Part shown: piece by piece, positions 1-64,000 of the stretch
How the letters are laid out: each line of letters opens with the position of its first letter
Position numbering within the stretch: position 1 is the first letter of the stretch
From: Arachidicoccus sp.
Lineage (GTDB): Bacteria > Bacteroidota > Bacteroidia > Chitinophagales > Chitinophagaceae
Direction: 5' to 3'
NCBI GenBank assembly: GCA_028283605.1
Contig: JAPWKH010000032.1
Location: forward strand, 1-64,000
Length of the DNA stretch: 64,000 nucleotides
Translations under genes and position numbers: made by a program
Notes under the pieces: generated by a model
Databases searched by the model: none
The model's input: the letters and a program-made list of their open reading frames with translations, nothing else
What the model was told of the DNA's origin: nothing

Positions 1-1058
1 ATTAATTTATCTGTAAAGAATAAGCGGCTTTCGAACATTTTTTGATGAATCAATACGCTGCCTTTCGCTTGTATTGCTGTTACCAAAAGGATACTCAACA
101 AATCCGGCGTGAAAGCCGGCCAAGGACCGTCGTAAACCGTAAGAATACCGCCGTCTAAGAAAGTGCTTATTTCATAACGGTCTTGCTGCGGAATAAAAAT
201 ATTATCGCCGCGGAAATCTATTTCGATACCCAACTTTCTGAACTTGTCGGGAATTACACCCAAATGCTCAATGCCGGCATTTACGATAGTTAATTCACTT
301 TGTGTCATCGCCGCCAGCCCAATGAAGCTGCCTATTTCAATCATGTCGGGCAATATTTCATGTTCTGTTCCGCCCAATACATCTACACCTTCGATATGCA
401 ACAAATTGCTTCCGATGCCTGTAATTTTTGCGCCCATTTTATTCAGCATTTTGCAAAGCTGTTGTATGTATGGCTCGCAAGCAGCATTATAAATATCTGT
501 TTTGCCTTCGGCCAAAACCGACGCCATAATTACGTTTGCCGTACCTGTTACGGATGGTTCGTCAAGCATCATGTAAGTGCCTTTCAATTTGTCGGTTGCA
601 AACTCAAGGCAAAAAGTTTTATTATTATAAACAAAATCGGCACCCAATTTCTGAAAGCCCAAAATATGCGTATCCACACCGCGCCGACCGATTTTATCAC
701 CACCGGGTTTTGGTATAAATGCTTTATGAAACCGTGCCAGCATTGGCCCGGCAATCATTACACTGCCGCGAAGCTTACTGCCTTTTTTTCTGAAATCTTC
801 TGTGGACATATAGTCGACATTTACTTCATCGGCTTTGAATATACAAGTATGCCGGTCAAGACGATCTATTTTTACACCAAGGTCTTTCAGTAAATCTATC
901 AGAAGATTGACATCTAAAATATCGGGAATATTATTGATGACAACTGATTCTTTGGTCAGCAAAACTGCTGAAATTACTTGCAGGGCTTCGTTTTTAGCGC
1001 CTTGCGGATGTATGCTTCCGTTTAATCTTTTGCCTCCGTAAACTTCAAATGACGACAT
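1..1058 (-). CDS. murA: UDP-N-acetylglucosamine 1-carboxyvinyltransferase (MurA), 3' part outside window
   Basis: The first committed step of peptidoglycan synthesis in the cytoplasm: transfer of enolpyruvate from PEP to UDP-GlcNAc. The gene is absent from the ORF track because it runs off the left edge; I read it by hand on the minus strand from ATG at 1058. The N-terminus MSSFEVYGGKRLNG followed by GAKNEALQVISAVLL is the hallmark MurA start (GAKNA/E..L), in the form common to Bacteroidota. About 352 of the usual 430-440 residues are inside the window. A good TAnnTTTG promoter box lies 27 nt upstream of the start. Its neighbour (1338-2126) is unrelated and separated by about 280 nt. I see no frameshift in the part inspected. 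Confidence 0.93.
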   Translation of the reverse strand, partial: MSSFEVYGGKRLNGSIHPQGAKNEALQVISAVLLTKESVVINNIPDILDVNLLIDLLKDLGVKIDRLDRHTCIFKADEVNVDYMSTEDFRKKGSKLRGSVMIAGPMLARFHKAFIPKPGGDKIGRRGVDTHILGFQKLGADFVYNNKTFCLEFATDKLKGTYMMLDEPSVTGTANVIMASVLAEGKTDIYNAACEPYIQQLCKMLNKMGAKITGIGSNLLHIEGVDVLGGTEHEILPDMIEIGSFIGLAAMTQSELTIVNAGIEHLGVIPDKFRKLGIEIDFRGDNIFIPQQDRYEISTFLDGGILTVYDGPWPAFTPDLLSILLVTAIQAKGSVLIHQKMFESRLFFTDKL

Positions 1059-1084
1059 GATGTTGTTGTTTGATTTTATACGGG

Positions 1085-1092
1085 CAAATGTA
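1085..1092 (-). promoter_or_regulatory. Bacteroidota -7 promoter box upstream of murA
   Basis: On the minus strand the octamer TACATTTG matches the Bacteroidota housekeeping -7 consensus TAnnTTTG exactly, 26 nt before the murA ATG. A clear -33 TTTG is not seen at the expected 19-21 nt distance, so assignment rests on the -7 box and its position. Confidence 0.6.
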
Positions 1093-1182
1093 CTTATAAA
1101 ACCATAAGAATTGTTTCAGAAGATAAAGAATACGTCGATTTAATTGCAAGCTGTTTACACTTTATTTTTGACCAATATTAAG

Positions 1183-1202
1183 ATTCCCGCGAAAGCGGGG
1201 AT
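1183..1202. repeat. Short GNRA-capped palindrome (TTCCCGC/GCGGGGA) between murA and the next gene
   Basis: An 8-bp stem (TTCCCGC with GCGGGGA, one G-T pair, plus flanking A-T) closes a GAAA tetraloop. There is no T-run, so it is not a typical intrinsic terminator. The sequence resembles the TTCCCGC-type dispersed palindromes found in many bacterial genomes; I see only one copy in this window. The rest of the 1059-1337 gap is AT-rich and shows nothing else. Confidence 0.4.
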
Positions 1203-1337
1203 AATGATAAAAGTTTCCTGTTTCAATAAATATATCTTCAATCAGATCTTTTTATAATTTTACAACCGTATAATTTTTTTTAAGATTGCTATAGTTGTTA
1301 CAGATATATTAAATAAATATGCTGCGCTGAATAATTT

Positions 1338-2126
1338 TTAGAAAATTACTTTTTTATTATATTCAGAAAGAAATTCCCGGGCTTGTTTGTGCATCAGTAA
1401 TCTTCCTGTAATGGCGGCTTTTTGTGCTAATAATTCATCCCAGTTTTCTGTGCCTTGCCATAACAATTTTTTTAATTCATAATTTGCTTCCAAACTATTT
1501 TTTGCAAGTGAATGTGTAAGCCTTTCTACCGATTCGTCCATACTTTCTTTGGTCGGATGCAATTCTGCAAAAATTCCTTTTCTTCTTGCCCAGTCGCCAT
1601 TGCGCCACAAATGCGAATCAATTGCTATCTGACTGAAAGCCGACAAGCCCATTTTACGGATTAATGCAGGCGCAATTACATAAGGCCCGATGCCCATGGT
1701 CAATTCGCTTAATTTTACTTCCGCACCTTCCACTGCAATTGCATAATCTGCTGCTGCTGCCAATCCTACACCGCCGCCGACACACTTACCATGCACGCGT
1801 GCCACAATGAGCTTGTAACATTTGCGCATAGAATTAATCACATTGGCAAATCCCATAAAAAAATGTGTAGCATCATGTTCATTTGTAATTTCGGCAAGTT
1901 CATTAAACGAAACTCCCGAACAAAATACATCATGCTCCGCAGAACGTAACAAAACCACATTCACATGTTCATCATGCGAGGCATGATCTATCTCTTGCGA
2001 TAATTTTTCCAAAAGCCTTGCAGGCAAAGAGTTTCCTTTCGGATGATAAAACTCTATAATTGCCACATGATTATGTACTTCCGATTTCACATAGCCGTTT
2101 TGAGTTTCTTGTTCATTCACAATCAT
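1338..2126 (-). CDS. Enoyl-CoA hydratase/isomerase family protein
   Basis: A 262-residue crotonase-fold protein, the normal length for the family, acting on acyl-CoA thioesters in the cytoplasm. Visible family marks are the oxyanion-hole segment around FCSGVSFNEL (residues about 70-80) and the second glycine-rich segment VHGKCVGGGVGLAAAADYAIA (about 110-130). The C-terminus is typical helical crotonase sequence. At the position where hydratases usually have a catalytic Glu in the segment after GGG the sequence reads SELTMGIGPYVIAP, so exact chemistry (hydratase, isomerase or another crotonase reaction) cannot be read off. It is monocistronic by layout. The nearest characterised relatives could be methylglutaconyl-CoA hydratase-like, but that is a guess. 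Confidence 0.85.
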   Translation of the reverse strand: MIVNEQETQNGYVKSEVHNHVAIIEFYHPKGNSLPARLLEKLSQEIDHASHDEHVNVVLLRSAEHDVFCSGVSFNELAEITNEHDATHFFMGFANVINSMRKCYKLIVARVHGKCVGGGVGLAAAADYAIAVEGAEVKLSELTMGIGPYVIAPALIRKMGLSAFSQIAIDSHLWRNGDWARRKGIFAELHPTKESMDESVERLTHSLAKNSLEANYELKKLLWQGTENWDELLAQKAAITGRLLMHKQAREFLSEYNKKVIF

Positions 2127-2251
2127 CGTTCTGTTTATTTTAGTTTAGATAGAAATATAAATTAAATATATCTGAAATGTAAATTTACGAGATAATACAA
2201 TTATACTTTATTAAGCAGAAAATTTTTTAAAATAGTTATAAACAGATTAAT

Positions 2252-2280
2252 AAAAATGGGAGAGGAGCGCCCCATTTTTT
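2252..2280. terminator. Isolated terminator-like hairpin in a divergent intergenic region
   Basis: AAAAATGGG and CCCATTTTT form a 9-bp stem around a 10-nt loop, followed by a T-run on both strands. It lies between two divergently transcribed genes (starts at 2126 minus and 2365 plus) where no annotated transcript should end. It may terminate an unannotated short RNA on either strand. Confidence 0.5.
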
Positions 2281-2327
2281 ATTGTGTTAAGAATTTCGCA
2301 ATAAGACAAATAAATAATTCAATAGAG

Positions 2328-2335
2328 TAATTTTG
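2328..2335 (+). promoter_or_regulatory. -7 box for the DUF2911 gene
   Basis: TAATTTTG matches TAnnTTTG 29 nt upstream of the ATG at 2365. No convincing -33 element is seen. Confidence 0.5.
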
Positions 2336-2364
2336 AAAATAATAAAATATTTAAACATAAAAAA

Positions 2365-2889
2365 ATGAATGGTATGAAAAAGATAATTGCTTTCTCTGTT
2401 CTTTGCGTTGCTTTTGCCGCATCTTCGTTTGCACAACATGTAAATAAGTTGAGTCCTCCGGATTCTGTAGAAAATAATTTAGTAAGTATTAAATATGCAC
2501 AGCCTTCCATTCGCGGAAGAAAAATATTCGGCAACGATACTACTTTTCTTGTACCATTCGGGAAGGTATGGCGCACCGGCGCAGATTCGGCAACGCATCT
2601 TTTGGTAAAAAAAGATATAATGTTCGGAGGGAAATTATTAAAGACCGGTTATTATTCATTATTTACTATTCCTAATGAAAATGAATGGACAATAATTGTA
2701 AACGGAGAACCGAAACAATGGGGCGCTTATACTTATGAAAAGAATAAAGACAAAGATGTTTTGAGTGTAAAAGCTAAAGCAACCACATTACCATCTAGCC
2801 AGGAAAAATTTAGTATTTCGTTAGAGGGCAACTATATCGTATTGCGATGGGATACGACTGAAGTAAAAATAAAAATCAAAAAGGCATAG
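2365..2889 (+). CDS. Secreted DUF2911 family protein
   Basis: A 174-residue protein of unknown biochemical role from a family common in Bacteroidota. A Sec signal peptide is clear (KKIIAFSVLCVAFAASSFAQ, cleavage after AQ). The mature part carries the family core: VSIKYAQPSIRGRKIFG, LVPFGKVWRTGAD and the LLKTGYYSLFTIPNENEW stretch, then a beta-rich C-terminus. The product is predicted periplasmic or outer-membrane associated. Start choice: ATG at 2365 is kept, but ATG at 2374 would begin directly with the signal peptide. The gene ends in TAG, which shows that TAG is an ordinary stop codon in this genome. A strong terminator follows. Confidence 0.88.
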   Translation: MNGMKKIIAFSVLCVAFAASSFAQHVNKLSPPDSVENNLVSIKYAQPSIRGRKIFGNDTTFLVPFGKVWRTGADSATHLLVKKDIMFGGKLLKTGYYSLFTIPNENEWTIIVNGEPKQWGAYTYEKNKDKDVLSVKAKATTLPSSQEKFSISLEGNYIVLRWDTTEVKIKIKKA

Positions 2890-2912
2890 AATTTAATTAC
2901 ATTATACAAAAG

Positions 2913-2939
2913 GCCGCATTTTTATAATGCGGCTTTTTT
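2913..2939 (+). terminator. Intrinsic terminator shared with the end of the convergent flippase gene
   Basis: GCCGCATT and AATGCGGC make a perfect 8-bp stem with a 5-nt loop, followed by a T-run. The stem overlaps the last codons and the stop codon of the convergent flippase gene, so the same bases encode its Ala-Ala-Leu terminus. Confidence 0.8.
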
Positions 2940-4466
2940 AATGAAATATTTTTGTACATATTTTCCTATGACCGGCATAGATTGCAATTCTTTTTTTTCT
3001 GCCCAGGCAATTAAAAGAATATATAAAATCATCAACAAAATACCTGCTGCGGTTTTAATAACAAGGCTGTTTGTAAAATGTGCAATGCCGTTGCTAATGA
3101 AATAGAGTAGGAGCATTACAATAAGATAAGCTGCAATTTTTTTAACGTTATAAGGAACGGGAAAATATTTTTGCCCGATGAGATAACAAATAATCATCAT
3201 CACAAAATAGCAAATGAACGTGCTCCATGCACTGGCATACATACCGAATTTCGGAATGAAAAAATAATTGCCGACAATAGTGATTGCCGCGCCGATGAGC
3301 GTGATGTACAAACCCATGAGCATTCTATCGGTAAGTTTGTACCAAACAGATAAATTGTAATAAATACCAAGGCAAATATTTGCACATAACAAAATGGGCA
3401 CAACATCTTTTCCGGTACGATATTCTTTTCCCTGAATAATAATATGCTCCCAAAGATCCAAAAATAAGGCTGTAAACAAAAATGCAACTGACAGTGTAAT
3501 CACAAACCATTTCATGATTCTTGCGTATAATGACGGTGCGTTTTTATCTCTCGACTGATTGAAAAAAAACGGCTCGGCAGCCATTTTGAAAGCTTGTATA
3601 AATAAAGAAATAAAAATAGCAAATCTATAATTAGCGCTATATATTGCAACGATTTTTTTATTTACATCAGCCGTATAAGGCAACCATTTTGCTAAAAATT
3701 CTCTGTCCATCACTTCATTTACCATTCCTGCCAAACCTATAATTATCATAGGCGTACTATAATGAAGCAATTTCTTAAGTAATGTAAAATCAATTTTAAA
3801 ACGAAACGATTTCCATTCAGTAAAAAGCAAAAGCATTACTACAATATTTTCTAAAACATTTGCGAGAATTACAAAGCCTGTCCTGTCCTTAGTCTTATAC
3901 CAAATAGAAAATCCATTTTCCAAATGTCCATTTACCCAGAGGGGGAGATAAACTAAAAAAATTATAATGAAAATAATGTTGCAGATAATGCTGAAAAGAT
4001 TTACAAAAGCATATTTACGCGGACGATTTTCTTGCCGAAGTTTTGCTAAGGGAATTGCAGCTAAAGTGTCCAAGCCTATCATTATTGCTATCCAAACGAT
4101 ATATTCTGTATGATGATTTAGATCAATAAGCCTTTCAATAGGAATACGCGCAATGGAAATAACAAAACAAAGAAAAAAAGTGGTAATAATAATAGAGCCA
4201 AAGGATGTTCTGAACAAAATTTTTCTATCAACTCCATCCTGGTTTGAAAAACGGAAATAAGCGGTTTCCATACCATAAGTAAAAACAACATTTGCTACAC
4301 TTACCCAAGCATAAATAATGCTGATGTTTCCATAATCAATCATTCCTTTGGAATCGCTCAATAAATAAGTGAGTAAGGGCGTTAATAAATACGCCAGCAT
4401 TTTTTTGCCAACATTACTAAGCCCGTACCAAACCGTTTGCCCGGCTAAATTTTTAATCCCACTCAA
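2922..4466 (-). CDS. Oligosaccharide flippase / polysaccharide biosynthesis membrane protein (Wzx-like, MOP superfamily)
   Basis: A 514-residue polytopic inner-membrane protein with about 12-14 hydrophobic segments, the length and pattern of MOP-superfamily flippases. The N-terminus (GIKNLAGQTVWYGLSNVGKK) is typical of Bacteroidota members annotated as lipopolysaccharide biosynthesis or oligosaccharide flippase proteins, which move lipid-linked sugars across the inner membrane. The start is TTG (the track's Met); no ATG lies close upstream and homologues begin at this point, so TTG is accepted. The gene is not next to glycosyltransferases here, so the substrate (O-antigen, capsule or another glycolipid) is unknown. 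Confidence 0.85.
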   Translation of the reverse strand: MSGIKNLAGQTVWYGLSNVGKKMLAYLLTPLLTYLLSDSKGMIDYGNISIIYAWVSVANVVFTYGMETAYFRFSNQDGVDRKILFRTSFGSIIITTFFLCFVISIARIPIERLIDLNHHTEYIVWIAIMIGLDTLAAIPLAKLRQENRPRKYAFVNLFSIICNIIFIIIFLVYLPLWVNGHLENGFSIWYKTKDRTGFVILANVLENIVVMLLLFTEWKSFRFKIDFTLLKKLLHYSTPMIIIGLAGMVNEVMDREFLAKWLPYTADVNKKIVAIYSANYRFAIFISLFIQAFKMAAEPFFFNQSRDKNAPSLYARIMKWFVITLSVAFLFTALFLDLWEHIIIQGKEYRTGKDVVPILLCANICLGIYYNLSVWYKLTDRMLMGLYITLIGAAITIVGNYFFIPKFGMYASAWSTFICYFVMMIICYLIGQKYFPVPYNVKKIAAYLIVMLLLYFISNGIAHFTNSLVIKTAAGILLMILYILLIAWAEKKELQSMPVIGKYVQKYFIKKAAL

Positions 4467-4608
4467 ATTCTGAATATTTTTATATAGAAGGAGGAAATCA
4501 TATATTATATGTCAGCGATTGCATTATTTAACATAATATAAATTATAGGAAAAATTACCAAGTTTAAAAAATTACCAATAATGTGGTTTTGGAAACACCC
4601 AAAATTTC

Positions 4609-5418
4609 TTACGCCATCTTATCTATCACTTGCTGCGTAACGCCTGTAGCGCTGTAACCGCCGTCATGATAAAGATTTTGCATAGTTACGTATCTTGTAA
4701 GATCGCTGAATAATGCAACGCAATATTCAGCAAAAGCTTCAGCAGGCGCATTTCCCAAAGGGCTCATCGCTTCGGAAAAATTTATAAATCCGTCAAAGCC
4801 TTTTACGCCGCTTCCCGCTGTAGTACGCGTTGGCGATTGCGAAATTGTATTTACGCGAACTTTCTTTTTAATGCCGTAATGATAACCAAAACTGCGTGCA
4901 ATACTTTCTAATAAAGATTTTGCATCGGCCATTTCATTATAATCGGGAAAAACTCTTTGCGCGGCAATATATGTCAATGCTACAACGCTTGCCCATTCAT
5001 TCAAAGCATCTTTTTCGTATGCGGCTTGCAATACTTTATGGAAGCTTACTGCGGAAATATCCAAGGTTTTCATTTCAAATTCGTGGTTGAGATTTGTATA
5101 AGGATTCCCTTTGCGAATGTTTACGCTCATTCCCACACTATGTAAAATAAAATCTATTTTCCCACCAAAATGTTCAATCGATTTGTCAAGAAGATTATTA
5201 ATATCATCCATACTCGTAACATCGGCGCCGATTACAGGTGCATTGATGGCTTCGGCGAGTTTGTTTATTTCTCCCATACGAAGAGCAATAGGCGCATTGG
5301 AAAGCACAATCTCCGCTCCTTCTTCATGCGCTTTTAACGCGGTTTGCCAGGCAAGTGATTGTTCATTGAGCGCACCAAAGATGATTCCTTTTTTTCCTTT
5401 CAATAAATTATAAGACAT
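4609..5418 (-). CDS. fabI: Enoyl-[acyl-carrier-protein] reductase [NADH]
   Basis: Last reductive step of each fatty-acid elongation cycle in the cytoplasm: trans-2-enoyl-ACP to acyl-ACP with NADH. The 269-residue length is normal for FabI. The modified Rossmann start GIIFGALNEQSLAW corresponds to the FabI G-x5-S pattern. The active-site segment TYIAAQRVFPDYNEMADAK holds both conserved tyrosines (about residues 150 and 160) and the Lys (about 167) of the Tyr-x6-Lys motif. The C-terminal YVTMQNLYHDGGYSATG also fits. It is probably transcribed alone. Divergent to it lies the TPP riboswitch and pnuT-like gene. Confidence 0.95.
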   Translation of the reverse strand: MSYNLLKGKKGIIFGALNEQSLAWQTALKAHEEGAEIVLSNAPIALRMGEINKLAEAINAPVIGADVTSMDDINNLLDKSIEHFGGKIDFILHSVGMSVNIRKGNPYTNLNHEFEMKTLDISAVSFHKVLQAAYEKDALNEWASVVALTYIAAQRVFPDYNEMADAKSLLESIARSFGYHYGIKKKVRVNTISQSPTRTTAGSGVKGFDGFINFSEAMSPLGNAPAEAFAEYCVALFSDLTRYVTMQNLYHDGGYSATGVTQQVIDKMA

Positions 5419-5499
5419 ATTTGCTTTTTTAAGAATTTACAAAGAAAAGGAATTTTTATTTAGTTCATTAAAAGTTTGTTTACCTTGCACAGCACATAA

Positions 5500-5573
5500 T
5501 GCATCACGGGGCGCGAAAGCTGAGAAGTACCCGTTTTACCTGATCGGGATAATGCCTGCGTAGGGATGATGAT
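5500..5573 (+). promoter_or_regulatory. TPP (thiamine pyrophosphate) riboswitch
   Basis: The conserved THI-element blocks appear in order: CACGGGG at the 5' strand of P1/P2, GCTGAGA (5519-5525), ACCCG, then ACCTGATC (5538-5545), GGATAATGCCTGCGTAGGGA in the pyrophosphate-binding half. Spacing is compact, with a minimal P3. It lies 57 nt upstream of the pnuC-family gene at 5631 and in its orientation, so that gene should be repressed when TPP is abundant. No obvious terminator hairpin is seen in the expression platform, so control may be translational. Confidence 0.93.
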
Positions 5574-5630
5574 AAAAAGATACTTCATCTACACTCATTG
5601 CTGCGACCGCATTCTCATTAATTATACTGA

Positions 5631-6203
5631 ATGAATATTTTTAACTGGATAGAATATATTTCTTCCGCATGCGGATTGTTGTATGTAATATTGATTATGC
5701 GGCAAAATATATGGTGCTGGCTGTTTGGTATTGTATCGAGCGCATTGTATATAGCATCATGTTTTCATGCCAAATTATATCTCGAAGGCGGCTTAAATTT
5801 TTATTATGTAATTGTAGGAATTTATGGCTGGGCCTTATGGATGAGGAAGAATAATGTTTCCACGAAAAAACTTACCGTTACCGAAAAAAAATTATTTTTT
5901 CATATTATAAATGTTATTGTTTGCATAGCGCTTACAATGCTGCTTGGAAAAATTATGCAGCGGTATACAGATTCTCCCCGGCCGTTTTTTGATGCTGCAC
6001 TTACTATTTTCAGTTTTAGCGCAACCATCCTCGAAGCAAGAAAAATTCTCTCTGCATGGATTTATTGGTTTATCATCAACGGGGCAAGTATTGTATTGAT
6101 GATGGACAGAGGAATGTATGTGTATGCAATACTTGCGTTTGTGATGACATTACTTTCCGCAAACGGATACTTCGGCTGGCGCAAAAGTATGTCTGAAGCA
6201 TAA
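5631..6203 (+). CDS. pnuT: PnuC-family vitamin transporter, probably thiamine-specific (PnuT)
   Basis: A 190-residue inner-membrane protein with about seven hydrophobic segments and the PnuC-family patterns around NIWCWLFGIVSSALYI and GLNFYYVIVGIYGWALW. PnuC proteins are facilitators that take up vitamins trapped inside the cell by phosphorylation. The substrate is inferred from regulation: the gene sits directly behind a TPP riboswitch, and PnuC-like proteins under TPP riboswitches in Bacteroidota are thiamine transporters (PnuT) rather than nicotinamide riboside transporters. The usual partners (thiamine-specific TonB receptor, thiamine pyrophosphokinase) are not adjacent. The tail is GYFGWRKSM. 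Confidence 0.85.
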   Translation: MNIFNWIEYISSACGLLYVILIMRQNIWCWLFGIVSSALYIASCFHAKLYLEGGLNFYYVIVGIYGWALWMRKNNVSTKKLTVTEKKLFFHIINVIVCIALTMLLGKIMQRYTDSPRPFFDAALTIFSFSATILEARKILSAWIYWFIINGASIVLMMDRGMYVYAILAFVMTLLSANGYFGWRKSMSEA

Positions 6204-6281
6204 TTTATGGAGTTTGCGCATTTTTCAGTAATCATATCTTGAAAGAACAAAGAAATCTTATGAATCATGGTTGAGACAATT

Positions 6282-6289
6282 TAACTTTG
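6282..6289 (+). promoter_or_regulatory. Possible -7 box before the small membrane protein gene
   Basis: TAACTTTG matches TAnnTTTG only 7 nt before the ATG at 6297, which would give a nearly leaderless transcript or point to a later start. No matching -33 element is visible. Confidence 0.3.
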
Positions 6290-6296
6290 ATGCATT

Positions 6297-6575
6297 ATGC
6301 GTCGTATTTCTTTTTTAGCCAAAGTAGCGGTATTATTCAATTTATTGTATTTTGTAGATTTATTGTTGCGGTTTAAAATTATTGCCAATCAGCTTAGTCA
6401 ATCTGCTGTCGAGCTGTTGGGCGGATGGGTCCTCGCTCCTATTTTTAATTTGGCTTTACTTTTATCTTTAATTATTATTAAAAAGAAAAATCAACCGTTG
6501 CCCGTAAAATATATATGGATATTTTGTTTACTCTGCCTGATATTTCAAACTTGTTTATTTTTATTCCATGATTAA
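6297..6575 (+). CDS. Small membrane protein, unknown function
   Basis: I do not recognise the family. The 92-residue product has three hydrophobic segments (about residues 8-28, 40-60 and 72-90) separated by short basic stretches (RFK, KKKNQ), so it should be an inner-membrane protein. It ends with an 8-nt overlap with the downstream transporter gene, which indicates translational coupling and a shared transcript. A plausible -7 box lies just upstream. It could be a partner or assembly factor of the transporter, but nothing in the sequence shows this. Confidence 0.6.
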   Translation: MRRISFLAKVAVLFNLLYFVDLLLRFKIIANQLSQSAVELLGGWVLAPIFNLALLLSLIIIKKKNQPLPVKYIWIFCLLCLIFQTCLFLFHD

Positions 6576-7377
6576 TCAATTTTTAAAGGACAGACCGTCC
6601 AAATTATTTCTTGGCTTTGCCGCTTTTTTCGTAGCAAATGCATTAATAGCAGAATGTATTGGCGGTAAAATATTTTCGCTGGAAAAAATATTTGGATTTC
6701 ACCCTGCAAATCTAACTATTTTCGGTCAGTCGGGATTGTCTTTTAATCTCACCTGCGGAGTTTTGTTATGGCCGTTGGAATTTGTAATTACGGATATTGT
6801 AAATGAATTTTACGGGCCTAAAGCAGTACGCAGAATCAGCTACACAACTGTAATACTAATTGCTTACGCATTTCTAATGTTTTTTCTTGCCATTAAAACG
6901 CCTCCGGCAGATTTTTGGCTGAGCACTTATGTAAGCAGCGGTATTCCTAATATGCAGAATGCTTTCAGCGGAATATTCGGGCAAGGCATGTGGATAATAC
7001 TGGGAAGCCTTGTTGCATTTTTGTTCAGTCAGATTATAGATGTATACGTATTTCATAAAATAAAAAAAAGAACAGGTAATAAAATGATATGGCTGCGATC
7101 AACAGGATCAACACTTGTATCACAATTAGTGGACAGTTATATCGTTTTAATCATTGCTTTTAAAATCGGCAATAACTGGTCATGGGCACAAGTTCTTGCC
7201 ATCGGCATGATGAATTATATCTACAAATTTATTGTTGCCCTTATTCTTACACCCGTGATTGTTTATGTAGAAAAATGGATTGAAAATTATGTAGGCCATG
7301 CGACTGCACATAAAATGAAGTTGCAAGCCATGGGACAAGAACAAGATGCTTTTGAAAATATTCCGGCAGCAGGATAA
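6568..7377 (+). CDS. Queuosine precursor transporter (VUT family, YhhQ-like)
   Basis: A 269-residue inner-membrane protein with about six transmembrane segments. Family marks are the N-terminal NALIAECIGGKIF, LWPLEFVITDIVNEFYGPKAVRR, and LVSQLVDSYIVLIIAFKIG. Family members (COG1738) import queuosine precursors such as preQ0/preQ1 for tRNA modification. It overlaps the preceding small membrane-protein gene by 8 nt. No preQ1-type riboswitch is seen upstream. No other queuosine genes are in the window, so the role rests on family membership. Confidence 0.88.
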   Translation: MINQFLKDRPSKLFLGFAAFFVANALIAECIGGKIFSLEKIFGFHPANLTIFGQSGLSFNLTCGVLLWPLEFVITDIVNEFYGPKAVRRISYTTVILIAYAFLMFFLAIKTPPADFWLSTYVSSGIPNMQNAFSGIFGQGMWIILGSLVAFLFSQIIDVYVFHKIKKRTGNKMIWLRSTGSTLVSQLVDSYIVLIIAFKIGNNWSWAQVLAIGMMNYIYKFIVALILTPVIVYVEKWIENYVGHATAHKMKLQAMGQEQDAFENIPAAG

Positions 7378-7439
7378 TATTCTTAAAAGTATTATTTACA
7401 AACTGCTTTTTTATTAAATAAAATAGTAAAAGAAAACAC

Positions 7440-8462
7440 GTGAAAAAAATAGGATTTTTATCGTTCGGACATTGGGCAAACTATCCAGAATACAGCACAA
7501 AAACCGCAGGCGACACATTGCTACAATCCATTGATTTAGCCATTGCGGCAGAGGAAATCGGTATTGACGGAGCTTATTTTCGTGTACATCATTTTGCCAA
7601 GCAATTGTCCTCTCCTTTTCCTTTATTATCTGCCATTGGAGCGAAAACAAGCAAAATAGAAATCGGCACGGGAGTTATTGATATGCGTTACGAAAATCCA
7701 TTGTATATGGTAGAAAATGCCGGAGCCGCAGATTTAATTTCCGGCGGTCGATTGCAATTGGGAATCAGCAGAGGATCTCCGGAACAAGTAATTGACGGAT
7801 GGCGCTATTTCGGGTATGAATTAAATGATGGAGAAACTGATTCCGATATGGGACGCCGTAAGGCTTTAGAATTTCTGGACGGGCTTAAAGGAATTGGTTT
7901 TGCAAAGCCGAATCCCAGACCCATGTTCCCAAATCCTCCCGGACTATTGCGCCTTGAACCATATTCAGAAGGCTTGCGTGAGCGTATTTGGTGGGGCGCA
8001 GGCTCCAATGCTACGGCAGTTTGGGCTGCGCAAAATGGCATGTATCTGCAAAGTTCAACTTTGAAAGATGATGAAAATGGTAAACCTTTTCATATACAAC
8101 AAGCTGAGCAAATAAGATTATATAAACAGGCATGGAAAGATGCAGGCCATCAGCGCGAACCGAGAACTTCAGTAAGCCGCTCCATCTTTGCATTGGTGAG
8201 CGACCAAGACAGATATTACTTTGGTCAAGAAGCAAAAAGGACAGATCAAATTGGTATAATCGAACAAAATAAACGCAGCATTTTTGGCAGAAGTTATGCT
8301 GCCGAGCCAGAACAACTTGTAAAAGAGCTGGCTCAGGATGAAGCTATTCAGGAAGCGGATACATTGCTGTTGACAATTCCGAATACCTTAGGCGTAGATT
8401 ATAACATACATGTTCTTTCTTCTATATTGAAATATGTTGCGCCTGAATTGGGCTGGCGGTAA
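7440..8462 (+). CDS. LLM-class flavin-dependent oxidoreductase
   Basis: A 340-residue luciferase-like monooxygenase-fold protein, expected to use FMN or F420-type flavin in the cytoplasm. Visible marks are the N-terminal beta strand (KKIGFLSFGHW), GIDGAYFRVHHFAKQLSSPFPLL, the segment IEIGTGVIDMRYENP and the loop GGRLQLGISRGSPEQVI, all typical of bacterial LLM proteins. The start codon is GTG. It lies 62 nt after the transporter gene and could be co-transcribed with it. The substrate cannot be deduced. A loosely symmetrical AT-rich stretch follows (about 8519-8565) and may end the transcript. Confidence 0.85.
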   Translation: MKKIGFLSFGHWANYPEYSTKTAGDTLLQSIDLAIAAEEIGIDGAYFRVHHFAKQLSSPFPLLSAIGAKTSKIEIGTGVIDMRYENPLYMVENAGAADLISGGRLQLGISRGSPEQVIDGWRYFGYELNDGETDSDMGRRKALEFLDGLKGIGFAKPNPRPMFPNPPGLLRLEPYSEGLRERIWWGAGSNATAVWAAQNGMYLQSSTLKDDENGKPFHIQQAEQIRLYKQAWKDAGHQREPRTSVSRSIFALVSDQDRYYFGQEAKRTDQIGIIEQNKRSIFGRSYAAEPEQLVKELAQDEAIQEADTLLLTIPNTLGVDYNIHVLSSILKYVAPELGWR

Positions 8463-8683
8463 AGATTTTTTATCGAGTTAAATGGTGCAGGATTAGGAAG
8501 TAAAAGCACTACCTTATTTTTGTAGTTTTTTCCAAATATTAAAGCTAAAACAACTACAATAACTTTTTAAGGTAATTGAAGCAGAAAAGCAATCAAATTA
8601 TTTCTAAAAGGGCTATAAATATTCATATTATCAATAATATTTAAATATGGCATTTGAATATAGTAAATTTAATCAAAAAATAG

Positions 8684-8691
8684 TACCTTTG
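8684..8691 (+). promoter_or_regulatory. -7 promoter box of rpsA
   Basis: TACCTTTG matches TAnnTTTG exactly, 34 nt before the rpsA ATG. Transcription would start close to the foot of the hairpin described next, giving a leader of about 30 nt. Confidence 0.6.
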
Positions 8692-8692
8692 C

Positions 8693-8725
8693 AATCCCGA
8701 AATTAAAACCCTTCGGGATTTTTTT
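8693..8725 (+). promoter_or_regulatory. Hairpin plus T-run abutting the rpsA start codon
   Basis: AATCCCGA (8693-8700) and TCGGGATT (8713-8720) form a perfect 8-bp stem with a 12-nt loop, followed by five more T's and then directly by the ATG at 8726. It has the form of an intrinsic terminator but sits inside the short leader. No Shine-Dalgarno is present between hairpin and start. It may act as an attenuator or as a structured S1 autoregulation site. Confidence 0.55.
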
Positions 8726-10618
8726 ATGAGTGAAAACAATATTATTAATCAAAACGCTGAACAGGAAACGGCAGCAACGCTTGAAAACGAAGCGCCAACA
8801 GCGATAACAAATATTCCTGCAATTGCTGATACAGCACATGATGACTTCGATTGGTCTATCGACAAACGTAATGTTTCTCATTATTCCAAAGAAGAAAAAG
8901 AAAAATTTGACAAGGTATATGAAAATACATTTGTTCAGATTGAAGACGGCGAATTGGTAAATGGTACTATCGTAGGACTTACCAAAACTGATGCTGTTGT
9001 AAACATTGGCTTTAAAAGCGACGGATTAATTTCTTTAAACGAATTCCGCGACTTGTCCGGCCTTAAAACAGGCGATGAAGTAGAAGTAATGGTAGTGGAG
9101 AAAGAAGACCGTAATGGCAATCTTCACCTCAGCCGTAAATCTGCACGCACCTACCGCGCATGGGAAAGAATTGTTGAAGTAAATAAAACAGGTGAAATTG
9201 TTACCGGTTTGGTTACCAGCAAAACCAAAGGTGGCTTAATCGTAGATGTATTCGGTATGGAAACATTCTTGCCGGGTTCTCAGATCGATGTAAAACCGGT
9301 TACCGATTACGATCAGTTCGTAGGCAAAACAATGGAATTCAAAGTGGTTAAAGTAAATGAAGCCATCAAGAACGCCGTAGTTTCTCACAAAGCACTTATT
9401 GAAAGCGATATCGAAGCACAACGCGTACAAATTATCAGCCAGTTGGAAAAAGGACAAGTGCTTGAGGGAACGGTTAAAAACATTACCGACTTCGGCGCGT
9501 TCATGGATCTTGGCGGCTTAGACGGCTTATTATATATTACTGATATTTCATGGGGAAGAATTTCTCATCCTTCAGAAGTATTGAAATTGGATCAAAAGAT
9601 ACAGGTTGTTGTATTGGATTTTGATGATGACAAGAAACGCATCAGCCTTGGTCTAAAACAATTAACGCCACATCCTTGGGATGTATTGCCTGAAACAATT
9701 GTTGAAGGTGCAACCGTTAAAGGAAAGGTCGTAAATATCGAAGATTATGGTGCGTTCCTTGAAATTCTTCCCGGTGTAGAAGGTTTGGTACACGTAAGCG
9801 AAATTACTTGGGCAAACACACCGATCAACGCGAAGGAATTCTTCAAATTGGGTGATGAATATGAAGCAAAAGTGGTAACGCTTGATAAAGATGCACGCAA
9901 GATGAGCCTTTCCATAAAGCAGTTGACAGAAGATCCATGGGATACTATCGAAGATAAATTCCCTGAAGGAAGCAAGCACAAAGGCCTGGTAAAAAACATT
10001 ACTCCTTATGGCGTGTTTGTAGAATTACAGCCCGGCATTGGCGGCATGATACATATAAGTGATTTAAACTGGCTGAAGCGCTTTAACCATCCTTCCGAAT
10101 ACGTAAAAGTAGGCGACGAAATCGATACGGTTATTCTTTCTATAGATAAAGAAAACCGCAAACTTCAATTAGGGCACAAACAATTGGAAGAAGATCCATG
10201 GAATGCTTTACAAGATACATTTGCCGTTGGCACAAAGCTGGAAGCAAGCGTAATTCGTAAAGACGACAAAGGCGCTCTGGTACAATTGCCATATGGCATT
10301 GAGGGCTTTGTTCCCAGTCGTTATTTGCACAAAAAAGATGGCACTACTTTGAATGTAGAAGATACTGCCGAATTTATCATTATAGAATTTGATAGGAACG
10401 AAAAACGTATCGTTTTAAGCCATTCTAAAGTTTGGGAACAGGAAGAAGCAGATCAAAGAGAAGCGGTAAAAAAAGAAGCGAAAGAAGAAGCTGAAACTAC
10501 AAAGAAAGCAGTAAAGGCTATTCAAAATAAAGTTGAAAAAACCACTCTTGGAGACTTAGGCGCTTTAGCAGATATCAAAGCAAAATTGAAATCTAAAGAA
10601 GACGCAGATAAAAAATAA
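8726..10618 (+). CDS. rpsA: 30S ribosomal protein S1
   Basis: S1 binds mRNA leaders on the 30S subunit and promotes initiation. The 630-residue protein has an acidic low-complexity N-terminus (residues 1-60) and six S1/OB-fold repeats: about 73-143, 158-226, 243-311, 330-398, 417-487 and 504-570, each with the G.V..I..FGAF/V pattern (for example GTVKNITDFGAFMDLGG, GKVVNIEDYGAFLEI, GLVKNITPYGVFVEL). A lysine/glutamate-rich tail follows (about 575-630). The length fits Bacteroidota S1 orthologues. The gene is monocistronic, with its own promoter and a strong terminator. The hairpin against the start codon is unusual. Confidence 0.95.
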   Translation: MSENNIINQNAEQETAATLENEAPTAITNIPAIADTAHDDFDWSIDKRNVSHYSKEEKEKFDKVYENTFVQIEDGELVNGTIVGLTKTDAVVNIGFKSDGLISLNEFRDLSGLKTGDEVEVMVVEKEDRNGNLHLSRKSARTYRAWERIVEVNKTGEIVTGLVTSKTKGGLIVDVFGMETFLPGSQIDVKPVTDYDQFVGKTMEFKVVKVNEAIKNAVVSHKALIESDIEAQRVQIISQLEKGQVLEGTVKNITDFGAFMDLGGLDGLLYITDISWGRISHPSEVLKLDQKIQVVVLDFDDDKKRISLGLKQLTPHPWDVLPETIVEGATVKGKVVNIEDYGAFLEILPGVEGLVHVSEITWANTPINAKEFFKLGDEYEAKVVTLDKDARKMSLSIKQLTEDPWDTIEDKFPEGSKHKGLVKNITPYGVFVELQPGIGGMIHISDLNWLKRFNHPSEYVKVGDEIDTVILSIDKENRKLQLGHKQLEEDPWNALQDTFAVGTKLEASVIRKDDKGALVQLPYGIEGFVPSRYLHKKDGTTLNVEDTAEFIIIEFDRNEKRIVLSHSKVWEQEEADQREAVKKEAKEEAETTKKAVKAIQNKVEKTTLGDLGALADIKAKLKSKEDADKK

Positions 10619-10641
10619 TTTTATAAATAATTATTTCATTC

Positions 10642-10674
10642 ATCCCGGTTGTACAAGCAGCCGGGATTTTTTTT
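10642..10674 (+). terminator. Terminator of rpsA
   Basis: ATCCCGG and CCGGGAT (extended by weaker pairs to about 10 bp) close a short loop and are followed by eight T's, 23 nt after the rpsA stop codon. Confidence 0.9.
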
Positions 10675-10748
10675 GATTGAAATGAAAATATTTTATTATA
10701 AAAATTATCTTTAAACAAGCAAACACATTTTACAATTCAATTCCATTT

Positions 10749-11300
10749 ATGTCTTATTGTTTATTAATAGAATCTATGCAACCGGAAGAAAGAAAATCGT
10801 TGCATAAAAATTATCACGACAACCATTACGGCTTTCCGATTCATAATGATGATGAATTATTCGGGCGATTGGTTATGGAAATCAATCAGGCGGGACTTAG
10901 CTGGGAAACTATTTTAAAAAAAGAACAATCTTTCCGAAAGGCATATCACAATTTTGAAGTTAAAAAAGTAGCGGTATATAAAGAAAAAGATATAGAAAGA
11001 TTACTAAACGATGCAGGTATTATTCGTAATAAATTAAAAATAAATGCAGCCGTAGAAAATGCGAAAACAATTCTCGCACTACAAAAGGAATACGGTTCAT
11101 TTGAAAAATGGCTGGAAAATAACCATCCTAAAACAAAAGATGAATGGACAAAATTATTCAAGAAAACATTCCGTTTTACAGGCGGAGAAATTGTAAATGA
11201 GTTCCTGATGAGCATCGGATATTTGCCCGGAGCGCATAGCGAAAACTGCATTATCTATAAAAAAATATTAAAACAAAAACCGATGTGGGCAAAGCAATAA
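10749..11300 (+). CDS. tag: DNA-3-methyladenine glycosylase I (Tag family)
   Basis: Base-excision repair enzyme that removes 3-methyladenine from alkylated DNA. The 183-residue length fits. The family core YHDNHYGFPIHNDDELFG and NQAGLSWETILKKEQSFR is present. The zinc-snap ligands of Tag are conserved in position: Cys4, His23 (in YHD), and His163/Cys167 in GAHSENC. The catalytic Glu lies in the MEINQAGLSW segment. The product should be active. It is probably monocistronic. Bacteroidota Tag proteins often diverge from the E. coli enzyme at the EWG segment, as here (NHYG). Confidence 0.92.
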   Translation: MSYCLLIESMQPEERKSLHKNYHDNHYGFPIHNDDELFGRLVMEINQAGLSWETILKKEQSFRKAYHNFEVKKVAVYKEKDIERLLNDAGIIRNKLKINAAVENAKTILALQKEYGSFEKWLENNHPKTKDEWTKLFKKTFRFTGGEIVNEFLMSIGYLPGAHSENCIIYKKILKQKPMWAKQ

Positions 11301-11391
11301 TATAAAACTTGAATATACCGTTTACGTATAGAAACAAAACATTAAGATTTTTGGAATTGGGCGATTAATAAAGGATCATTATTTTTACACA

Positions 11392-12087
11392 ATGCAGCAA
11401 TTATCATTGTTCGATTTCGGAGATGAGCAGCCGAAAGAAAGGAAGAAACAAAACAATCCAAAGAAAGAAAAATCCGGCAATTATTCTTCCGGAGAATTGT
11501 TTGCGCAAGATAGTAAAGAAGAAGATAATAAAGTTGCTCCTGATGGCGACATTATTGAAGAAACCGCCGGGCTTTCTACCGATTTTGTAATAGAAGAATT
11601 AGAAGAAGAAATAATAACAAACCAGCCTGAAAGCAATGAAGAATTTACATTGGAAATCGTAGAAGAAAATATTGCCGATGAAGAAATTATTATAAAAAAA
11701 CGGGGCAGAAAATCTTTTAAAGAAATTGATAAAGAGGTTGATTTGATAGATGTTCCTTCAGATGAAGAATTATTCCAAAAGCAATATTATCCCATAAGTA
11801 TTGTAGCAAAATGGTTTCGTGTAAACACTTCCCTGCTCCGATTTTGGGAAAATCAGTTTAAAATTTTAAAGCCAAAAAAAAATAAAAAAGGCGACCGTTT
11901 TTTTCGCCCGGAAGATGTAAGAAATTTGAAGATTATTTATTATTTGTTACGGCAAAAAAAACTTACTATTGACGGCGCAAATAAACATTTAAAAGCGCAT
12001 AAAGAACATACCGAAGAAAATTTGCAACTTATTAATTCGCTCAATAATTTTAAAAATTTCTTGTTGGAGTTGAAAGCAAATATCTGA
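11392..12087 (+). CDS. MerR-type helix-turn-helix transcriptional regulator
   Basis: A 231-residue protein with two parts. Residues 1 to about 120 are acidic, low-complexity sequence containing a basic patch (KKRGRKSFKEID). Residues about 125-205 form a MerR-type winged helix: YYPISIVAKWFRVNTSLLRFWENQF, KNKKGDRFFRPEDVRNLKIIYYLL and KKLTIDGANKHLK. The protein lacks a C-terminal effector domain with metal-binding cysteines, so ligand and targets are unknown. This architecture (acidic N-terminal extension plus MerR HTH) is common and uncharacterised in Bacteroidota. It may act on nearby genes, but nothing shows this. Confidence 0.82.
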   Translation: MQQLSLFDFGDEQPKERKKQNNPKKEKSGNYSSGELFAQDSKEEDNKVAPDGDIIEETAGLSTDFVIEELEEEIITNQPESNEEFTLEIVEENIADEEIIIKKRGRKSFKEIDKEVDLIDVPSDEELFQKQYYPISIVAKWFRVNTSLLRFWENQFKILKPKKNKKGDRFFRPEDVRNLKIIYYLLRQKKLTIDGANKHLKAHKEHTEENLQLINSLNNFKNFLLELKANI

Positions 12088-12112
12088 ACGAAGATTTGGA
12101 CGGATTTTCAAG

Positions 12113-12140
12113 ATTAAGAAGATAGTTTTATCTTCTTAAT
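12113..12140 (+). terminator. Strong AT-rich hairpin after the MerR-like gene
   Basis: ATTAAGAAGATA and TATCTTCTTAAT form a perfect 12-bp stem with a 4-nt loop, 25 nt after the stop codon. There is no long T-run after it, so termination or 3'-end protection are both possible. Confidence 0.5.
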
Positions 12141-12224
12141 TATCAGCAAAAACACGCGTTCCAATTTCTCAGAAAACAATTCAAGAATAAAGCAATCAAC
12201 AATTAGCCTATAATCAAAACACAC

Positions 12225-12232
12225 TACTTTTG
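12225..12232 (+). promoter_or_regulatory. -7 box for the DegT-family gene
   Basis: TACTTTTG matches TAnnTTTG 43 nt before the ATG at 12276. No clear -33 TTTG is seen at the expected distance. Confidence 0.5.
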
Positions 12233-12275
12233 TTCCGCAAAATCATGAATCTTAACTCATAAATCATACATCAAA

Positions 12276-13472
12276 ATGCCCGGATTTGAATTATTTGGCG
12301 AAGCCGAAAGAAAAGAAGTAAATGAAGTTTTAGAAACAGGAATATTAATGCGTTATGGATTTGACGCCGCCAGAAAAGGCCGATGGAAAGCAAAAGAATT
12401 GGAGCAAGAAATCTGCAATAAATTTAATGTAAATCACGCGCAATTGGTTTCCAGCGGAACGGCAGCATTGACAACAGCTTTAGCTGTATTAGGCATTGGT
12501 GCAGGAGATGAAGTAATTATGCCAACGTTTACTTTTGTGGCAAGTTTTGAAGCCGTATTAAGCGTAGGAGCTGTTCCTATTTTGGTTGATGTAGACGACA
12601 GCCTTACATTAAATCCGGAGGCTGTTCGCGCAGCTATTACACCGGCTACCAAATGCGTAATGCCCGTACACATGTGCGGCGCACCGGCAGATTTGGAAGC
12701 ATTGCAAGCTATTTGTAAACAACATAGTTTGTTGTTATTGGAAGACGCTTGCCAAAGCCTTGGCGCAACATACAAAGGAAATTATGTTGGCACGATAGGC
12801 GATGCCGGTGCGTATTCTTTTGATTTTGTAAAAACGGTTACATGCGCGGAAGGAGGTGCAATTGTAACCAACGACGCCGCTACACATACAGCTTTAGATG
12901 CTTACAGCGATCATGGGCACGATCATAAAGGCAATGACAGAGGTGCAGACTTACACCCTTTTCTCGGATACAATTTTAGAATATCCGAACTGCATGCCGC
13001 AGTAGGTTTGGCACAGATGAAGCGCCTGGAAGAATTCCTGGCAATACAGAAAAAAAATCATGCAATCATTAAAGAAACATTGGCTACTATTCCGCAAATA
13101 TCTTTCAGAAAAATACATGATGCAGATGGAGACAGCTGCGGTTCGGTGAGTTGGTTTTTACCTTCTGAACAGAAAGCAAAAGAAGTTGTTGCCAAACTTA
13201 AAAATGAAAATATATTAGCGGGAAATTTTTATTGGTATGATAACAATTGGCACTATATCCGCAACTGGCATCATTTAAAAAATCTCTCTACATATAATAA
13301 ATTAAATCCGGAACAAATCGATGAATTAGAAAAATTATCATCAAAAAACTTTCCTGCAAGCGACGCTATAATTTCACGTTGTATTACCACTAATATAAGT
13401 TTGCTATGGACGGAAGAACAGGCAAAGAATAAAGCGGAAAAATTGAAGGAAACAATTGAAAGTGTTCTATAA
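12276..13472 (+). CDS. DegT/DnrJ/EryC1/StrS family PLP-dependent aminotransferase
   Basis: A 398-residue fold-type I PLP enzyme. Family members make amino-sugars for surface glycans or antibiotics. Visible marks: SSGTAALTTALAVLGIGAGDEV (PLP phosphate region), MPVHMCGAPADL, LLLEDACQSLGATYKG with the Asp that binds the PLP nitrogen, and SFDFVKTVTCAEGGAIVTND with the Schiff-base Lys at about residue 186. GYNFRISELHAAVGLAQ is the usual substrate-side motif. The product is likely active and cytoplasmic. It has its own promoter box and is followed by tRNA-Phe. The sugar substrate is unknown. Confidence 0.88.
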   Translation: MPGFELFGEAERKEVNEVLETGILMRYGFDAARKGRWKAKELEQEICNKFNVNHAQLVSSGTAALTTALAVLGIGAGDEVIMPTFTFVASFEAVLSVGAVPILVDVDDSLTLNPEAVRAAITPATKCVMPVHMCGAPADLEALQAICKQHSLLLLEDACQSLGATYKGNYVGTIGDAGAYSFDFVKTVTCAEGGAIVTNDAATHTALDAYSDHGHDHKGNDRGADLHPFLGYNFRISELHAAVGLAQMKRLEEFLAIQKKNHAIIKETLATIPQISFRKIHDADGDSCGSVSWFLPSEQKAKEVVAKLKNENILAGNFYWYDNNWHYIRNWHHLKNLSTYNKLNPEQIDELEKLSSKNFPASDAIISRCITTNISLLWTEEQAKNKAEKLKETIESVL

Positions 13473-13488
13473 TTTTATTTCTAATAAT

Positions 13489-13519
13489 TTTGTTTATTAA
13501 GAAATAGACTTTACATTTG
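13489..13519 (+). promoter_or_regulatory. Full Bacteroidota promoter of tRNA-Phe
   Basis: TTTG (13489-13492), a 19-nt spacer and TACATTTG (13512-13519) match the Bacteroidota -33/-7 consensus with ideal spacing. The tRNA begins 15 nt downstream of the -7 box. Confidence 0.8.
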
Positions 13520-13534
13520 CACTCCCTAAATAGC

Positions 13535-13607
13535 GGTGCGGTAGCTCAGTCGGTAGAGCAAAGGACTGAAAATCCTTGTGTCGCCGGTTCGATCCCGGCT
13601 CACACCA
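13535..13607 (+). tRNA. tRNA-Phe (anticodon GAA)
   Basis: A 73-nt cloverleaf: D arm GCTC/GAGC, anticodon stem AAGGA/TCCTT with loop CTGAAAA (GAA anticodon), variable GTGTC, T arm GCCGG/CCGGC with TTCGATC loop, discriminator A. CCA is not encoded (CGG follows). The acceptor stem GGTGCGG/TCACACC holds one C5-A68 mismatch and one G7-T66 wobble, which is unusual. Its 3' 42 nt plus two downstream bases recur at 37199-37242, marking it as the integration site of an island. Confidence 0.93.
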
Positions 13608-13609
13608 CG
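13566..13609 (+). repeat. attL: 44-nt direct repeat at the 3' end of tRNA-Phe
   Basis: The 44 nt from the anticodon loop (CTGAAAATCC) to the base pair after the discriminator (CACCACG) are identical to 37199-37242. The identity starts and stops sharply; the following terminator hairpins in the two copies are related but diverged. This is the normal appearance of att sites after tyrosine-recombinase integration into a tRNA gene. Confidence 0.88.
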
Positions 13610-13612
13610 GAA

Positions 13613-13650
13613 GTCGGAACTCAAGTATAGCAAGAGTTCCGGCTTTTTTT
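13613..13650 (+). terminator. Terminator after tRNA-Phe (island-side copy)
   Basis: GTCGGAACTC and GAGTTCCGGC form a 10-bp stem (one G-T pair) followed by a T-run. A diverged counterpart lies after the right att copy at 37243-37283. The right copy would be the original chromosomal terminator and this one came with the island. Confidence 0.85.
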
Positions 13651-13678
13651 ATGTCCTTAAGGGTTACCACTCGACAAA

Positions 13679-14595
13679 ATGAAGCGCATGCACCTGTTCG
13701 GTATGCACCGAGCCTTCAGCGGCAGCATGGAAAACTCTTCTGCCGAACTATTTCAAAGACTTGTCGATTTTTTGGTATATCGCGAGAAACCTATTATCAA
13801 TGGAAAAGAAATTACGAGCAGAAGGGCGAGGTTGGTTTAATCAATAGTAAACCTTGTCCTCAAAATCCAAAGCTTCGGATAGCGGCTGAAATTGAAGAGA
13901 AAATTCTTTATTTGCGAAAGACTTATCATCTAGGTCAAATGCGTATTTCTTGGTATTTAAAGCGGCTATCACGATATAAAAGTTTCTGCCTCTTGCATTT
14001 GGTATGTATTGAAACGAAACGGGTTAAATCGGCTTCCTCAAAACCAGCGAAAACGCTCTATGAAACAGTTTAAGCGATACGAAAAACAAGTACCGGGTCA
14101 TCGAATTCAGATTGATGTAAAGTTTCTTTCATTCACAGAGAAACAAAGTGGAAAAGAAATTAAACGCTACCAATATACCGCCATAGATGATGCCACAAGG
14201 GCTCGCGTATTAAAGATATTTGATAAGCACAATCAACAATGCAATGTGCTATTGAGTTTGTCGATTATGTTTGTTCTCGTTTTCCTTTTCGCATTCACAC
14301 TATCCAGACCGATAATGGTCATGAGTTTCAAGCCTTATTTCATTGACACTGTGAAGATTTGGGTATCAGACATGTTTATATTAGAAAAGCAAGCCCTCAC
14401 CTCAATGGCAAAGTAGAAAGATCTCATCTTACAGACCAGCGCGAGTTTTACCAATTATTGGAATATAAAGACGATATTGATATCTCAAAGAAATTGGAAG
14501 AGTGGGAAATATTTTATAATTCGTATCGACCCAATGGCGCATTAAACGGAAAAACACCCTATGAAGTTCTAAAAGAAAAATTAACCCCAAAATAA
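13679..14595 (+). pseudogene. IS481-family transposase, frameshifted and nonsense-mutated
   Basis: Three overlapping track ORFs (13576, 14009 and 14359 starts) are pieces of one DDE transposase. In order: HTH (CRFFGISRETYYQWKRNYEQ), the linker YLRKTYHLGQMRISWYL, KRNGLNRLPQNQRKR, catalytic core starting GHRIQIDVKFLSF (first Asp), QTDNGHEFQ (second Asp) and SPHLNGKVERSH (Glu), and the tail YNSYRPNGALNGKTPYEVLKEK. Defects: a frameshift near 13965; a 5-nt tandem duplication (CAATG) near 14242 compared with the copy at 63.5 kb; and TGA where that copy has TGG, just before HCEDLG. The 5' end of the element is missing beside the att site. It cannot make active transposase. Confidence 0.85.
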
Positions 14596-14683
14596 TTTTT
14601 TCCCTGAGCCCTCTACCCCATTTAAAAGAGGGTCAGGGAAAAAATTTATATTCGCAAAGTCAACCTTAGTTCTGATACGCACA
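14594..14683. mobile_element. Right end of the IS481-type element: long hairpin and terminal sequence
   Basis: AATTTTTTCCCTGA...TCAGGGAAAAAATT forms a long imperfect hairpin (14594-14646) right at the transposase stop codon. After it, 37 nt ending GATACGCACA are shared with the copy at 63430-63466. The shared sequence stops at 14683; read inward it begins TGTGCGTATCAG, and a TGT tip is usual for IS481-type ends. I take this as the element's right terminus. A matching left terminus is not found near 13650, in line with 5' truncation. Confidence 0.6.
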
Positions 14684-14822
14684 CCTTATTTGTTGATGAT
14701 AATCGCTTTTCTATGGTTATTGACAACATTTTAACCGCGTTAGCTCTACAATTATTACCTATTAGTTTATTTAAAAAAAACGCCCTTTTAAAAAGAGCGT
14801 TATTGCATATATAGAGGATGGA
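14684..14822. other. Remnant open frame and a convergent terminator-like hairpin
   Basis: The plus strand stays open for about 40 codons (TLFVDDNRFSMVIDNIL...), probably the tail of a gene interrupted by the insertion sequence; I do not recognise it. AACGCCCTTTT and AAAAGAGCGTT (14779-14801) form an 11-bp stem with one mismatch, between this remnant and the convergent DUF2383 gene. Confidence 0.4.
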
Positions 14823-15272
14823 TTATTCACTATCTCTCAAAAATTTAATTTTATTATGCATCTTTAATCGTTGGCTTTGTTGCTCTAAAATAACCTCTTT
14901 AATATTTGTGGGCTATTCTTCATTCAAGGCATCTTGGTAGGCTTTTTTGGCAGCGTCTTCTCCTCCTTCACAATTAGATAAAATAGCTTTCCTGTCATGC
15001 CCTGTAAATACGGCTTTAATATCCATCCAGCCTCTGTACAACTTTCCGCTCATGGTTGTTTCATCATCCACTGTATCATCTGCAAAACTTTGGAGTTCTT
15101 TTTTGAAATTCTCGCTTTGATGAATAACGTCTGCAAAAAGTGTCTTTAAATCAGCGTCATGGCTGTCTTTTAATTCGTCAATGGCTTTCTGATAGCCTAC
15201 AATTCGGTCATTATTGATTTTAATTAAATCATTGAGCGTTTGTTTTGAAACAGTTGAAGTGTTTTTTTCCAT
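14823..15272 (-). pseudogene. DUF2383 (PA2169-family) four-helix protein interrupted by an in-frame TAG
   Basis: Members are small ferritin-like helical proteins of about 150 residues, often stress-associated, with unknown reaction. The track shows 119 residues ending QDALNEE. Reading through the TAG at 14913-14915, the same frame continues with PTNIKEVILEQQSQRLKMH and KFLRDSE to a TAA at 14823, restoring exactly the 150-residue family length and the conserved last helix. So a single nonsense mutation has removed about 30 residues. TAG is a normal stop elsewhere in the window (end of the DUF2911 gene), so recoding is unlikely. A shortened but stable product is possible. Confidence 0.8.
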
Positions 15273-15355
15273 AGATTGTTGTTGTTATAAGTGAATAATA
15301 ATTAAAATATTTCCATTAGGAGAACCCTATTTATCACAAGCGACAAACTTATATT

Positions 15356-15393
15356 AAAAGGACTGCCTCATATTGATATGAAGCAGTCCTTTT
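15356..15393. terminator. Bidirectional intrinsic terminator
   Basis: AAAAGGACTGC and GCAGTCCTTTT form a perfect 11-bp stem with a 16-nt loop. It follows the stop of the minus-strand beta-helix gene by 12 nt, with the T-run provided by the stem itself. Confidence 0.8.
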
Positions 15394-15405
15394 AATTATC
15401 AATAA

Positions 15406-17628
15406 TTATTCCTTTATAATTTTCAATTTCTTTGTGCCGGTTTGTATAAAATAAATGCCTGTTGGCAGAGAATGAATATCAATAGTATTTACACCTGCTT
15501 TCAATGCCTGTGTTTTTATAATCCTGCCTACGGCATCATATATCGTCAAAGCAGCTGCATTTGCCACTTTAATATTTATATGATCTATAGCAGGGTTGGG
15601 ATATGCCGCCACATCTTCATTTACCGTTTGAGACAGCACAACGATTTTCGGATAAACGGAAGAAAAGCCGTCATTGTCGACACGCTTTAACTGGTAATAA
15701 GCAACTGGTTCTGGTTGCGAGGCATTAAAAGAATATGAATTTCCGCTTCCTTTCGGTTGTACGGAACCTATTGAACTAAAGGTTTTTCCGTCTGTGCTTT
15801 TTTCTATTTCAAAATGATTGATATTGGATTCTACGCCTGTTTGCCATTGAAGCGCAGCTGTACCATTTTGCAGCTTGCCGGAGAAACCATTTACTGCCAC
15901 AGGCAATGCCGATGCTATGTGCAATACAATTGTGTTGCTGATGCTTGAATCTGTTGCATTATCTGCGGGATTAACTATACGTGATAAATAAATATCTCCT
16001 ACAAAGCTGTTCCAATAATCCTGCGAGCCGGGTGAAACAATGGACATAAAGGTTGGCAATTTCGAAAGATCAGTCATAGAAAATTCTATACTATCGAGCG
16101 TAATGCCAAGCGGTTGCATAACAGATTGATAACTCGCAAAGTCTGCGGGATTAATCTCCAAGGAATCCGCAGCACTTCCTAATATTGTTTTTACTTTCCA
16201 TTTGTAAGTATTTGCTTCGCCATTACCATACGATGTGCCTGTAATGTTTAATGAACCACTCATTCCATTGTAAGAAGAATCTCCATTGTTTACTATTTTA
16301 TTAATCACGGTCGCTTCGTAAGCGCCCATATCCACTGTACCATCGATAACGCGATCATTGTCTGCAAGATCTAGTGTATCAGTTGTGGACAGCACACTAT
16401 TGTCTCCGGCATCAATAGCAGGGCTTGCCGGATTGAGTTTATAATTACCATTGGCAGAATCTATGAATTGAGGCGACTGATTCATGCTACTATATAATCC
16501 GTCCCTTATCAAGCTATTGGTAACGTTTAAAGTGCTGCCTCCTTGCAAAACAATTTCCTGATTGAATTGCGGGTCAGCATGAATAGCAGTATTTGTCCAT
16601 ATAATACAATTATTAATAGAGCCTTGAGAACCCCCAGCATAACAAATTGCACCGCCGCCCGTTTCGGAACCTGTACTCGCATTCCCCGAGATTGTACAAT
16701 TGGTAATAGTTGGCGCACCTGCATAATTATAAATAGCCCCTCCACCCGAGAAAGCACTTGAAGTATCACGAATAATAAGGCAATTAATGATAGAAGGGCT
16801 ACTATTGATATTACATACAGCACCACCATAGCCACCGGTATTTAAGGCCGATGCGATATTGCCCGTAAACATACAATTGGATATGATGGCATTGCTGGAT
16901 GTATTATTATAAATAGCCCCGCCGCCGCTATAAGCTTTATTGCCAGAGAATGTACAAGCGGTAATCGTAGGCGAACTGTTATTATTATATATAGCGCCGC
17001 CGCCATAGTTTGTTCCCTGAGCGCTATTGCCGGAAAAAGTGCAGCTATCAATTACAGGATTACTATTAACATTATACATTGCACCACCATTATACAATCC
17101 ATCAGGTGTTGGATTTGTTGTCTGAGTCACATTATTATTAAATGTACAATTACTAATAATTGTTGAACTATTGTTGTTATACATGCCGCGACCAATCGCC
17201 CCTTGTGCTGGTGGCTGAATAGTAAAACCATCTAAAACTGTTGCAGAAGTGAGATTAATAGCGTTTACTGTAGCATATTCTTTATTTGAATTGTATGTAC
17301 CCAATAATATAGTCGCATTTGATTTCCAATTGCGGGCGTTAATGGTTGTTTCTGTACCGCTAAAGCCGCCATATATTTTCACACCGTCTTTAAGATTGAA
17401 AACAAAGTCATTAGCATAATTGGAGTAATAACTACCTTTGGCCACCCAAACCTGATCGCCTGCGGCGGCTGTGGTAATTGCTGCCTGTATATTCCCAAGT
17501 GGGCTACTCCAACTGCTTCCGTCGCCGGTTCCGCCCGACTTGACATAAATAATCGTTTGTGCATGCAGGCTTGCAGAAAAGCCTAATAAGAAACCAAAAC
17601 CCTGTAAATAGCGTAAAAACTTGTTCAT
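15406..17628 (-). CDS. Secreted right-handed beta-helix protein with T9SS C-terminal sorting domain
   Basis: A 740-residue cell-surface or secreted protein. Signal peptide at residues 1-23 (LLGFSASLHAQ). Residues about 25-350 are a parallel beta-helix built of repeated units such as ISNCTFNNN, IDSCTFSGN and ITACTFSGN alternating with GGGAIYNN turns (polymorphic outer-membrane-protein/choice-of-anchor type). LNPASPAIDAGDNS and TVDMGAYEA (about 395-440) mark the end of the helix. Two beta-sandwich segments follow. The last 75 residues (YPNPAIDHINIKV ... LPTGIYFIQTGTKKLKIIKE) are a type A T9SS sorting domain, so export through the type IX system is expected. Beta-helix proteins are often adhesins or polysaccharide lyases; no catalytic site is evident. 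It is intact among decayed neighbours. Confidence 0.9.
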   Translation of the reverse strand: MNKFLRYLQGFGFLLGFSASLHAQTIIYVKSGGTGDGSSWSSPLGNIQAAITTAAAGDQVWVAKGSYYSNYANDFVFNLKDGVKIYGGFSGTETTINARNWKSNATILLGTYNSNKEYATVNAINLTSATVLDGFTIQPPAQGAIGRGMYNNNSSTIISNCTFNNNVTQTTNPTPDGLYNGGAMYNVNSNPVIDSCTFSGNSAQGTNYGGGAIYNNNSSPTITACTFSGNKAYSGGGAIYNNTSSNAIISNCMFTGNIASALNTGGYGGAVCNINSSPSIINCLIIRDTSSAFSGGGAIYNYAGAPTITNCTISGNASTGSETGGGAICYAGGSQGSINNCIIWTNTAIHADPQFNQEIVLQGGSTLNVTNSLIRDGLYSSMNQSPQFIDSANGNYKLNPASPAIDAGDNSVLSTTDTLDLADNDRVIDGTVDMGAYEATVINKIVNNGDSSYNGMSGSLNITGTSYGNGEANTYKWKVKTILGSAADSLEINPADFASYQSVMQPLGITLDSIEFSMTDLSKLPTFMSIVSPGSQDYWNSFVGDIYLSRIVNPADNATDSSISNTIVLHIASALPVAVNGFSGKLQNGTAALQWQTGVESNINHFEIEKSTDGKTFSSIGSVQPKGSGNSYSFNASQPEPVAYYQLKRVDNDGFSSVYPKIVVLSQTVNEDVAAYPNPAIDHINIKVANAAALTIYDAVGRIIKTQALKAGVNTIDIHSLPTGIYFIQTGTKKLKIIKE

Positions 17629-17784
17629 AATTTTAATTTTTATAATGAATACATCTGTGTTTAGTTAGGTTGGTCGTTATTTTAAATCTCGCTTTATGGG
17701 TTATCTACGATCGCTCTGGAGTGCAATGCCGGAGCGTAATTTGTATAATCTAATATTATTCTATCGGCTGACCCAAGGGTAATA

Positions 17785-18386
17785 TCACAGAATATAACTC
17801 TTCACACTATCGCTATACACGCGATGAGTGTCTGTGCTAATACCTGCGACACGAAATTTATATTGAGTGCCGCTCGTAAGTCCGGGAAGCAGCAGATGAC
17901 TTTTCGTATGCACGGCAATTATCCAATCAGCAACTCCTGCCACGCGGTATTTATACTGATAGCTTTGTACGCCGTATATTGCTTTAAGACTCAGCTTTAC
18001 CATGCCCTCTGAAGGAACCGCCTTAAAATTTACTGGCTAGGCAAGAATGCCGACCGGTTCGGGCGTTTTGCTTACGGAAAAGCCGGACGACGCCATTGCT
18101 GCCATAATGCCGTTGCTGGCTCCCTGCACATACAAGGCAAGCATATTCAGCAACTGTATCAGCGCTATTTTCTTTTGGTCGCGTACATCTTTTGTACCCA
18201 AACCGCCACCTGTAAAGCAGTAACCGCTGCCTGAAAATCTATAAGCGCGGCTTGTACACTTTCAAGTGTGAGTACAGGTGTTGGGAAAACGGCATTGCCC
18301 GTCATGTTTTGGATAATGAACTGCGTTTTGGCTTCAAGGTCGGCATCGGAATAAGCCGCAAAACCGGTTGAAACTTTGTTGCTCAT
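17785..18386 (-). pseudogene. Fibronectin type III-containing small protein, broken by a frameshift and a TAG
   Basis: Two track ORFs belong to one gene of a family frequent in Bacteroidota. The head starts at ATG 18386 (MSNKVSTGFAAYSDADLEAK), then a helical segment. A frameshift after about LQVAV separates it from the continuation KDVRDQKKIALIQLLNMLALYVQG...SGFSVSKTPEPVGILA, visible in the next frame. That is followed by a TAG at 18037-18039, then PVNFKAVPSEGMVKLSLKAIYG and the FN3 domain (YKYRVAGVADW, LTSGTQYKFRVAGIS). With two lesions the gene is dead. Function of the family is unknown; upstream heptad-repeat DNA may belong to the same decayed locus. Confidence 0.8.
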
Positions 18387-18524
18387 AATGAACATTTTTT
18401 GATTTTGATAATATGTAGAAAAGCATCGATACATGTCCTTCGGGTATTAATCGAAATAAGTTTGGGCAAAAGGAAGTATTTTTTGTACTTGGAATAATAT
18501 TATTTAATGCTAACCGAGTGAAGA

Positions 18525-18755
18525 TTTGTATCAATTTTCCGGAGATTGGCATCAATTTATAAGAATTTGGCATCGAAAAGAGAAAAATCGGTATCAATTT
18601 CCGGCGGCTTTGTATCGGTGGGTCATTTTTCTGCATCGTTTTTGGGTTTTATAATAACGGGAAACGCTTTATTGACATCAAAAAATTGTTTTTTGATATG
18701 GATAAGTTTGTTTGAGGTGTCACGAAAGTTGTCAATAACATCGAAAATCTGGTTT
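18525..18755. repeat. Array of eleven 21-bp units, a decayed heptad-repeat coding region
   Basis: The tetramer C/TATC recurs at exactly 21-bp steps: 18529, 18550, 18571, 18592, 18613, 18634, (18655 TAAC), 18676, (18697 TATG), (18718 TGTC) and 18739. Unit consensus is about TTGNYATC plus 13 variable bases. On the minus strand each unit encodes seven residues with a hydrophobic-Asp start (IFDVIDN, IDTDFSL, FDAKFL, IDANLRK, IDTNL), a coiled-coil-like heptad, but with two stop codons. The plus strand is open for 73 codons (track ORF at 18546) in a less protein-like composition. Most of the 18387-18815 gap is this array; the remainder shows nothing. Confidence 0.7.
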
Positions 18756-18815
18756 GAACTCCGCTAAGAAAGAAATGTGCATTATATCCTGCGGCTGTTA
18801 ATACTTATCTGTGGC

Positions 18816-18926
18816 TTACACCCCGTCTATTCTTTTTTGGAAATACCACCAAACAAATACTAACAGCAATACACAGACAACAATAATTAATATATATAGG
18901 GAGTTTTGGTGTTTGCTTTTTGGCAT
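18816..18926 (-). CDS. Possible 36-residue single-pass membrane protein
   Basis: Too short for the ORF track. ATG at 18926 opens MPKSKHQNSLYILII, followed by a strongly hydrophobic stretch of about 20 residues (ILIIVVCVLLLVFVWWYF) and a basic end KRIDGV before TAA. The N-terminal positive charges and the single transmembrane helix fit a small membrane protein. It lies 115 nt downstream of the TPR/HTH regulator gene on the same strand. I do not recognise a family; chance remains possible. Confidence 0.4.
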   Translation of the reverse strand: MPKSKHQNSLYILIIVVCVLLLVFVWWYFQKRIDGV

Positions 18927-19041
18927 ACATAAAATTAGCATTGCAAAGAGGTGAATTGCGAATAAACGGCGTTACAAAAGCATTTCAGAGGCGTTACAAA
19001 AGCGTTACATTACTCCCGAAGGAGTATTTTGAGGGAATTTA

Positions 19042-20829
19042 TCAGATATTTTGGGCAATGGAACGGATGTCGTCCGTTTCGGGGAGATTGAGTTTTTTGC
19101 GTAAGCGGAATATTGTAACGCGGATACTTTGCGGCGACACACCTGTAGCAGCAGCCATTTCTTTGTTGGTTAATCCTATTTTGGCAAGCGTCATAAATCT
19201 TTGTTCCGCCTGAGTGAGATTTGGCATTTGTTTGGCGAGCCGTTCTAAATATCCCGGAAAGGCTTTTTCAAAAGTGAGTTTAAAAGTATGCCAATCGTCT
19301 TCGGTCAGTATGGTAAAATCTTTCAATTCGTTTGCCGTTTCTTCTATTTCAGTTCCGAATTTTGTTTGAAGTGTTTCTATCAGTTTATTCTTTTCGGAAA
19401 TATTGCGGGTAAATAGGTCTATCTGTTTTTGGGCATCATGGATTTTCTGTTTAGATATTTCTATTTCGGCTTCGGCAATGGCTTTTTCTTTTTCCAGTTG
19501 TTTTTGCCGGATGTTCTGCCTAAGCCTGTATCTGTTGTAAAGCAACAGCGCTATAACAGTAAGAAGAATTATTGATATTAATAAATAATTGCGCAACCTG
19601 ACCGAATTGGTAATAGTAGTTTTTGCGTTTTCAAGATTCGCCTGCATGTTTTCAAATTGTATGCGGGCATTAATAGTTGTAATAAGACTCTTGTTTCGAT
19701 GTGTTTGAAGCGTATCATTATAAACATGATATTTTTCATTGTAGAAAAATGCGCTGTCGTAGTTACCAAGCGCTTTATAATTATCCGTAATAGTCTTTAA
19801 CGCAATAATAGTATTGTTCAGGTCATTATTGCCGGAAGCCCAAGCGTAAGCCAATTTACTTTTATATAAAGAACTGTCGTATTGTTTTCTGATAAAATTA
19901 ATTTCGGCTAAAGTATTCTGCGCAATAGAAGCGTCTCCCAATTGATTCAATGCAACGCTTGATATAACATTTTGAAGTAATAAAGGATAAGCTTCTTCAT
20001 ATCTTTTTTCTAAAAATAAGCCTTGTCCAACACCACCTGTAGCAATTCCCGTCCATATTTTTACGTAATTAGTGTCGCCCTTGGAAAAATGTCCATGCGC
20101 CGCCGACATGGAATTGTGATAAGAGATTAATTGCTGTATTTTTTTGTAAAAAAATATGGTACTGTCCGGTTTGTTCAGCGCTTTATATGAAGCGCCGAGC
20201 ATGTCCATTTGTAAAATAGAATCTTTAAAAGATGTTTCGGACATATTCATCAGTTGCAGGGAATGCAATCCGTAATTGATACTTTGGCTGTAATCAGTTA
20301 CAAAATATAATGAGATACTTACGTTTAAATAACGCAGATAGATAAGCGGAAAATGTTCATCACCAATTTGATGTTGAATATCGATCGCTTTCATAATATA
20401 CAGCAGGAAATGTTCTACCGAACTATCATTTGCCAAGCCCGCATATAATGTGTAAACTTCCGATAAAAGTTGCTTATCATTCAACAATGCAGTAATTGCT
20501 ATATCTTTTTTTAATTTTGATTGATCATTCGGCGTAGCAGGAATGTTTAATTCTCTTTTCCCAAGTATCGTATATATATCGGTTCTTATCTGCAATCTTT
20601 TATTCGGATTATCCTGCAAATAATCTTCCAGTTCCTTGAGCCGTTGAGTGTAAGCCGGTAAATTTTTATTTACTCGCAGGTCATAATAAGTCGCTTCTGC
20701 TTTTGTTGTTTGTGAAGTGTCGCTTGCTTTCCATGCTTTGATGAGCTCTTTTGTGGTTAAGTGTTGGGCATATAAAGGTAAATGCAAAATACATTGGCAC
20801 AAAAAGATTAAACAGAGCAGTCGTAGCAT
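19042..20829 (-). CDS. TPR-containing membrane protein with C-terminal LuxR-like HTH (transcriptional regulator)
   Basis: A 595-residue regulator of a type common in Bacteroidota. Signal sequence (residues 1-21, LHLPLYAQ), a periplasmic sensor made of degenerate TPRs (about 30-385), one transmembrane helix (LLISIILLTVIALLLYNRY, about 400-420), a cytoplasmic coiled coil (about 425-490), and a C-terminal HTH: TQAEQRFMTLAKIGLTNKEMAAATGVSPQSIRVTIFRLRKKL. So an extracytoplasmic signal would be passed directly to a DNA-binding domain across the inner membrane. It is one of the few intact genes in the left half of the island. Targets are unknown; the small protein at 18816 may share its transcript. 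Confidence 0.85.
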   Translation of the reverse strand: MLRLLCLIFLCQCILHLPLYAQHLTTKELIKAWKASDTSQTTKAEATYYDLRVNKNLPAYTQRLKELEDYLQDNPNKRLQIRTDIYTILGKRELNIPATPNDQSKLKKDIAITALLNDKQLLSEVYTLYAGLANDSSVEHFLLYIMKAIDIQHQIGDEHFPLIYLRYLNVSISLYFVTDYSQSINYGLHSLQLMNMSETSFKDSILQMDMLGASYKALNKPDSTIFFYKKIQQLISYHNSMSAAHGHFSKGDTNYVKIWTGIATGGVGQGLFLEKRYEEAYPLLLQNVISSVALNQLGDASIAQNTLAEINFIRKQYDSSLYKSKLAYAWASGNNDLNNTIIALKTITDNYKALGNYDSAFFYNEKYHVYNDTLQTHRNKSLITTINARIQFENMQANLENAKTTITNSVRLRNYLLISIILLTVIALLLYNRYRLRQNIRQKQLEKEKAIAEAEIEISKQKIHDAQKQIDLFTRNISEKNKLIETLQTKFGTEIEETANELKDFTILTEDDWHTFKLTFEKAFPGYLERLAKQMPNLTQAEQRFMTLAKIGLTNKEMAAATGVSPQSIRVTIFRLRKKLNLPETDDIRSIAQNI

Positions 20830-20933
20830 CAGCGTGCAATTAGTAAGAGAAATTTCGCACGAAAGGTACTAACTTTTTAAATGGTAAAATTTAATACACT
20901 TGCGCCAATAACACTTAGCTGTTACATTCCTCT

Positions 20934-21032
20934 TTAATGCGCAAAATCATCTGCTTCCAACATATGCGAAAGCGTAGAAGTCTCACTGTAATTGAGTTTA
21001 CAGCCAAGTGTATGAAACGCAACAGAACGCAT
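20934..21032 (-). pseudogene. 5' stub of an MtaB-like tRNA methylthiotransferase gene
   Basis: Not in the ORF track. ATG at 21032 opens 32 codons: RSVAFHTLGCKLNYSETSTL and SHMLEADDFAH, then TAA. VAFHTLGCKLNYSET is the conserved N-terminus of MtaB-type radical-SAM methylthiotransferases that modify t6A in tRNA; the Cys is the first ligand of the auxiliary cluster. The rest of the roughly 440-residue protein is missing, so only the gene's head was captured in a rearrangement. The remainder of the 20830-21084 gap shows nothing. Confidence 0.75.
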
Positions 21033-21084
21033 TTATTTATCTATTCAATTTTTTGAAGCGGCAAAGACACTTTTTTCAAGATTA

Positions 21085-21870
21085 TTAATCATGTTCAACA
21101 GAAAATATCAATTTTTGGGTCATCCTATACGAAATTTTTTTTCCATTCATTGAAGCCGGATTCCAAAATCCGCTATGCATAATGATACGAATAGCCTCTT
21201 TTGATGTACCATAGTCTGAGCTTGGAGCACTTGTTATCCGGGGTTCGCAGACTTTTCCTAGTGTATCAACTAAGAAAGATATTGTAATTTTATATTCTCC
21301 ATATGGCGCTTCATTGTCTGACAATACAGGTCTGACATTTTTTTGTAAATAATGCATCCATTCATTAACTCCCCCAGGAAATATTGCGGCTACAGTTGAA
21401 GTTGCGGGGACATAGTCTGCATACATATGAATACTATTATTCGTATAATATGAAGCAAGCTTTACATCGGGCAATTTCCTGTCTGAATCAGACGTTTCGG
21501 AAATAGTAACTTTATTATTTGCAAAAAGTGAATCATCTTTTGTTATTATTTCGACAACAGCTTGCTTTATTCTCGCACCAAACCTAAATGTATTATTACC
21601 TTTTAGTACAGATACGGATAAAATTTGATTCGGTGGTATCGCATAAAAATCCTTCTTATTTTTCATTACAAAGCCATTTACAGCAAGCAAAGGTTTTTGT
21701 TGAAAAGTGAATGTATCGTCTCCAACAGTGACAATATTGTCAGAGGATTTATTTTCTTTGGTGGAGTCTTTCCAATTGTCGGAACAATTATTTAGTGCAA
21801 ATAAAGATTTCGAATGCATTATTAAGATAAGAAAGAGAATTAAATAAAAGGCAATAGTTTTTATTTTCAT
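21085..21870 (-). CDS. Secreted protein with C-terminal TonB-like domain
   Basis: Start set at ATG 21870 (MKIKTIAFYLILFLIL) because it begins directly with a signal peptide; the track start at 21942 would add 24 residues and run into the neighbouring pseudogene. The mature protein of about 235 residues has an N-terminal plug-like segment (LAVNGFVMKNKKDFYAIPPNQILSVSVLKGN, resembling a carboxypeptidase-regulatory/TonB-plug strand) and a C-terminal TonB fold: FPGGVNEWMHYLQKN, YGEYKITISFLVDTLGKV and the closing IIMHSGFWNPASMNGKKISYRM. Such proteins lack the TonB transmembrane anchor and proline spacer, so energy transduction is doubtful. Function unknown. Confidence 0.7.
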   Translation of the reverse strand: MKIKTIAFYLILFLILIMHSKSLFALNNCSDNWKDSTKENKSSDNIVTVGDDTFTFQQKPLLAVNGFVMKNKKDFYAIPPNQILSVSVLKGNNTFRFGARIKQAVVEIITKDDSLFANNKVTISETSDSDRKLPDVKLASYYTNNSIHMYADYVPATSTVAAIFPGGVNEWMHYLQKNVRPVLSDNEAPYGEYKITISFLVDTLGKVCEPRITSAPSSDYGTSKEAIRIIMHSGFWNPASMNGKKISYRMTQKLIFSVEHD

Positions 21871-21931
21871 ATTCGAAAATTTTGAAAATAAATTTCTTTC
21901 TTTTATCTCAATTCTCAAAAAAATTTCGAAT

Positions 21932-22991
21932 CTAATGTGCAAAATCTACTTCATATACACCTTTTATTCTTTCCATCGGCGGATTGTAATATCCGAATTT
22001 TATTTGCGGAAATTCTTCATGAATCAAATCCATGAATTGCTTTATTCCCATTAATTCCTGAGTTTCCGTGACGTCGATGTGTCCAAGATACCAATCGGGA
22101 TCGATGTTGAAATTGCGCCATTGGATCATGCTTAAATCAGATTCGATAATCAGCTTTCGCAAGTCTTCATATTCTGCTTCAGTATCGGTCATGCCGGGAA
22201 AAACGAAATAATTGATACTCGCCCAGCCGCCAAAACCACGAACGACTTTGAAACTTTCAATAATGTCTTCAAATTCATAATTATTCGGACGATAATATTT
22301 TGTATAAATATGTTTCTGCGCAGAATTCAAACTTACGCGAATGCTATTCAAACCTACTTCGCACAAGGCTTTCACAGCATCTGGTTTTGACCCGTTTGTA
22401 TTAATATTAATGCTTCCTTTGTGTGTATTTACGAATATCTATAATGGATTTTCTAATGGTTTCCCACATTAATAATGGCTCACCTTCACAACCTTGTCCA
22501 AAACTAATAATTGGAAAAGGTGCATTCAACAAATGCGGAACGGTAAATTCTACAATCTCTTCCGGCAATGGCTTAAAGGTTAATCTATCTTGTGTGGAAA
22601 TAATTGTTTCACTGCCTTTCTTAAGCATAGCAGGAATTACGCCTTCATTATCCCACGTACGGTACACAATTTTTGTGCAGCGTAGTAGTTGCCTGCCTCT
22701 TCCAAATGATATTTCATCAAAATTGACATTATGCGCTACGAAGACTCTTCCGTTCAACATTTCAAAGACTTCTTTGGCAATATCTTCAAATGCAGGGCTG
22801 TCGCAGACCATATCATAATCTATGCCTGTAAGTGCGGTAATATACAAAGGGATTTTATGCCTTGGTTGAACAAGCGTTTCATAACTATCAATGACCTGTT
22901 CGCCGTTAAATATCCTAATGGCAATTTCAGTTATGCCGCTGCCAGCCGCATACCCGCCGGTGGTTTCTATGTCGACTATGGCATATTCCAT
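21932..22991 (-). pseudogene. Chimera: DEDDh exonuclease head fused to a frameshifted radical-SAM protein tail
   Basis: The 5' part (residues 1 to about 93 of the 194-residue track ORF at 22407) is a DnaQ-like exonuclease: YAIVDIETTG, a GITEIAI strand, LVQPRHKIPLYITALTGI and VFVAHNVNFD. At about 22712 this joins in frame to a radical-SAM protein: FGRGRQLLRCTKIVYRTWDN, STQDRLTFKPLPEEIV, PFPIISFGQGCEGEPLL. A one-base frameshift near 22425 then ends the ORF (YTQRKH), while the other frame continues GSININTNGSKPDAVKALCEVGL and the track ORF at 21932 (IRVSLNSAQ, YRPNNYEFEDI, GGWASINYFVFPGMTD) to the natural end. So two unrelated genes were joined by deletion, and the product then decayed. Confidence 0.85.
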
Positions 22992-23158
22992 CTCAACATA
23001 CTTTTTACTTTTTTAAATTATTTATAAAATAATCATTCTACAATTGTCATCATATACAAATGGATTAATAAGCACACAATTATACTAAGTAAATTAGCAT
23101 ATAAACTAATTTTCTTAGTCGTAATATACAAGTAGATGATAATGAGATAGTACAGGGT

Positions 23159-23166
23159 TAATTTTG
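23159..23166 (+). promoter_or_regulatory. -7 box upstream of the broken quinone oxidoreductase
   Basis: TAATTTTG matches TAnnTTTG 19 nt before the ATG at 23186. It suggests the gene entered with its own promoter. Confidence 0.5.
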
Positions 23167-23185
23167 CGGAACAAATAAATATTTT

Positions 23186-23943
23186 ATGAAAGCTGTTGTT
23201 ATAACACAAGCCGGAGACCCGGAAGTACTGCAGATAAAAGATTATCCGACTCCTGCGCCAGTCGGCGATGAGGTTCTACTCTCCGTAAAAGCGGCAGGGA
23301 TTAATCGTGCAGATGTTTTCAGCGTAAAGGCAATTACCCTGCGCCTGACGGCGTTCCGAAAGATATACCCGGTATGGAAGTAAGTGGTATTATAGTAGCA
23401 TGCGGCACGGAAGTCCTACAATTTAAAAATGGCGATGCGGTATGTGCTTTAATTGCCGGCGGCGGCTATGCGGAATTTGTTGTAGTAAGGGAAGGCCAAT
23501 GTTTACCAATACCGAAAGGAATTAATTTTACTGAGGCTGCAAGTTTGCCTGAGACTGTATTTACAATCTGGTCAAATGTCTTTGAACGAGGAGCTCTACA
23601 GCCGGGAGAAACCTTGTTGGTGCACGGCGGCGGCAGCGGGATTGGTATAACAGCCATCCAAATCGCTAAGGCATTGGGAAGCAATGTTATCGTTACAGTA
23701 GGAACAGAAGATAAAGGCCAACAATGCCTTGCTTTAGGAGCAGATAGTTTCATCAATTATAAAACACAGGATTTTGAAAAAGTCCTTTCTTCAAAAAGGA
23801 TAGATGTGATTCTTGATATCGTCGGCGGTAACTATTTTAGCAAAAATTGGAATGTCCTGCATACTGATGGAAGGCTTGTTTATACTAATGCAATAGCTCA
23901 ATCATACTGTTCGTTTTACCTGTCTGCTTATCCATATGGGTAA
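23186..23943 (+). pseudogene. NAD(P)H-quinone oxidoreductase / zinc-free MDR-type dehydrogenase, frameshifted and 3'-truncated
   Basis: Medium-chain reductase of the quinone-oxidoreductase (PIG3/QOR) branch. The head MKAVVITQAGDPEVLQIKDYP ... AGINRADVF is followed by a one-base deletion in the TTTT run near 23320. The other frame resumes the expected Q-RKGNYPAPDGVPKDIPGME and continues VSGIIVACG, YAEFVVVREGQCLPIP, TVFTIWSNVFERGALQPGETLLVHGGGSGIGITAIQIAKALG (NADPH-binding Rossmann) and VILDIVGGNYF. After about LVYTNAIAQS the normal final 70-80 residues are missing and unrelated sequence follows. Both lesions make it nonfunctional. Confidence 0.85.
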
Positions 23944-24287
23944 ATTGTTTGCCATCTAAATTTATATCTTACTCAGCATCGAAACATGGTATTTTGCCAG
24001 AATAAAATTTCTGAGTATATTAACCTTGAAAACTATTAAGCGATATAATGCCGCTTGAAATGTCAGTATCAAAAGTAGTATTTGTGATAACAAAGCTTAA
24101 GTTTAAAATTATACTGATATAGTATTAGATTTTCATCAATTTAACCCATGTGTTTTTAGCTTTGTTTCCTTCAGTATAATATGCGCTGATGATTTTCATC
24201 TCGAATTACGATGAATTGCATGTTTTCCAATTATAATCATTTTATGATATATTTCAGAGAAATAACCTTATTTATAATAATATTTCT
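23944..24287. other. Gene-poor AT-rich gap
   Basis: About 340 nt between the truncated oxidoreductase and the first TlpA-like gene. I see short open stretches only, for example a 24-codon minus-strand frame from 24199 (MKIISAYYTEGNKAKNTW), too short to assign. No repeat, tRNA or clear terminator. Confidence 0.4.
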
Positions 24288-25409
24288 TTATTTAAGGATC
24301 TCTTTCAATTTATTTTCCAATGCTTCCCCTCTTAAGTTTTTAGCTATAATTATCCCTGATGGGTCAATCAAAAAATTGGTGGGAATTGCGGTTACTTGGT
24401 ATAATCGTGCCGCCGCGTTATTGGCCCCTTGTAGATCGGACAATTGTTCCCAAGAAAGATTATCCTTTTCAATAGCTTTCAGCCAATTTTCTTTTCCATT
24501 TTCTCCTCCATCTAATGAAACTCCTATAACATTGAAATTTTTATTTTTATATTGATTATAGGCGTTTAAAACATTTGGATTTTCCTCGCGACATGGTCGA
24601 CACCAAGACGCCCAAAAATCAAGTAATATATATTTACCTCTGTAAGAAGATAAAGTAAAATCTTTATCGTCCTTATCCTTCATAGTGAATTCCGGAGCAA
24701 TTGCCCCAATACTAATATCTTTCGCCTTTTGAATTGCTTGATAATATTGTTGAGCCATTGGCAAAACTCTTAAATCAGGACTAAGTATATTAATCAGCAT
24801 TTTAGCCTTTTCGGCATCCTCAATAGGATCAAATGATTGCCGAATCAAATTTAAACTGACAAGGGAATTTCGGTGATTTTTTATGTAATTAATTTGTATT
24901 TTAGATTTTCTACTTAACAGTTCCTCATACTGTTTTTTTAGCTTTGCTTGCAAATCAGTATTGTCTTCTGCAGCAATATATTTTTCATTGATATTACCTT
25001 CTTCTTTCTTAAATGGTTCCAATATATTTATCAACACTTGCTGATCTTCGTTAAGTTTGGTTCCTCCAACTACTGCATGGGTTAGAGTATCGGAAGATTT
25101 AATTTCAATAGTTCCATTTTCCAAATATACGCCCACCTGATCGGGAGCAAAAATATCTCTTGTTGTTGCGCCTCTTTGATAAAGTAAAACAAATGCTTTC
25201 ATTGGTACTGATACATCTCCTTCTAATATAAATTGATTATCACGAACTGTTACGGAATCAAATTGTAAGCCATGCCCATCTTGATAGTAGACATATGCAT
25301 GTGCAGGATATTGAACCTTATTTAATTTTCCTATGATTTTGAAATGTTGTTGTGCATATACACTCAAACCAAAAGGCAGTAGAGCCAGTAATAAAAATCG
25401 CTTTTTCAT
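24288..25409 (-). CDS. TlpA-like thioredoxin-fold protein with DUF4369 domain
   Basis: A 373-residue secreted or periplasmic protein with signal peptide (LLALLPFGLSVYAQ, residues 1-20), a DUF4369 beta domain (about 21-120), a helical linker (about 125-225) and a thioredoxin domain (about 232-373). The redox motif is WCRPC at 269-273 and the cis-Pro loop is AIPTNF. Proteins of this design are membrane- or periplasm-located disulfide reductases or oxidoreductases found beside SusC/SusD loci in Bacteroidota. It is the last gene of the ECF-sigma-led island locus, all on the minus strand, but separated from the protease gene by about 295 nt, so it may have its own promoter. Confidence 0.88.
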   Translation of the reverse strand: MKKRFLLLALLPFGLSVYAQQHFKIIGKLNKVQYPAHAYVYYQDGHGLQFDSVTVRDNQFILEGDVSVPMKAFVLLYQRGATTRDIFAPDQVGVYLENGTIEIKSSDTLTHAVVGGTKLNEDQQVLINILEPFKKEEGNINEKYIAAEDNTDLQAKLKKQYEELLSRKSKIQINYIKNHRNSLVSLNLIRQSFDPIEDAEKAKMLINILSPDLRVLPMAQQYYQAIQKAKDISIGAIAPEFTMKDKDDKDFTLSSYRGKYILLDFWASWCRPCREENPNVLNAYNQYKNKNFNVIGVSLDGGENGKENWLKAIEKDNLSWEQLSDLQGANNAAARLYQVTAIPTNFLIDPSGIIIAKNLRGEALENKLKEILK

Positions 25410-25703
25410 TTTATTGTTTTGTTATAATTTAAATATTTCGTTGAATAATCAATGTGCCTAATCTTTTTATTAAACATATAATTTAATATGTTATTCTGTA
25501 TGTCGATTAATGTTTTTTTAAGACTAATAGACGACCCTATATTATTGCTAATGTGAAATGTTTTGTTTTAATTATTCCATTAAAATTCAGAATGGATGCT
25601 TTCCTTATATAATCAACAATAATTCAATGCTGTGTAATTAAAAGACATCATGCAATCATAAAAATTGCCATAGATAACCCTTTTTTTAATCCTTATTTTT
25701 TTA
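25410..25703. other. Intergenic region between protease and TlpA-like genes
   Basis: About 295 nt of very AT-rich sequence without an open frame of note. It is long enough to hold a promoter for the TlpA-like gene, but I see no strict TAnnTTTG box on the minus strand. Confidence 0.3.
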
Positions 25704-26654
25704 TTAATTAGATGAAACAATTGATTGAATTAAATGTTTAATTGAAGAAACGGGGATCGCATTTTTGATAACCATTTGAGTCATCGGACGACCATTACTC
25801 TGTTGCTCTACAATATTTGTGCTGGAAACAATGCCTATAACATATCCGTTATTATCCAAAATAGGACTACCACTTGCTCCAACTGAAAAATCGGCAGTAA
25901 TGGACATTAAATTTCTAGCAGCCCTCCCCGTACGTCCAGGCAAAACCATGGTTTCATTGTATTTCCCAGAGACTATACCCTGTGTAAGACTATACAACTG
26001 ACCGAATGAGTTGCCCAAAACATAAGCCTTTTCACCAACTTCCGCATCCATGTTTCTCAGCTTTACATAAGGGAGCCTTTCCCCTTTTACATCAATCTTT
26101 ATCAATGCAAGGTCATCTTGAGGAGACAAGGCAAGTACTTTTTCCATTACATATGTTCGCCCATTTCCCAACCTTATTAAAAAAATTCCTTGGTCGTTTA
26201 GGGTTTTGGAATGAGCATAAGCATACACAACATGGTAATTGGTGAGGCATACTCCGTCCGGAGTTATAACAAATGCCGAAGCAGGGTTTACGGAAATCTC
26301 TTTTGAAAGATTGGGCTTACTACACATTGCCACCAACCCTACGGCAGGTTTGCTATTTGCATATATCAGGGTAGGGAACAGTGACTTCATTCTTCTTTTA
26401 GCAACTTTAATCTTTAAACTGGGACTAATCACATTTTTACTGTCCCTTAAATAGGCTGCGGCGTCACTTGGTGTAAAGACTTTCATGGAAGTAACCAATA
26501 TTGAATCTGCCATGTTGCGAATTGGTCTCATTATATCTATTTCAGTATCTAGATATTGTGCCTCCACATGCAAATAGGCAATCAATGGAATACACGGCAG
26601 TATTAAATATAAATATCTTTTTTTAAAAAATTGCACACAATGTTTATTAATCAC
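25704..26654 (-). CDS. Secreted trypsin-like serine protease (HtrA/S1C-like, no PDZ domain)
   Basis: A 316-residue protein with an N-terminal hydrophobic signal or anchor (residues 14-32), a helical segment (40-100) and an S1-type protease domain (about 105-315). The triad is visible: His141 in TNYHVV, Asp181 in QDDLALIKID, and Ser261 in VGASGSPILDNNG. The oxyanion segment reads GASGSP rather than the common GNSGGP. No PDZ domain follows, unlike DegP/DegS. The start codon is GTG. It lies 31 nt after the second TlpA-like gene and is likely in the same operon. It could process the nutrient taken up by the SusC/SusD pair, or a regulator; the sequence does not decide. Confidence 0.87.
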   Translation of the reverse strand: MINKHCVQFFKKRYLYLILPCIPLIAYLHVEAQYLDTEIDIMRPIRNMADSILVTSMKVFTPSDAAAYLRDSKNVISPSLKIKVAKRRMKSLFPTLIYANSKPAVGLVAMCSKPNLSKEISVNPASAFVITPDGVCLTNYHVVYAYAHSKTLNDQGIFLIRLGNGRTYVMEKVLALSPQDDLALIKIDVKGERLPYVKLRNMDAEVGEKAYVLGNSFGQLYSLTQGIVSGKYNETMVLPGRTGRAARNLMSITADFSVGASGSPILDNNGYVIGIVSSTNIVEQQSNGRPMTQMVIKNAIPVSSIKHLIQSIVSSN

Positions 26655-26685
26655 CGCTGGTTATAATGGTTATAATTTAGTATAA

Positions 26686-27213
26686 TTAAATTCCTTCGAG
26701 TTGTTCAAGATTTCTTTTAAGGTCTGGACTAGAAGCCCTAGGCATGTATGCATTCATCAACACTCCTTTTCTATCAATTAATATGTACCTGGGGATATAG
26801 CCCACTTTAAGGTCGATCATGAACTGTTTATCTCCGTTTAAGAACCATTGGATTCCTTTTCTTTTGAACATGGCAACCGCACCTTTCCAACGAAAAGCTT
26901 GTTGATCACAGGAAAGCTGAACGAAAACAATATTCTTATCTCTTAACTCGTTTTTTAGGGAATCGAAATGTGGAAATTCATTGATGCACGGGTAACACCA
27001 ACTAGCCCAAATATCTAGCAAAATATATTTCCCCTTAAATTCCTGAAAGGTTACATTTTTGCCTATTGTATCCTGAAAAACATATTTAACCAAATCTAGA
27101 CCTGGATTAACGATCGTATCCTTTTCTTGTGCACAAAGAATTGTTGGGAGAATTGAAAATAGGCAAATCGAAAGACAGCATACCCTAAAAATTCTAACTA
27201 AGATTCTGTACAT
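26686..27213 (-). CDS. TlpA/ResA-like thioredoxin-fold protein
   Basis: A 175-residue periplasmic protein: signal peptide (residues 1-28, ending LCAQ) and one thioredoxin domain. The redox motif WCYPC is at about 72-76 after GKYILLDIWAS, and the cis-Pro loop is YIPRYILID. The length is short for TlpA proteins, without DUF4369. It lies between the DUF1735-like lipoprotein gene (140 nt upstream) and the protease gene (31 nt downstream), in one direction. It is probably a disulfide oxidoreductase acting on proteins or peptides in the periplasm. Confidence 0.87.
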   Translation of the reverse strand: MYRILVRIFRVCCLSICLFSILPTILCAQEKDTIVNPGLDLVKYVFQDTIGKNVTFQEFKGKYILLDIWASWCYPCINEFPHFDSLKNELRDKNIVFVQLSCDQQAFRWKGAVAMFKRKGIQWFLNGDKQFMIDLKVGYIPRYILIDRKGVLMNAYMPRASSPDLKRNLEQLEGI

Positions 27214-27353
27214 AATTTTATATATATTTTTTTGATTTTAAGATTTGTTTTTGTAAGAACTTTTAAATTTTAATAGATATATTTTTTAAACACCGAAACC
27301 CGTTGATTAATTACCCAAGCGAATAGCCCAATGACAAGATCGAAAGTGGCAAC

Positions 27354-28358
27354 TCAATATGTAAACACACTTACATATACCTTTTTCTTCGTTTCTATCA
27401 ATGGGATTGCGTAATCTTTGTCTTGACTTTCCATTAGCTCTACGATCATTAATGTGGACTTATATTTAACAAATTTTGCATCAGAATTTACTTCGATCTC
27501 AATACTATCCTTAGAATATAAAGATCCTGCAGGGATAACCACTTCTGATTTTACTACGGTAAATGCATTAGGAAACGAAAGATAATTGCCAAAGGCTTGG
27601 ATAGTAGAATCGTCGTTGTGTACAACCGCAGACACTTTAAGATCATGCCCACCTGTAAAAGGCTGGTTAAGCATCACTCCTATTTTGATACTAGTTAATT
27701 CTGGAACAGTGCCATCAGCATTAGAAGAGAAAAATTCACTCATAAGATACCCTCCTTTATAAGCAATTAAATTGCTTGGATTTACCATAGCAGAAAGTGC
27801 CCCATACTTCCTAACCTTCATCTTAAAGAAAACTATGGAAGTCTTTAAACCACTAGATTTTTTCTCTGACAAACGGATAGGAACAAGATATACAAAACTA
27901 TCAACAAGATTCGACGCGTCTTTTAGTATGGCATACAGGGAGTCTTTGGACTGTGTTGCTCCTTTACCTATTGGAAAAACTCCACCGTGTGAAGCACCAA
28001 AAGCGCTGTCGGGAATGGAGTGATTGGTCTCTTGATACAATTTATTATAGGATTCAACTAATGAAGGATCTACTTTGGCAAAAACAGTATCCCCATCCTC
28101 TGCACCTTTATCAAGTTGAATAGGGATTCCTATATAGTCTGGAGTGAGATTATATTCTATACTATCTACCGAATATTGGCTTGCATTTTCTACGTAAGAT
28201 GCAATTATACCCGACGAGCTTGATGACAGAAGATCCAAATCATTATTAGTATCTTTTTTACATGCAATCAATGCAATAGAAAAGATACTAATATAAAATA
28301 TTAAATTTTTGATAGCCTTGTAAAATCTTATATCCGATCTATTTCTAGAAAAAAGCAT
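27354..28358 (-). CDS. DUF1735-like surface lipoprotein of the SusCD locus
   Basis: A 334-residue lipoprotein: lipobox IALIAC with the lipid-modified Cys at about residue 33, followed by KKDTNN. The segment DPSLVESYNKLYQETNHSIP resembles the DUF1735/BT_3987-type domain found in lipoproteins encoded with SusC/SusD, and the IPIQLDKGAEDGDTVF and VVIPAGSLYSKDSIEIEV strands suggest beta-sandwich repeats. It begins 30 nt after SusD, so it is in the same operon. In other loci the protein in this position is a surface glycan- or ligand-binding protein. Ligand unknown. Confidence 0.7.
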   Translation of the reverse strand: MLFSRNRSDIRFYKAIKNLIFYISIFSIALIACKKDTNNDLDLLSSSSSGIIASYVENASQYSVDSIEYNLTPDYIGIPIQLDKGAEDGDTVFAKVDPSLVESYNKLYQETNHSIPDSAFGASHGGVFPIGKGATQSKDSLYAILKDASNLVDSFVYLVPIRLSEKKSSGLKTSIVFFKMKVRKYGALSAMVNPSNLIAYKGGYLMSEFFSSNADGTVPELTSIKIGVMLNQPFTGGHDLKVSAVVHNDDSTIQAFGNYLSFPNAFTVVKSEVVIPAGSLYSKDSIEIEVNSDAKFVKYKSTLMIVELMESQDKDYAIPLIETKKKVYVSVFTY

Positions 28359-28387
28359 AATGGTGGATTTAGTAAAGAAGAAAAATT

Positions 28388-29764
28388 TTACCTTGGGTTT
28401 TGAACAATATTTGTGTTATTGGCAATTATGGTCGCCGCGAATGGGAAAAGATATAGATTGGAGCCAGGAACTAAAGAATCTATTATTTCATTTGAATCAT
28501 TTTTCCGATATATGGTTTTTTTAAATGCCTCTTCACGGTTTAACCTTTTCAGATCAAACAATCTTAACCCTCCATGACAATACAATTCTCGTCTTCTCTC
28601 TCCAAGCACACAATTCAATATATTCGAAGAGTTATAAACACGGGTGTCTACTGTTGAAGATTTCAGTCTATAACTTCTAAGCTCTTTTAATATGGCCCCC
28701 GCATCCGATACGTTGCCTTTTCTCGCAAGACATTCTGCTTTTATCAACATAACTTCTGGCACTCCTACGCTATTGTCAAAAACCATGGAAGTAGGACTAG
28801 TTGAATAAGATATTTTATAACTTCCACTTGTAAAGTTTTTCGAGAGTCTCAAATCGGAGGCATCCAAACTATCAGATAACGATTGACTAATCGAAAAAGT
28901 TCCTGTATAAGTTAAATAAAAACCTGCATCAAAACTCAAACGTCCCAATAAAATTTCTGGATTTGAGGATAAATCCACTAGACGTATGGGTTGCGTGGCG
29001 GTATTATTATAGTTAAGTAAAGTGTTCTGTAATGCCAAAGATGAATCTGCATAGGCCATAGCGGAGTCATATTGCGCTTCATAAAGATATGTTCTCGCCA
29101 ACAAAGCATATCCAGCGGCTTTCCCTGGATGTAACACATCTACCCCTTTGCTAGGTAAATAAGTATTACTTACAGCCTTCTTCAAGTCTGCCAATATTTG
29201 TCCGTACATAGTTTGTAAAGTAGCACGTGCAGGAAGTGAAGAAGAACTTGGTTCTAAAATTAAAGGAACTGAAAGATCAGTAGTAGCGGTAGACTGGTTG
29301 TATGTCGGCCCATAGATATTAGCAAGTTGAAGATAATACCATGCCCTATTAATCAAGGCCTGAGATATCACATTGCTTCTGTTTTCCTCTGTATTGAGAC
29401 TATCTTTAGGGGCCGAATTGACTCGGCTAAGAATAATGTTCATTTGCAAAATTCTGGTGTAGGACGAATTGTAAATCATATCAGTATCAGAAGCGTTCCA
29501 AATGATACTATTCCAATGGTATGTCCTTGAATAAATGGTACTTCCTATCCCTGACTGGGCATCCACCATCCTTGAATCGTCACTCATAAAGTCTACAAGA
29601 AAATAATAGCCAGTGCCCAATGAATCATTATTAAGCATTTCCTGAAAATCTTTTATGGTAGAAGGATTAACACTTTGGGTAGACGGATTTATGTCTAAAA
29701 ATTTATTACATGCACAAAAAACAGAAATACAAATAACAAATAAATTAATTATAATCTTTTTCAT
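28388..29764 (-). CDS. SusD/RagB-family outer-membrane lipoprotein
   Basis: Nutrient-binding lid of a SusCD importer. Start set at ATG 29764, 10 nt after the SusC stop, giving MKKIIINLFVICISVFCAC with the lipid Cys near residue 19. About 458 residues, shorter than the SusD proteins of the second locus (about 580-590). Family marks: FLDINPSTQSV, the TPR-like segment ALINRAWYYLQLANIYGPTYN, AGYALLARTYLYEAQYDSAMAYADSSL, PEVMLIKAECLARKGNVSDA and LGERRRELYCHGGLRLFDLKRLNRE. It belongs to the ECF sigma/FecR/TlpA/protease locus. Confidence 0.92.
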   Translation of the reverse strand: MKKIIINLFVICISVFCACNKFLDINPSTQSVNPSTIKDFQEMLNNDSLGTGYYFLVDFMSDDSRMVDAQSGIGSTIYSRTYHWNSIIWNASDTDMIYNSSYTRILQMNIILSRVNSAPKDSLNTEENRSNVISQALINRAWYYLQLANIYGPTYNQSTATTDLSVPLILEPSSSSLPARATLQTMYGQILADLKKAVSNTYLPSKGVDVLHPGKAAGYALLARTYLYEAQYDSAMAYADSSLALQNTLLNYNNTATQPIRLVDLSSNPEILLGRLSFDAGFYLTYTGTFSISQSLSDSLDASDLRLSKNFTSGSYKISYSTSPTSMVFDNSVGVPEVMLIKAECLARKGNVSDAGAILKELRSYRLKSSTVDTRVYNSSNILNCVLGERRRELYCHGGLRLFDLKRLNREEAFKKTIYRKNDSNEIIDSLVPGSNLYLFPFAATIIANNTNIVQNPR

Positions 29765-29774
29765 AAACCTTATA

Positions 29775-32700
29775 TTAAAAACCAACATTTATAGTACAAG
29801 AATATTGACGTGGAATTGCCAATCCTATTCTTCCGTTAGTACCAACAGTAGAAGGATCTATATGATATTTATTTTTTGTCCAAATAGCTACATTCTGAGC
29901 CTGTATGGTTAACGTAAAGGACATCAGTCCAAATTTTTTTAAATTTTTAATAGGTGGACTCCAACCAAACATTATCTCTTGTAGCCTGATGTTATTTGCG
30001 GATAAAATACTATTGCTGGAATTCTGTAATACAAATGCCCTATATGCATCAGCATCAGTTTCTCCAGGCACAATTTTTTTGATGCGGGCTATATCGGTAT
30101 GGTTTTCGTCTCCCGACTGGCGCCATCTATCCTTTACTAAAACACTTCGTTCCAACTCAGAATTCATGGCAGGAATGTATCTCCTCATAACGTATCCCCA
30201 TTGAAATGTCAATGCAACTCTAGTAAAAAATTGTTTATAAGTTAATTCATGAATAAAGCCGCCGGTCCATGGAGCAATAGTCGTTCCACTATACACCATA
30301 GCAGTGGAGAGCGTCGTACTATCCATACTAGCTGTTTTATTTCCATTAATATCATATACTTGTGGATCTCCCTTATTGTCTAGACCAGCCCATTTAAAAC
30401 TCCATATATTGCTGGTATTATATCCATCTCTATACGCTGTTGCATAACTAGATGAAGCGGAAAAAGCAGTTTTAGGTACACTCCGCGCTATGTTGACATT
30501 GTAGGCACCATTAAGCGTTATTGTATAGTTAATATTTTTGTGATTGATTATTTTATTTTTAAAATAAAATTCAATCCCTTTATTGTTGATGCTGCTATAG
30601 GTAGTCTGGGAAGATAACCCTGTGGATGGATCGGTATAAACATTTGTATAATTATTTAAACCTGAAGTTGTATGGTTATAATACCTCAAATCAAACATCT
30701 GATCATCTTTATTTATACCCATTTCAAAATGCATTTCCCAATTTGTATTTTTAGGAGGTAAAGTATTGAAGCTATTATTAGTTGCAGAACTATAAGATCC
30801 GCCAGATGATACATTCGTTCCCATCATTAATCCAAGTCCTTGATAGGGACTAATGCTTTCAATTTTACCGTCAAAAATCAAAGTACTTATCTTTTTAGAG
30901 TGGAAATAGGATTCATGAGCTATATCATAAGAAATCGCACCATTTACTTGAGAAGATCCTTCCGGTGATTTACTGTAATTAATATCCATTAAAAAAGCTC
31001 CTTTTCTAAATTTTGCCCTCAGTCCCGCACTCATGTATTTCTCGGTATAACTACTATCTGCTGACGACTCTTCATTAGTGGAACTATTACTTGCTGTAGT
31101 AATTTTTTGCTGGTTATAAGCTACATTAACAACGAAGCGATCGTCAAACATATTGAGAGTCATTCGCTCAAAATAGTTTAAGGTTCTTTGACCCTTTTGT
31201 TGGGTAGGGCTTAACCCATTCACCCAAATGGAATAATTACCCCAATCCGTTTGCAAGAGACGCGTATTACTATATGAGACTGGCAAATCAGGCATAATCA
31301 TGCCCGTCAAACCTGCAGATATTAACAGTTTACTAAAAGCTTTCTTAGGATTTGATTTTTTTAATACTATTCCCGTTGCTTCAATATTATAATTGGATAG
31401 TACTGAATATTTAGATGATTGTCCATATAAAGGATTAAATACACTATTATAAGAGCCATTTAAAAAGACATTACTATTATAGTCATAAGCAATAGACCCG
31501 TTCCAGTTGATGTTTCTACTGTTCGTAGTGTACCCACCAGATGCAACAGCATAAGTATATGGCGTAACAGTAGATGATGTGGAAAAAAGAGAATAGAAAT
31601 TAGAAATAGTGCCTTCAGGATCTGGAGCAGGCAGATAAATAGGAACTCCTGATTTAGTCTTTGTATTGTAACCAAACATCGTGGATACATCGGGTTGACT
31701 ATAATGTGAGCTTGCCGCCCCATAACCAATTGTTGCAGAAACGTTGTGTTTTCCAAAAGACGTCTTATAGGATAATCCTGAACGCACATTCCAATCCTCG
31801 TCTTTCAAAGTATTTTTTTTCATGATATTGCCATAAGGAATATAAAAATTAACACCGTTCTTCTCAATCTCTCCATATTGGTCTACCAATTGTCTAACAT
31901 AACTCGATTCCTTATCATAAAAGCTTTCCGTGTTTGTACTTGCCTTTCTGTAGAAAATAGAAGTAGTCCATCTCAGGTTTTTTGAAAGCGACCAATCCAT
32001 GTTATAACGATTCTGAAGCAAATTTTGTATGGATGAATTTTTATTGAGTCTAGCATCTTCTAGAACGTTGGACCCGTAATTTTTGTAGCCATAAGATTCT
32101 ATTGTAGCATTGGCAGAAGGAGATAAATTATAATAATCATAAATATAGTTCCCGTTGCCGTCTAGTAATAGTTGATATGGCTCCAATGTATTATTAGGAT
32201 TGAAGGAATAGCCAATTCGATTTTGCGTATGCGTGTACTTAAGAAGCCAATCTATGTGTAGTCTGTCATTTAAAAGGTTAAGATGATTGTTCATATTGAT
32301 ATCGCTTGCCGTACTTGAACTCTTTAGTTCATTTCCGGAATTCGAAGTGTAATTGCCAATTATAGTAAACCTATACTGCTTACTTCCCCCTGCCACACTA
32401 AGAGAATGCGTTTGATTGAAAGCATTTTGTTGTAACAAAGCAAGTTGACTCTCATTATTTAATGATTTTAAAGAATCCCAACTTTTGTTAAAATCAGGAT
32501 CTATCAATAAATTTCTTTCTCGCTTTTCAGCCAATAGTCTTTGTGCAGGCGTTAAGTTAAAAGATGTAGGTACAAATGTATTACCTGTCGAATCCAAATA
32601 ATCTTCACTATAGTCTAAATAGTCCGACGTCTCTGACAATTGTAATTTTTTAAAGTTAAATTTGGGTGCAGGAGTATAATAAAAAGACGACATGTAATTA

Positions 32701-33968
32701 AATAACATGCTACCTTTTTTTCCTGATTTGGTCTTAATTAGGATGAGACCTCCTGCAGCCTTTGCACCCCATTTAATCAACTCCTGAGGGTCTTTCACAA
32801 CTTCTATAGACTCGACATTGGCCATTGGGTAACTGGCAGGAAATTCATCCTGCGGAAAACCATCTATTACAACTAACATAGAAGAAGTCCCTGTATAACT
32901 GTTTATTCCTCTAATTTGTGGGACCAATGTATTTGTGACAGAGGTAGTAGTATGTAACCTGTACAGCACTTGTGTATTATTATTTCCTCCATAAGCATAT
33001 GGATTTTTTAAAAGTGCATCTATTATGGCTTGACCTTCAGTTTGTCCTTTGTATGCAAGAAACTCATCGTACGTCATTGATTGATAATTCAACAATGTTT
33101 CCCCGCTGGAGGTTAGATGCTGAAACACGTCAATGCTAGTTACTTGAGTTTTGCTACTGCTGTTGTATTGCAAACTTAATCCCGGCACCGTGCCTTGTAA
33201 TATCTCTCCAAGATTCATGTATTGCCTATTACTCATATCTATGGATACAGTAGGATCTTTTTTGGGTGGTTGGACAAATGTTTCTACTTTTACTCCATTC
33301 AATTCCATAATATTCTCTTTTAATATAACCTTTAACAGTTTCTGGCCTTTATATTCAACTGTTAGTGGTTTATAACCAATTACAGAAAATTTTATTAAAT
33401 CGTTTAACTGTCCTTGAATTTCAAACGTACCATCTGATTTGCCAAAAGTGTATACCCTTCCATCTCTGGTAATATTTGATACACTCACTCCTTGTAATAT
33501 ATGGCCTGCACTATCTTTTACAATTCCTCGAATTATAGAATCTTGAGAAATTACATTTATGGTATTTAAAGTATTTTGTGGAGAAGCAGATTTATCTTTT
33601 TCCCTAATAACAATTGTTTTATTAGTTATAGAATAACCAATAGGCTGCTCACTAAATAATAAATTTAATGCATCTTTTAAAGGATAGTTAGATACATTTA
33701 TAGTGACTGGGAGCGCTTTATTAATCAATTCCGTTTTGTAAAAAATATCATATCCCGTTTGTTGTTTTATTTTATTTAAAACCGTCATGATAGGGACATT
33801 TTTTTGTTTAATTGTCACATTCTGAGCTACTAGATAATTTGCTGAGATTAAATGAAAAAAAATAGATAATACGCCAATCTTGATTAAAGGTTTTTTTTTA
33901 ATTTTAAAACTCCTTTCTTTAAAAAAGATTTTATTTGCACAGCACTTTACTGCATTAAAAAAAAGCAT
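29775..33968 (-). CDS. SusC/RagA-family TonB-dependent transporter with STN signalling domain (1397 aa)
   Basis: Outer-membrane importer. Signal region (about residues 20-50), STN domain (about 52-120: VTIKQKNVPIMTVLNKI, LNLLFSEQPIGYSI), carboxypeptidase-regulatory-like domain (about 145-220: IIRGIVKDSAGHILQGVSVSN), plug (about 235-420) and a long beta-barrel ending INVGF. The STN domain normally contacts a FecR anti-sigma factor, in agreement with the FecR and ECF sigma genes directly upstream. It is unusually long. Part of the excess is an insertion of about 80 residues in the plug between GLSLQYN and VPQIRGIN. The SusD gene follows after 10 nt. Confidence 0.93.
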   Translation of the reverse strand: MLFFNAVKCCANKIFFKERSFKIKKKPLIKIGVLSIFFHLISANYLVAQNVTIKQKNVPIMTVLNKIKQQTGYDIFYKTELINKALPVTINVSNYPLKDALNLLFSEQPIGYSITNKTIVIREKDKSASPQNTLNTINVISQDSIIRGIVKDSAGHILQGVSVSNITRDGRVYTFGKSDGTFEIQGQLNDLIKFSVIGYKPLTVEYKGQKLLKVILKENIMELNGVKVETFVQPPKKDPTVSIDMSNRQYMNLGEILQGTVPGLSLQYNSSSKTQVTSIDVFQHLTSSGETLLNYQSMTYDEFLAYKGQTEGQAIIDALLKNPYAYGGNNNTQVLYRLHTTTSVTNTLVPQIRGINSYTGTSSMLVVIDGFPQDEFPASYPMANVESIEVVKDPQELIKWGAKAAGGLILIKTKSGKKGSMLFNYMSSFYYTPAPKFNFKKLQLSETSDYLDYSEDYLDSTGNTFVPTSFNLTPAQRLLAEKRERNLLIDPDFNKSWDSLKSLNNESQLALLQQNAFNQTHSLSVAGGSKQYRFTIIGNYTSNSGNELKSSSTASDINMNNHLNLLNDRLHIDWLLKYTHTQNRIGYSFNPNNTLEPYQLLLDGNGNYIYDYYNLSPSANATIESYGYKNYGSNVLEDARLNKNSSIQNLLQNRYNMDWSLSKNLRWTTSIFYRKASTNTESFYDKESSYVRQLVDQYGEIEKNGVNFYIPYGNIMKKNTLKDEDWNVRSGLSYKTSFGKHNVSATIGYGAASSHYSQPDVSTMFGYNTKTKSGVPIYLPAPDPEGTISNFYSLFSTSSTVTPYTYAVASGGYTTNSRNINWNGSIAYDYNSNVFLNGSYNSVFNPLYGQSSKYSVLSNYNIEATGIVLKKSNPKKAFSKLLISAGLTGMIMPDLPVSYSNTRLLQTDWGNYSIWVNGLSPTQQKGQRTLNYFERMTLNMFDDRFVVNVAYNQQKITTASNSSTNEESSADSSYTEKYMSAGLRAKFRKGAFLMDINYSKSPEGSSQVNGAISYDIAHESYFHSKKISTLIFDGKIESISPYQGLGLMMGTNVSSGGSYSSATNNSFNTLPPKNTNWEMHFEMGINKDDQMFDLRYYNHTTSGLNNYTNVYTDPSTGLSSQTTYSSINNKGIEFYFKNKIINHKNINYTITLNGAYNVNIARSVPKTAFSASSSYATAYRDGYNTSNIWSFKWAGLDNKGDPQVYDINGNKTASMDSTTLSTAMVYSGTTIAPWTGGFIHELTYKQFFTRVALTFQWGYVMRRYIPAMNSELERSVLVKDRWRQSGDENHTDIARIKKIVPGETDADAYRAFVLQNSSNSILSANNIRLQEIMFGWSPPIKNLKKFGLMSFTLTIQAQNVAIWTKNKYHIDPSTVGTNGRIGLAIPRQYSCTINVGF

Positions 33969-34083
33969 AGTTTTGTGAATGTTTTGAGTTAGTACTAATT
34001 ATACCTATTAAATTTTTATTTATTAAACAAGCTCAAAATTTTTCCGGAAGTGGAATCAGCACTTCCGGTTTTTTATGCCTGCT

Positions 34084-35241
34084 TTATTGCAAAACAGTTA
34101 CAATATTATTTTCCACTTTAAAACGTATTCCGCTTAATTCAAGAACTTTTAAAACCTCCTGTAAATTTTGACCCATTGAAGTGCTTCCGGAAAAACGAAT
34201 ATGATTGTCTGTTCCATTTTCATATTTCACTTCTACTCCATACCATCTTTTAATTTGTCTCATTATAGTGCTTAGCTCAGTATTATCAAACATAAACTTT
34301 TCTTTCATCCAAGCAACAGTAAGTGTAGTGTCTACTGCTATTACATTTATTGTAGTTGTATTGTGAGCAGTAATTGCTTGTTGGCCTGGAGATATAATAG
34401 TTTGTTGCAACCCTGTTTTTACTTTTACTCTACCCTGTAATAATGTTGTTGCAATATATTGCTCGTCAGAATATGCATTAATGTTAAAGTGTGTACCCAA
34501 AACCTCTACCCGCTGCTCTCCCGCTTTTACCACAAATGGTTGGTGTTCTTTATGTACAATTTCAAAATATACTTCACCCTGAATTTCTACTAATCTCTCC
34601 TTACTATCAAATGAAATTGGGTATTTTATGGAAGAAAGTGAATTAAGCCAAACCTTACTACCATCTGGCAATTCTATTAAATATTGCCTGCATTTATCTG
34701 TAGATGCTACATTAAAAACAGAATTAGTTCCTTTCCCTTCGTAACTAATTTTCCCATCCTTTTTAATGACCTTAACCCCATTTTCTACAGCAATTACACC
34801 ATCATTTACAGAATCAAGCATAATTTTAGTATTATTTCCTAATGTTAAGATCAATCCTTTTTTTCCAGGTAAAATTGCTTTTGCAATAGTTCTAATTGGA
34901 GCACGATTATCATTTTTATAAAATAAGTATCCCAGTGTAATAAAAATGAAAACTAGTGCAGCATATTTAAATACTGTATAGTTTTTTGATTTTTCTCTTA
35001 TAATAGATATTTTTTTGGGTTCATTAGATATTTTTTTTCTTATTGATCTAAGTAATTTTTTTCTATGCAATTCCTTACTCTTTGCGATATCAGAGGGAAT
35101 AAATACAGGCATATCTTGGTCAGAATTATACCAAAAAGAATATTCTATCGCTTCTTTTTCAGTAATGGTTCCATTTAGCCATTTCGCCTCAAGTTCCCTT
35201 AACCGTTTTACGTTTTTTATATCTTGCATATTTCTATTCAT
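34084..35241 (-). CDS. FecR-family anti-sigma factor
   Basis: Inner-membrane regulator that passes the signal from the STN domain of SusC to the ECF sigma factor. Start set at ATG 35241; the track start is a TTG four codons upstream. About 385 residues: cytoplasmic anti-sigma region (about 1-85, EYSFWYNSDQD), one transmembrane helix (YAALVFIFITLGYLFY, about 90-110), FecR domain (about 140-290: IELPDGSKVWLNSLSSIKYP, VEIQGEVYFEI, FVVKAGEQRVEVLGTHFNINAY) and the C-terminal STN-interacting domain (FDNTELSTIMRQIKRWYGVEV). It lies between sigma and SusC genes in one direction. Confidence 0.93.
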   Translation of the reverse strand: MNRNMQDIKNVKRLRELEAKWLNGTITEKEAIEYSFWYNSDQDMPVFIPSDIAKSKELHRKKLLRSIRKKISNEPKKISIIREKSKNYTVFKYAALVFIFITLGYLFYKNDNRAPIRTIAKAILPGKKGLILTLGNNTKIMLDSVNDGVIAVENGVKVIKKDGKISYEGKGTNSVFNVASTDKCRQYLIELPDGSKVWLNSLSSIKYPISFDSKERLVEIQGEVYFEIVHKEHQPFVVKAGEQRVEVLGTHFNINAYSDEQYIATTLLQGRVKVKTGLQQTIISPGQQAITAHNTTTINVIAVDTTLTVAWMKEKFMFDNTELSTIMRQIKRWYGVEVKYENGTDNHIRFSGSTSMGQNLQEVLKVLELSGIRFKVENNIVTVLQ

Positions 35242-35329
35242 ATATATTATCAATCAAAAAAGAAAAAACCCTATATTATAATAAAAATAATTACACATAT
35301 TTTTTATTATAATATATGGTAAAGAATAT

Positions 35330-35896
35330 TTAAATGAAAAAAGAGATAAAAAAAATGCGTATTTTGGAACGAATTAATTTAAACGCTCTTGTAAGATGAG
35401 ATTCAACTGTTTTTTCGGAAATTTGTAGATGACTAGCTATTTTCTTATGAGAAAGTCCTTCTTCTCTACTTAGTTTATATATCAAGCGGCATTTTTCTGG
35501 CAAATTTGCAACTAGTTTATCTAACTTATCCTCTAGTTCTTCGAAACTCAGTTGAGATTCTAATGAGTAGTGATTTAATTTATTATTGTTGATTTCGTTT
35601 AAAATATTTTTTTTTCGGAATGTATCTTGATTTGCATTTATAATTTTATACTTTAATGCTGCAGCAAGATATAAGCCTAGTTTATTAGGAATTTTCAAAG
35701 TTGCTCTTCTTTTCCAAATATCTAGAAACAAATCTTGTATAATTTCTTCAGCTAGATAGCAATCCTTTAATTTGTTAGCAGCAACTATATATAACTTATC
35801 CCAATAACGATTGTAAATTTCAGTAAAAGACTCTTCGTCTGATATATTTAGTAAGGTTACAAGTTGTTCATCAGAATAGTTTTTATATAAATCCAT
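35330..35896 (-). CDS. ECF-type RNA polymerase sigma factor of the island Sus locus
   Basis: A 188-residue sigma-70 family protein of the Bacteroidota FecI-like group. Region 2: FTEIYNRYWDKLYIVAANKLKDCYLAEEIIQDLFLDIWKRR. Region 4: LVANLPEKCRLIYKLSREEGLSHKKIASHLQISEKTVESHLTRAF. It is the first gene of the FecR/SusC/SusD/DUF1735/TlpA/protease series and probably directs transcription of SusC onwards when FecR releases it. The last residues are very hydrophobic (IRIFFISFFI), a mild oddity. Confidence 0.94.
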   Translation of the reverse strand: MDLYKNYSDEQLVTLLNISDEESFTEIYNRYWDKLYIVAANKLKDCYLAEEIIQDLFLDIWKRRATLKIPNKLGLYLAAALKYKIINANQDTFRKKNILNEINNNKLNHYSLESQLSFEELEDKLDKLVANLPEKCRLIYKLSREEGLSHKKIASHLQISEKTVESHLTRAFKLIRSKIRIFFISFFI

Positions 35897-36063
35897 AATA
35901 AATTTTGCTAGATTCCTTATAAAATCAAAATTAATTTAAATTTAACTTCAATTATATTTTTTATTTAAAATGTAATTAGGTACATTGATTCATAATAAAT
36001 ATTTTAAATTAATAACTTTGAATACTTTGCTGATTGGCATTACCACAATAAAGGCATATATAT

Positions 36064-36555
36064 TTATATATTATTTTTCTTATATTGATACACGTTTTTC
36101 GGATGCCGGCACGTAAAAGATATCAGCAAATGCATGATATAATGGTTGCCTTGATATTGTGTGAGTGAATCCTTTACATATTCCAACAAATGTGCATCGG
36201 CGTCATTGCTGATATAACCCATACAATAAAAATTACCGTTCTCCACCCAAATACAACTTTTCTCGCAAGCATTTCTGCCTTTATCGATAATATAGAATCC
36301 CGGCACATCTGCTTTCAAATACGATAAAGCTTGCGCTACTTTTTCATTGTAAATTTCCGAGGGCTGACGGGCTGTACAAAGCAATTCATTTTTCTTGTCG
36401 ATAAGGCTGTATAATTCACAGCTACTCAATCTGCATAGAGATGCGCATAACCCGAAGCGCTTAATCAATTCACGCGGCTTATGAATACCGCCTTCCAGAG
36501 TGGTAAACACCTGCACAGGAAGATAGCTTTTATTGTACTTACCGATGGCTAACGT
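36064..36555 (-). pseudogene. 3' fragment of an exonuclease/GIY-YIG type nuclease gene
   Basis: The open frame runs from 36555 (track start 36516 is an internal GTG). LPVQVFTTLEGGIHKPRELIKRFGLCASLCRL, then ESP-like PSEIYNEKVAQALSYLKADVPGFYIIDKGRNACEKSCIWVENGNFYCMGYI and a final LLISFTCRHPKNVYQYK. This resembles the C-terminal region of Bacteroidota proteins in which a DEDDh exonuclease and a GIY-YIG domain are fused; the catalytic N-terminal domains are missing. A DEDDh head lies 13.5 kb away in the chimera at 22.7-23.0 kb. Attribution is from recalled family patterns and is not certain. Confidence 0.65.
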
Positions 36556-36563
36556 TTATAACC

Positions 36564-36989
36564 TTGCTGGTCTTCGTAAGCACAGGCAACACGTTTAAAG
36601 TTGCAACATTGTCGTTAATTGTTTTGTTGAAATTGATTGCTTATGACGACAGACCGGAGCATAGGCAAAAAGATGCAACAGACGTAGCCAATATCTTATT
36701 TCATTTGTTTGATTTAAATGAAAATTTCATTTACGATAATCATAGCGATTTGTTCGGCAGCGAAAATTCAACTTTACAAAGCATAAGCGCTGTTGTTATC
36801 GGCAGAGAGATAAAAAAAATTGCAAAAGATAATGAAACACTTGTGTTGAGATTGCAAGGAATCTTAGGTAAGCATATTTCATCAAAAGAAAAAAGCTTGT
36901 TTATACAGCAAATGGCTAAAGAAATTAATGCAGACCTTGAAACAATAACAGACCTTTTAAAAAATATGCAAGAGGGGTTTAATAATTGA
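36564..36989 (+). pseudogene. 3' fragment of a nucleotidyltransferase-like gene
   Basis: The track start is a TTG; recognisable sequence begins near residue 8 with NTFKVATLSLIVLLKLIAYDDRPEHRQKDATDVANIL, FIYDNHSDLF and VVIGREIKKIAKDNETL. This matches the C-terminal half of predicted nucleotidyltransferases (COG4849/AbiEii-like group); the N-terminal catalytic GS-x-D-x-D part is absent. The fragment lies head-to-head with the exonuclease tail, with the two breakpoints within about 30-60 nt. It is therefore a truncated remnant and not a working toxin or transferase. Confidence 0.6.
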
Positions 36990-37019
36990 TTTCAGAGAAT
37001 TAAAAAGAATGGATAATAG

Positions 37020-37125
37020 CTATCTGATTTCGATTTTTTCTTACATTTGTTTCTCTCTTACTTACTGTTGATAAGGATTTCAACCAATTTGAACATTGAT
37101 GAAATAGTTAACAGTAATCAGATAG
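37020..37125. repeat. 10-bp inverted repeat and orphan -7 box next to the right att site
   Basis: CTATCTGATT (37020-37029) and AATCAGATAG (37116-37125) are exact inverted repeats about 86 nt apart. Between them is TACATTTG (37042-37049), a consensus -7 box with no gene behind it before the orphan tRNA half. The place, just inside the island's right end, is where recombinase or excisionase arm sites often lie. The rest of 36990-37198 shows nothing. Confidence 0.4.
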
Positions 37126-37198
37126 GAAGGTAGTAAATATTAAATTTTATATTTTTTAAAAGATTGAAAATAAATATATTATTAATCAGCTTAGATTT

Positions 37199-37242
37199 CT
37201 GAAAATCCTTGTGTCGCCGGTTCGATCCCGGCTCACACCACG
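37199..37242 (+). repeat. attR: orphan 3' half of tRNA-Phe
   Basis: Exact 44-nt copy of 13566-13609, from the anticodon loop through T arm and discriminator. No 5' half precedes it, so it is not a gene. It marks the right boundary of the island. Confidence 0.88.
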
Positions 37243-37283
37243 AAGGCTGGAACTCAATGATAGCGATAGTTTCAGCCTTTTTT
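37243..37283 (+). terminator. Displaced chromosomal terminator of tRNA-Phe
   Basis: AAGGCTGGAACT and AGTTTCAGCCTT pair over 12 bp (one G-T) and are followed by a T-run. It is a diverged homologue of the hairpin at 13613-13650. The rest of the gap to 37485 shows nothing further. Confidence 0.8.
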
Positions 37284-37485
37284 CTTCTTTTAATATTTCA
37301 TCGGCACTTGTTTTAAGCTACCAAAAAAACAAATGTCAAATGCAACAATTACCTAATAACCATATGATCAAAAAGAATATTTTTTATACGCGTACCTTTC
37401 TATGCCGGAAAGGATAATCTTTCGCTTTCTTTTATAATACTTCGGTTAAAGATGATATTAGCAATTTATTTCATCAACACTCACA

Positions 37486-38661
37486 TTATTGCCAATTATA
37501 AAGCCTTACAAAATGCGGTCTGTATAGGTCTGCGCTACCTGCTGCATTAAAGTTTGCAGCAAAGTCATTGGGATTTGTATTGTATGCAATAACAAGTTCT
37601 CCTTGAGTAGATAGCGATTGATGCAGCGTAGTATTATAGGTAACGCCCCAACTAAAATCAGGAATGTAATAGATTGTTCGTCTGTTTGTAAACGGACCTG
37701 TCGGGCTGGTAGACTCCCAAAGATAAATCTGATGTCCGTATACAGCTCCTTGACTGATTATATAATATTTATTGTTCTTTTTGATGATATTCGGTAGCGT
37801 TTGTGCATCCTCCAAAACAGTATAGTTATCAGGATTATCTGCCCAACCATTGGCTGTAAGAAATTGCCAGTTGGCAGTCAAATCATGATTAGGCGCGCGT
37901 GCTATATGTAAATCATAAGCCAAGAAATTCTGAGTATTTCCATAGATGTATGTATAACCGTCATCGTCATCGAAAATACCTCCATCATAACTTATATCGC
38001 CGATAACCTTATTTTTTATTACCTGCTCTAAAGCCATATCCGGAGTGCTGAACACAGCTAAATCAGTGCCCGGGTGGTCTAAGCCGCCAGAACTGTTGTA
38101 TACCAGATGGCCTAATAAAAGCTGTAATTTTCCATTCAATATATGCCCATCCCCGGGCCAGTAAAGTTCTTTGGTATCATTAGATTCCAGATTGTCATAC
38201 ATCAACCACGTCTTACTGTTATTAAGCGTTCCCTGATTTAATTGAACAAAACTCTCGACAGATTTATTATACTGCAAAGCCGCTGCATTTCTAACAAACT
38301 TATTTAAAGCCGGATCGCGGTTTCGTGCGCCGTCTATCGTACCTATAAAGCTATCCTGAAAGGTCCATAGTGTAGTAGTATCATTAATCACGTGGGAATA
38401 ATTACCGTCGCCACCGTTCCATCCGGAATAGCGCGTAAGATATTTATCATACTGCAAATCTTCATAAGCCTGAACCGACGCATCCCATTTACCGGTATTT
38501 GGCAAAAGGCGTAATATGGACGTGTCTGTACGAAGATCAACTGCTGAATCGTTGTTTGATGTAGTGTCAACCGGCCTGTGGTACGGAGCAATGCCGTATT
38601 CATTTTTTAGACTGCACGATGAAATCAGCAATACTGAAATATATAAACTGACTCTTTTCAT
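37486..38661 (-). CDS. DUF5005-like secreted beta-propeller lipoprotein
   Basis: A 391-residue protein with lipoprotein signal (LYISVLLISSC, lipid Cys at about 16). The mature part looks like a five-bladed glycosidase-type propeller: YLTRYSGWNGGDGNYSHVI, TLWTFQDSFIGTIDGARNRD, NAAALQY, LGHLVYNSSGGL, and late blades LPNIIKKNNKYYIISQGAVYG and ELVIAYNTNPNDF. The SGWNGGDG and SFIG segments recall the DUF5005 domain encoded in Bacteroidota PULs. It is the last gene of the operon led by the ECF sigma gene at 52444 and starts 32 nt after the lectin-propeller gene. Enzymatic or binding role unknown. Confidence 0.72.
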   Translation of the reverse strand: MKRVSLYISVLLISSCSLKNEYGIAPYHRPVDTTSNNDSAVDLRTDTSILRLLPNTGKWDASVQAYEDLQYDKYLTRYSGWNGGDGNYSHVINDTTTLWTFQDSFIGTIDGARNRDPALNKFVRNAAALQYNKSVESFVQLNQGTLNNSKTWLMYDNLESNDTKELYWPGDGHILNGKLQLLLGHLVYNSSGGLDHPGTDLAVFSTPDMALEQVIKNKVIGDISYDGGIFDDDDGYTYIYGNTQNFLAYDLHIARAPNHDLTANWQFLTANGWADNPDNYTVLEDAQTLPNIIKKNNKYYIISQGAVYGHQIYLWESTSPTGPFTNRRTIYYIPDFSWGVTYNTTLHQSLSTQGELVIAYNTNPNDFAANFNAAGSADLYRPHFVRLYNWQ

Positions 38662-38693
38662 AAGAATTTACAATTAAAATTTACAAGATTATT

Positions 38694-40295
38694 TTACAAA
38701 CCTATTTGAGAATACGGTATCCGTATTCCTTTTACTCTGTAAAAATATGGGTCTAAATAACCGTCCTTACAATCTTTTACCCCGCATGCGGAAAAATTGA
38801 GACAATAAGTAACTAATAATTCATTATGCCCGTTATCAAACTCAGGATGAATTGCAGAGGTATAGTAACGCGCATAATTTCCATACAAGTATTCGCAGAT
38901 GGAATAAACTTTTTTACGCACACTAAATGGACCTGTCGGACTGTCGGAAACGGCAACATAGATATTTCGCGTACTGTCACAATTAAATCCCTGATCCATT
39001 GATATCAATATATATTTTCCGTGAACATATGCTACTGAAGCGGATGCTAATCCATCTGCTATTCTAGCAGAATCATCTCGCACAGGAGTTTCAGTCCATG
39101 AAGAGCCATTCCAAAATGTCCATGACTGAGGATCTGTAACAGTGAAGCGGGCAACGTAGACATTTAGCGTATATCCGTAATGAGTACCCATTGTTCCGAA
39201 CACATACACATATCTGTTGTTGGACTTTACCATCCCTGCTGCATAATTTATTCCTTTATAAGCACGCAGTACTCCGGGAACGGTACGTTTAACAGACCAT
39301 AGATGCTCTTCACTTTCCGTAAGATCGTATAATGATTGCCCCCTAACTTCTAAACCATCACCCTCGCCGCATTGCATATACACATGATTGCCGATTTCCA
39401 CACCCGCTGCGGGCCATGCAAATTCTGTGTTGGGCATCACATCACAAATCTGTTTCGGTCGATGTTGTGCGCTTCCTTCACGTATCATGTTTAACGTATG
39501 ATCGGGATTCCAATCTGCCACCGAAGGTTGAATCAAAACTGAGTTTCTGTAATGAAAATAATCGGTACATTTAAATTTGTGATTAGGTTGTAATGATTCG
39601 CCGTCCCATGCGTCTTGCGTTACCCAAAGAACTTTCCCTTTGTTAGCACCGTAATATAAAGGAATGGACATGCCTTCGTCAAATGCTACCGAGCCAGCAC
39701 TTCCGTTATTCCTATTAAAAAATTGTACGACCTCATCATCGCGATAAGTAACTGCGGGTTGCTGAATAAATGTCCATTGCTGATTTTTACTATCGTTTAG
39801 AGATTGAAGCGTTACAGCGGTATCTTCTGTTGCACTGCCGAGAGCGAGTCCTGTTTTCTTATTTATAATACGAAATCCATCAGAAGAATTAACACGCTGA
39901 ATGCTCCAAAGCTCTTCATTTATCAAGGAATCAGACTTGAAATATTGTTGCAGCTGCGTTCCGTAATCGGGAGCTTTCAGCATCTTGCCGCTAAAAACAT
40001 TTCTTATATAGTAATACTTTATATGATTGATTGTTTTATCATAAACAACATACCATTGCTGCCATCCTGCGACGTCGTCTTTATAACGCTCAGCTTTATT
40101 CAAAACGATTTTACTGCCGTCATTATATTTCTCATTATAAAAAATATTTCCTGCAACCTGCAAAAAACCTTTACTGAAATTATTTTGAATAATATATACG
40201 GCATAGCCTGCATCTATTTCTGCAGTATAGCTTCTTTTTGTGTTACTGAACCACAAAACCGATAAACAACATAAGAAGAAAGTTATTTTTATCAT
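38694..40295 (-). CDS. Secreted ricin-type lectin plus DUF4185-like beta-propeller protein
   Basis: Start set at ATG 40295; the track start is a TTG. About 533 residues: signal peptide (ITFFLCCLSVLWFS), a ricin-type beta-trefoil (about 20-160: QQWYVVYDKT, YYIRNVFSGKMLKAPD, GFRIINKKTGLALGS, NQQWTFIQQP) with the QxW motifs, and a five-bladed propeller (about 175-530: YYGANKGKVLWVTQDAWDG, FAWPAAGVEIGNHVYMQCGEG, SPTGPFSVRKKVYSICEY, NELLVTYCLNFS). It begins 14 nt after SusC2, so it is co-transcribed. The lectin probably holds the glycan and the propeller may be a glycosidase or a binding module; no catalytic assignment is possible by eye. Confidence 0.75.
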   Translation of the reverse strand: MIKITFFLCCLSVLWFSNTKRSYTAEIDAGYAVYIIQNNFSKGFLQVAGNIFYNEKYNDGSKIVLNKAERYKDDVAGWQQWYVVYDKTINHIKYYYIRNVFSGKMLKAPDYGTQLQQYFKSDSLINEELWSIQRVNSSDGFRIINKKTGLALGSATEDTAVTLQSLNDSKNQQWTFIQQPAVTYRDDEVVQFFNRNNGSAGSVAFDEGMSIPLYYGANKGKVLWVTQDAWDGESLQPNHKFKCTDYFHYRNSVLIQPSVADWNPDHTLNMIREGSAQHRPKQICDVMPNTEFAWPAAGVEIGNHVYMQCGEGDGLEVRGQSLYDLTESEEHLWSVKRTVPGVLRAYKGINYAAGMVKSNNRYVYVFGTMGTHYGYTLNVYVARFTVTDPQSWTFWNGSSWTETPVRDDSARIADGLASASVAYVHGKYILISMDQGFNCDSTRNIYVAVSDSPTGPFSVRKKVYSICEYLYGNYARYYTSAIHPEFDNGHNELLVTYCLNFSACGVKDCKDGYLDPYFYRVKGIRIPYSQIGL

Positions 40296-40309
40296 TGAAA
40301 AATAATTTA

Positions 40310-43300
40310 TCAAAATCCGATTTGCAACCCTAAAGTTACCACACGCTGATTCATATATGCATCACCCGCCGTATTGGACTGTACTTCCGGATCTTGCTGA
40401 TATTTTTTTGACACATTACTCCATGTTGCAATATTGTAAGAGCTAAAGTATAGTCTTGCATTATTAATTTTTAATGGTAACCATTTTGCAGGCAACTGAT
40501 ATCCGAATTCAATTGTTTTTAACCTGATATAATATGCATTCACCAACCAAAAATCCGACATATAAACAGCTGGGCTGTTTACTGTTGTAGGATTGGTTGT
40601 TAATCTTGGAAATTGGGCAGAAGCGGCAGTTTCGGTCGTCCACCTTTTTTCGTGAATAGGCTGAAACTGGCTTTGGAATGGTTCTATCGCAGTGCCAGTA
40701 AGCGCTAAGCTGTAATCGAATGCTCCTTGAAAAAGGAAGTTGATATAAAACCCTTTGTAGCTTAAATTAATCGGCAGCCCCAATGTAGTAGTCGGTAAAT
40801 TAGGATGACCGATTGCCTGCCTGTCATTCTCATCAATCACGCCATCGCCGTTCAAGTCTTTATATTTTAAATCACCAGCCTGAATAGGTATGGCGGTTGC
40901 GGGTTTTGCAACGGAAGCATTATTAACATCTTCCTGAGAATAAAAACCCTCATATACATATCCGAACGGCTGGTTTATAGGTTTTCCTGTTGCCGCCAGC
41001 CAGGGATAGCGTGGCGATGCTTCCGCTTCATACAAAATTTTGTTTTTTGCATAAGACCATACAAGCCCTATACTATAATTCATCGCACCGATTTTATCTT
41101 TATAAGTAATGGTTCCATCGAAACCGCGATTAACCGTTTTTGCTACATTCGTTGGCGATACACCGATTCCAAGAATTTCCGGAATGTCGCCGCGCGTTAC
41201 CAGCTGGTCATAACGATAATCCCTGAAGTAATCTGCCGTTACAGAAATTTTATCATTAAACACATTGAAATCAAGCCCTATATCAAGGCTTCTTTTCTTT
41301 TCCCAGGTAACATTATCATTACCCAACGAACCTTCATAGATAGTACCACGACTTTGCGGTGATTGACCAAAACTATAACCGCCGCCATCATAATATACTT
41401 GCTGGTATAAATACCTGTCACCTACTGCAACATCCGAACCTACAACACCATAAGACATTCTTAATTTAAATAAGCTAAATGCAGAAAGAATATTCTTCAT
41501 GAAATTTTCTTTCTTTAGATTCCATCCCAAGCCCACGGCAGGGAAAAAGCCAAATCTTTTGTTCGCATCAAACCGATCTGAACCGTTGTATGCAACATTA
41601 AAATCCAACAAATATTTCTGGTTGTAATCATACCCTATTTTATAAGAAAATCCCCTGAACTTTTGCGGCGCTGCTGCTATTACATAATTCTCATAATTCT
41701 CCTGATTCCATAGTAACAAAGAATTGATATGATGATTGCCGAATGCCACTGTATAATTCAGATATAACTGCATATTTACACGCTGATCTTTCAAATCTGT
41801 ATTTCCAATTGTTCGGTATCCTATTAATGTATATCCGCCGGAACTTACGCCGGTATTGAGTGTATATGTGCTATCCCTCGGGTCGAAATGGTAAGACGGC
41901 GGAAAAGCATAAGGCCGCGCAAGATTTAAAGTATTTTGCTCAACCCCTGCGTATGCCAGTCTTCCCGTTAAAGAAAGCCCCTTAACAATGAAATCCAATT
42001 TCTCATTAAATTGTACCAGCGAATTATAATCGGTTCTTCTTTGCCTGCTGTAACCGCCAGTTGCCAATCGCGCGTTTATTGTAGGCAGTTGGTCTTGCGT
42101 ATCGTACGCATAAGCGTAACTTCCGTTAGGATTCAGAAACGGCGCGGAATATGGATGATATTTGGTAAAATTATAAATATCGCTTGTTACATTCTGATTA
42201 TACGGCTGATTAATGTCGCCGAAGCGTGCCGTAAGATCGAGCCTTAAACTGAAGTTGTGCGTTACCTGTATATCGAGATTCGATCTTACGGTATATCTTC
42301 TGTAAAAATAATTGGTATTGACGCCGTCTTCATTAGTAGAAAAGTCCCGAACTTGGCCGTTCTGGCTAAATAATCCGCCAGATACAAAATACTTAACAGA
42401 AGCCGTACCACCGGAAATATCCAGATTGGTATTTGACTGTGTTGAGTAAGGCTTCATGATAGCTTTGTACCAGTCAATATCAGGATGTCCGTAAGGATCA
42501 TCGCCGCTCTTGAAGGCATCGAAATCGCTTTGATTAAAAGGCGCTACAAGATCGTCATTCTTATAGGCTTCATTGACCAATTCCGCAGTATTGTAGGCAT
42601 TTAAAAACTTAGGTGTTCTTACAGGTGTCTGCACGCCTGTTTCCTGAATAAGATTAAAATTCGGCCTTCCCAACTTCCCTCTGCGTGTGGTTACAATCAA
42701 TACGCCGTTGGCACCTTTAATACCATAGATAGCTGTTGTAGAAGCATCTTTCAGAATAGATATATTTTCAATTTCATTTACATTTATTTGCGCCAATTGC
42801 TCATAAGTATATTCAATATCGTCTACAATAATTAATGGCTGGTTACCGGCAGAATTCAAAGAACTTACACCCCTGATAAAATAATCGGACGCATCTTTTC
42901 CCGGTTGTCCCGAACGCTGTTGGGAAAAGAAACCGGGCAATCTTCCTGCGAGTGTGTTTTGCACACTGGAGGTGGGAATTCTTCTTATTTCATCTGCATT
43001 GATGGAAGCCACCGAACCAGTATTGGTAACTCTTTTAGTTGTGCCGAAACCAACAACTATCACATCATTTAAAGAACTATTTGCTTTGCTCAAAACAATA
43101 TTCAGCAACGATATTCCGCTTGTCGTAACTTGTTTAGTTTGGTAGCCTACAAGACTAACTATAACGGTATCGCTGTTAATCGTAATTGTAAAAAATCCGT
43201 TTTTATCGGAGTTGACATGGTTTTGCGGATGCGCTTTTTCATTTACAGTTACTTCCGGTAAAGGTCCGGCAGAATCCCGGACAAATCCTCTAATCGTTCT

Positions 43301-43363
43301 TTGTTGCGCCGAGACGGCAAAACAACTACTTAAAAAAAGAGTAAAAAATAATAGTTTCTTCAT
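40310..43363 (-). CDS. SusC/RagA-family TonB-dependent transporter (SusC2)
   Basis: A 1017-residue outer-membrane importer of normal length: signal peptide (FFTLFLSSCFAVSAQ), carboxypeptidase-regulatory-like domain (about 22-95), plug (about 98-220: DVIVVGFGTTKRVTNTGSVASINADEI, VQNTLAGRLPGFFSQQRSGQPG, FIRGVSSLNSAGNQPLIIVDDIEY, ILKDASTTAIYGIKGANGVLIVTT) and barrel ending TLGLQIGF. There is no STN domain, so it should not signal through FecR. It follows SusD2 after 46 nt. Confidence 0.94.
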   Translation of the reverse strand: MKKLLFFTLFLSSCFAVSAQQRTIRGFVRDSAGPLPEVTVNEKAHPQNHVNSDKNGFFTITINSDTVIVSLVGYQTKQVTTSGISLLNIVLSKANSSLNDVIVVGFGTTKRVTNTGSVASINADEIRRIPTSSVQNTLAGRLPGFFSQQRSGQPGKDASDYFIRGVSSLNSAGNQPLIIVDDIEYTYEQLAQINVNEIENISILKDASTTAIYGIKGANGVLIVTTRRGKLGRPNFNLIQETGVQTPVRTPKFLNAYNTAELVNEAYKNDDLVAPFNQSDFDAFKSGDDPYGHPDIDWYKAIMKPYSTQSNTNLDISGGTASVKYFVSGGLFSQNGQVRDFSTNEDGVNTNYFYRRYTVRSNLDIQVTHNFSLRLDLTARFGDINQPYNQNVTSDIYNFTKYHPYSAPFLNPNGSYAYAYDTQDQLPTINARLATGGYSRQRRTDYNSLVQFNEKLDFIVKGLSLTGRLAYAGVEQNTLNLARPYAFPPSYHFDPRDSTYTLNTGVSSGGYTLIGYRTIGNTDLKDQRVNMQLYLNYTVAFGNHHINSLLLWNQENYENYVIAAAPQKFRGFSYKIGYDYNQKYLLDFNVAYNGSDRFDANKRFGFFPAVGLGWNLKKENFMKNILSAFSLFKLRMSYGVVGSDVAVGDRYLYQQVYYDGGGYSFGQSPQSRGTIYEGSLGNDNVTWEKKRSLDIGLDFNVFNDKISVTADYFRDYRYDQLVTRGDIPEILGIGVSPTNVAKTVNRGFDGTITYKDKIGAMNYSIGLVWSYAKNKILYEAEASPRYPWLAATGKPINQPFGYVYEGFYSQEDVNNASVAKPATAIPIQAGDLKYKDLNGDGVIDENDRQAIGHPNLPTTTLGLPINLSYKGFYINFLFQGAFDYSLALTGTAIEPFQSQFQPIHEKRWTTETAASAQFPRLTTNPTTVNSPAVYMSDFWLVNAYYIRLKTIEFGYQLPAKWLPLKINNARLYFSSYNIATWSNVSKKYQQDPEVQSNTAGDAYMNQRVVTLGLQIGF

Positions 43364-43409
43364 TGAGAAATAAGATAAACTGTGTTATAATTATTTGCGT
43401 TAAATAATG

Positions 43410-45179
43410 TTACCATTCTGGATTCTGCTTCATATTTCTGTTTTTAACAACTTCACTGTAGGGTATCGGATATAAATACATTTTCGGACTGCTGAAAGCC
43501 GGCGTTAGCACCTGTACTTTATTATAGTATAGTTGCCCGTTGCTTGACTGTTGTATATTCATTCCCATTAATGGATTTGCATATACGCTATCCGCAATTT
43601 TCCATCTTCTGATGTCCCAGTAACGTTGCTCTTCAAACGCCATTTCAATCCTTCTTTCGTTTCTTATGGCTTCACGCATTTGAGATTGGCTCATTCCTTG
43701 TTGCAATCCGTAGTATTGATCATCTCCTGCAGCAATTCCTGCTCTTTTCCTCAAAGAAAAAAGTATGTTGTAAATATTTGATGCAGGTTCTCCGTATTCA
43801 TTTGCGGCTTCGGCATATTCCAATAGAACATCGGCATATCTTAAATATATCCAATCGTGAATTGTATTGGAATAAATAGGACTGCCGCTCACACTCTCAA
43901 AACTTCCCATAAACTTGCGCATATAATATGCAGTTTTTGTTTGCTGCAATGTTCCGCCCGGCTTATCAAGTCCTCCGTCAAAAGTTTCGACATTCCGGTT
44001 TAGCCAAAGCATTCCGTTGTAAAAAACAGTAGCACTTAATCGCGGGTCTCTGTTGGCATAGGTATTGTTATTATCATAACCTGAATTGGGGTCGGTAATT
44101 GCAAGCCCATTGTTCATCGGGAAAGCGTCTACTAGATTCTGCGTAGGGCTTGTTCTTCCCAGTCCGCCCGCTGAAGTATATCCTACCGGTCCGTTATTTG
44201 TTTCGACAGAAGTATTGGTGCCGTTTTGCCTCCAAAAAATTGTTTCGGTATTTGCTGCAATCGGCTCAGCCTGCGTTGTGAATACTTCAGAATACTGGGC
44301 GCTTAAAGAATATATACCAAGATTGATAACCTCTTTTGCTGCATCCTCAGCAAGCTTCCATCTGTTTATATCGTAATCCAAATATCCGGTAAGCGAATCT
44401 CCTGCCTCTATATTGCCGCCGTTAAAAAGAGGGCTGGCTGCGTACAACAAAACTTTTGCTTTCAAAGCCATTGCTGCTCCTTGTGTGATACGGCCGTAAT
44501 TGGCGCTATTAACTTGTGGCTGCGTTCTCAGATTGTTTTCCGCCGTATCCAATTCGCTTACTATATAATTTACGCATCTTTGAAAACTTGCTCTTGGCAA
44601 TTCCATATTATCCGTTATCTGATATACAGAATCACCCATAACAGGGACACCACCATAACGCCTGATTAATTCAAAATAAGTCCACGCCCTTAAAAAACGG
44701 GCTTCCGCTTTGTATGCTGAACGGGCAGACCTGCCATCGGACAACTTTTCGATAATCGGGACTTTATCAATATTAACTATAAAGACTGTCGCAGATCTGA
44801 TAGCAGTATATGCTTGTGTCCAGATATCGTCACTATTTGTTGAGGTAGCACTGTAAGCGCCAGATGCAATTTTTTCTACATCAGACAATCCGTTATATGA
44901 TGAAACTGCATCATCCGAAGCTGCATCCAAGTAATCGCCTCCAATTCTGTTATGGCCGTTGATCAGCGCATCACCATACACAGTATTCAAAAAGGAAATG
45001 GCATATGTTCCTGCAGAGTCGTGCGGGTCAAAAGTCAAATCCAGCGGTTGCTCCTGCCCTAACGGAATTTTTTCATAATCTTTGGCACAAGAAGAGAAAC
45101 TTAAGCATAAGGTTATGAATAAAACGCAGGCCGAGAAATTTAATAAAGGCCTTATTGTGCTATAATTATAAAAAGTCAT
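43410..45179 (-). CDS. SusD/RagB-family lipoprotein (SusD2)
   Basis: A 589-residue outer-membrane lipoprotein; signal with lipobox LSFSSC (Cys at about 31). SusD marks: SAYKAEARFLRAWTYFELIRRYGGVPVMGD, MALKAKVLLYAASPLFNGGN, DWIYLRYADVLLEYAEAANEYGEP and IRNERRIEMAFEEQRYWDIRRWKIADS. It starts 3 nt after SusC1, the canonical C-then-D junction, so SusC1-SusD2 are the likely pair. Sequence patterns are close to SusD1, so the two SusD proteins may be paralogues. Confidence 0.94.
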   Translation of the reverse strand: MTFYNYSTIRPLLNFSACVLFITLCLSFSSCAKDYEKIPLGQEQPLDLTFDPHDSAGTYAISFLNTVYGDALINGHNRIGGDYLDAASDDAVSSYNGLSDVEKIASGAYSATSTNSDDIWTQAYTAIRSATVFIVNIDKVPIIEKLSDGRSARSAYKAEARFLRAWTYFELIRRYGGVPVMGDSVYQITDNMELPRASFQRCVNYIVSELDTAENNLRTQPQVNSANYGRITQGAAMALKAKVLLYAASPLFNGGNIEAGDSLTGYLDYDINRWKLAEDAAKEVINLGIYSLSAQYSEVFTTQAEPIAANTETIFWRQNGTNTSVETNNGPVGYTSAGGLGRTSPTQNLVDAFPMNNGLAITDPNSGYDNNNTYANRDPRLSATVFYNGMLWLNRNVETFDGGLDKPGGTLQQTKTAYYMRKFMGSFESVSGSPIYSNTIHDWIYLRYADVLLEYAEAANEYGEPASNIYNILFSLRKRAGIAAGDDQYYGLQQGMSQSQMREAIRNERRIEMAFEEQRYWDIRRWKIADSVYANPLMGMNIQQSSNGQLYYNKVQVLTPAFSSPKMYLYPIPYSEVVKNRNMKQNPEW

Positions 45180-45182
45180 AGA

Positions 45183-48100
45183 TTATAATTTTATATTTAT
45201 CCCTGTATTTATAACCCTTTGCAAAGGATAATTTGGCAATGATACTTCCGGATCAATTAAATTATACTGCGCATAAGTGTATAGATTTATTGCATTAACA
45301 AAGATTTTTATACCTCCTATCCCACCCAAATGCTTCATCCACTTATAAGGGAGGTTATAAGCAAGGCTTATGTTTTTTATGCGGAAATAATTATCCTTAT
45401 GCAGAAACAAAGTACTAGAGGTAAAAAGTGGGGAATAATTATATCCGTTACCGCCGGCAGTTAATCTCGGATAGATTGCTGTTGTAGCTGTTTCCGGTGT
45501 CCATCTTGCTTCTGCCTGTTTATATGCTTGTCCATAACCATTATTTTGTGATTGGAAGCCGGCGTCAATAGAGAAATTGTCTGCGTAAATTTCATTATTC
45601 AACACACCCTGTAATAATGTACTGAATTCAATTCCTTTATAAGAAAAACCGAATGTCAATCCCCAGAATATTTTAGCCTTAGTCGTGCCGATGGGCGCTA
45701 TATCAAATGCATCGATAACACCGTCATTATTTAAATCCTTATATTTCACATCTCCGGGAACAAGCGTATATCCCGAAATTGTCGGAGTTGTGCCAGCATC
45801 ATTGGCATTTTGAACAAATCCGTTTGCTATTAATCCAAATCGTTCTCCAATAGGCAACCCTGTGTGAACATTCCAGGAATATTTTTCATATTGTTCATCC
45901 ATATATACAACTTTCGATTGTTGTACCGATGCATTTCCTGTAATAAAATAATTAAAATCTTTAGCTGTATTTTCATAGGTCAGCGAAAATTCATGGCCAG
46001 TATATAAATCAACACCGATATTCTCTGCGGGGTAAGTTGCACCTATCAAAGCAATATTTTTGCCCCGTGATTGCATCACATCGTAATATCTTTCGTGATA
46101 ATAATCGTAAGTAAATTGAAGACGATTATTAAATAAAGATATATCCGTTCCGATGTCTATTTTTCTCGCTTTTTCCCATGTAGCGTTTACATTGGGAAGT
46201 GTTGCATTTTCCTCACTCCCCGTCTGTGCAGCATAAGAACTTCCTATTTGGTAAGACGGAATATATTGGGAGAAATGCGCCAGCCAGATGTAATATCCAT
46301 AATTGTCCACATTGGCATTTCCGGTTTTGCCATAAGTTGCTCTGATTTTAAATCGGTTGATCCACTTAACATTCTTATGTATAAAATTTTCTTTCGCCAC
46401 ATCCCATCCTACGCCTCCTGCATAAAATAAACCGTATCGATGACCACTTTCATATCTATCATATCCGCCATAATCTGCTGCTGCCTGTAGAAAATATTTT
46501 TGAGAGTAATTATAATATCCTTTGAAAGCATAGTTTGTCATTTCAGTAGGCAAATCATAATTGAGCAATGTTTGTCTTTGGTCATACATCAATAATGCGC
46601 CGAAAGCATTATTACCCATATGGGTATCATAACCTGTTTCCCCTCTTACATACCAATACCTGGCCCAAGATGTAGTAATGTAATTATTGTTCTGGTTTAC
46701 AGTACTCCCATATCTTGAATAAGAAGTATCTCCGCCATCGGAAATTTTCATTGCAAATACGGGAACCTGCATACTGCGGTCAATATAGCTTGCTGACTGG
46801 ACTGATACATTACCGTTTGCCTTAAACCACCAACCTTTAACCCAACGATCTAGATTATATTTCAAGTCGAGATTCACAAGGATATCTCTTTCCTGCTCGC
46901 TTAAATATCCCGAATTTATAGTTTGTGCCAGCAGATTGTTTGTATAGCTTGTTGTTCCGCCAAATGATCCGTTGGGATTATAGACGGGATAGGCATTGTT
47001 TGGTGTAGTGAGCAGCGCGCTTAAAATGTTTGATGTACCCACACCAGGTTGATTGTGATTTTGCAACCTCCCGATAATGTTCAATCCTATATCAAAGTCT
47101 TTGTTAACATTAAAATTTATCTTTGAATCTATAGTATATCTTTTCAAGCTCAAATTGGTATTATAGTTATTATCAGGGGATGTGTTGAAGAAACCTTTCT
47201 GATCAAGATATCCGAGCGAGACCATATACCGGGCTGTGTTGGTACCACCTGTTACATTAAGGTTGTACCGGTTCATCGGCGTATTATTATTCAAAATTGT
47301 TTTATACCAATTCACATCTGGATGGCCATACGGGTCGGAACCTGTTTTATAAGCATTAAAATCGTCAGCAGTATATGCAGCACTTTTGCCATCGTTTAGT
47401 AAAGCTTCGTTTAATAAATAGGCATACTTATATGCGGGTAATGGATCAGGTAATTTGATCGAATTTTGAATACCGGTTTCAGCGGAAAAAGTCAGATGAG
47501 GTTTTCCGATTTTAGGTTGCAAAGTTGTTACAACCAACGCTCCTCTTGAACTATTTTGTCCAAGTAAAATATTTGATAACGGATCTTTTAAAACAGAAAC
47601 TGATTGGATTTCTTCAGGGTCTAAAGAATAAAGTTCCCGTTGTACTCCGTCAATAATTACTACCGGAGATTGTCCCGCGCTGCCTGCATGACCTCTCATC
47701 TGTATAGTGAACTGATTATTATCAGTAGGCCCCGCACCACTCTTATTATTGGGTATATTACCGACAAAAACATCTTGTATGGTTTGGGAATTCAGCGATG
47801 GCAAATAAAATCCCTGCTGCTGAATTACGCTCAAACCTGCCAGCCTTCCAGGCAAAGCATAGGTGTATTGCGGTGCAGGTGTATTGTTTATTTCACTTCC
47901 GTAGGTTGTAGAAATAGTTCCCAAAAAGTCCGATTCGTTTTCATCGCCGTACAGCACTTTTAATTTTCCCCCAATCAATGTGTCGGGATTATAGTCGTAA
48001 ATTATATTGTGGCGTATCCGGTATTCCGATAAATAAGATTGATGCATTCTGAAGACAACATTCTTTTGATTTATATGAATAAGAGCTTTATCAAACCCTG

Positions 48101-48383
48101 TGTGTATGGCATACAGATACTGGTTATTATTTTGCGGCAGATTAAATCTTCCCTGATCATCCGTTTCCGACAGCGATACTCCATTATTGTTTACAATGCT
48201 TACCTGGCTTAACGGTTTGCCCCAGTCATCCACGACAGCTCCGTTAAAACCGGGAAGCTTATTATTATTCCCTGAAATAATTGAATCTACAAGGCTTGAA
48301 TCTATCTGGGCTTTGGCGCACATCGAAGCCGATAAGAAAAAGACAATGAATGATAAATATATTTTCAAATAATATTTGCTCAT
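45183..48383 (-). CDS. SusC/RagA-family TonB-dependent transporter (SusC1)
   Basis: Start set at ATG 48383 (MSKYYLKIYLSFIVFFLSASMCAKAQ, clear signal peptide); the track start at 48416 would overlap the upstream gene. About 1066 residues: carboxypeptidase-regulatory-like domain (about 45-120: GAVVDDWGKPLSQVSIVNNNG), a divergent plug (about 160-300: LPGRLAGLSVIQQQGFYLPS, VVIIDGVQRELYSLDPEEIQSVSVLKDPLSNILLGQNSSRGALVVTT) and barrel. LLGQNSSRGALVVTT replaces the more usual IYGxxGANGVILITT. The C-terminus is INIKL without the usual terminal Phe. No STN domain. Confidence 0.92.
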   Translation of the reverse strand: MSKYYLKIYLSFIVFFLSASMCAKAQIDSSLVDSIISGNNNKLPGFNGAVVDDWGKPLSQVSIVNNNGVSLSETDDQGRFNLPQNNNQYLYAIHTGFDKALIHINQKNVVFRMHQSYLSEYRIRHNIIYDYNPDTLIGGKLKVLYGDENESDFLGTISTTYGSEINNTPAPQYTYALPGRLAGLSVIQQQGFYLPSLNSQTIQDVFVGNIPNNKSGAGPTDNNQFTIQMRGHAGSAGQSPVVIIDGVQRELYSLDPEEIQSVSVLKDPLSNILLGQNSSRGALVVTTLQPKIGKPHLTFSAETGIQNSIKLPDPLPAYKYAYLLNEALLNDGKSAAYTADDFNAYKTGSDPYGHPDVNWYKTILNNNTPMNRYNLNVTGGTNTARYMVSLGYLDQKGFFNTSPDNNYNTNLSLKRYTIDSKINFNVNKDFDIGLNIIGRLQNHNQPGVGTSNILSALLTTPNNAYPVYNPNGSFGGTTSYTNNLLAQTINSGYLSEQERDILVNLDLKYNLDRWVKGWWFKANGNVSVQSASYIDRSMQVPVFAMKISDGGDTSYSRYGSTVNQNNNYITTSWARYWYVRGETGYDTHMGNNAFGALLMYDQRQTLLNYDLPTEMTNYAFKGYYNYSQKYFLQAAADYGGYDRYESGHRYGLFYAGGVGWDVAKENFIHKNVKWINRFKIRATYGKTGNANVDNYGYYIWLAHFSQYIPSYQIGSSYAAQTGSEENATLPNVNATWEKARKIDIGTDISLFNNRLQFTYDYYHERYYDVMQSRGKNIALIGATYPAENIGVDLYTGHEFSLTYENTAKDFNYFITGNASVQQSKVVYMDEQYEKYSWNVHTGLPIGERFGLIANGFVQNANDAGTTPTISGYTLVPGDVKYKDLNNDGVIDAFDIAPIGTTKAKIFWGLTFGFSYKGIEFSTLLQGVLNNEIYADNFSIDAGFQSQNNGYGQAYKQAEARWTPETATTAIYPRLTAGGNGYNYSPLFTSSTLFLHKDNYFRIKNISLAYNLPYKWMKHLGGIGGIKIFVNAINLYTYAQYNLIDPEVSLPNYPLQRVINTGINIKL

Positions 48384-48406
48384 AAATATCGTTGTGTTGA
48401 TGTTTA

Positions 48407-49399
48407 TTATTGACATTTAAAAGTGTATGTGAAAGGTGTGGAACCATCGCCCGTACTGCCGACTTTCACATTCCCCGTCGCGTCAGTAAAATAATATTGT
48501 ATACTCGCTAATTGTTTATCTGCAGGTAGATTGAAAAAGCCTCTGGGCCAAATATCGATGCTCCATTTTTTTATTCCTTGAGAAATCAATTGCGTTGTAC
48601 TATCCTGACGACACAAATTAAGCGTATCGCCGTCTGTAGTGATTCCTTTTGCACATAAGAAAATGTTTGATTGATTCGCTAAAGCATTATCGATAATTCC
48701 GCCATCAAAATTCAAAGTAACAATGTCGTTATCGAGAGAATTCAGCGGATCTACTGTTGAAAGTTGGGGATTACAAAAATCTATTAAATCGCCTGTGCCG
48801 AACACTCGGAAACATCCCGGAAACGCTGAATTATAATATTGAGAGTTTGAAAGTCCATCTACACTTTCAGCGACAACATATCCCAGCTTAAAAGATATAT
48901 TATCCTGACTTGTTTTAATCTTTATATTGACGGTTACGCTGAGGTTGATATTTCCTCCTACATTGTATGCATTGTCCGAGTAAAAAGCAGCCCATTCCCA
49001 ACCTGGCAATAAATTGCCGCCATGGCCAATTTTATTATTTATAAGTGTGGGCCAATCTAATCCGTTTCCCTGAGGTGCAGCCGTTCCTACCGGTACAGCA
49101 GTCATTTTCTGTGTGCCGTCCGTAATACTGCTTGTAAAGCTGATGGACGCATTATTTCTTGCATTCCATACTTTTGGTACCAATACTGCTACCATTAATC
49201 TCGAATTATCTTCTTCGGCATTTGTAGAGATTGTTACATGCAATGTAGATTGCATGGTTTCACCACCATTTATACTGTCGGACTGATCAATGCTGTCAAT
49301 GGTAATACTGCACGCAGCAATTACCAATGCCGTTATTGCACAAACTATCGTAAGTTGCCATGAGATTTTTCTCTTAATATAATTAAGGCTTTTGCGCAT
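48407..49399 (-). CDS. DUF4961-like PUL lipoprotein
   Basis: A 330-residue protein with signal and lipobox LVIAAC (Cys at about 30). Beta-rich sequence throughout (LHVTISTNAEEDNSRLMVAVLVPKVWNA, GWEWAAFYSDNAYNVGGNINLSVTVNIKIK, FKLGYVVAES). It resembles DUF4961-type proteins that accompany DUF5004 proteins in Bacteroidota PULs. It starts 8 nt after the DUF5004-like gene and ends 23 nt before SusC1, so it is translated from the same transcript. A surface binding role is plausible; function is not known. Confidence 0.65.
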   Translation of the reverse strand: MRKSLNYIKRKISWQLTIVCAITALVIAACSITIDSIDQSDSINGGETMQSTLHVTISTNAEEDNSRLMVAVLVPKVWNARNNASISFTSSITDGTQKMTAVPVGTAAPQGNGLDWPTLINNKIGHGGNLLPGWEWAAFYSDNAYNVGGNINLSVTVNIKIKTSQDNISFKLGYVVAESVDGLSNSQYYNSAFPGCFRVFGTGDLIDFCNPQLSTVDPLNSLDNDIVTLNFDGGIIDNALANQSNIFLCAKGITTDGDTLNLCRQDSTTQLISQGIKKWSIDIWPRGFFNLPADKQLASIQYYFTDATGNVKVGSTGDGSTPFTYTFKCQ

Positions 49400-49407
49400 A
49401 TTGAATT

Positions 49408-49836
49408 CTAATTAATTTTTTGGAACGTATATGTGTAACTGTTGGAACTGCAGCCCGGAGAAAAGGTTAATACAATATTCCTCACCCCGTTGGTAGTCGG
49501 GTATTTAAAGTCTAATTCTTTAGTAAAGTTATCCGGGGTTTCAAAATAAATTTTAAAAGGATATTGAGGATCATCTAAATGATACGTTCCGTTTTGAGTA
49601 ACTATAAAAGGCACTGAATTATCAACAATATAAGAACTGTCGCTGAATGTAATTTTGAAACGGGAGAAGTCGAAACGATCCGTTAAATCCGTTCCATTTC
49701 TAACGGCATTTATAATTTTCCATGTGCCAGTAATTGACTTTACCGATTCCCGATTATGCTGAAGAAAATCTTCCCGATGACAATTGCTGAACAGTATCAG
49801 CACCAACAGAAAAGAAAATATTTTAATCAATTTCAT
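49408..49836 (-). CDS. DUF5004-like PUL lipoprotein
   Basis: A 142-residue lipoprotein: signal IFSFLLVLILFSNC (Cys at about 19). The core SITGTWKIINAVRNGTDLTDRFDFSRFKITFSDSSYIVDN and a later beta strand series look like a small lipocalin-like fold (GTWK/x motif) as in DUF5004. It lies between SusD1 and the DUF4961-like gene. Its 36-nt leader is nearly identical to the leader of the SGNH hydrolase gene at 59013. Confidence 0.7.
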   Translation of the reverse strand: MKLIKIFSFLLVLILFSNCHREDFLQHNRESVKSITGTWKIINAVRNGTDLTDRFDFSRFKITFSDSSYIVDNSVPFIVTQNGTYHLDDPQYPFKIYFETPDNFTKELDFKYPTTNGVRNIVLTFSPGCSSNSYTYTFQKIN

Positions 49837-49926
49837 CTGTTTACTTTTATTGTTTTTTAATTGCCGGATGGAATGCTACCAAATAAGTACCGCTTTGTAT
49901 GTGCAAGATTCTTATAAAGCATTCCA
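49837..49926 (-). promoter_or_regulatory. Intercistronic hairpin and shared leader upstream of the DUF5004-like gene
   Basis: Two elements. A perfect 9-bp inverted repeat, TGGAATGCT (49869-49877) and AGCATTCCA (49918-49926), can form a long-loop hairpin directly after the SusD1 stop. The 36 nt before the ATG (49837-49872; minus-strand core TCCGGCAATTAAAAAACAAT) recur with three differences at 59014-59050 before the SGNH hydrolase gene. The hairpin may set SusD1 versus downstream transcript levels; the leader may be a common translational or regulatory signal. Confidence 0.5.
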
Positions 49927-49940
49927 TGATTATAAATTTT

Positions 49941-51686
49941 TTAATACTGCGGATTTTGTTGTAATTGTGGCAGTTTGGATATTTCCGACAAAGGAAGCGG
50001 CCACAAATACATAGCTTCTTTAAAATTATGCTTGCGTACATTAAATACTTTATATGTTACAGTATTGCCTCTGTCAACCTCAAGTCCGTGCATTTGCTGA
50101 TTTTGGGTAGAGTCTGCAATCATCCATCTTCTTACATCAAAAAATCTATGACCTTCATACGCTAATTCTACTTGTCTTTCTTTCCTGATAATTTTCCTCA
50201 TTTCTTCCTTTGTTAATCCGTCAGGCAATAAATATGGACGAATTCCTGCTCTTTGCCTAATAGCTTCAATTGCCTGATAAACGGTTTGGTCTGGTCCTAA
50301 ATATTCGTTTTGAGCTTCTGCATAGTCGAGCAATATTTCTGCATACCTTATTAATGGCAGACATCTTGCACTTTGATTTATACCATTTTGAATAATACTC
50401 GGATCGAGCATTTTAAATATGTAGTACCCTGTAGGCGTACCTTTGTACACGGCATCTCCACTCGCAGCTACAGCAGGCGAAACTTTTGTATTCCAATAAA
50501 GCAAGACAGGTGATGGTTGGTTCGCACCGAAAGTAGTTCTCAATGTTGAGTCATGAATAATGGAATATCCCAAACGTGGATCTCTGTTTTTATAAGGGTT
50601 ATTCGGGTCGTAGCCGGAAGCAGGGTCAGTAATAGCCTTTCCGTTGCTCATGGGAAATGCATCCACTATTTCCTGATAAGGAAATGGCCCGCCCGATCCA
50701 CCTCTTGACGGAACATCCCACAAACCTTCCAGATATTTATTAGCATCCATCATTCTTGGCAAAATGTATTCATTATTATAACGCTGCGTAAATAGTTCTT
50801 GAAAACCATATCCGAGTTCTGCGGACTTACTTGTAGAATCAACATATAGTGAATAAGCATTCAATAATATAATTTGCTCGGCTGCATTTGCAGCTCTTTG
50901 CCAACGATTAGGGTCCGAATCGGGATATGCGACAATTGTATCCATACCGTTTCCTTCAGTTTTACCAATACCTCCATTGTTAAACAAAGGACTTGCAGCA
51001 TACAGGTATAAGCGCGCTTTTAATGCCAGACAAGTCCCCTTACTAGCTCTTCCGTAATTTGAGCCGGACTGTGTTAAAGGTAGATCTTGAGCTGCTGCAT
51101 CGCATTCTCCTGCAATATAATTCACACAACTTTCGAAAGAATTCCTTATTTGAGGCACTTGGTCACTCGCCGAATAAATAGTATCGCCAATAAGCGGCAC
51201 TCCACCGTAATGCTCGAGGAGCATAAAATAATACCAAGCTCTCAAAAAACGAGCTTCGGCTTTGGTCTCCGTTTTTAAGGATGAAGAAAAAGGGATAACA
51301 GGCAAATGTTTTAAAAACTGATTTACTGCGCGGATATTTGCATAAGGTATTTTCCATGCATCGTCCGGTACGATGGTGGGATTAACAGTTCCTGTCGCAA
51401 ATTCAATAAACCCGTTTGTACTGGATGAATTAGGACTCTCTGCTTCATCGCATGAAGCATCTAAACCAGCCGCATAATTGCCGCCATTGAATCGCTTGGG
51501 ATCGCTTGCAAAACCAATATTTACATAGATATTGTTCAAAAAATCCATTGCATTGGCACTATCAGAAAAGGTAGCTGCTTCATTCAGGCTCGTGGTAGAT
51601 GTTTGGTCCAGAAACCCATTTTTTTGACAACTCATCCATACAGCAATCAACATCAATAATACTGAATAATAAAATCGTGTTTTCAT
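49941..51686 (-). CDS. SusD/RagB-family lipoprotein (SusD1)
   Basis: Start set at ATG 51686 (MKTRFYYSVLLMLIAVWMSC, lipid Cys at 20); the track's start is upstream. About 581 residues. SusD marks: FLDQTSTTSLNEAATFSDS, TKAEARFLRAWYYFMLLEHYGGVPLIGD, CLALKARLYLYAASPLFNNGG, LPLIRYAEILLDYAEAQNEYLG and IRKERQVELAYEGHRFFDVRRWMIADS. It is unusual that this SusD is the first structural gene of the operon and is separated from any SusC by two lipoprotein genes. It follows the ECF sigma gene by about 195 nt. Confidence 0.93.
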   Translation of the reverse strand: MKTRFYYSVLLMLIAVWMSCQKNGFLDQTSTTSLNEAATFSDSANAMDFLNNIYVNIGFASDPKRFNGGNYAAGLDASCDEAESPNSSSTNGFIEFATGTVNPTIVPDDAWKIPYANIRAVNQFLKHLPVIPFSSSLKTETKAEARFLRAWYYFMLLEHYGGVPLIGDTIYSASDQVPQIRNSFESCVNYIAGECDAAAQDLPLTQSGSNYGRASKGTCLALKARLYLYAASPLFNNGGIGKTEGNGMDTIVAYPDSDPNRWQRAANAAEQIILLNAYSLYVDSTSKSAELGYGFQELFTQRYNNEYILPRMMDANKYLEGLWDVPSRGGSGGPFPYQEIVDAFPMSNGKAITDPASGYDPNNPYKNRDPRLGYSIIHDSTLRTTFGANQPSPVLLYWNTKVSPAVAASGDAVYKGTPTGYYIFKMLDPSIIQNGINQSARCLPLIRYAEILLDYAEAQNEYLGPDQTVYQAIEAIRQRAGIRPYLLPDGLTKEEMRKIIRKERQVELAYEGHRFFDVRRWMIADSTQNQQMHGLEVDRGNTVTYKVFNVRKHNFKEAMYLWPLPLSEISKLPQLQQNPQY

Positions 51687-51880
51687 ATTTATATTGTAAC
51701 AGAAGTAAATATTATTAGGCTGACAAAACAAAATTTTTTCATCATAAAATTTGAAATACTCAATAGTTTCAATATCGCCTTACCATTTTTATAAGAATGT
51801 ATATAAAAGACACATAAACCAAAAGCCACCTCTACTGTGAATTTATTTTCAGTTAGACTTTCGGGTTGTTTTATTTTATG

Positions 51881-52444
51881 CTAATTCAGTTCATAACGGT
51901 ATTGCAACTTACATTTAATAATTTTCAGCGCTTTTATGATATGCTTTTCTACAGTAGAAACAGAAATATTTAATTCTCTGGAAATATCTTTATAAGAATA
52001 ATTTTTTTTTCTGCTCAATAAATAAACTTCTTTACATTTTTCAGGCAGGGAAAATATTACCCTGTTCATATATGCATTCAATTCTTTTGTTTCATAATCA
52101 TCTGAATAAACGCTTCTATTTTTATTCATCCACGATATTTCATCATAACAGCAAACATGTATGCGTCGGTCACGTTTGTTATTAATAATCCTATAGTGTA
52201 GCATCTGATATAAATATGCCTTTAAGGATACATTAATATTTATGCCGGAGGCTTTTTGAATTAAAGTGATAAACACATCCTGTACAATATCTTTTATTTC
52301 TACAAATGCTCCCATTTGACGATATGCTTCACGAGTCAAGCAATCCCAATATCGTGCATAAATTTGCTCAAATGCATCTATATTACCATTTCGGAAAGAT
52401 TCAAATAATTCTTCATCGGAAGTGTATGCTAAAGTTTTCATCAT
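51881..52444 (-). CDS. ECF-type sigma factor without adjacent FecR
   Basis: A 187-residue sigma-70 family protein. Region 2: FEQIYARYWDCLTREAYRQMGAFVEIKDIVQDVFITLIQKA. Region 4: VIFSLPEKCKEVYLLSRKKNYSYKDISRELNISVSTVEKHIIKALKII. It should drive the downstream SusD1-to-DUF5005 operon. No FecR anti-sigma gene is adjacent and neither SusC of the locus has an STN domain, so it is regulated by another route. A perfect LacI-type palindrome lies 144 nt upstream of its start, which suggests transcriptional control of the sigma gene itself. Confidence 0.92.
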   Translation of the reverse strand: MMKTLAYTSDEELFESFRNGNIDAFEQIYARYWDCLTREAYRQMGAFVEIKDIVQDVFITLIQKASGININVSLKAYLYQMLHYRIINNKRDRRIHVCCYDEISWMNKNRSVYSDDYETKELNAYMNRVIFSLPEKCKEVYLLSRKKNYSYKDISRELNISVSTVEKHIIKALKIIKCKLQYRYELN

Positions 52445-52587
52445 TATGCCGTTTAAAGTTCTCCTTTATAAAATTTTCGCCCTTTATAAAATAACTAACA
52501 TTAATAAACTTAATAAGAAAATAAATAGCCATGATTTTATAATTATCAGCTTTAACATCATGGGAAATTTAACACAAACGTAAATAA

Positions 52588-52601
52588 CTAAATCGATTTA
52601 G
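52588..52601. promoter_or_regulatory. Perfect 14-bp palindrome, candidate LacI-family operator
   Basis: CTAAATCGATTTAG is a perfect palindrome with the AAnCGnTT core typical of LacI-family operators. It lies in the 250-nt gap between the GH92 stop and the ECF sigma start, upstream of the sigma gene. The LacI-type regulator at 61431-62438 is the obvious candidate binder. A transcription terminator is not seen in this gap. Confidence 0.5.
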
Positions 52602-52697
52602 CAAAATAAAAATAAAAAAAATTTAACGAGACAATACATCATTTTAAAACCACAATTATTTGTGTATGAAGAAAAATTACAGTAAGAATTGTTCCCC

Positions 52698-55019
52698 TTA
52701 TTCAATGCCCCAATTCATGTTCGGTTTATCGCACATTTGCAATTCCAAAGTTCCGCCTGCTACAATGTCTTTATAATCAAGAAAGCATTTATTGTAAGGC
52801 TTTCCGTTCAGCTTAGCGCTTTGGATATAAATATTGGAAGAAGAATTGTTACGTGCTATAACAGTAAAAATGTTCTTGTTGTCCGCACCGGTTTCTATCG
52901 AAATTTTATTAAAAACGGGACTTGTAATTTCGTATCTCGTATCGCAAGGACAAACCTGATATAATCCGCTTGCAGCTAATACATACCAAGCCGACATTTG
53001 TCCTACATCATCATTGCCGACCAAGCCCTCAACAGAATTGTGATATGCTCGTGCGCAAATCTCGCGCGACCATTTTTGCGTTAACCATGGTGCGCCAATT
53101 CTGTTAAACAGAAACGAAATATGATGAACAGGTTCGTTGGCATGATTATAATAATTATTCCACATCATATCCTGTGGTGTTTTCTCAAAAAAGTTTTGCA
53201 GGTCAGCGATTGTTTTTTGTTTTCCACCCATCATATTTACCATTCCCTCAATATCATGCGGCACAAACCAACCTTGCTGATAGGGATTGCTTTCCATGCA
53301 ACCGTAACCTTGCGCCAAACGGCCATCATCAGGTAAGGGCAGCCAGTTTCCATTTGCATCTTTCGGACGAAACCAATGTGCAGTTGTATCAAAAATATTT
53401 TTGTAATCTTTTGATTTAGCAAAATATTCTTCAGCAACGTTATTCTTTCTTAAGTCTTTTGCTAATCGAGCTATACACCAATCGTCAAAAGCATATTCCA
53501 TCGTTTCGGAAATGCTGTTATTGGCGTAACCATTTTTCCCGTTGTCAAATTTCCTGCAAGTATTTAATGCAAATTCAAACGCTTTTTTCACATCGTAGCT
53601 GCGAATATTTTTTGCATACGCATCCGCCAATACGACTACAGCAGGATTGCCTAACATACAGCCTGTATAAGCATTCAATAATTCCCATCTTGAGAAATAT
53701 TGTGAGTCTGTTCGCTCCGCGAGTTTTGTTAAAGAATTAATTTCATCATCTACTACTTTTGGTTCAATGATCGTCAGCAAAGGAAATTCGCTGCGGAAAA
53801 CATCCCAGCCGCTGAAAATGGTTCGTTTAGAAAATGAATCTGTTGTATAAATCTTTCCATCGCCGTCGAAATATTGTTTGTTTACATCCTGCACATTACG
53901 TGGATCAATCATTGCATGATATAATGCTGTATAAAAAACTGTTTTTTCTTCTTCCGTGCCGCCATGAATAGTCATTTTCGAAAGCGCTTTGTTCCATAAA
54001 TCACGCGTCTGCTGAAGCACTTTATCGAAATTCCACGCAGGTATTTCTGCTTGCAAATTTTCTTTTGCATTATCCATACTGACGAATGATATTCCTGCTT
54101 TCATCAGCACCTTTTCATTTTCATTGGTAGAGAACTCTGCATAAAACCCTAAGTGCTTTCCTTCTTTTTCTTTAGCACCTTTTAGGACATCTGCTTTTGC
54201 AATTATATCTTGATAACGGTCGCTTTCTATATCTTCTCTTTTTCTACTCCAACCGTCAGGAATATCTGCACTCCACACGCCATAGTTTTTTAAAGGCTTA
54301 CTGAATTGTGCATAAAAATAAACTGTATAGTTTGCCTTTCCCACGCCATCGCCCCAACCGCCGCCGTCGGGCGTGCATAGCATCCAACCTTGTATTGTGT
54401 TGTCGTCATTTACTTTTACAAATTCCTTTGTTGCCGTTCCGCCAACACGTCTTGCCAAATCTATCTGAATACGCGATTGATTATTTTTCGGAAAAGTAAA
54501 ACGAAGTATTCCGCTGTGCGGCGCTGCCGTCATTTCCGCGCGAATGTTATAATCCGTAAGAGTTGCGGCATAATAACCTGCTGATGCTTTTTCATCTTTT
54601 TTAGAATAACGCGAACGATATCCATCTTCCGGATGTTCAGGTTTTCCCGCAGATGTTTTGAGCGGCCCTGTCGTGGGCATTACTAAAAAATTTCCTAAAT
54701 CGCCATACCAGCCTATACCGCTCATTTGTGTAAAAGCAAAACCTTCTATCGTAGTATTTTCATAGCTGTAACCCGAACCATTATCGCCGCCCGTTACGGT
54801 ATTCGGACTTACTTGCACCATTCCGAAAGGAGTTGTTGCGCCGGGAAATGTTTTTCCCAAACCGTGATAAATACCCGCTTTGCCCGTGCTTGTACTTGCG
54901 CCAATGAATGGATTTATATAATCTGCAGGTTCTTTCTTTGTAATGTTTCTTTGGCCTTTACAGAAAGTTATCGATAACAAATAAATAAGACAGATGCAGT
55001 AGATTTTTCTATTGTTCAT
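52698..55019 (-). CDS. GH92 family alpha-mannosidase
   Basis: Start set at ATG 55019; the track start is TTG. About 773 residues, usual for GH92, with signal peptide (ICLIYLLSITFCKG). N-terminal beta domain (YINPFIGASTSTGKAGIYHGLGKTFPGATTPFGMVQVSPNT) and (alpha/alpha)6 catalytic domain. Catalytic-type motifs: HANEPVHHISFLFN with the conserved Glu, and GNDDVGQMSAWYVLAASGLYQVCP with the Asp pair. GH92 enzymes are calcium-dependent exo-alpha-mannosidases acting on mannans or N-glycans; linkage specificity cannot be read here. It is the last gene of the minus-strand enzyme cluster, 230 nt after the GH78-like gene. Confidence 0.93.
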   Translation of the reverse strand: MNNRKIYCICLIYLLSITFCKGQRNITKKEPADYINPFIGASTSTGKAGIYHGLGKTFPGATTPFGMVQVSPNTVTGGDNGSGYSYENTTIEGFAFTQMSGIGWYGDLGNFLVMPTTGPLKTSAGKPEHPEDGYRSRYSKKDEKASAGYYAATLTDYNIRAEMTAAPHSGILRFTFPKNNQSRIQIDLARRVGGTATKEFVKVNDDNTIQGWMLCTPDGGGWGDGVGKANYTVYFYAQFSKPLKNYGVWSADIPDGWSRKREDIESDRYQDIIAKADVLKGAKEKEGKHLGFYAEFSTNENEKVLMKAGISFVSMDNAKENLQAEIPAWNFDKVLQQTRDLWNKALSKMTIHGGTEEEKTVFYTALYHAMIDPRNVQDVNKQYFDGDGKIYTTDSFSKRTIFSGWDVFRSEFPLLTIIEPKVVDDEINSLTKLAERTDSQYFSRWELLNAYTGCMLGNPAVVVLADAYAKNIRSYDVKKAFEFALNTCRKFDNGKNGYANNSISETMEYAFDDWCIARLAKDLRKNNVAEEYFAKSKDYKNIFDTTAHWFRPKDANGNWLPLPDDGRLAQGYGCMESNPYQQGWFVPHDIEGMVNMMGGKQKTIADLQNFFEKTPQDMMWNNYYNHANEPVHHISFLFNRIGAPWLTQKWSREICARAYHNSVEGLVGNDDVGQMSAWYVLAASGLYQVCPCDTRYEITSPVFNKISIETGADNKNIFTVIARNNSSSNIYIQSAKLNGKPYNKCFLDYKDIVAGGTLELQMCDKPNMNWGIE

Positions 55020-55134
55020 GAAACTATACAATGATTGATTAAATTCTATTTTTCAATTTTCAATATTAAAGTAAAATCTGGCGAACTAAGGAACCATCTA
55101 AGACAATTATACAATGATAATTATGAAGATTTTT

Positions 55135-55218
55135 AACCGCAAAGTACTCAAAGTATTTCGCAAAGAGAATAAAGTAATCTTAGCGAACTTTGTGTAAACC
55201 TTAGTGTTCTTTTCGGTT
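55135..55218. repeat. 84-nt imperfect palindrome between the GH78-like and GH92 genes
   Basis: The stretch runs from AACCG to CGGTT with interrupted inner pairing (GCAAAG, CGCAAAG against CGAACTTTG, CCTTAGTG). It resembles the CGCAAAG-rich palindromic intergenic repeats seen in Bacteroidota genomes. Only one copy is in this window. It may stabilise the upstream mRNA or reduce read-through into the GH92 gene. Confidence 0.4.
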
Positions 55219-55245
55219 TCAATTAATTTAAACAGTTTCTAAAAA

Positions 55246-57627
55246 CTACAACATATACGTGTTGCTTTCTGCGTGAAGCAGATATTCTTTTGCTTTCCAA
55301 ACCAATTTTCCAGATGTATTTTCCGGCAATGAAATATTGATTTTCCATTTCCCGTTTTGCAATTGATACTTCACCGAAATTTTACCTTTCGGATGTGGGA
55401 TTTCTCCACTCACACTCGTCAAACTTCCTAAATGCGGTTCTATTTTAATTTTTTTAAAACCGGGGGCATCGCTGTCAACACCTAAAACAGTTCTGTAAAA
55501 TTCTATATTCGGGCTGCTGCCCCAAGCATGGCAATCGGAACGAGTAGTTGCCAAATCGGAATATTCTGCCCACGTGGTTAATCCCATTTTAATATTGTCG
55601 CGCCAAATATCCAGCCAATTCATATAATCATTTCCCAAGCCGCCTTTTATTAAGGCTTGGTGCAAATAATATTTAAAGTAAATGCTGCATTGCGTCAGCG
55701 ATTTATCGGAAAGCATTTTTTGACAAATACCTTTTCTTTCCGCGGAATCCGCAAGGCCGGCAAGTATCGCTAAAGAATTTACGTGCTGGGAAAAACTGTT
55801 TTTATCAATATTATCCGCGTACAAATTTTTACCCGCAACCCAGTATTTTTTATTAATCGTTTTCTTTAGTTGCAACGCTTTCGCTGTGTACATTTTCGCA
55901 TAATCTTTCAGTCCTATTTCTTTTTCCATTTGCGCCGCGCTTTGATAAGACAGCAACAACTGCAAATCAAATATAGCTGCGCAACCATCAGCGCCATTAC
56001 TTCCGCCCGCAAAATTGCCAGACCAATCTACAAACGCCCAATACGGCATATTTTTTATCGAACCGTCGGGTTGTTCATACTTGCTGAAAAAATCGAGTAT
56101 ATCTCTTTCTCCAATCAATTTACTTTTAATAAAATCATCATCGCCGCGATACATCCAATAGTCGTGCAACATACAGATATACCACAATGAAAACGTTGAA
56201 ATAATCTGCGCTCCGTTGGACGGATAACAGCTTCTGGTAATGCCTTCCGCTAAGCGCGAATGATCTATTTGCGAAATGGCATTGCGCGCCAGTCTGTCAT
56301 CGTTTGTATTAAAATAAGAAACCAAAGCCTGAATGCGCGTGTCTCCGATGTATTGCAATTGCTCATAATATGGACAATCGGTATAAGATTCCCAGGCGTT
56401 AAGCCGAGCCGTGCGCCAGCCAATATCGAGTATTTGTTTTATTGTAGTATCAGTAGAATTAAATGTGGAAATTCGTTTAAAAGGATAAGCTGTAAACGTT
56501 CCATATAAATCATCAATTATCAACGGTTCATCTTTTGTATGTACGACTAAACGGATGTATCGATAAGTACGAAAGTTCAAAGTGGTGAAAGATTGATTGT
56601 TTTGTCCGTTAGAAATTAAACTATCTACTCTTCCAATAAATTCTTTACCATCCACATCGTTGCGGTTTCCTTTACGCGTGCCGTTTGTTCCTTTTTCATA
56701 CAATGCTTCGGCATATCCCAAAGAAATACCTGCATCTTTTCCACCGCTGAAATTCAGCGTTACATAAGCATTTGTTTCAACGGTTTGATCGAGCAACAAA
56801 ACGGCTGTGGTATTGGCAGGCACAGTTAAGGAAACTTTTTTAGAAGGAAATTCGGAAGGAACATTTACGCCAATCGCATAGCGCAATTTAGGAATACGCT
56901 GATACGTCATTTCTCTCGGCGGCAACGGGGATGGAACTAAATTCCAATCGCCGCCCCAAGACATTCCTTTGAGTTTTCCGTCACTGATTTTAGTGGCGAA
57001 TGCCCATCCGCTATCATCAAAATCTTCTGCTGTCCAATCGCCTTTCACAGCATCGTTCATATTGACCATTTCGCCTTTACTTGCTGCGAAGAAATATCCG
57101 GGAACAGGTTTATGACCTTTATCATTCATACATTTCCACGATTCATTTGTATTTAATATTTCTTCGAGTTTTGAATTGCCTTGTATAATAAATGCGGTAC
57201 GAATAGTTACTTGTGCAGAAGGTTTATATTGCGCTTCGTTCCAGACAATAGCAGCTATTTCGTTATCGCCTGTTTTTAAACAAGGCGATAAATCTGTCGT
57301 TTCATAATTCCAGTAATAAGTATCGCTGCGCGTTGGACCTAATGAAACTAATGTTCCGTTTACATACAATTTGTAACGATTGTCCGCCGAAATGTGAATA
57401 ATAAAAGAAGACGGTTTATTATTGAGATTAATTTTCTTTCTGAAATAATAAACGCCGTATTCAGTCCCTGCATCATTCGGCGCACCAATCCACTGAGCAT
57501 TCCATGCTCTTTCTTTGGATGCATTTGTTTGAGCGCAAATGCTCTTTGCAATAAAGAGCATTAAAATACTTAGCAGCGTGAATGCAGTAAAATATCTCAC
57601 AAATAAATTTTTCTCTTTGTTTATCAT
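55246..57627 (-). CDS. GH78-like (alpha-L-rhamnosidase family) glycoside hydrolase
   Basis: A 793-residue secreted enzyme: signal (LLSILMLFIAKSICAQ), N-terminal beta-sandwich binding domains (AQWIGAPNDAGTEYGVYYFRKKI, SADNRYKLYVNGTLVSLGPTRSD), then the (alpha/alpha)6 domain starting near ILDIGWRTARLNAWESYTDCPYYEQLQYIGDTRIQA. That replaces the classical GH78 DCPxRDExxGWxGD and is seen in a divergent subgroup. FVDWSGNFAGGSNG is the region of the usual general acid. SDCHAWGSSPNIEFYRTVLGV is a standard GH78 C-terminal motif. It starts with ATG overlapping the SGNH stop (ATGA), so the two are translationally coupled. Rhamnosidase is the default guess; another alpha-linked sugar is possible. Confidence 0.85.
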   Translation of the reverse strand: MINKEKNLFVRYFTAFTLLSILMLFIAKSICAQTNASKERAWNAQWIGAPNDAGTEYGVYYFRKKINLNNKPSSFIIHISADNRYKLYVNGTLVSLGPTRSDTYYWNYETTDLSPCLKTGDNEIAAIVWNEAQYKPSAQVTIRTAFIIQGNSKLEEILNTNESWKCMNDKGHKPVPGYFFAASKGEMVNMNDAVKGDWTAEDFDDSGWAFATKISDGKLKGMSWGGDWNLVPSPLPPREMTYQRIPKLRYAIGVNVPSEFPSKKVSLTVPANTTAVLLLDQTVETNAYVTLNFSGGKDAGISLGYAEALYEKGTNGTRKGNRNDVDGKEFIGRVDSLISNGQNNQSFTTLNFRTYRYIRLVVHTKDEPLIIDDLYGTFTAYPFKRISTFNSTDTTIKQILDIGWRTARLNAWESYTDCPYYEQLQYIGDTRIQALVSYFNTNDDRLARNAISQIDHSRLAEGITRSCYPSNGAQIISTFSLWYICMLHDYWMYRGDDDFIKSKLIGERDILDFFSKYEQPDGSIKNMPYWAFVDWSGNFAGGSNGADGCAAIFDLQLLLSYQSAAQMEKEIGLKDYAKMYTAKALQLKKTINKKYWVAGKNLYADNIDKNSFSQHVNSLAILAGLADSAERKGICQKMLSDKSLTQCSIYFKYYLHQALIKGGLGNDYMNWLDIWRDNIKMGLTTWAEYSDLATTRSDCHAWGSSPNIEFYRTVLGVDSDAPGFKKIKIEPHLGSLTSVSGEIPHPKGKISVKYQLQNGKWKINISLPENTSGKLVWKAKEYLLHAESNTYML

Positions 57628-59013
57628 TGCACTTTATCCAACTCTATTTCGTGCGTTACCGGTTTGTTTATAGTATATATTTTATCTACAAGTTGTTTCA
57701 TTTGATTATCCCAAATTTCACGAACATTTTTGTAATGTCCTGCAATAAATGCATCCCTGTTTCCGCGAACAAACGGATTGGTTGCAGCAGCTTCATTTAC
57801 AGAATTTAAAGCGGTTATATCATCATGAAACAACAGACCTTTATCTTGCAAAAAAGAATATTCCACCCACAAATAATCGCGAAGTTTTCTTTCTATTGCC
57901 CAACGCTCTTCGTTCAGCTCCATAACTTCAGATGCCTGCTGATACTCAGGAGTATTTTTTTGTTCTGCCAGATTAATTCCTTTTGCCAGTGCATCTGCAG
58001 ACCACTCTCCTATTTTTCGTCCGTCAATTTTTAAAATATAATTTGCCTTCGGTAAATTGCTGACAGCCAATTGCTCATTATCAAATTCTTTCATAAACGG
58101 AATAACCGATAACGCCGCCGAAGCTGGCTTCGTCTCTTCCCAGCCGCGTACAATTGTGTCGACAGGAAAAGGCAATGATTTTGCCAGATAGCTGAACTTT
58201 AAAACATTTGGCGAAACTTTCAATTGTGATATAGTACAGTTCTCAGCGTTGCTTACTTTTCCTGCTTTAGCATCTATCAAAATGTTGGCAACATCTTTAC
58301 CCGCAAGCCCTTGTTTTTGTAAGATAATGGAAGCCATTACCAAATGTCCATCTTCATCAGGATGAATTCTGCCCGAACCCTGCAACGTAAAAGAAGAATC
58401 TCTTTTTTGCTCTCTTTCATTGATAGCGGTCATTGGACGGTTAAGGTCGATAAAACCCCAATGATTTTGCTCGGCTGATGCTTGTTGAAAACTGTCAATT
58501 CTCAACATCGCTTTATTTTTTCCGGGAAAGTTCTGACTTTTCAGTTTCGCCGTTTCATCGAACGGTGAAGAAGACATTATTACTTTTTTCGCTTGAGGAT
58601 AATCCTGAAAACGCTTTTCTATTTTCTTATAATCTTCATAAGACTTTGCCACCTTTTTTTGCAGCTTGCTCCAATGAATCCGGCCGTAAATATTCGTAAT
58701 AACCAGCATCGTTCATACCAAAGGTGAGAAAAATAATAGTAGGCTTTTTTGCGAAAACATCAATGTCCAATCTGTTATACATTTGCCCAGCCACATCGCC
58801 GCCGATGCCGCAGTTAAATATCTGAATTTTCCTGTCGGGAAAATGAGTCATGTAATACAGCCAAATGTAAGAATGATAATGTCCGCCGTGTGTAATACTA
58901 TTGCCAAGGAAAGCGATCCTGTCGCCGCTTTTAAACACTTGAATATCCTGAGCTCTTGCAGATAAACAAAATAATACCGATAGAACATGTATTAAAATAA
59001 ATCGCCGTTTCAT
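57624..59013 (-). pseudogene. SGNH/GDSL-family hydrolase with a one-base frameshift in an A7 run
   Basis: Two track ORFs form one gene. Head (ATG 59013): signal peptide (LSVLFCLSARAQ), block I FLGNSITHGG with nucleophile Ser, VFNCGIGGDVAGQMYNRL (block II Gly) and LTFGMNDAGYY (block III Asn). Tail: block V HPDEDGH with the Asp-His pair, then a helical C-terminal domain to DKVQ. The frame breaks at GCAAAAAAAGG near 58654-58660: removing one A gives QAAKKVAKSYEDYKKIEKRF and restores a roughly 462-residue esterase. This may be real inactivation, transcriptional slippage or an assembly error. Members deacetylate or otherwise deacylate glycans. ATGA overlap with the GH78-like gene supports an operon. 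Confidence 0.8.
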
Positions 59014-59050
59014 CTGTTTATTTTTTATTGTTTTTTAATTGTCGGATGGA
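59014..59050 (-). promoter_or_regulatory. Leader of the SGNH gene, near-copy of the DUF5004-gene leader
   Basis: The 37 nt before the ATG (minus-strand core TCCGACAATTAAAAAACAAT, then AAACAG before ATG) match 49837-49872 with a single-base indel and two or three substitutions. The similarity stops at the start codon on one side and a few bases beyond TCCATCC on the other. Confidence 0.5.
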
Positions 59051-59114
59051 AGAAGCCAAAATAATCATCACTTTAGGTATGAAAAACTGATATGGCTCAT
59101 TTCATTTTGTATAT

Positions 59115-59939
59115 TTAATTTTTTTGGATAAAAAAGTTATGCATAAATAAAAGTTCATACTGAACTGAATTTGCCCAATAATCCCATGTGTGCGCACCTG
59201 GACGTGTGATAAAATCATGATCAATTTTATCATATAACAATTTGTTGTGCAAAGCTAAATTTTGCTGATATAAAAAATCGTCCGAACCACAATCTATAAT
59301 CAATTTCAAAGAATCATTTTTCAGCAAATGTATTAAACCCATTACGCTATGACTCTCCCACCTCTCCGGGAATTTCGCATAAGGCCCTAAAATTTTTTCG
59401 ATTCCAAAGGAATCCGCAATGCCTGTAATATCAACCGCACCACTCATGCTACCTGCTGCACCATATTCATCCTGATGTTTAAATGCAAGGAACATTGCAC
59501 CATGACCGCCCATGCTTAGGCCCAAAATAGCACGCCCATTTCTGTTTTTAACTGTGGTAAAATGACCGTCTATCCATTGCACCAATTCTTTTGATATATA
59601 AGTTTCATACTGGCTGCTCTTATCAACCGGACTATCGAAATACCAGCCAGCAAATCCGCCGTCGGGGCAAACAATGATGAAATCATATTCATCTGCATAT
59701 GTTTTTATAGCGGGAACTTTGGTAATCCAGTCAGAATAACTACCAGAATATCCATGCAATAAATAAACAACAGGAAGCGATTTTTTTTCTTTATAATCAT
59801 CCGGTACTATCACTACAGATTTTACATTCCGTTCCATAGCGACACTGTAAACAGAAATTGTATCAACCTTAGCTGCTTTTAATAAAATATTAGTAGAGAA
59901 AATAAAAATGAATAGCAGAATTGTTTTAAAATAATTCAT
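59115..59939 (-). CDS. Secreted alpha/beta-hydrolase esterase (esterase D/FrmB-like)
   Basis: Start set at ATG 59939 so that the protein begins with its signal peptide (LLFIFIFSTNILLKA). About 274 residues. Marks: LPVVYLLHGYSGSYSDWI (oxyanion HG), IIVCPDGGFAGWYFDSPV, nucleophile elbow GLSMGGHGA with Ser at about 142, the acid region LIIDCGSDDFLY and the catalytic His in GAHTWDYW. The family includes feruloyl, acetyl-xylan and S-formylglutathione esterases; with a signal peptide and glycosidase neighbours, a polysaccharide ester is the likely substrate. It heads the minus-strand cluster esterase-SGNH-GH78-GH92, divergent from the transporter gene. Confidence 0.88.
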   Translation of the reverse strand: MNYFKTILLFIFIFSTNILLKAAKVDTISVYSVAMERNVKSVVIVPDDYKEKKSLPVVYLLHGYSGSYSDWITKVPAIKTYADEYDFIIVCPDGGFAGWYFDSPVDKSSQYETYISKELVQWIDGHFTTVKNRNGRAILGLSMGGHGAMFLAFKHQDEYGAAGSMSGAVDITGIADSFGIEKILGPYAKFPERWESHSVMGLIHLLKNDSLKLIIDCGSDDFLYQQNLALHNKLLYDKIDHDFITRPGAHTWDYWANSVQYELLFMHNFFIQKN

Positions 59940-60042
59940 TTGCAAAATTGTTTGTAATAATAATTCAAATCTTACTTTTTTAAGAAACATAACAAGACCA
60001 AAACCTCTATGTCAATAAAATTATTAACAAATAAATCTGCTG

Positions 60043-60057
60043 AATGTTGCCGACATT
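60043..60057. promoter_or_regulatory. Palindrome in the esterase/fucP-like divergent region
   Basis: AATGTTGCCGACATT is a near-perfect inverted repeat (AATGT/ACATT arms) placed about 45 nt upstream of the fucP-like -7 box. It differs from the palindrome at 52588, so if both are operators they may serve different regulators. Confidence 0.3.
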
Positions 60058-60102
60058 GATCTGGGACAATGATTACCCAAAATTATGATACCGTAAATTT
60101 CA

Positions 60103-60110
60103 TACTTTTG
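60103..60110 (+). promoter_or_regulatory. -7 box of the fucP-like/lacI-like operon
   Basis: TACTTTTG matches TAnnTTTG 24 nt before the ATG at 60135. It lies inside the longer track ORF that begins at 60069, which argues that 60135 is the true start. Confidence 0.55.
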
Positions 60111-60134
60111 AAATATCTCATATCAAAATCCGAA

Positions 60135-61415
60135 ATGCCAAATCTAAACAGAAATAACCCTAAACAAAATAAAATTGCTGTGGTAGCAAAGAAATATCAT
60201 TTGCTATTCAGTTTCCTCACATCTGTTTTTTTTATGTGGGGATTTTCATTGACACTGATGGATGTTTTAAACAAGCATTTCCAAACTGTACTCAATATTT
60301 CCAAATCCCGTTCATCATTGATACAACTCTCAACATTCGGCGCTTATGCAATTGCGGCTTTGCCTGTTGGTTTGTTTATGAAAAAATTCGGCTACAAGCC
60401 GGGTATTTATTTAGGATTATTTCTTTTTGCTGTTGGTGCTTTTTTGTTTGTGCCAGCGGCGAATGGAGCATCTTTTAATCTTTTCAGAATTGCAATTTTT
60501 GTTTTGGCTTGCGGTATGGCAACGCTCGAAACAGTTGCACATCCATTCATCGCTACGTTAGGCAATCAGCAAACAAGCGATATTCGCATCAATTTTGCAC
60601 AGTCTTTCAACGGCTTTGGCGGCGTAATCGGTCCGATTGTAGGCAGTTATTTTTTGCTCAACTCAGAGCGACAACACGTGAATGATTTAGCTGCAGTTCG
60701 CCAACTTTACATTATGATAGGATGTTTTATTTGCCTGATTGCTTTTATCTTTTACTTCATTCCAGGATTAAAATCAACACCATATCAACACACAGAATTG
60801 AGCGTAAATGCAGATAAACCCCACTTAGGAAAAACAAAAGAGTTGTTCCGGAAAAAACATTTTGTATTCTCTATTATTGCGCAATTTTTCAACGTAGCAG
60901 CTCAAGCCGGAACATGGGCTTATTTTCTTAACTATGGACATGAAGTGATGCACTTTACGGATGAAAGAAGTGGTTATTTTTTTTCGTTCAGCATTGTCCT
61001 GCTGGTGTTGGGACGTTTTTTAGGAACGTTTCTTATGCGATATATTGCGCCCTATAAATTATTAGCTGTGTTTTCTTTCTGCAATATCCTGATGTGCATT
61101 TTGGTCGCGCAGGGATTTGGCTGGGTTTCGTTCATGGCACTTATTTTTATTAATTTCTTTTTCAGCATCATGTACCCGACCATATTCAGTCTTGGGCTGA
61201 AAGATTTAGGCAAACAAACCGAGCAGGCATCTTCATTTATCGTCTTAGGCTTTATCGGTGGAGCAATATTCCCCCCTTTGATGGGCATTATTGCAAATGA
61301 AGATACGGCTGCTGCTTATTATCTTCCTATTATCTGTTACATTGTTATATTGATTTTCGGAATAAAATATCCCGGCTTAAATAAATCTTTCAACAATACT
61401 TTTTCTCAAAAATAA
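60135..61415 (+). CDS. Sugar:H+ symporter of the FucP family (MFS)
   Basis: About 426 residues with 12 hydrophobic segments, the FucP/GluP type of major facilitator. Start moved to ATG 60135 (MPNLNRNNPKQ) because the likely promoter overlaps the longer form. Marks: SVFFMWGFSLTLMDVLNKHFQ (typical FucP first helix), GYKPGIYLGLFLFAVGAFLF, ACGMATLETVAHPFIATLG with the FucP-type acidic residue, and MYPTIFSLGLKDLGKQTEQASSFIVLGFIGGAIFPPLMG. It imports a monosaccharide such as L-fucose, galactose or a relative across the inner membrane; with GH78 and GH92 beside it, the released sugar is the likely cargo. The lacI-like gene follows after 15 nt. Confidence 0.9.
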   Translation: MPNLNRNNPKQNKIAVVAKKYHLLFSFLTSVFFMWGFSLTLMDVLNKHFQTVLNISKSRSSLIQLSTFGAYAIAALPVGLFMKKFGYKPGIYLGLFLFAVGAFLFVPAANGASFNLFRIAIFVLACGMATLETVAHPFIATLGNQQTSDIRINFAQSFNGFGGVIGPIVGSYFLLNSERQHVNDLAAVRQLYIMIGCFICLIAFIFYFIPGLKSTPYQHTELSVNADKPHLGKTKELFRKKHFVFSIIAQFFNVAAQAGTWAYFLNYGHEVMHFTDERSGYFFSFSIVLLVLGRFLGTFLMRYIAPYKLLAVFSFCNILMCILVAQGFGWVSFMALIFINFFFSIMYPTIFSLGLKDLGKQTEQASSFIVLGFIGGAIFPPLMGIIANEDTAAAYYLPIICYIVILIFGIKYPGLNKSFNNTFSQK

Positions 61416-61430
61416 TCTTTGCATAAGCTC

Positions 61431-62438
61431 ATGAAAAAACTTTCTATTGCAGATATTGCAGCTCAGTTGAATGTATCAAAAACCGTTGTTTCATTTATCT
61501 TAAATAATCGTGCCGAAGAGAAAAGAATAAGCGAAGAGCTAGTGTTACGTGTTCAGAAATATATTAAAGAAGTTGGTTATAAACCCAATCCTTTAGCGAA
61601 AAGTTTAAGAACAGGAAAAACAAATATTATTGCATTGATGGTGGAAAATATTGCCGACCCTTTCTTTGCTTCCGTTGCAAGGCTGATTGAGAACAGCGCT
61701 TATAAGAACGGCTACAAAATAATATATTGCAGCACGGACAACAACACAGAAAAAACGAAAGAGCTTTTAACCATGTTCCGGGAACGCAGTGTGGACGGAT
61801 ATATCATTGCACCGCCGGAAGGAATACAGGAAGAAATTCAATCACTGATTGATGAAGCAACACCCGTTGTTTTTTTCGACAGGCATTTGCCAAATATACA
61901 AACCGATGTTGTAGAAATAGATAATCAGGACAGCACATTTAACGCAACCAATTACCTGATAAATGAAGGATATAAAAGCATAGCTTTCGTAACCTTCTCA
62001 TCGAAACTTACGCAAATGAAATCGAGGTTAGATGGTTATAAGCAAGCTATCAATGCCGCAGGCTTAAAGACTTATATCAAACAAATTATCTTTGACCAAA
62101 ATGAAGATAAAATGGTAACCCAGATAGTTGATTTTTTGAAAAAGAATAAAAATTTAGAAGCAATCCTTTTCGGTGCATTGCAGGCAGGAACAAACGGATT
62201 AAAAGCGTTACAACAATTAGGCTTTAATATCCCCAATGATATGGCCGTAATTTCTTTTGACGATTGCGATGTTTTCCGTCTTTATTCTCCATCAATAACT
62301 GCTATTTCCCAACCTATAAATCAAATTGCAGAATCTGCAATTAACCTGCTATTAAAACGCTTAAATTCTTCAGCACAAAAGCAACAAAAGATAATCATCA
62401 AAACAAGTGCGGTTTATAGGCAGTCTGTTGAAAAATAA
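61431..62438 (+). CDS. LacI/GalR-family transcriptional regulator
   Basis: Start set at ATG 61431; the track start is a TTG four codons upstream. About 335 residues: N-terminal HTH (SIADIAAQLNVSKTVVSFILNNR) and hinge (YKPNPLAKSLRTGKTN), then a periplasmic-binding-protein-like sensor domain (IALMVENIADPFFASVARLIE, DGYIIAPPEG, VVFFDRHLPN, MAVISFDDCDVFRLYSPSITAISQP). It is co-transcribed with the fucP-like gene, so its effector is probably the imported sugar. The candidate operators at 52588 and 60043 are possible sites. Confidence 0.93.
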   Translation: MKKLSIADIAAQLNVSKTVVSFILNNRAEEKRISEELVLRVQKYIKEVGYKPNPLAKSLRTGKTNIIALMVENIADPFFASVARLIENSAYKNGYKIIYCSTDNNTEKTKELLTMFRERSVDGYIIAPPEGIQEEIQSLIDEATPVVFFDRHLPNIQTDVVEIDNQDSTFNATNYLINEGYKSIAFVTFSSKLTQMKSRLDGYKQAINAAGLKTYIKQIIFDQNEDKMVTQIVDFLKKNKNLEAILFGALQAGTNGLKALQQLGFNIPNDMAVISFDDCDVFRLYSPSITAISQPINQIAESAINLLLKRLNSSAQKQQKIIIKTSAVYRQSVEK

Positions 62439-62755
62439 ATTTGCTTAGTAGTTAGAATACTTAAGAGAGAATAAAGAATCAAAGACAAAAGTAGATCTGG
62501 AAAGTAGAACTGATCATCCATAATGTATTAAAACCTGATTTCTCCGATAGTTACGGCAGCTACATTCCCTGCCTACTGAAAAGAAAAGGAAAAGGTTGGA
62601 TCTATAAAGGAATTGCTTAAAACAGTTTAAATTTTATTGCATAAAGTTGAACTATTGGATATTTAAATAAAGTTGATAGTAACCATTTATTTTAGCCGTT
62701 ATAACGTTTACAATAAAATTTAATTTATTTATAATAACGTGAGTTTTGTGTCAAA
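62439..62755. other. Gap between the lacI-like gene and insertion sequences
   Basis: About 317 nt. A short plus-strand open stretch around 62495-62619 (LKPDFSDSYGSYIP...KGWIYKGIA) looks weakly protein-like but I cannot assign it. The right end should contain the terminus of the IS982-type element; no clear inverted repeat could be matched because the other end is lost. Confidence 0.3.
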
Positions 62756-63429
62756 TCAGATAAAAACAGAAGGTAATCTGTCTAGAAAAGAATAAGCACA
62801 AAGTCCTGCGAAAATATTCAATACAGCATTAATGGGACTGCGATGTCTTGTGTGTTCAATATCGCAAACTGTTTTAAGGATGTCGTTGACAGATTCGATC
62901 ATACCACGTTTTTTAAGCAATAATTTTTGAGTCATATTCATCAGTTTATTTTTCATATTACTCCTAATACCTGTAATGAGCTGTAACCCTTTTTGAAAGA
63001 GTTGTTCGAATGCTTTTTGATTGATAAAACCTTTATCTGCAAACACCCAACCTTGCAGTTTATCAAACAGTTTGAGCAGGCGGTTCATATTGTTGTCCGC
63101 TTCATTGCCGGGTGTAAAAGCAACGCGCACAATCTGCCCGAAGGCATTGACGACAAGAAAGAGTTTGAAACCAAAGAACCAACCGGTTGAGCTCTTGCCG
63201 CGAGCGGCTTTACCACGAAAAACCTTATGACTGTGAATACGTCTGTTATTACAAACGCAGATGCTTGTGGAATCGGCATAATACACGCCGCATAAACAAC
63301 CCAAACGGCAGCAATGCAAAAACAAAATCATCAGCGTAACAATGCGTGGCTTCAGTTGTACGAACCTGTTGTAACTTGGCGCATCGGGAAAATAGCTGTG
63401 TAAACTGCCCTGCATTACTTCTTGTTCGT
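62756..63429 (-). pseudogene. IS982-family transposase, 5'-truncated
   Basis: The minus-strand frame holds the catalytic part of an IS982-type DDE transposase: FPDAPSYNRFVQLKPR, YYADSTSICVC (first Asp), GWFFGFKLFLVVNAFGQIV, VFADKGFINQ (second Asp), RGMIESVNDILK (Glu) and the tail AVLNIFAGLCAYSF. The normal N-terminal 70-80 residues are missing: at 63429/63430 the sequence changes into the terminus of the IS481-type element. So the IS481-type element inserted into, or recombined with, this transposase gene. Inactive. Confidence 0.82.
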
Positions 63430-64000
63430 TGTGCGTATCAGAACTAAGGTTGACTTTGCGAATATAAATTTTTTCCCTGACCCTCTTTTAAATGGGGTAG
63501 AGGGCTCAGGGAAAAAATTATTTTGGGGTTAATTTTTCTTTTAGAACTTCATAGGGTGTTTTTCCGTTTAATGCGCCATTGGGTCGATACGAATTATAAA
63601 ATATTTCCCACTCTTCCAATTTCTTTGAGATATCAATATCGTCCTTATATTCCAATAATTGGTAAAACTCGCGCTGGTCTGTAAGATGAGATCTTTCTAC
63701 TTTGCCATTGAGGTGAGGGCTTGCTTTTCTAATATAAACATGTCTGATACCCAAATCTTCACAGTGCCAATGAAATAAGGCTTGAAACTCATGACCATTA
63801 TCGGTCTGGATAGTGTGAATGCGAAAAGGAAAACGAGAACAAACATAATCGACAAACTCAATAGCACATTGTTGATTGTGCTTATCAAATATCTTTAATG
63901 CGCGAGCCCTTGTGGCATCATCTATGGCGGTATATTGGTAGCGTTTAATTTCTTTTCCACTTTGTTTATCTGTGAATGAAAGAAACTTTACATCAATTTG
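63430..64000 (-). mobile_element. IS481-type insertion sequence, second copy, cut by the right edge
   Basis: It begins with TGTGCGTATCAG at 63430 (outer end), then 37 nt identical to the end of the first copy, the long hairpin (63467-63519) and the transposase gene reading in from the right. Orientation is opposite to the copy at 13.7-14.7 kb. Sequence is nearly identical to that copy over the overlapping part, so the two arose by recent transposition. Confidence 0.75.
63518..64000 (-). CDS. IS481-family transposase, C-terminal 160 residues (5' part outside window)
   Basis: The track shows only a short TTG-started ORF (63518-63754), but the frame is open without interruption from the edge at 64000: QIDVKFLSFTDKQSGKEIKR, ARALKIFDKHNQQCAIEFVDY, QTDNGHEFQALFHWHCEDLGIRH, SPHLNGKVERSH and the tail KTPYEVLKEKLTPK. 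All three catalytic acids (D, D, E) are present. Unlike the first copy there is no 5-nt duplication and the codon before HCEDLG is TGG. It may be a functional transposase; the N-terminus is outside the window. Confidence 0.8.
   Translation of the reverse strand, partial: QIDVKFLSFTDKQSGKEIKRYQYTAIDDATRARALKIFDKHNQQCAIEFVDYVCSRFPFRIHTIQTDNGHEFQALFHWHCEDLGIRHVYIRKASPHLNGKVERSHLTDQREFYQLLEYKDDIDISKKLEEWEIFYNSYRPNGALNGKTPYEVLKEKLTPK

Follow-up and report, generated by a model that had tools for sequence, protein, structure and literature searches.

Plasmid iterons, which lie upstream of rep genes, are tandem repeats of about 17-22 bp set in helical phase. In the BvgA system, head-to-head dimers occur every 22 bp, or every two turns, along one face of the DNA, and the six sites concerned are of low affinity and lack strong sequence features (PMC7250471). 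For a LytTR protein of the CoxC/RcoM type, three direct repeats at a spacing of about two turns have been described (PMC11347149). The periodic arrays reported here are found across the Bacteroidota, upstream of genes for small proteins that are uncharacterised, and one of them lies in the window (the whole stretch of 64,000 nucleotides analysed here).

The array in the window (Table 1) had been picked out by a sequence-only reading as a short motif recurring eleven times at 21-bp spacing, and this pattern is clearly present, as YATC or a near variant opens eleven successive 21-bp rows from position 18529 with 41 of 44 cells matching. At other periods from 5 to 59 the score never exceeded 32, and in 30 Markov-2 control sequences of 64 kb it never exceeded 30. 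The periodicity also withstood a formal test against shuffled sequence: identity at lags 21, 42 and 63 was 0.456, compared with 0.274 +/- 0.018 over 5000 dinucleotide-preserving shuffles (z = 10.3), the largest value of any single shuffle being 0.338. A scan of lags 15-63 found no other periodic stretch in the window. Tandem Repeats Finder did not detect the array, as its copies are too diverged for that program. The array begins 138 bp and ends 369 bp upstream of a minus-strand gene of a family carrying a fibronectin type III (FN3) domain. This gene is broken: a frameshift lies between 18210 and 18216, and its 3' piece contains one in-frame TAG. On the other side of the array lies a gene for a TPR protein with a GerE match of 23.7 bits (cut-off 23.5) and a TPR match below cut-off; an 11-bp tandem repeat, GCGTTACAAAA, is found in 3.7 copies between this gene and the array (18969-19009). 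Farther away in the window, at 13576-14595, three overlapping ORFs resemble, by their translation, a broken insertion-sequence transposase.

Table 1 Features at the array locus in the window.
Feature	Position	Strand	Basis or remark
Decayed 11-unit, 21-bp periodic array	18525..18755	(-), relative to the following FN3 gene	Periodicity tests
Gap or leader between array and ATG of the FN3 gene	18387..18524	(-)	TTTTTAA-type leader common in relatives not recognisable
FN3-family gene, 5' part, N-terminal helical domain	18216..18386	(-)	ATG at 18386; homology to relatives
FN3-family gene, 3' part including FN3 domain	17785..18210	(-)	Different frame from 5' part
595-aa TPR protein with C-terminal LuxR-type (GerE) helix-turn-helix	19042..20829	(-)	Beyond the array; candidate regulator
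73-codon open frame across the array	18546..18767	(+)	Judged fortuitous

Upstream sequences of the first homologs examined differ from one another, yet each has a 21-bp or 42-bp period. The sample of relatives comprised about 70 FN3-family loci, whose common descent means that the counts are not independent. An array of 21, 22 or 42 bp was found in 50 of 68 upstream regions, compared with 1 of 72 downstream regions, at a call threshold of 0.42 that was set on the same data, with the downstream flanks and other periods serving as controls. The period was 21 in 45 upstream regions and 22 in 5, and periods of 15-20 and 23-27 were never found in the flanks of this family. Among the remaining FN3 loci, some have an array farther upstream and some a weak signal near the threshold. 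An array is also carried by four loci that belong to other families within the class or phylum. In intact loci the array usually lies 60-480 bp upstream of the gene; a few arrays are found 0.7-2.6 kb upstream or without such a gene adjoining. In three loci (L096, L100 and L104; G167) the array lies upstream at a distance of 1.4-2.6 kb from the FN3 gene, and another 21-bp array (L168:957-1170) lies between two convergent genes with no obvious target gene. Genomic background was sampled as 400 kb from each of two genomes: in G001 a strong 21-bp array occurred only at the FN3 gene, with one weak reading of 0.442 inside a 15/30-bp repeat, and the window's own genome gave one borderline 21-bp reading of 0.421. 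No significant copies of one array were found elsewhere in four genomes. In the 110 bp before the ATG, TTTTTAA occurs in 30 of 67 FN3-family leaders, compared with 3.4 expected, and the frequency of the Bacteroidetes -7 motif is raised only slightly between array and gene. The suspected link between the array in the window and its neighbouring FN3 locus therefore stands, in that homologous genes carry such an array upstream, though not in the form first proposed, as a coiled-coil coding part of that locus.

Arrays contain 9-23 units, mostly 11-15, and at all of them the unit is about two helical turns long. Mean excess identity is 0.27, 0.34 and 0.28 at lags 21, 42 and 63 and at most about 0.03 at other lags; it is highest at lag 42, and alternate units are therefore more alike. 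The centre of an array is homogeneous and its edges are decayed. Almost every locus has a unit sequence of its own, so that only the period is kept as the array drifts in sequence. Proteins that are 70-80% identical have unrelated units (one pair at 81% has a common unit), and paralogous loci within a single genome (G330) have different ones. Unit similarity was no higher within a genome than between genomes (0.279 vs 0.305), which argues against one shared factor that reads their sequence; a single motif for a genome-wide factor was not seen in this comparison. FN3-type arrays are dyad-symmetric relative to column-permuted arrays (mean z 2.3), alike at all distances. They also fold better than column-permuted controls (mean z about -2.4), to a similar degree on the two strands and without a strand preference in fold energy, and some fold strongly better than within-column shuffles. 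Paired positions in FN3-type units showed neither covariation (106 compensatory changes, 99.6 expected) nor a G-U bias (213 vs 212 expected; A-C 225 vs 221). Dyad symmetry combined with the lack of covariation and of strand preference is consistent with a dimer that recognises the array as double-stranded DNA. Several other explanations of the pattern were rejected. Intrinsic curvature through phased A/T tracts would have left a 10.5- or 21-bp signal, and none was seen beyond column composition. A known structured RNA fits neither the missing Rfam matches at the arrays tested nor hairpins without covariation. A CRISPR array is at odds with 21-bp units without a constant repeat and spacer and with the absence of Cas families from the 25 commonest families of flanking proteins.

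An array was also found upstream of a gene for a 224-aa protein without FN3, near an integron-type integrase. This protein belongs to a second, helical gene family lacking the FN3 domain (L168:8585-9256, L177-L190 and L211-L240), one member of which has a carboxypeptidase-regulatory-like domain. In the family search 11 of 12 loci had an upstream array, and in a phylum-wide search 21 of 23, with two loci common to both sets and no downstream array in either. The identity excess at lags 21, 42 and 63 was seen again in these arrays. Comparison of the second-family profile with the helical domain of the FN3 family gave an HHalign probability of 85% (P = 6e-6), which suggests, short of proof, that the two families are probably distant relatives. 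Tested on one 231-bp stretch from each locus, second-family arrays showed no dyad symmetry (mean z 0.12). The symmetry of an array thus goes with the gene family that it precedes.

The heptad-like translations of the array arise because 21 bp equal seven codons. They had been read either as what is left of a gene for coiled-coil repeats or as a peptide still translated from the plus strand, and the frames noted are real: the 73-codon plus-strand frame exists, with a TTG start, and the minus-strand 'GAT' frame over the array has two stops. Neither proposal is supported. In relatives with intact FN3 genes, many arrays have none of their six frames open, and these refute heptad coding as a reading that would hold for the FN3 family in general. 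Slips of 1 bp occur within some arrays (L035, L032), the open strand and frame are inconsistent between loci, and a 3-bp signal is lacking. In the second family, 9 of 28 arrays likewise have all six frames closed, although some others contain long open frames. Together with the frame that is open in the window, these long frames and the heptad length of the unit are what speaks for a coding sequence, decayed or living; such a sequence is now very improbable, and the arrays are shown to be non-coding.

The FN3 domain of the first family falls below the Pfam cut-off by sequence but has profile and fold matches to FN3 structures, and the N-terminal helical domain has no Pfam or NCBIfam match above cut-off. 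The predicted structure (pLDDT 74) consists of three helices and the FN3 domain, and the structure matches listed were all to FN3 domains; no recognisable DNA-binding fold appears in the model or among these matches. Members are mostly basic (median pI 9.1). No specificity-determining or hypervariable region stands out, differences being spread evenly along the protein. Phage, plasmid and viral searches gave no matches. PHROG matches were mostly to the FN3 part of tail proteins, and two marginal PADLOC matches (SspA and DndA), to one protein only, are taken as chance. An origin of the iteron type was rejected, as the FN3-family gene has no Rep-like match and no plasmid or phage match.

Array loci have no constant partner except the gene itself. 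Four loci, all of one family (L045, L051, L092 and L094), have a stand-alone LytTR gene immediately upstream of the FN3 gene; in three of them it stands between array and gene, and in L094 the upstream sequence is too short to show an array. Among 122 flanking proteins there were five with GerE and four with LytTR, compared with at most one each among 122 random proteins, whereas phage integrases numbered 4 and 2, respectively. Several FN3 loci adjoin an integron-type tyrosine recombinase, and two of these recombinases head rows of attC-like repeats. At L173:9361-20000 and L172:9456-20000, in relatives of the window's family, same-strand ORFs come after an integron-type integrase, with attC-like repeats that end in AACGTT between them. 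The window's own genome has one integron-type integrase (L164:9567-10646, on G000:C28), with no array within 20 kb around it. Three genomes with arrays (G001, G034 and G200) lack a close homolog of this type of integrase. The arrays were accordingly not assigned to integron attC arrays, as they lie upstream of genes and several genomes have no such close homolog.

The best explanation, which is held tentatively, is that the array serves the FN3-family gene as a non-coding cis element and consists of phased DNA sites set on one face of the helix. Sites two helical turns apart would all lie on one side of the DNA, where a protein could coat the row cooperatively and so set the expression of the gene. 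The reader would be particular to each gene family, the simplest candidate being the encoded, mostly basic helical-domain protein, or else a regulator specific to the locus. That symmetry goes with gene family suggests such a family-specific reader, again most simply the encoded protein. The copy in the window is a relic that decayed along with its gene. Several points stand against this explanation. Unrelated units for proteins 70-80% identical, which seem to have no hypervariable region, would be hard to reconcile with a protein that reads its own array by sequence, and the structure model predicts no DNA-binding fold that could be recognised. A few arrays are distant from such a gene or lack one. 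The dyad differs between the families, so that no single binding geometry fits all arrays, and the folding of some arrays beyond column-wise shuffles may indicate a structural role. A broader form of the idea, in which helical-domain proteins throughout the phylum would each assemble on a private array by helical phase, as a self-addressed cassette whose sequence drifts and whose 21-bp period is held, is possible but doubtful.

Perhaps, the array is instead an extended operator of an ordinary LuxR/NarL (GerE) or LytTR regulator, and the adjacent gene is merely its target. Such regulators bind at two-helical-turn spacing with relaxed demands on sequence, as the BvgA (PMC7250471) and LytTR (PMC11347149) sites exemplify; the array in the window adjoins a TPR-GerE gene, both domains are commoner among flanking than among random proteins, and four loci have a LytTR gene next to the FN3 gene. 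However, most loci have no such regulator adjoining, no motif is common within a genome, and 9-23 units exceed the three or six sites of the described examples, and this reading is rather unlikely. Rapid turnover, a homogeneous centre with decayed edges and 42-bp higher-order units are what would be expected of a functionless minisatellite maintained by slippage or unequal exchange, with the association reflecting a mutational hotspot. A period of 21-22 bp and an upstream position that are fixed across the phylum in both families, with almost nothing elsewhere, make this account improbable, and a hotspot leaves the family-dependent symmetry unexplained. Alternatively, the active form of the array could be a folded single strand of DNA or RNA, for example as integron-related recombination sites recognised by structure or as a processed hairpin RNA. 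The better folding of FN3-type arrays than of column-permuted arrays on both strands and the integron-type recombinases beside several FN3 loci would agree with this. Pairs do not covary, however, second-family arrays lack dyads, Rfam gave no match at the arrays, and the three genomes named above have arrays but no close recombinase homolog, so that a role of this kind has at best a small chance.

The association of arrays and genes is not described in the open-access papers found, and no known family, judged by its own defining features, accounts for the array. To our knowledge, no system is defined by a period that stays fixed while the sequence varies freely and that is tied to one gene group. 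The weight of the finding lies in the association across the phylum rather than in the window's own decayed copy. A fixed repeat length and free sequence beside widespread proteins of no assigned function suggest that something in these cells measures two turns of DNA, not letters; if true, the arrays would offer a natural system in which to study DNA recognition that depends on phase, and a way of approaching these proteins.

Compared with the systems introduced at the outset, the arrays resemble iterons as phased tandem repeats upstream of one gene, but they occur in bacterial genome assemblies and are absent from the plasmid collection, adjoin no recognisable Rep gene and do not keep their unit between close homologs. 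They share with integron attC sites a variable, partly palindromic sequence and, at some loci, an adjoining integron-type integrase; attC, however, is a single long site that ends each cassette, and here a dense tandem array precedes the gene. The spacing of LytTR operators is matched by the upstream regions of period 21 (45) and 22 (5), but those operators have three repeats, FN3-type arrays are dyad-symmetric, and most loci have no LytTR neighbour. Likeness to operators of the BvgA type (NarL/LuxR) lies in the two-turn spacing of weak sites. On the dyad sites at about 22 bp that mark such operators the arrays are divided, those of the FN3 type being dyad-symmetric and those of the second family not. 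BvgA has six sites and one known regulator, whereas each array comprises 9-23 sites whose sequence is private to the locus, and no constant regulator adjoins them; should an ordinary regulator read them nonetheless, they would fall within an already known kind.

Follow-up and report, generated by a model that had tools for sequence, protein, structure and literature searches.

An eight-gene SusCD import cassette, in which an ECF sigma factor, a FecR anti-sigma factor, an STN-domain SusC and a SusD are encoded together with a lipoprotein, two TlpA-type thiol-disulfide oxidoreductases and a PDZ-less HtrA-type serine protease, was recognized in a 64,000-nucleotide stretch of DNA from Arachidicoccus sp. 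(the window), and the same combination was found to recur in other genomes. Every part belongs to a known family, and the recurrent combination is apparently uncharacterised, representing a variant of the SusCD import locus rather than a system of a new kind. As comparative genomics the finding is solid; as to function it is weak. We consider the chances about even that the locus is a dedicated substrate-sensing import-and-processing cassette, the cargo of which would most likely be a peptide, a protein or a glycoprotein fragment that is reduced and cleaved in the periplasm.

Gene content of the cassette

The cassette lies at positions 24288-35896 of the window, where eight ORFs, intact and without internal stops, all run on the minus strand from the sigma factor gene, which begins at 35896, to the gene of the DUF4369-TlpA protein, which ends at 24288 and is preceded by a 294-bp gap (Table 1). 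All eight products were assigned by Pfam with every match above the curated cut-off. These results agree with an earlier note on this DNA, which had described eight co-directional, apparently intact genes of these families, with an HtrA-like protease without PDZ domain and no glycosidase: no CAZyme or glycosidase domain was detected by Pfam among the eight gene products. A polysaccharide utilisation locus is defined by a SusCD pair plus a carbohydrate-active enzyme, a definition that does not cover the window cassette. Between the FecR and SusC genes, a strong hairpin is terminator-like on its plus-strand side and has an A-rich flank on the coding strand, and could possibly represent a transcript end or an attenuator. 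Outside the cassette, an ORF of 189 aa at 23374-23943, of the PIG3-type quinone oxidoreductases, spans model positions 63-244 of 325 and is probably a broken gene, and a second ECF sigma/SusCD region at 37486-52444 encodes DUF4961, DUF5005, DUF4185 and ricin-lectin proteins and contains two SusD genes.

Table 1. Features of the cassette, listed in the direction of transcription.
Feature	Position	Strand	Basis
ECF sigma factor, 188 aa	35330..35896	-	Pfam Sigma70_r4_2; NCBIfam TIGR02985 (Sig70_bacteroi1), 133.9 bits, over cut-off
FecR anti-sigma factor, 389 aa, C-terminal FecR_C	34084..35253	-	Pfam PF04773 and PF16344, over cut-off
Hairpin with 9-bp stem, FecR/SusC intergenic	34044..34068	.	Consensus scan and sequence; no functional evidence
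STN-domain SusC-type TonB-dependent transporter, 1397 aa	29775..33968	-	Pfam STN and Plug, over cut-off
SusD-type lid lipoprotein, 466 aa	28388..29788	-	Pfam SusD-like_3 and SusD_RagB
Lipoprotein with BT_3987-like N-terminal (DUF1735) domain, 334 aa	27354..28358	-	Pfam PF08522 (BT_3987-like_N, formerly DUF1735), 48.8 bits
TlpA-like thiol-disulfide oxidoreductase, WCYPC, 175 aa	26686..27213	-	Pfam Redoxin/AhpC-TSA; ResA-like
PDZ-less HtrA/Deg-type serine protease, 316 aa, triad H141-D181-S261	25704..26654	-	Pfam Trypsin_2
DUF4369-TlpA thiol-disulfide oxidoreductase, WCRPC, 373 aa	24288..25409	-	Pfam DUF4369 and AhpC-TSA

The SusC and SusD genes overlap, and a plugged TonB-dependent barrel of the SusC type with an adjacent SusD lipoprotein identifies them as a SusCD pair. 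The window SusC is divergent, scoring 260 bits against the TIGR04056 cut-off of 368 bits and also falling below the cut-off of TIGR04057 (NCBIfam); identity was 44-54% for its orthologs in the genomes G003, G072, G401 and G837, and 60% and 48% for SusD orthologs. All elements of an STN/FecR/ECF unit were found above Pfam cut-offs, namely an ECF sigma factor, a FecR with its C-terminal domain and an STN domain on the receptor. The STN domain was seen in 25 of 39 sister SusCs with a single-sequence query, and a FecR/ECF unit heads nearly all cassettes with a readable upstream side. By analogy with these established families, the SusCD pair is predicted to transport and the STN/FecR/ECF unit to signal. 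Solved relatives of SusC and SusD were also considered as indicators of the substrate class and proved not discriminating: the best matches were 8ypt/8ypu and structural-genomics SusDs, RagB matched the window SusD weakly (E = 5e-4), and the SusD sequence fails to separate peptide binders from glycan binders.

The catalytic triad of the protease was invariant across 28 homologs, which places it among the trypsin-like S1C enzymes. In Foldseek searches with its AF2 model (pLDDT 88, pTM 0.85), the best folds were the protease domains of Deg1, DegS and HtrA1, and profile searches with its sequence matched Deg5 and Deg1 of chloroplasts. No PDZ domain was found in Pfam, and the modelled protein ends with a helix at 302-314. 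It is classed as an HtrA-like protease domain, not as DegP, DegQ or DegS, and scores far below the NCBIfam Do/HtrA cut-offs. It shares with DegS, Deg1, Deg5 and HtrA1 the S1C domain and the intact triad, whereas it has no PDZ domain and is encoded inside an importer cassette. The mature protein has exactly two cysteines, C111 and C136. The loop that precedes the strand of the catalytic His commonly has a CxxC-x3-H motif (for example LCPRCSNTH or YKCDKCxxWH) in SusCD-linked members of the subfamily (L065, L066, L068-L077, L079-L085 and others); the window protease has lost it. The subfamily is common to Bacteroidota, Planctomycetes and Verrucomicrobia, and the motif, carried also by PVC homologs (L103-L131), is ancestral, because it occurs in planctomycete and verrucomicrobial proteins without a TlpA/Trx neighbour. 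A redox switch specific to the cassette proteases was considered and rejected, the motif being equally common in these homologs without thiol-oxidoreductase neighbours and missing from the window copy.

Both TlpA proteins carry a CxxC motif within a Redoxin/AhpC-TSA domain scoring over the cut-off, as expected for the TlpA/ResA family, and the genome encodes one DsbD-type protein. The N-terminal leaders of the TlpA proteins and the protease resemble signal peptides by eye, so that these proteins would be periplasmic. The importer is poor in cysteine: mature SusC has one, the lipoprotein has only its lipobox Cys33, and SusD has Cys353, 393 and 404 besides the leader. This would leave a thiol reductant little work on the importer, and points to the cargo, SusD or the protease as its target.

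Conservation and variants of the cassette

Full-length homologs of the protease (E ≤ 1e-28) were found in four of the 150 relatives searched (G003, G007, G044 and G072), in each case within an operon of the same kind, made up of sigma, FecR, SusC, SusD, lipoprotein, TlpA or Trx, and protease genes; at the G072 locus, one sigma gene lies internally on the opposite strand. The remaining protease matches among these relatives had E values of 1e-16 or weaker, and most fell in ORFs of about 500 aa, as ordinary HtrAs do. Genome-wide protease counts served as the protease background. GTDB genomes were then scanned with an alignment of five proteases. The results showed the same arrangement in Pedobacter, Nubsella, Sphingobacterium, Mucilaginibacter, Chitinophaga, Pseudoflavitalea, Carboxylicivirga, Plebeiobacterium, Mangrovibacterium, Flavivirga, Aestuariibaculum and Butyricimonas, and also in Algoriphagus on reading further upstream. 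Among 44 Bacteroidota protease rows remaining after removal of duplicates, several of them cut by contig ends and one a DegQ-like outlier, SusD lay upstream on the same strand in 32 and SusC plus SusD in 30, and a TlpA/Trx gene was present within 5 kb of the protease at 36 of the 44 loci. As a control, the same protease subfamily outside Bacteroidota had a TlpA/Trx gene within that distance in 1 of 30 cases, some of these contigs being short. The cassettes span at least six families, with interchangeable middle lipoproteins, and because the same set recurs across families, the gene linkage is not due to chance.

In Mantel tests, the protease distances were correlated with those of SusC (r = 0.90), SusD (0.88) and FecR (0.81), and none of 2000 permutations reached such values. 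The genes of the cassette are inherited together, as one unit, with a contribution of shared species history to these correlations. On the protease tree, the SusCD label required 11 changes as compared to a mean of 11.6 for shuffled labels, with no extra clustering, since members linked to SusCD occur throughout the Bacteroidota subfamily; a single origin is therefore not supported by the tree. Two Chitinophaga genomes (L092:4697-10774 and L096) hold a protease homolog outside any SusCD locus, preceded in L092 by MutS-like and ABC-2 transporter genes.

The middle lipoprotein distinguishes three variants: it is BT_3987-like in type A, which includes the window cassette, a 307-aa protein without family match in type B, and replaced by DUF4843 and PKD_2 proteins in the third. 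Homology of the type-B protein to the HExxH metallopeptidases, as a degenerate Peptidase_Mx1, was not supported: the profile comparison aligned the lipoprotein leader only, no PDB relative was found and its AF2 model was of low confidence (pLDDT 54). Several cassettes encode further enzymes. Three type-A cassettes have an S41 protease gene after the HtrA-like protease gene (L063:3624-5672, L067:10528-12609 and L179:4354 onwards); the L063 product, from G003, has the Prc-type domains TSP_NTD, PDZ and S41, and the other two were matched by a profile seeded on it. The Algoriphagus cassette (L082:3782-9967 / L164) also encodes two Trx-like proteins, a PLP enzyme and an M16 peptidase, and its DsbD gene is the direct upstream neighbour of the protease gene. 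Glycosidases are encoded in Butyricimonas cassettes L107 and L167 (GH92 with PA14, GH92 at L167:12460) and in a Mangrovibacterium cassette (GH2 and GH116N, L073:4001-8307), so that their absence is not a rule of the family. In the type-A and type-B cassettes scanned besides that of the window, no glycosidase was assigned; many of them carry thiol and peptidase functions only.

Conservation was also followed from the importer. SusC searches of 395 class members and the 150 relatives (E ≤ 1e-100) afforded four orthologs (in G003, G072, G401 and G837), that is, five loci including the window. A BT_3987-like lipoprotein gene and at least two TlpA genes were present at all five, and the protease gene at four. 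It is missing only from the importer cassette of G837 (L178), which has sigma, FecR, SusC and three TlpA genes; this genome, which is also that of L076, has a second cassette, of type B, and the protease gene lies there. These counts imply that the importer keeps its TlpAs more constantly than the protease, which is often present yet can be dispensed with. Via the protease, one more type-A cassette, the sixth, was found in Pedobacter petrophilus (L067), with every gene of the set. At the G072 locus (L064), the importer is orthologous to that of the window and the protease is very divergent; it may have been replaced, given its 24% identity and its position on a different tree branch. The earlier note had proposed looking for co-occurrence in other genomes, with lack of conservation of the TlpA and protease genes alongside the SusCD pair as evidence against its reading; seen from both the protease and the importer, these genes have been kept with SusCD in relatives.

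Possible functions of the cassette

As an import-and-processing cassette, the locus would operate as follows. SusD and SusC, helped by the surface lipoprotein, would capture the ligand, upon which the STN domain of SusC would move; this movement would be signalled through FecR, leading to release of the ECF sigma factor and induction of the operon. In the periplasm, the TlpAs, recharged by a DsbD-type reductase, would break disulfides or hold cysteines in the reduced state, and the polypeptide part of the cargo would be cut by the PDZ-less protease. We infer the identity of the cargo; its reduction and cleavage we infer because the TlpAs and the protease recur with the importer and because extra peptidases and DsbD are encoded in sister cassettes. 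Counting against this reading are the glycosidases of some sister cassettes, the protease-free importer ortholog at L178, and the possibility that the protease has an envelope protein as its target.

The glycosidases in the Butyricimonas and Mangrovibacterium cassettes suggest that the cargo may be glycosylated, and are consistent with a glycan or glycoconjugate importer in which the protease and TlpA would be accessory, for example in stripping peptide from glycopeptides. The BT_3987-like N domain, moreover, is named for a protein of a glycan-processing system. However, neither the window cassette nor the other type-A and type-B cassettes that were scanned provided a glycosidase, and we regard such an importer as rather unlikely. 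A role of the protease and TlpAs in quality control or maturation of the importer itself, or of the TlpAs on the protease, in place of a joint action on the cargo, is unlikely, too. The cysteines of SusD and the pair kept in the mature protease would offer targets for such activities, and many subfamily proteases have the CxxC-x3-H motif; DegP is activated on reduction of its LA-loop disulfide, which thioredoxin accomplishes in vitro (PMC4339722). Nevertheless, the motif is ancestral and absent from the window copy, SusC and the lipoprotein have hardly any cysteines, and most SusCD pairs manage without such genes.

The main mechanistic rival assigns the protease to signalling: encoded by the cassette itself, it would make the site-1 cut in the periplasm, in FecR or in the SusC STN domain, and RseP would then set the sigma factor free. 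Sigma, FecR and SusC genes head nearly every cassette readable upstream, and DegS, the site-1 protease for RseA, is among the closest folds of the window protease. An S41 protease is encoded in three type-A cassettes as well. Prc, an S41 enzyme, is the site-1 protease of IutY, whereas FoxR, FiuR and FecR are stated to be without a known one (PMC5411451), and the FoxA signalling domain is itself cleaved (PMC11637429). The cassette protease is in this respect a candidate for the missing periplasmic protease of FecR-type signalling. On the other side, the window genome has 26 FecR genes and one protease of the cassette type, L178 has sigma, FecR and SusC without the protease, and the protease gene stands beside TlpA/Trx towards the 3′ end; furthermore, protease divergence follows that of SusC and SusD more closely than that of FecR, although all three correlations are high. 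A site-1 role is thus quite improbable in our estimation. We consider it highly improbable that a DegS-like operon-encoded site-1 protease clips its own FecR or STN domain on cargo arrival, with TlpA gating via C111/C136.

Relation to known systems

No paper characterising such a SusCD/TlpA/protease cassette was found among open-licence papers, in keeping with the earlier note, which knew of no characterised TlpA/SusCD grouping of this sort. To our knowledge, SusCD importers have been studied almost wholly as glycan systems. Importers that recur with a protease and thiol reductants of their own would form a class devoted to scavenging proteins or glycoproteins, and the gene set is concrete and testable in culturable soil Bacteroidota. 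SusCD loci with DUF4843 and PKD_2 proteins resemble the window in having SusCD followed by lipoproteins and TlpA, with the same protease subfamily in several genomes, whereas the window has the BT_3987-like lipoprotein in their place; no name or importer account for them was found in the open-licence literature. Peptide-importing SusCD pairs do exist, namely RagAB of Porphyromonas gingivalis and Bt2261-64 of Bacteroides thetaiotaomicron (PMC7782687, PMC11817032). They share the SusC/SusD pedal-bin architecture with the window and indicate that the family can carry peptide; the window cassette differs by adding the STN/FecR/ECF unit, the TlpAs and its own HtrA-type protease. In FecARI and FoxARI, too, a single operon encodes an ECF sigma factor, FecR and a TonB-dependent receptor with an STN domain; in the window, this receptor is a SusC lidded by SusD, and enzymes for processing are encoded in the same operon.
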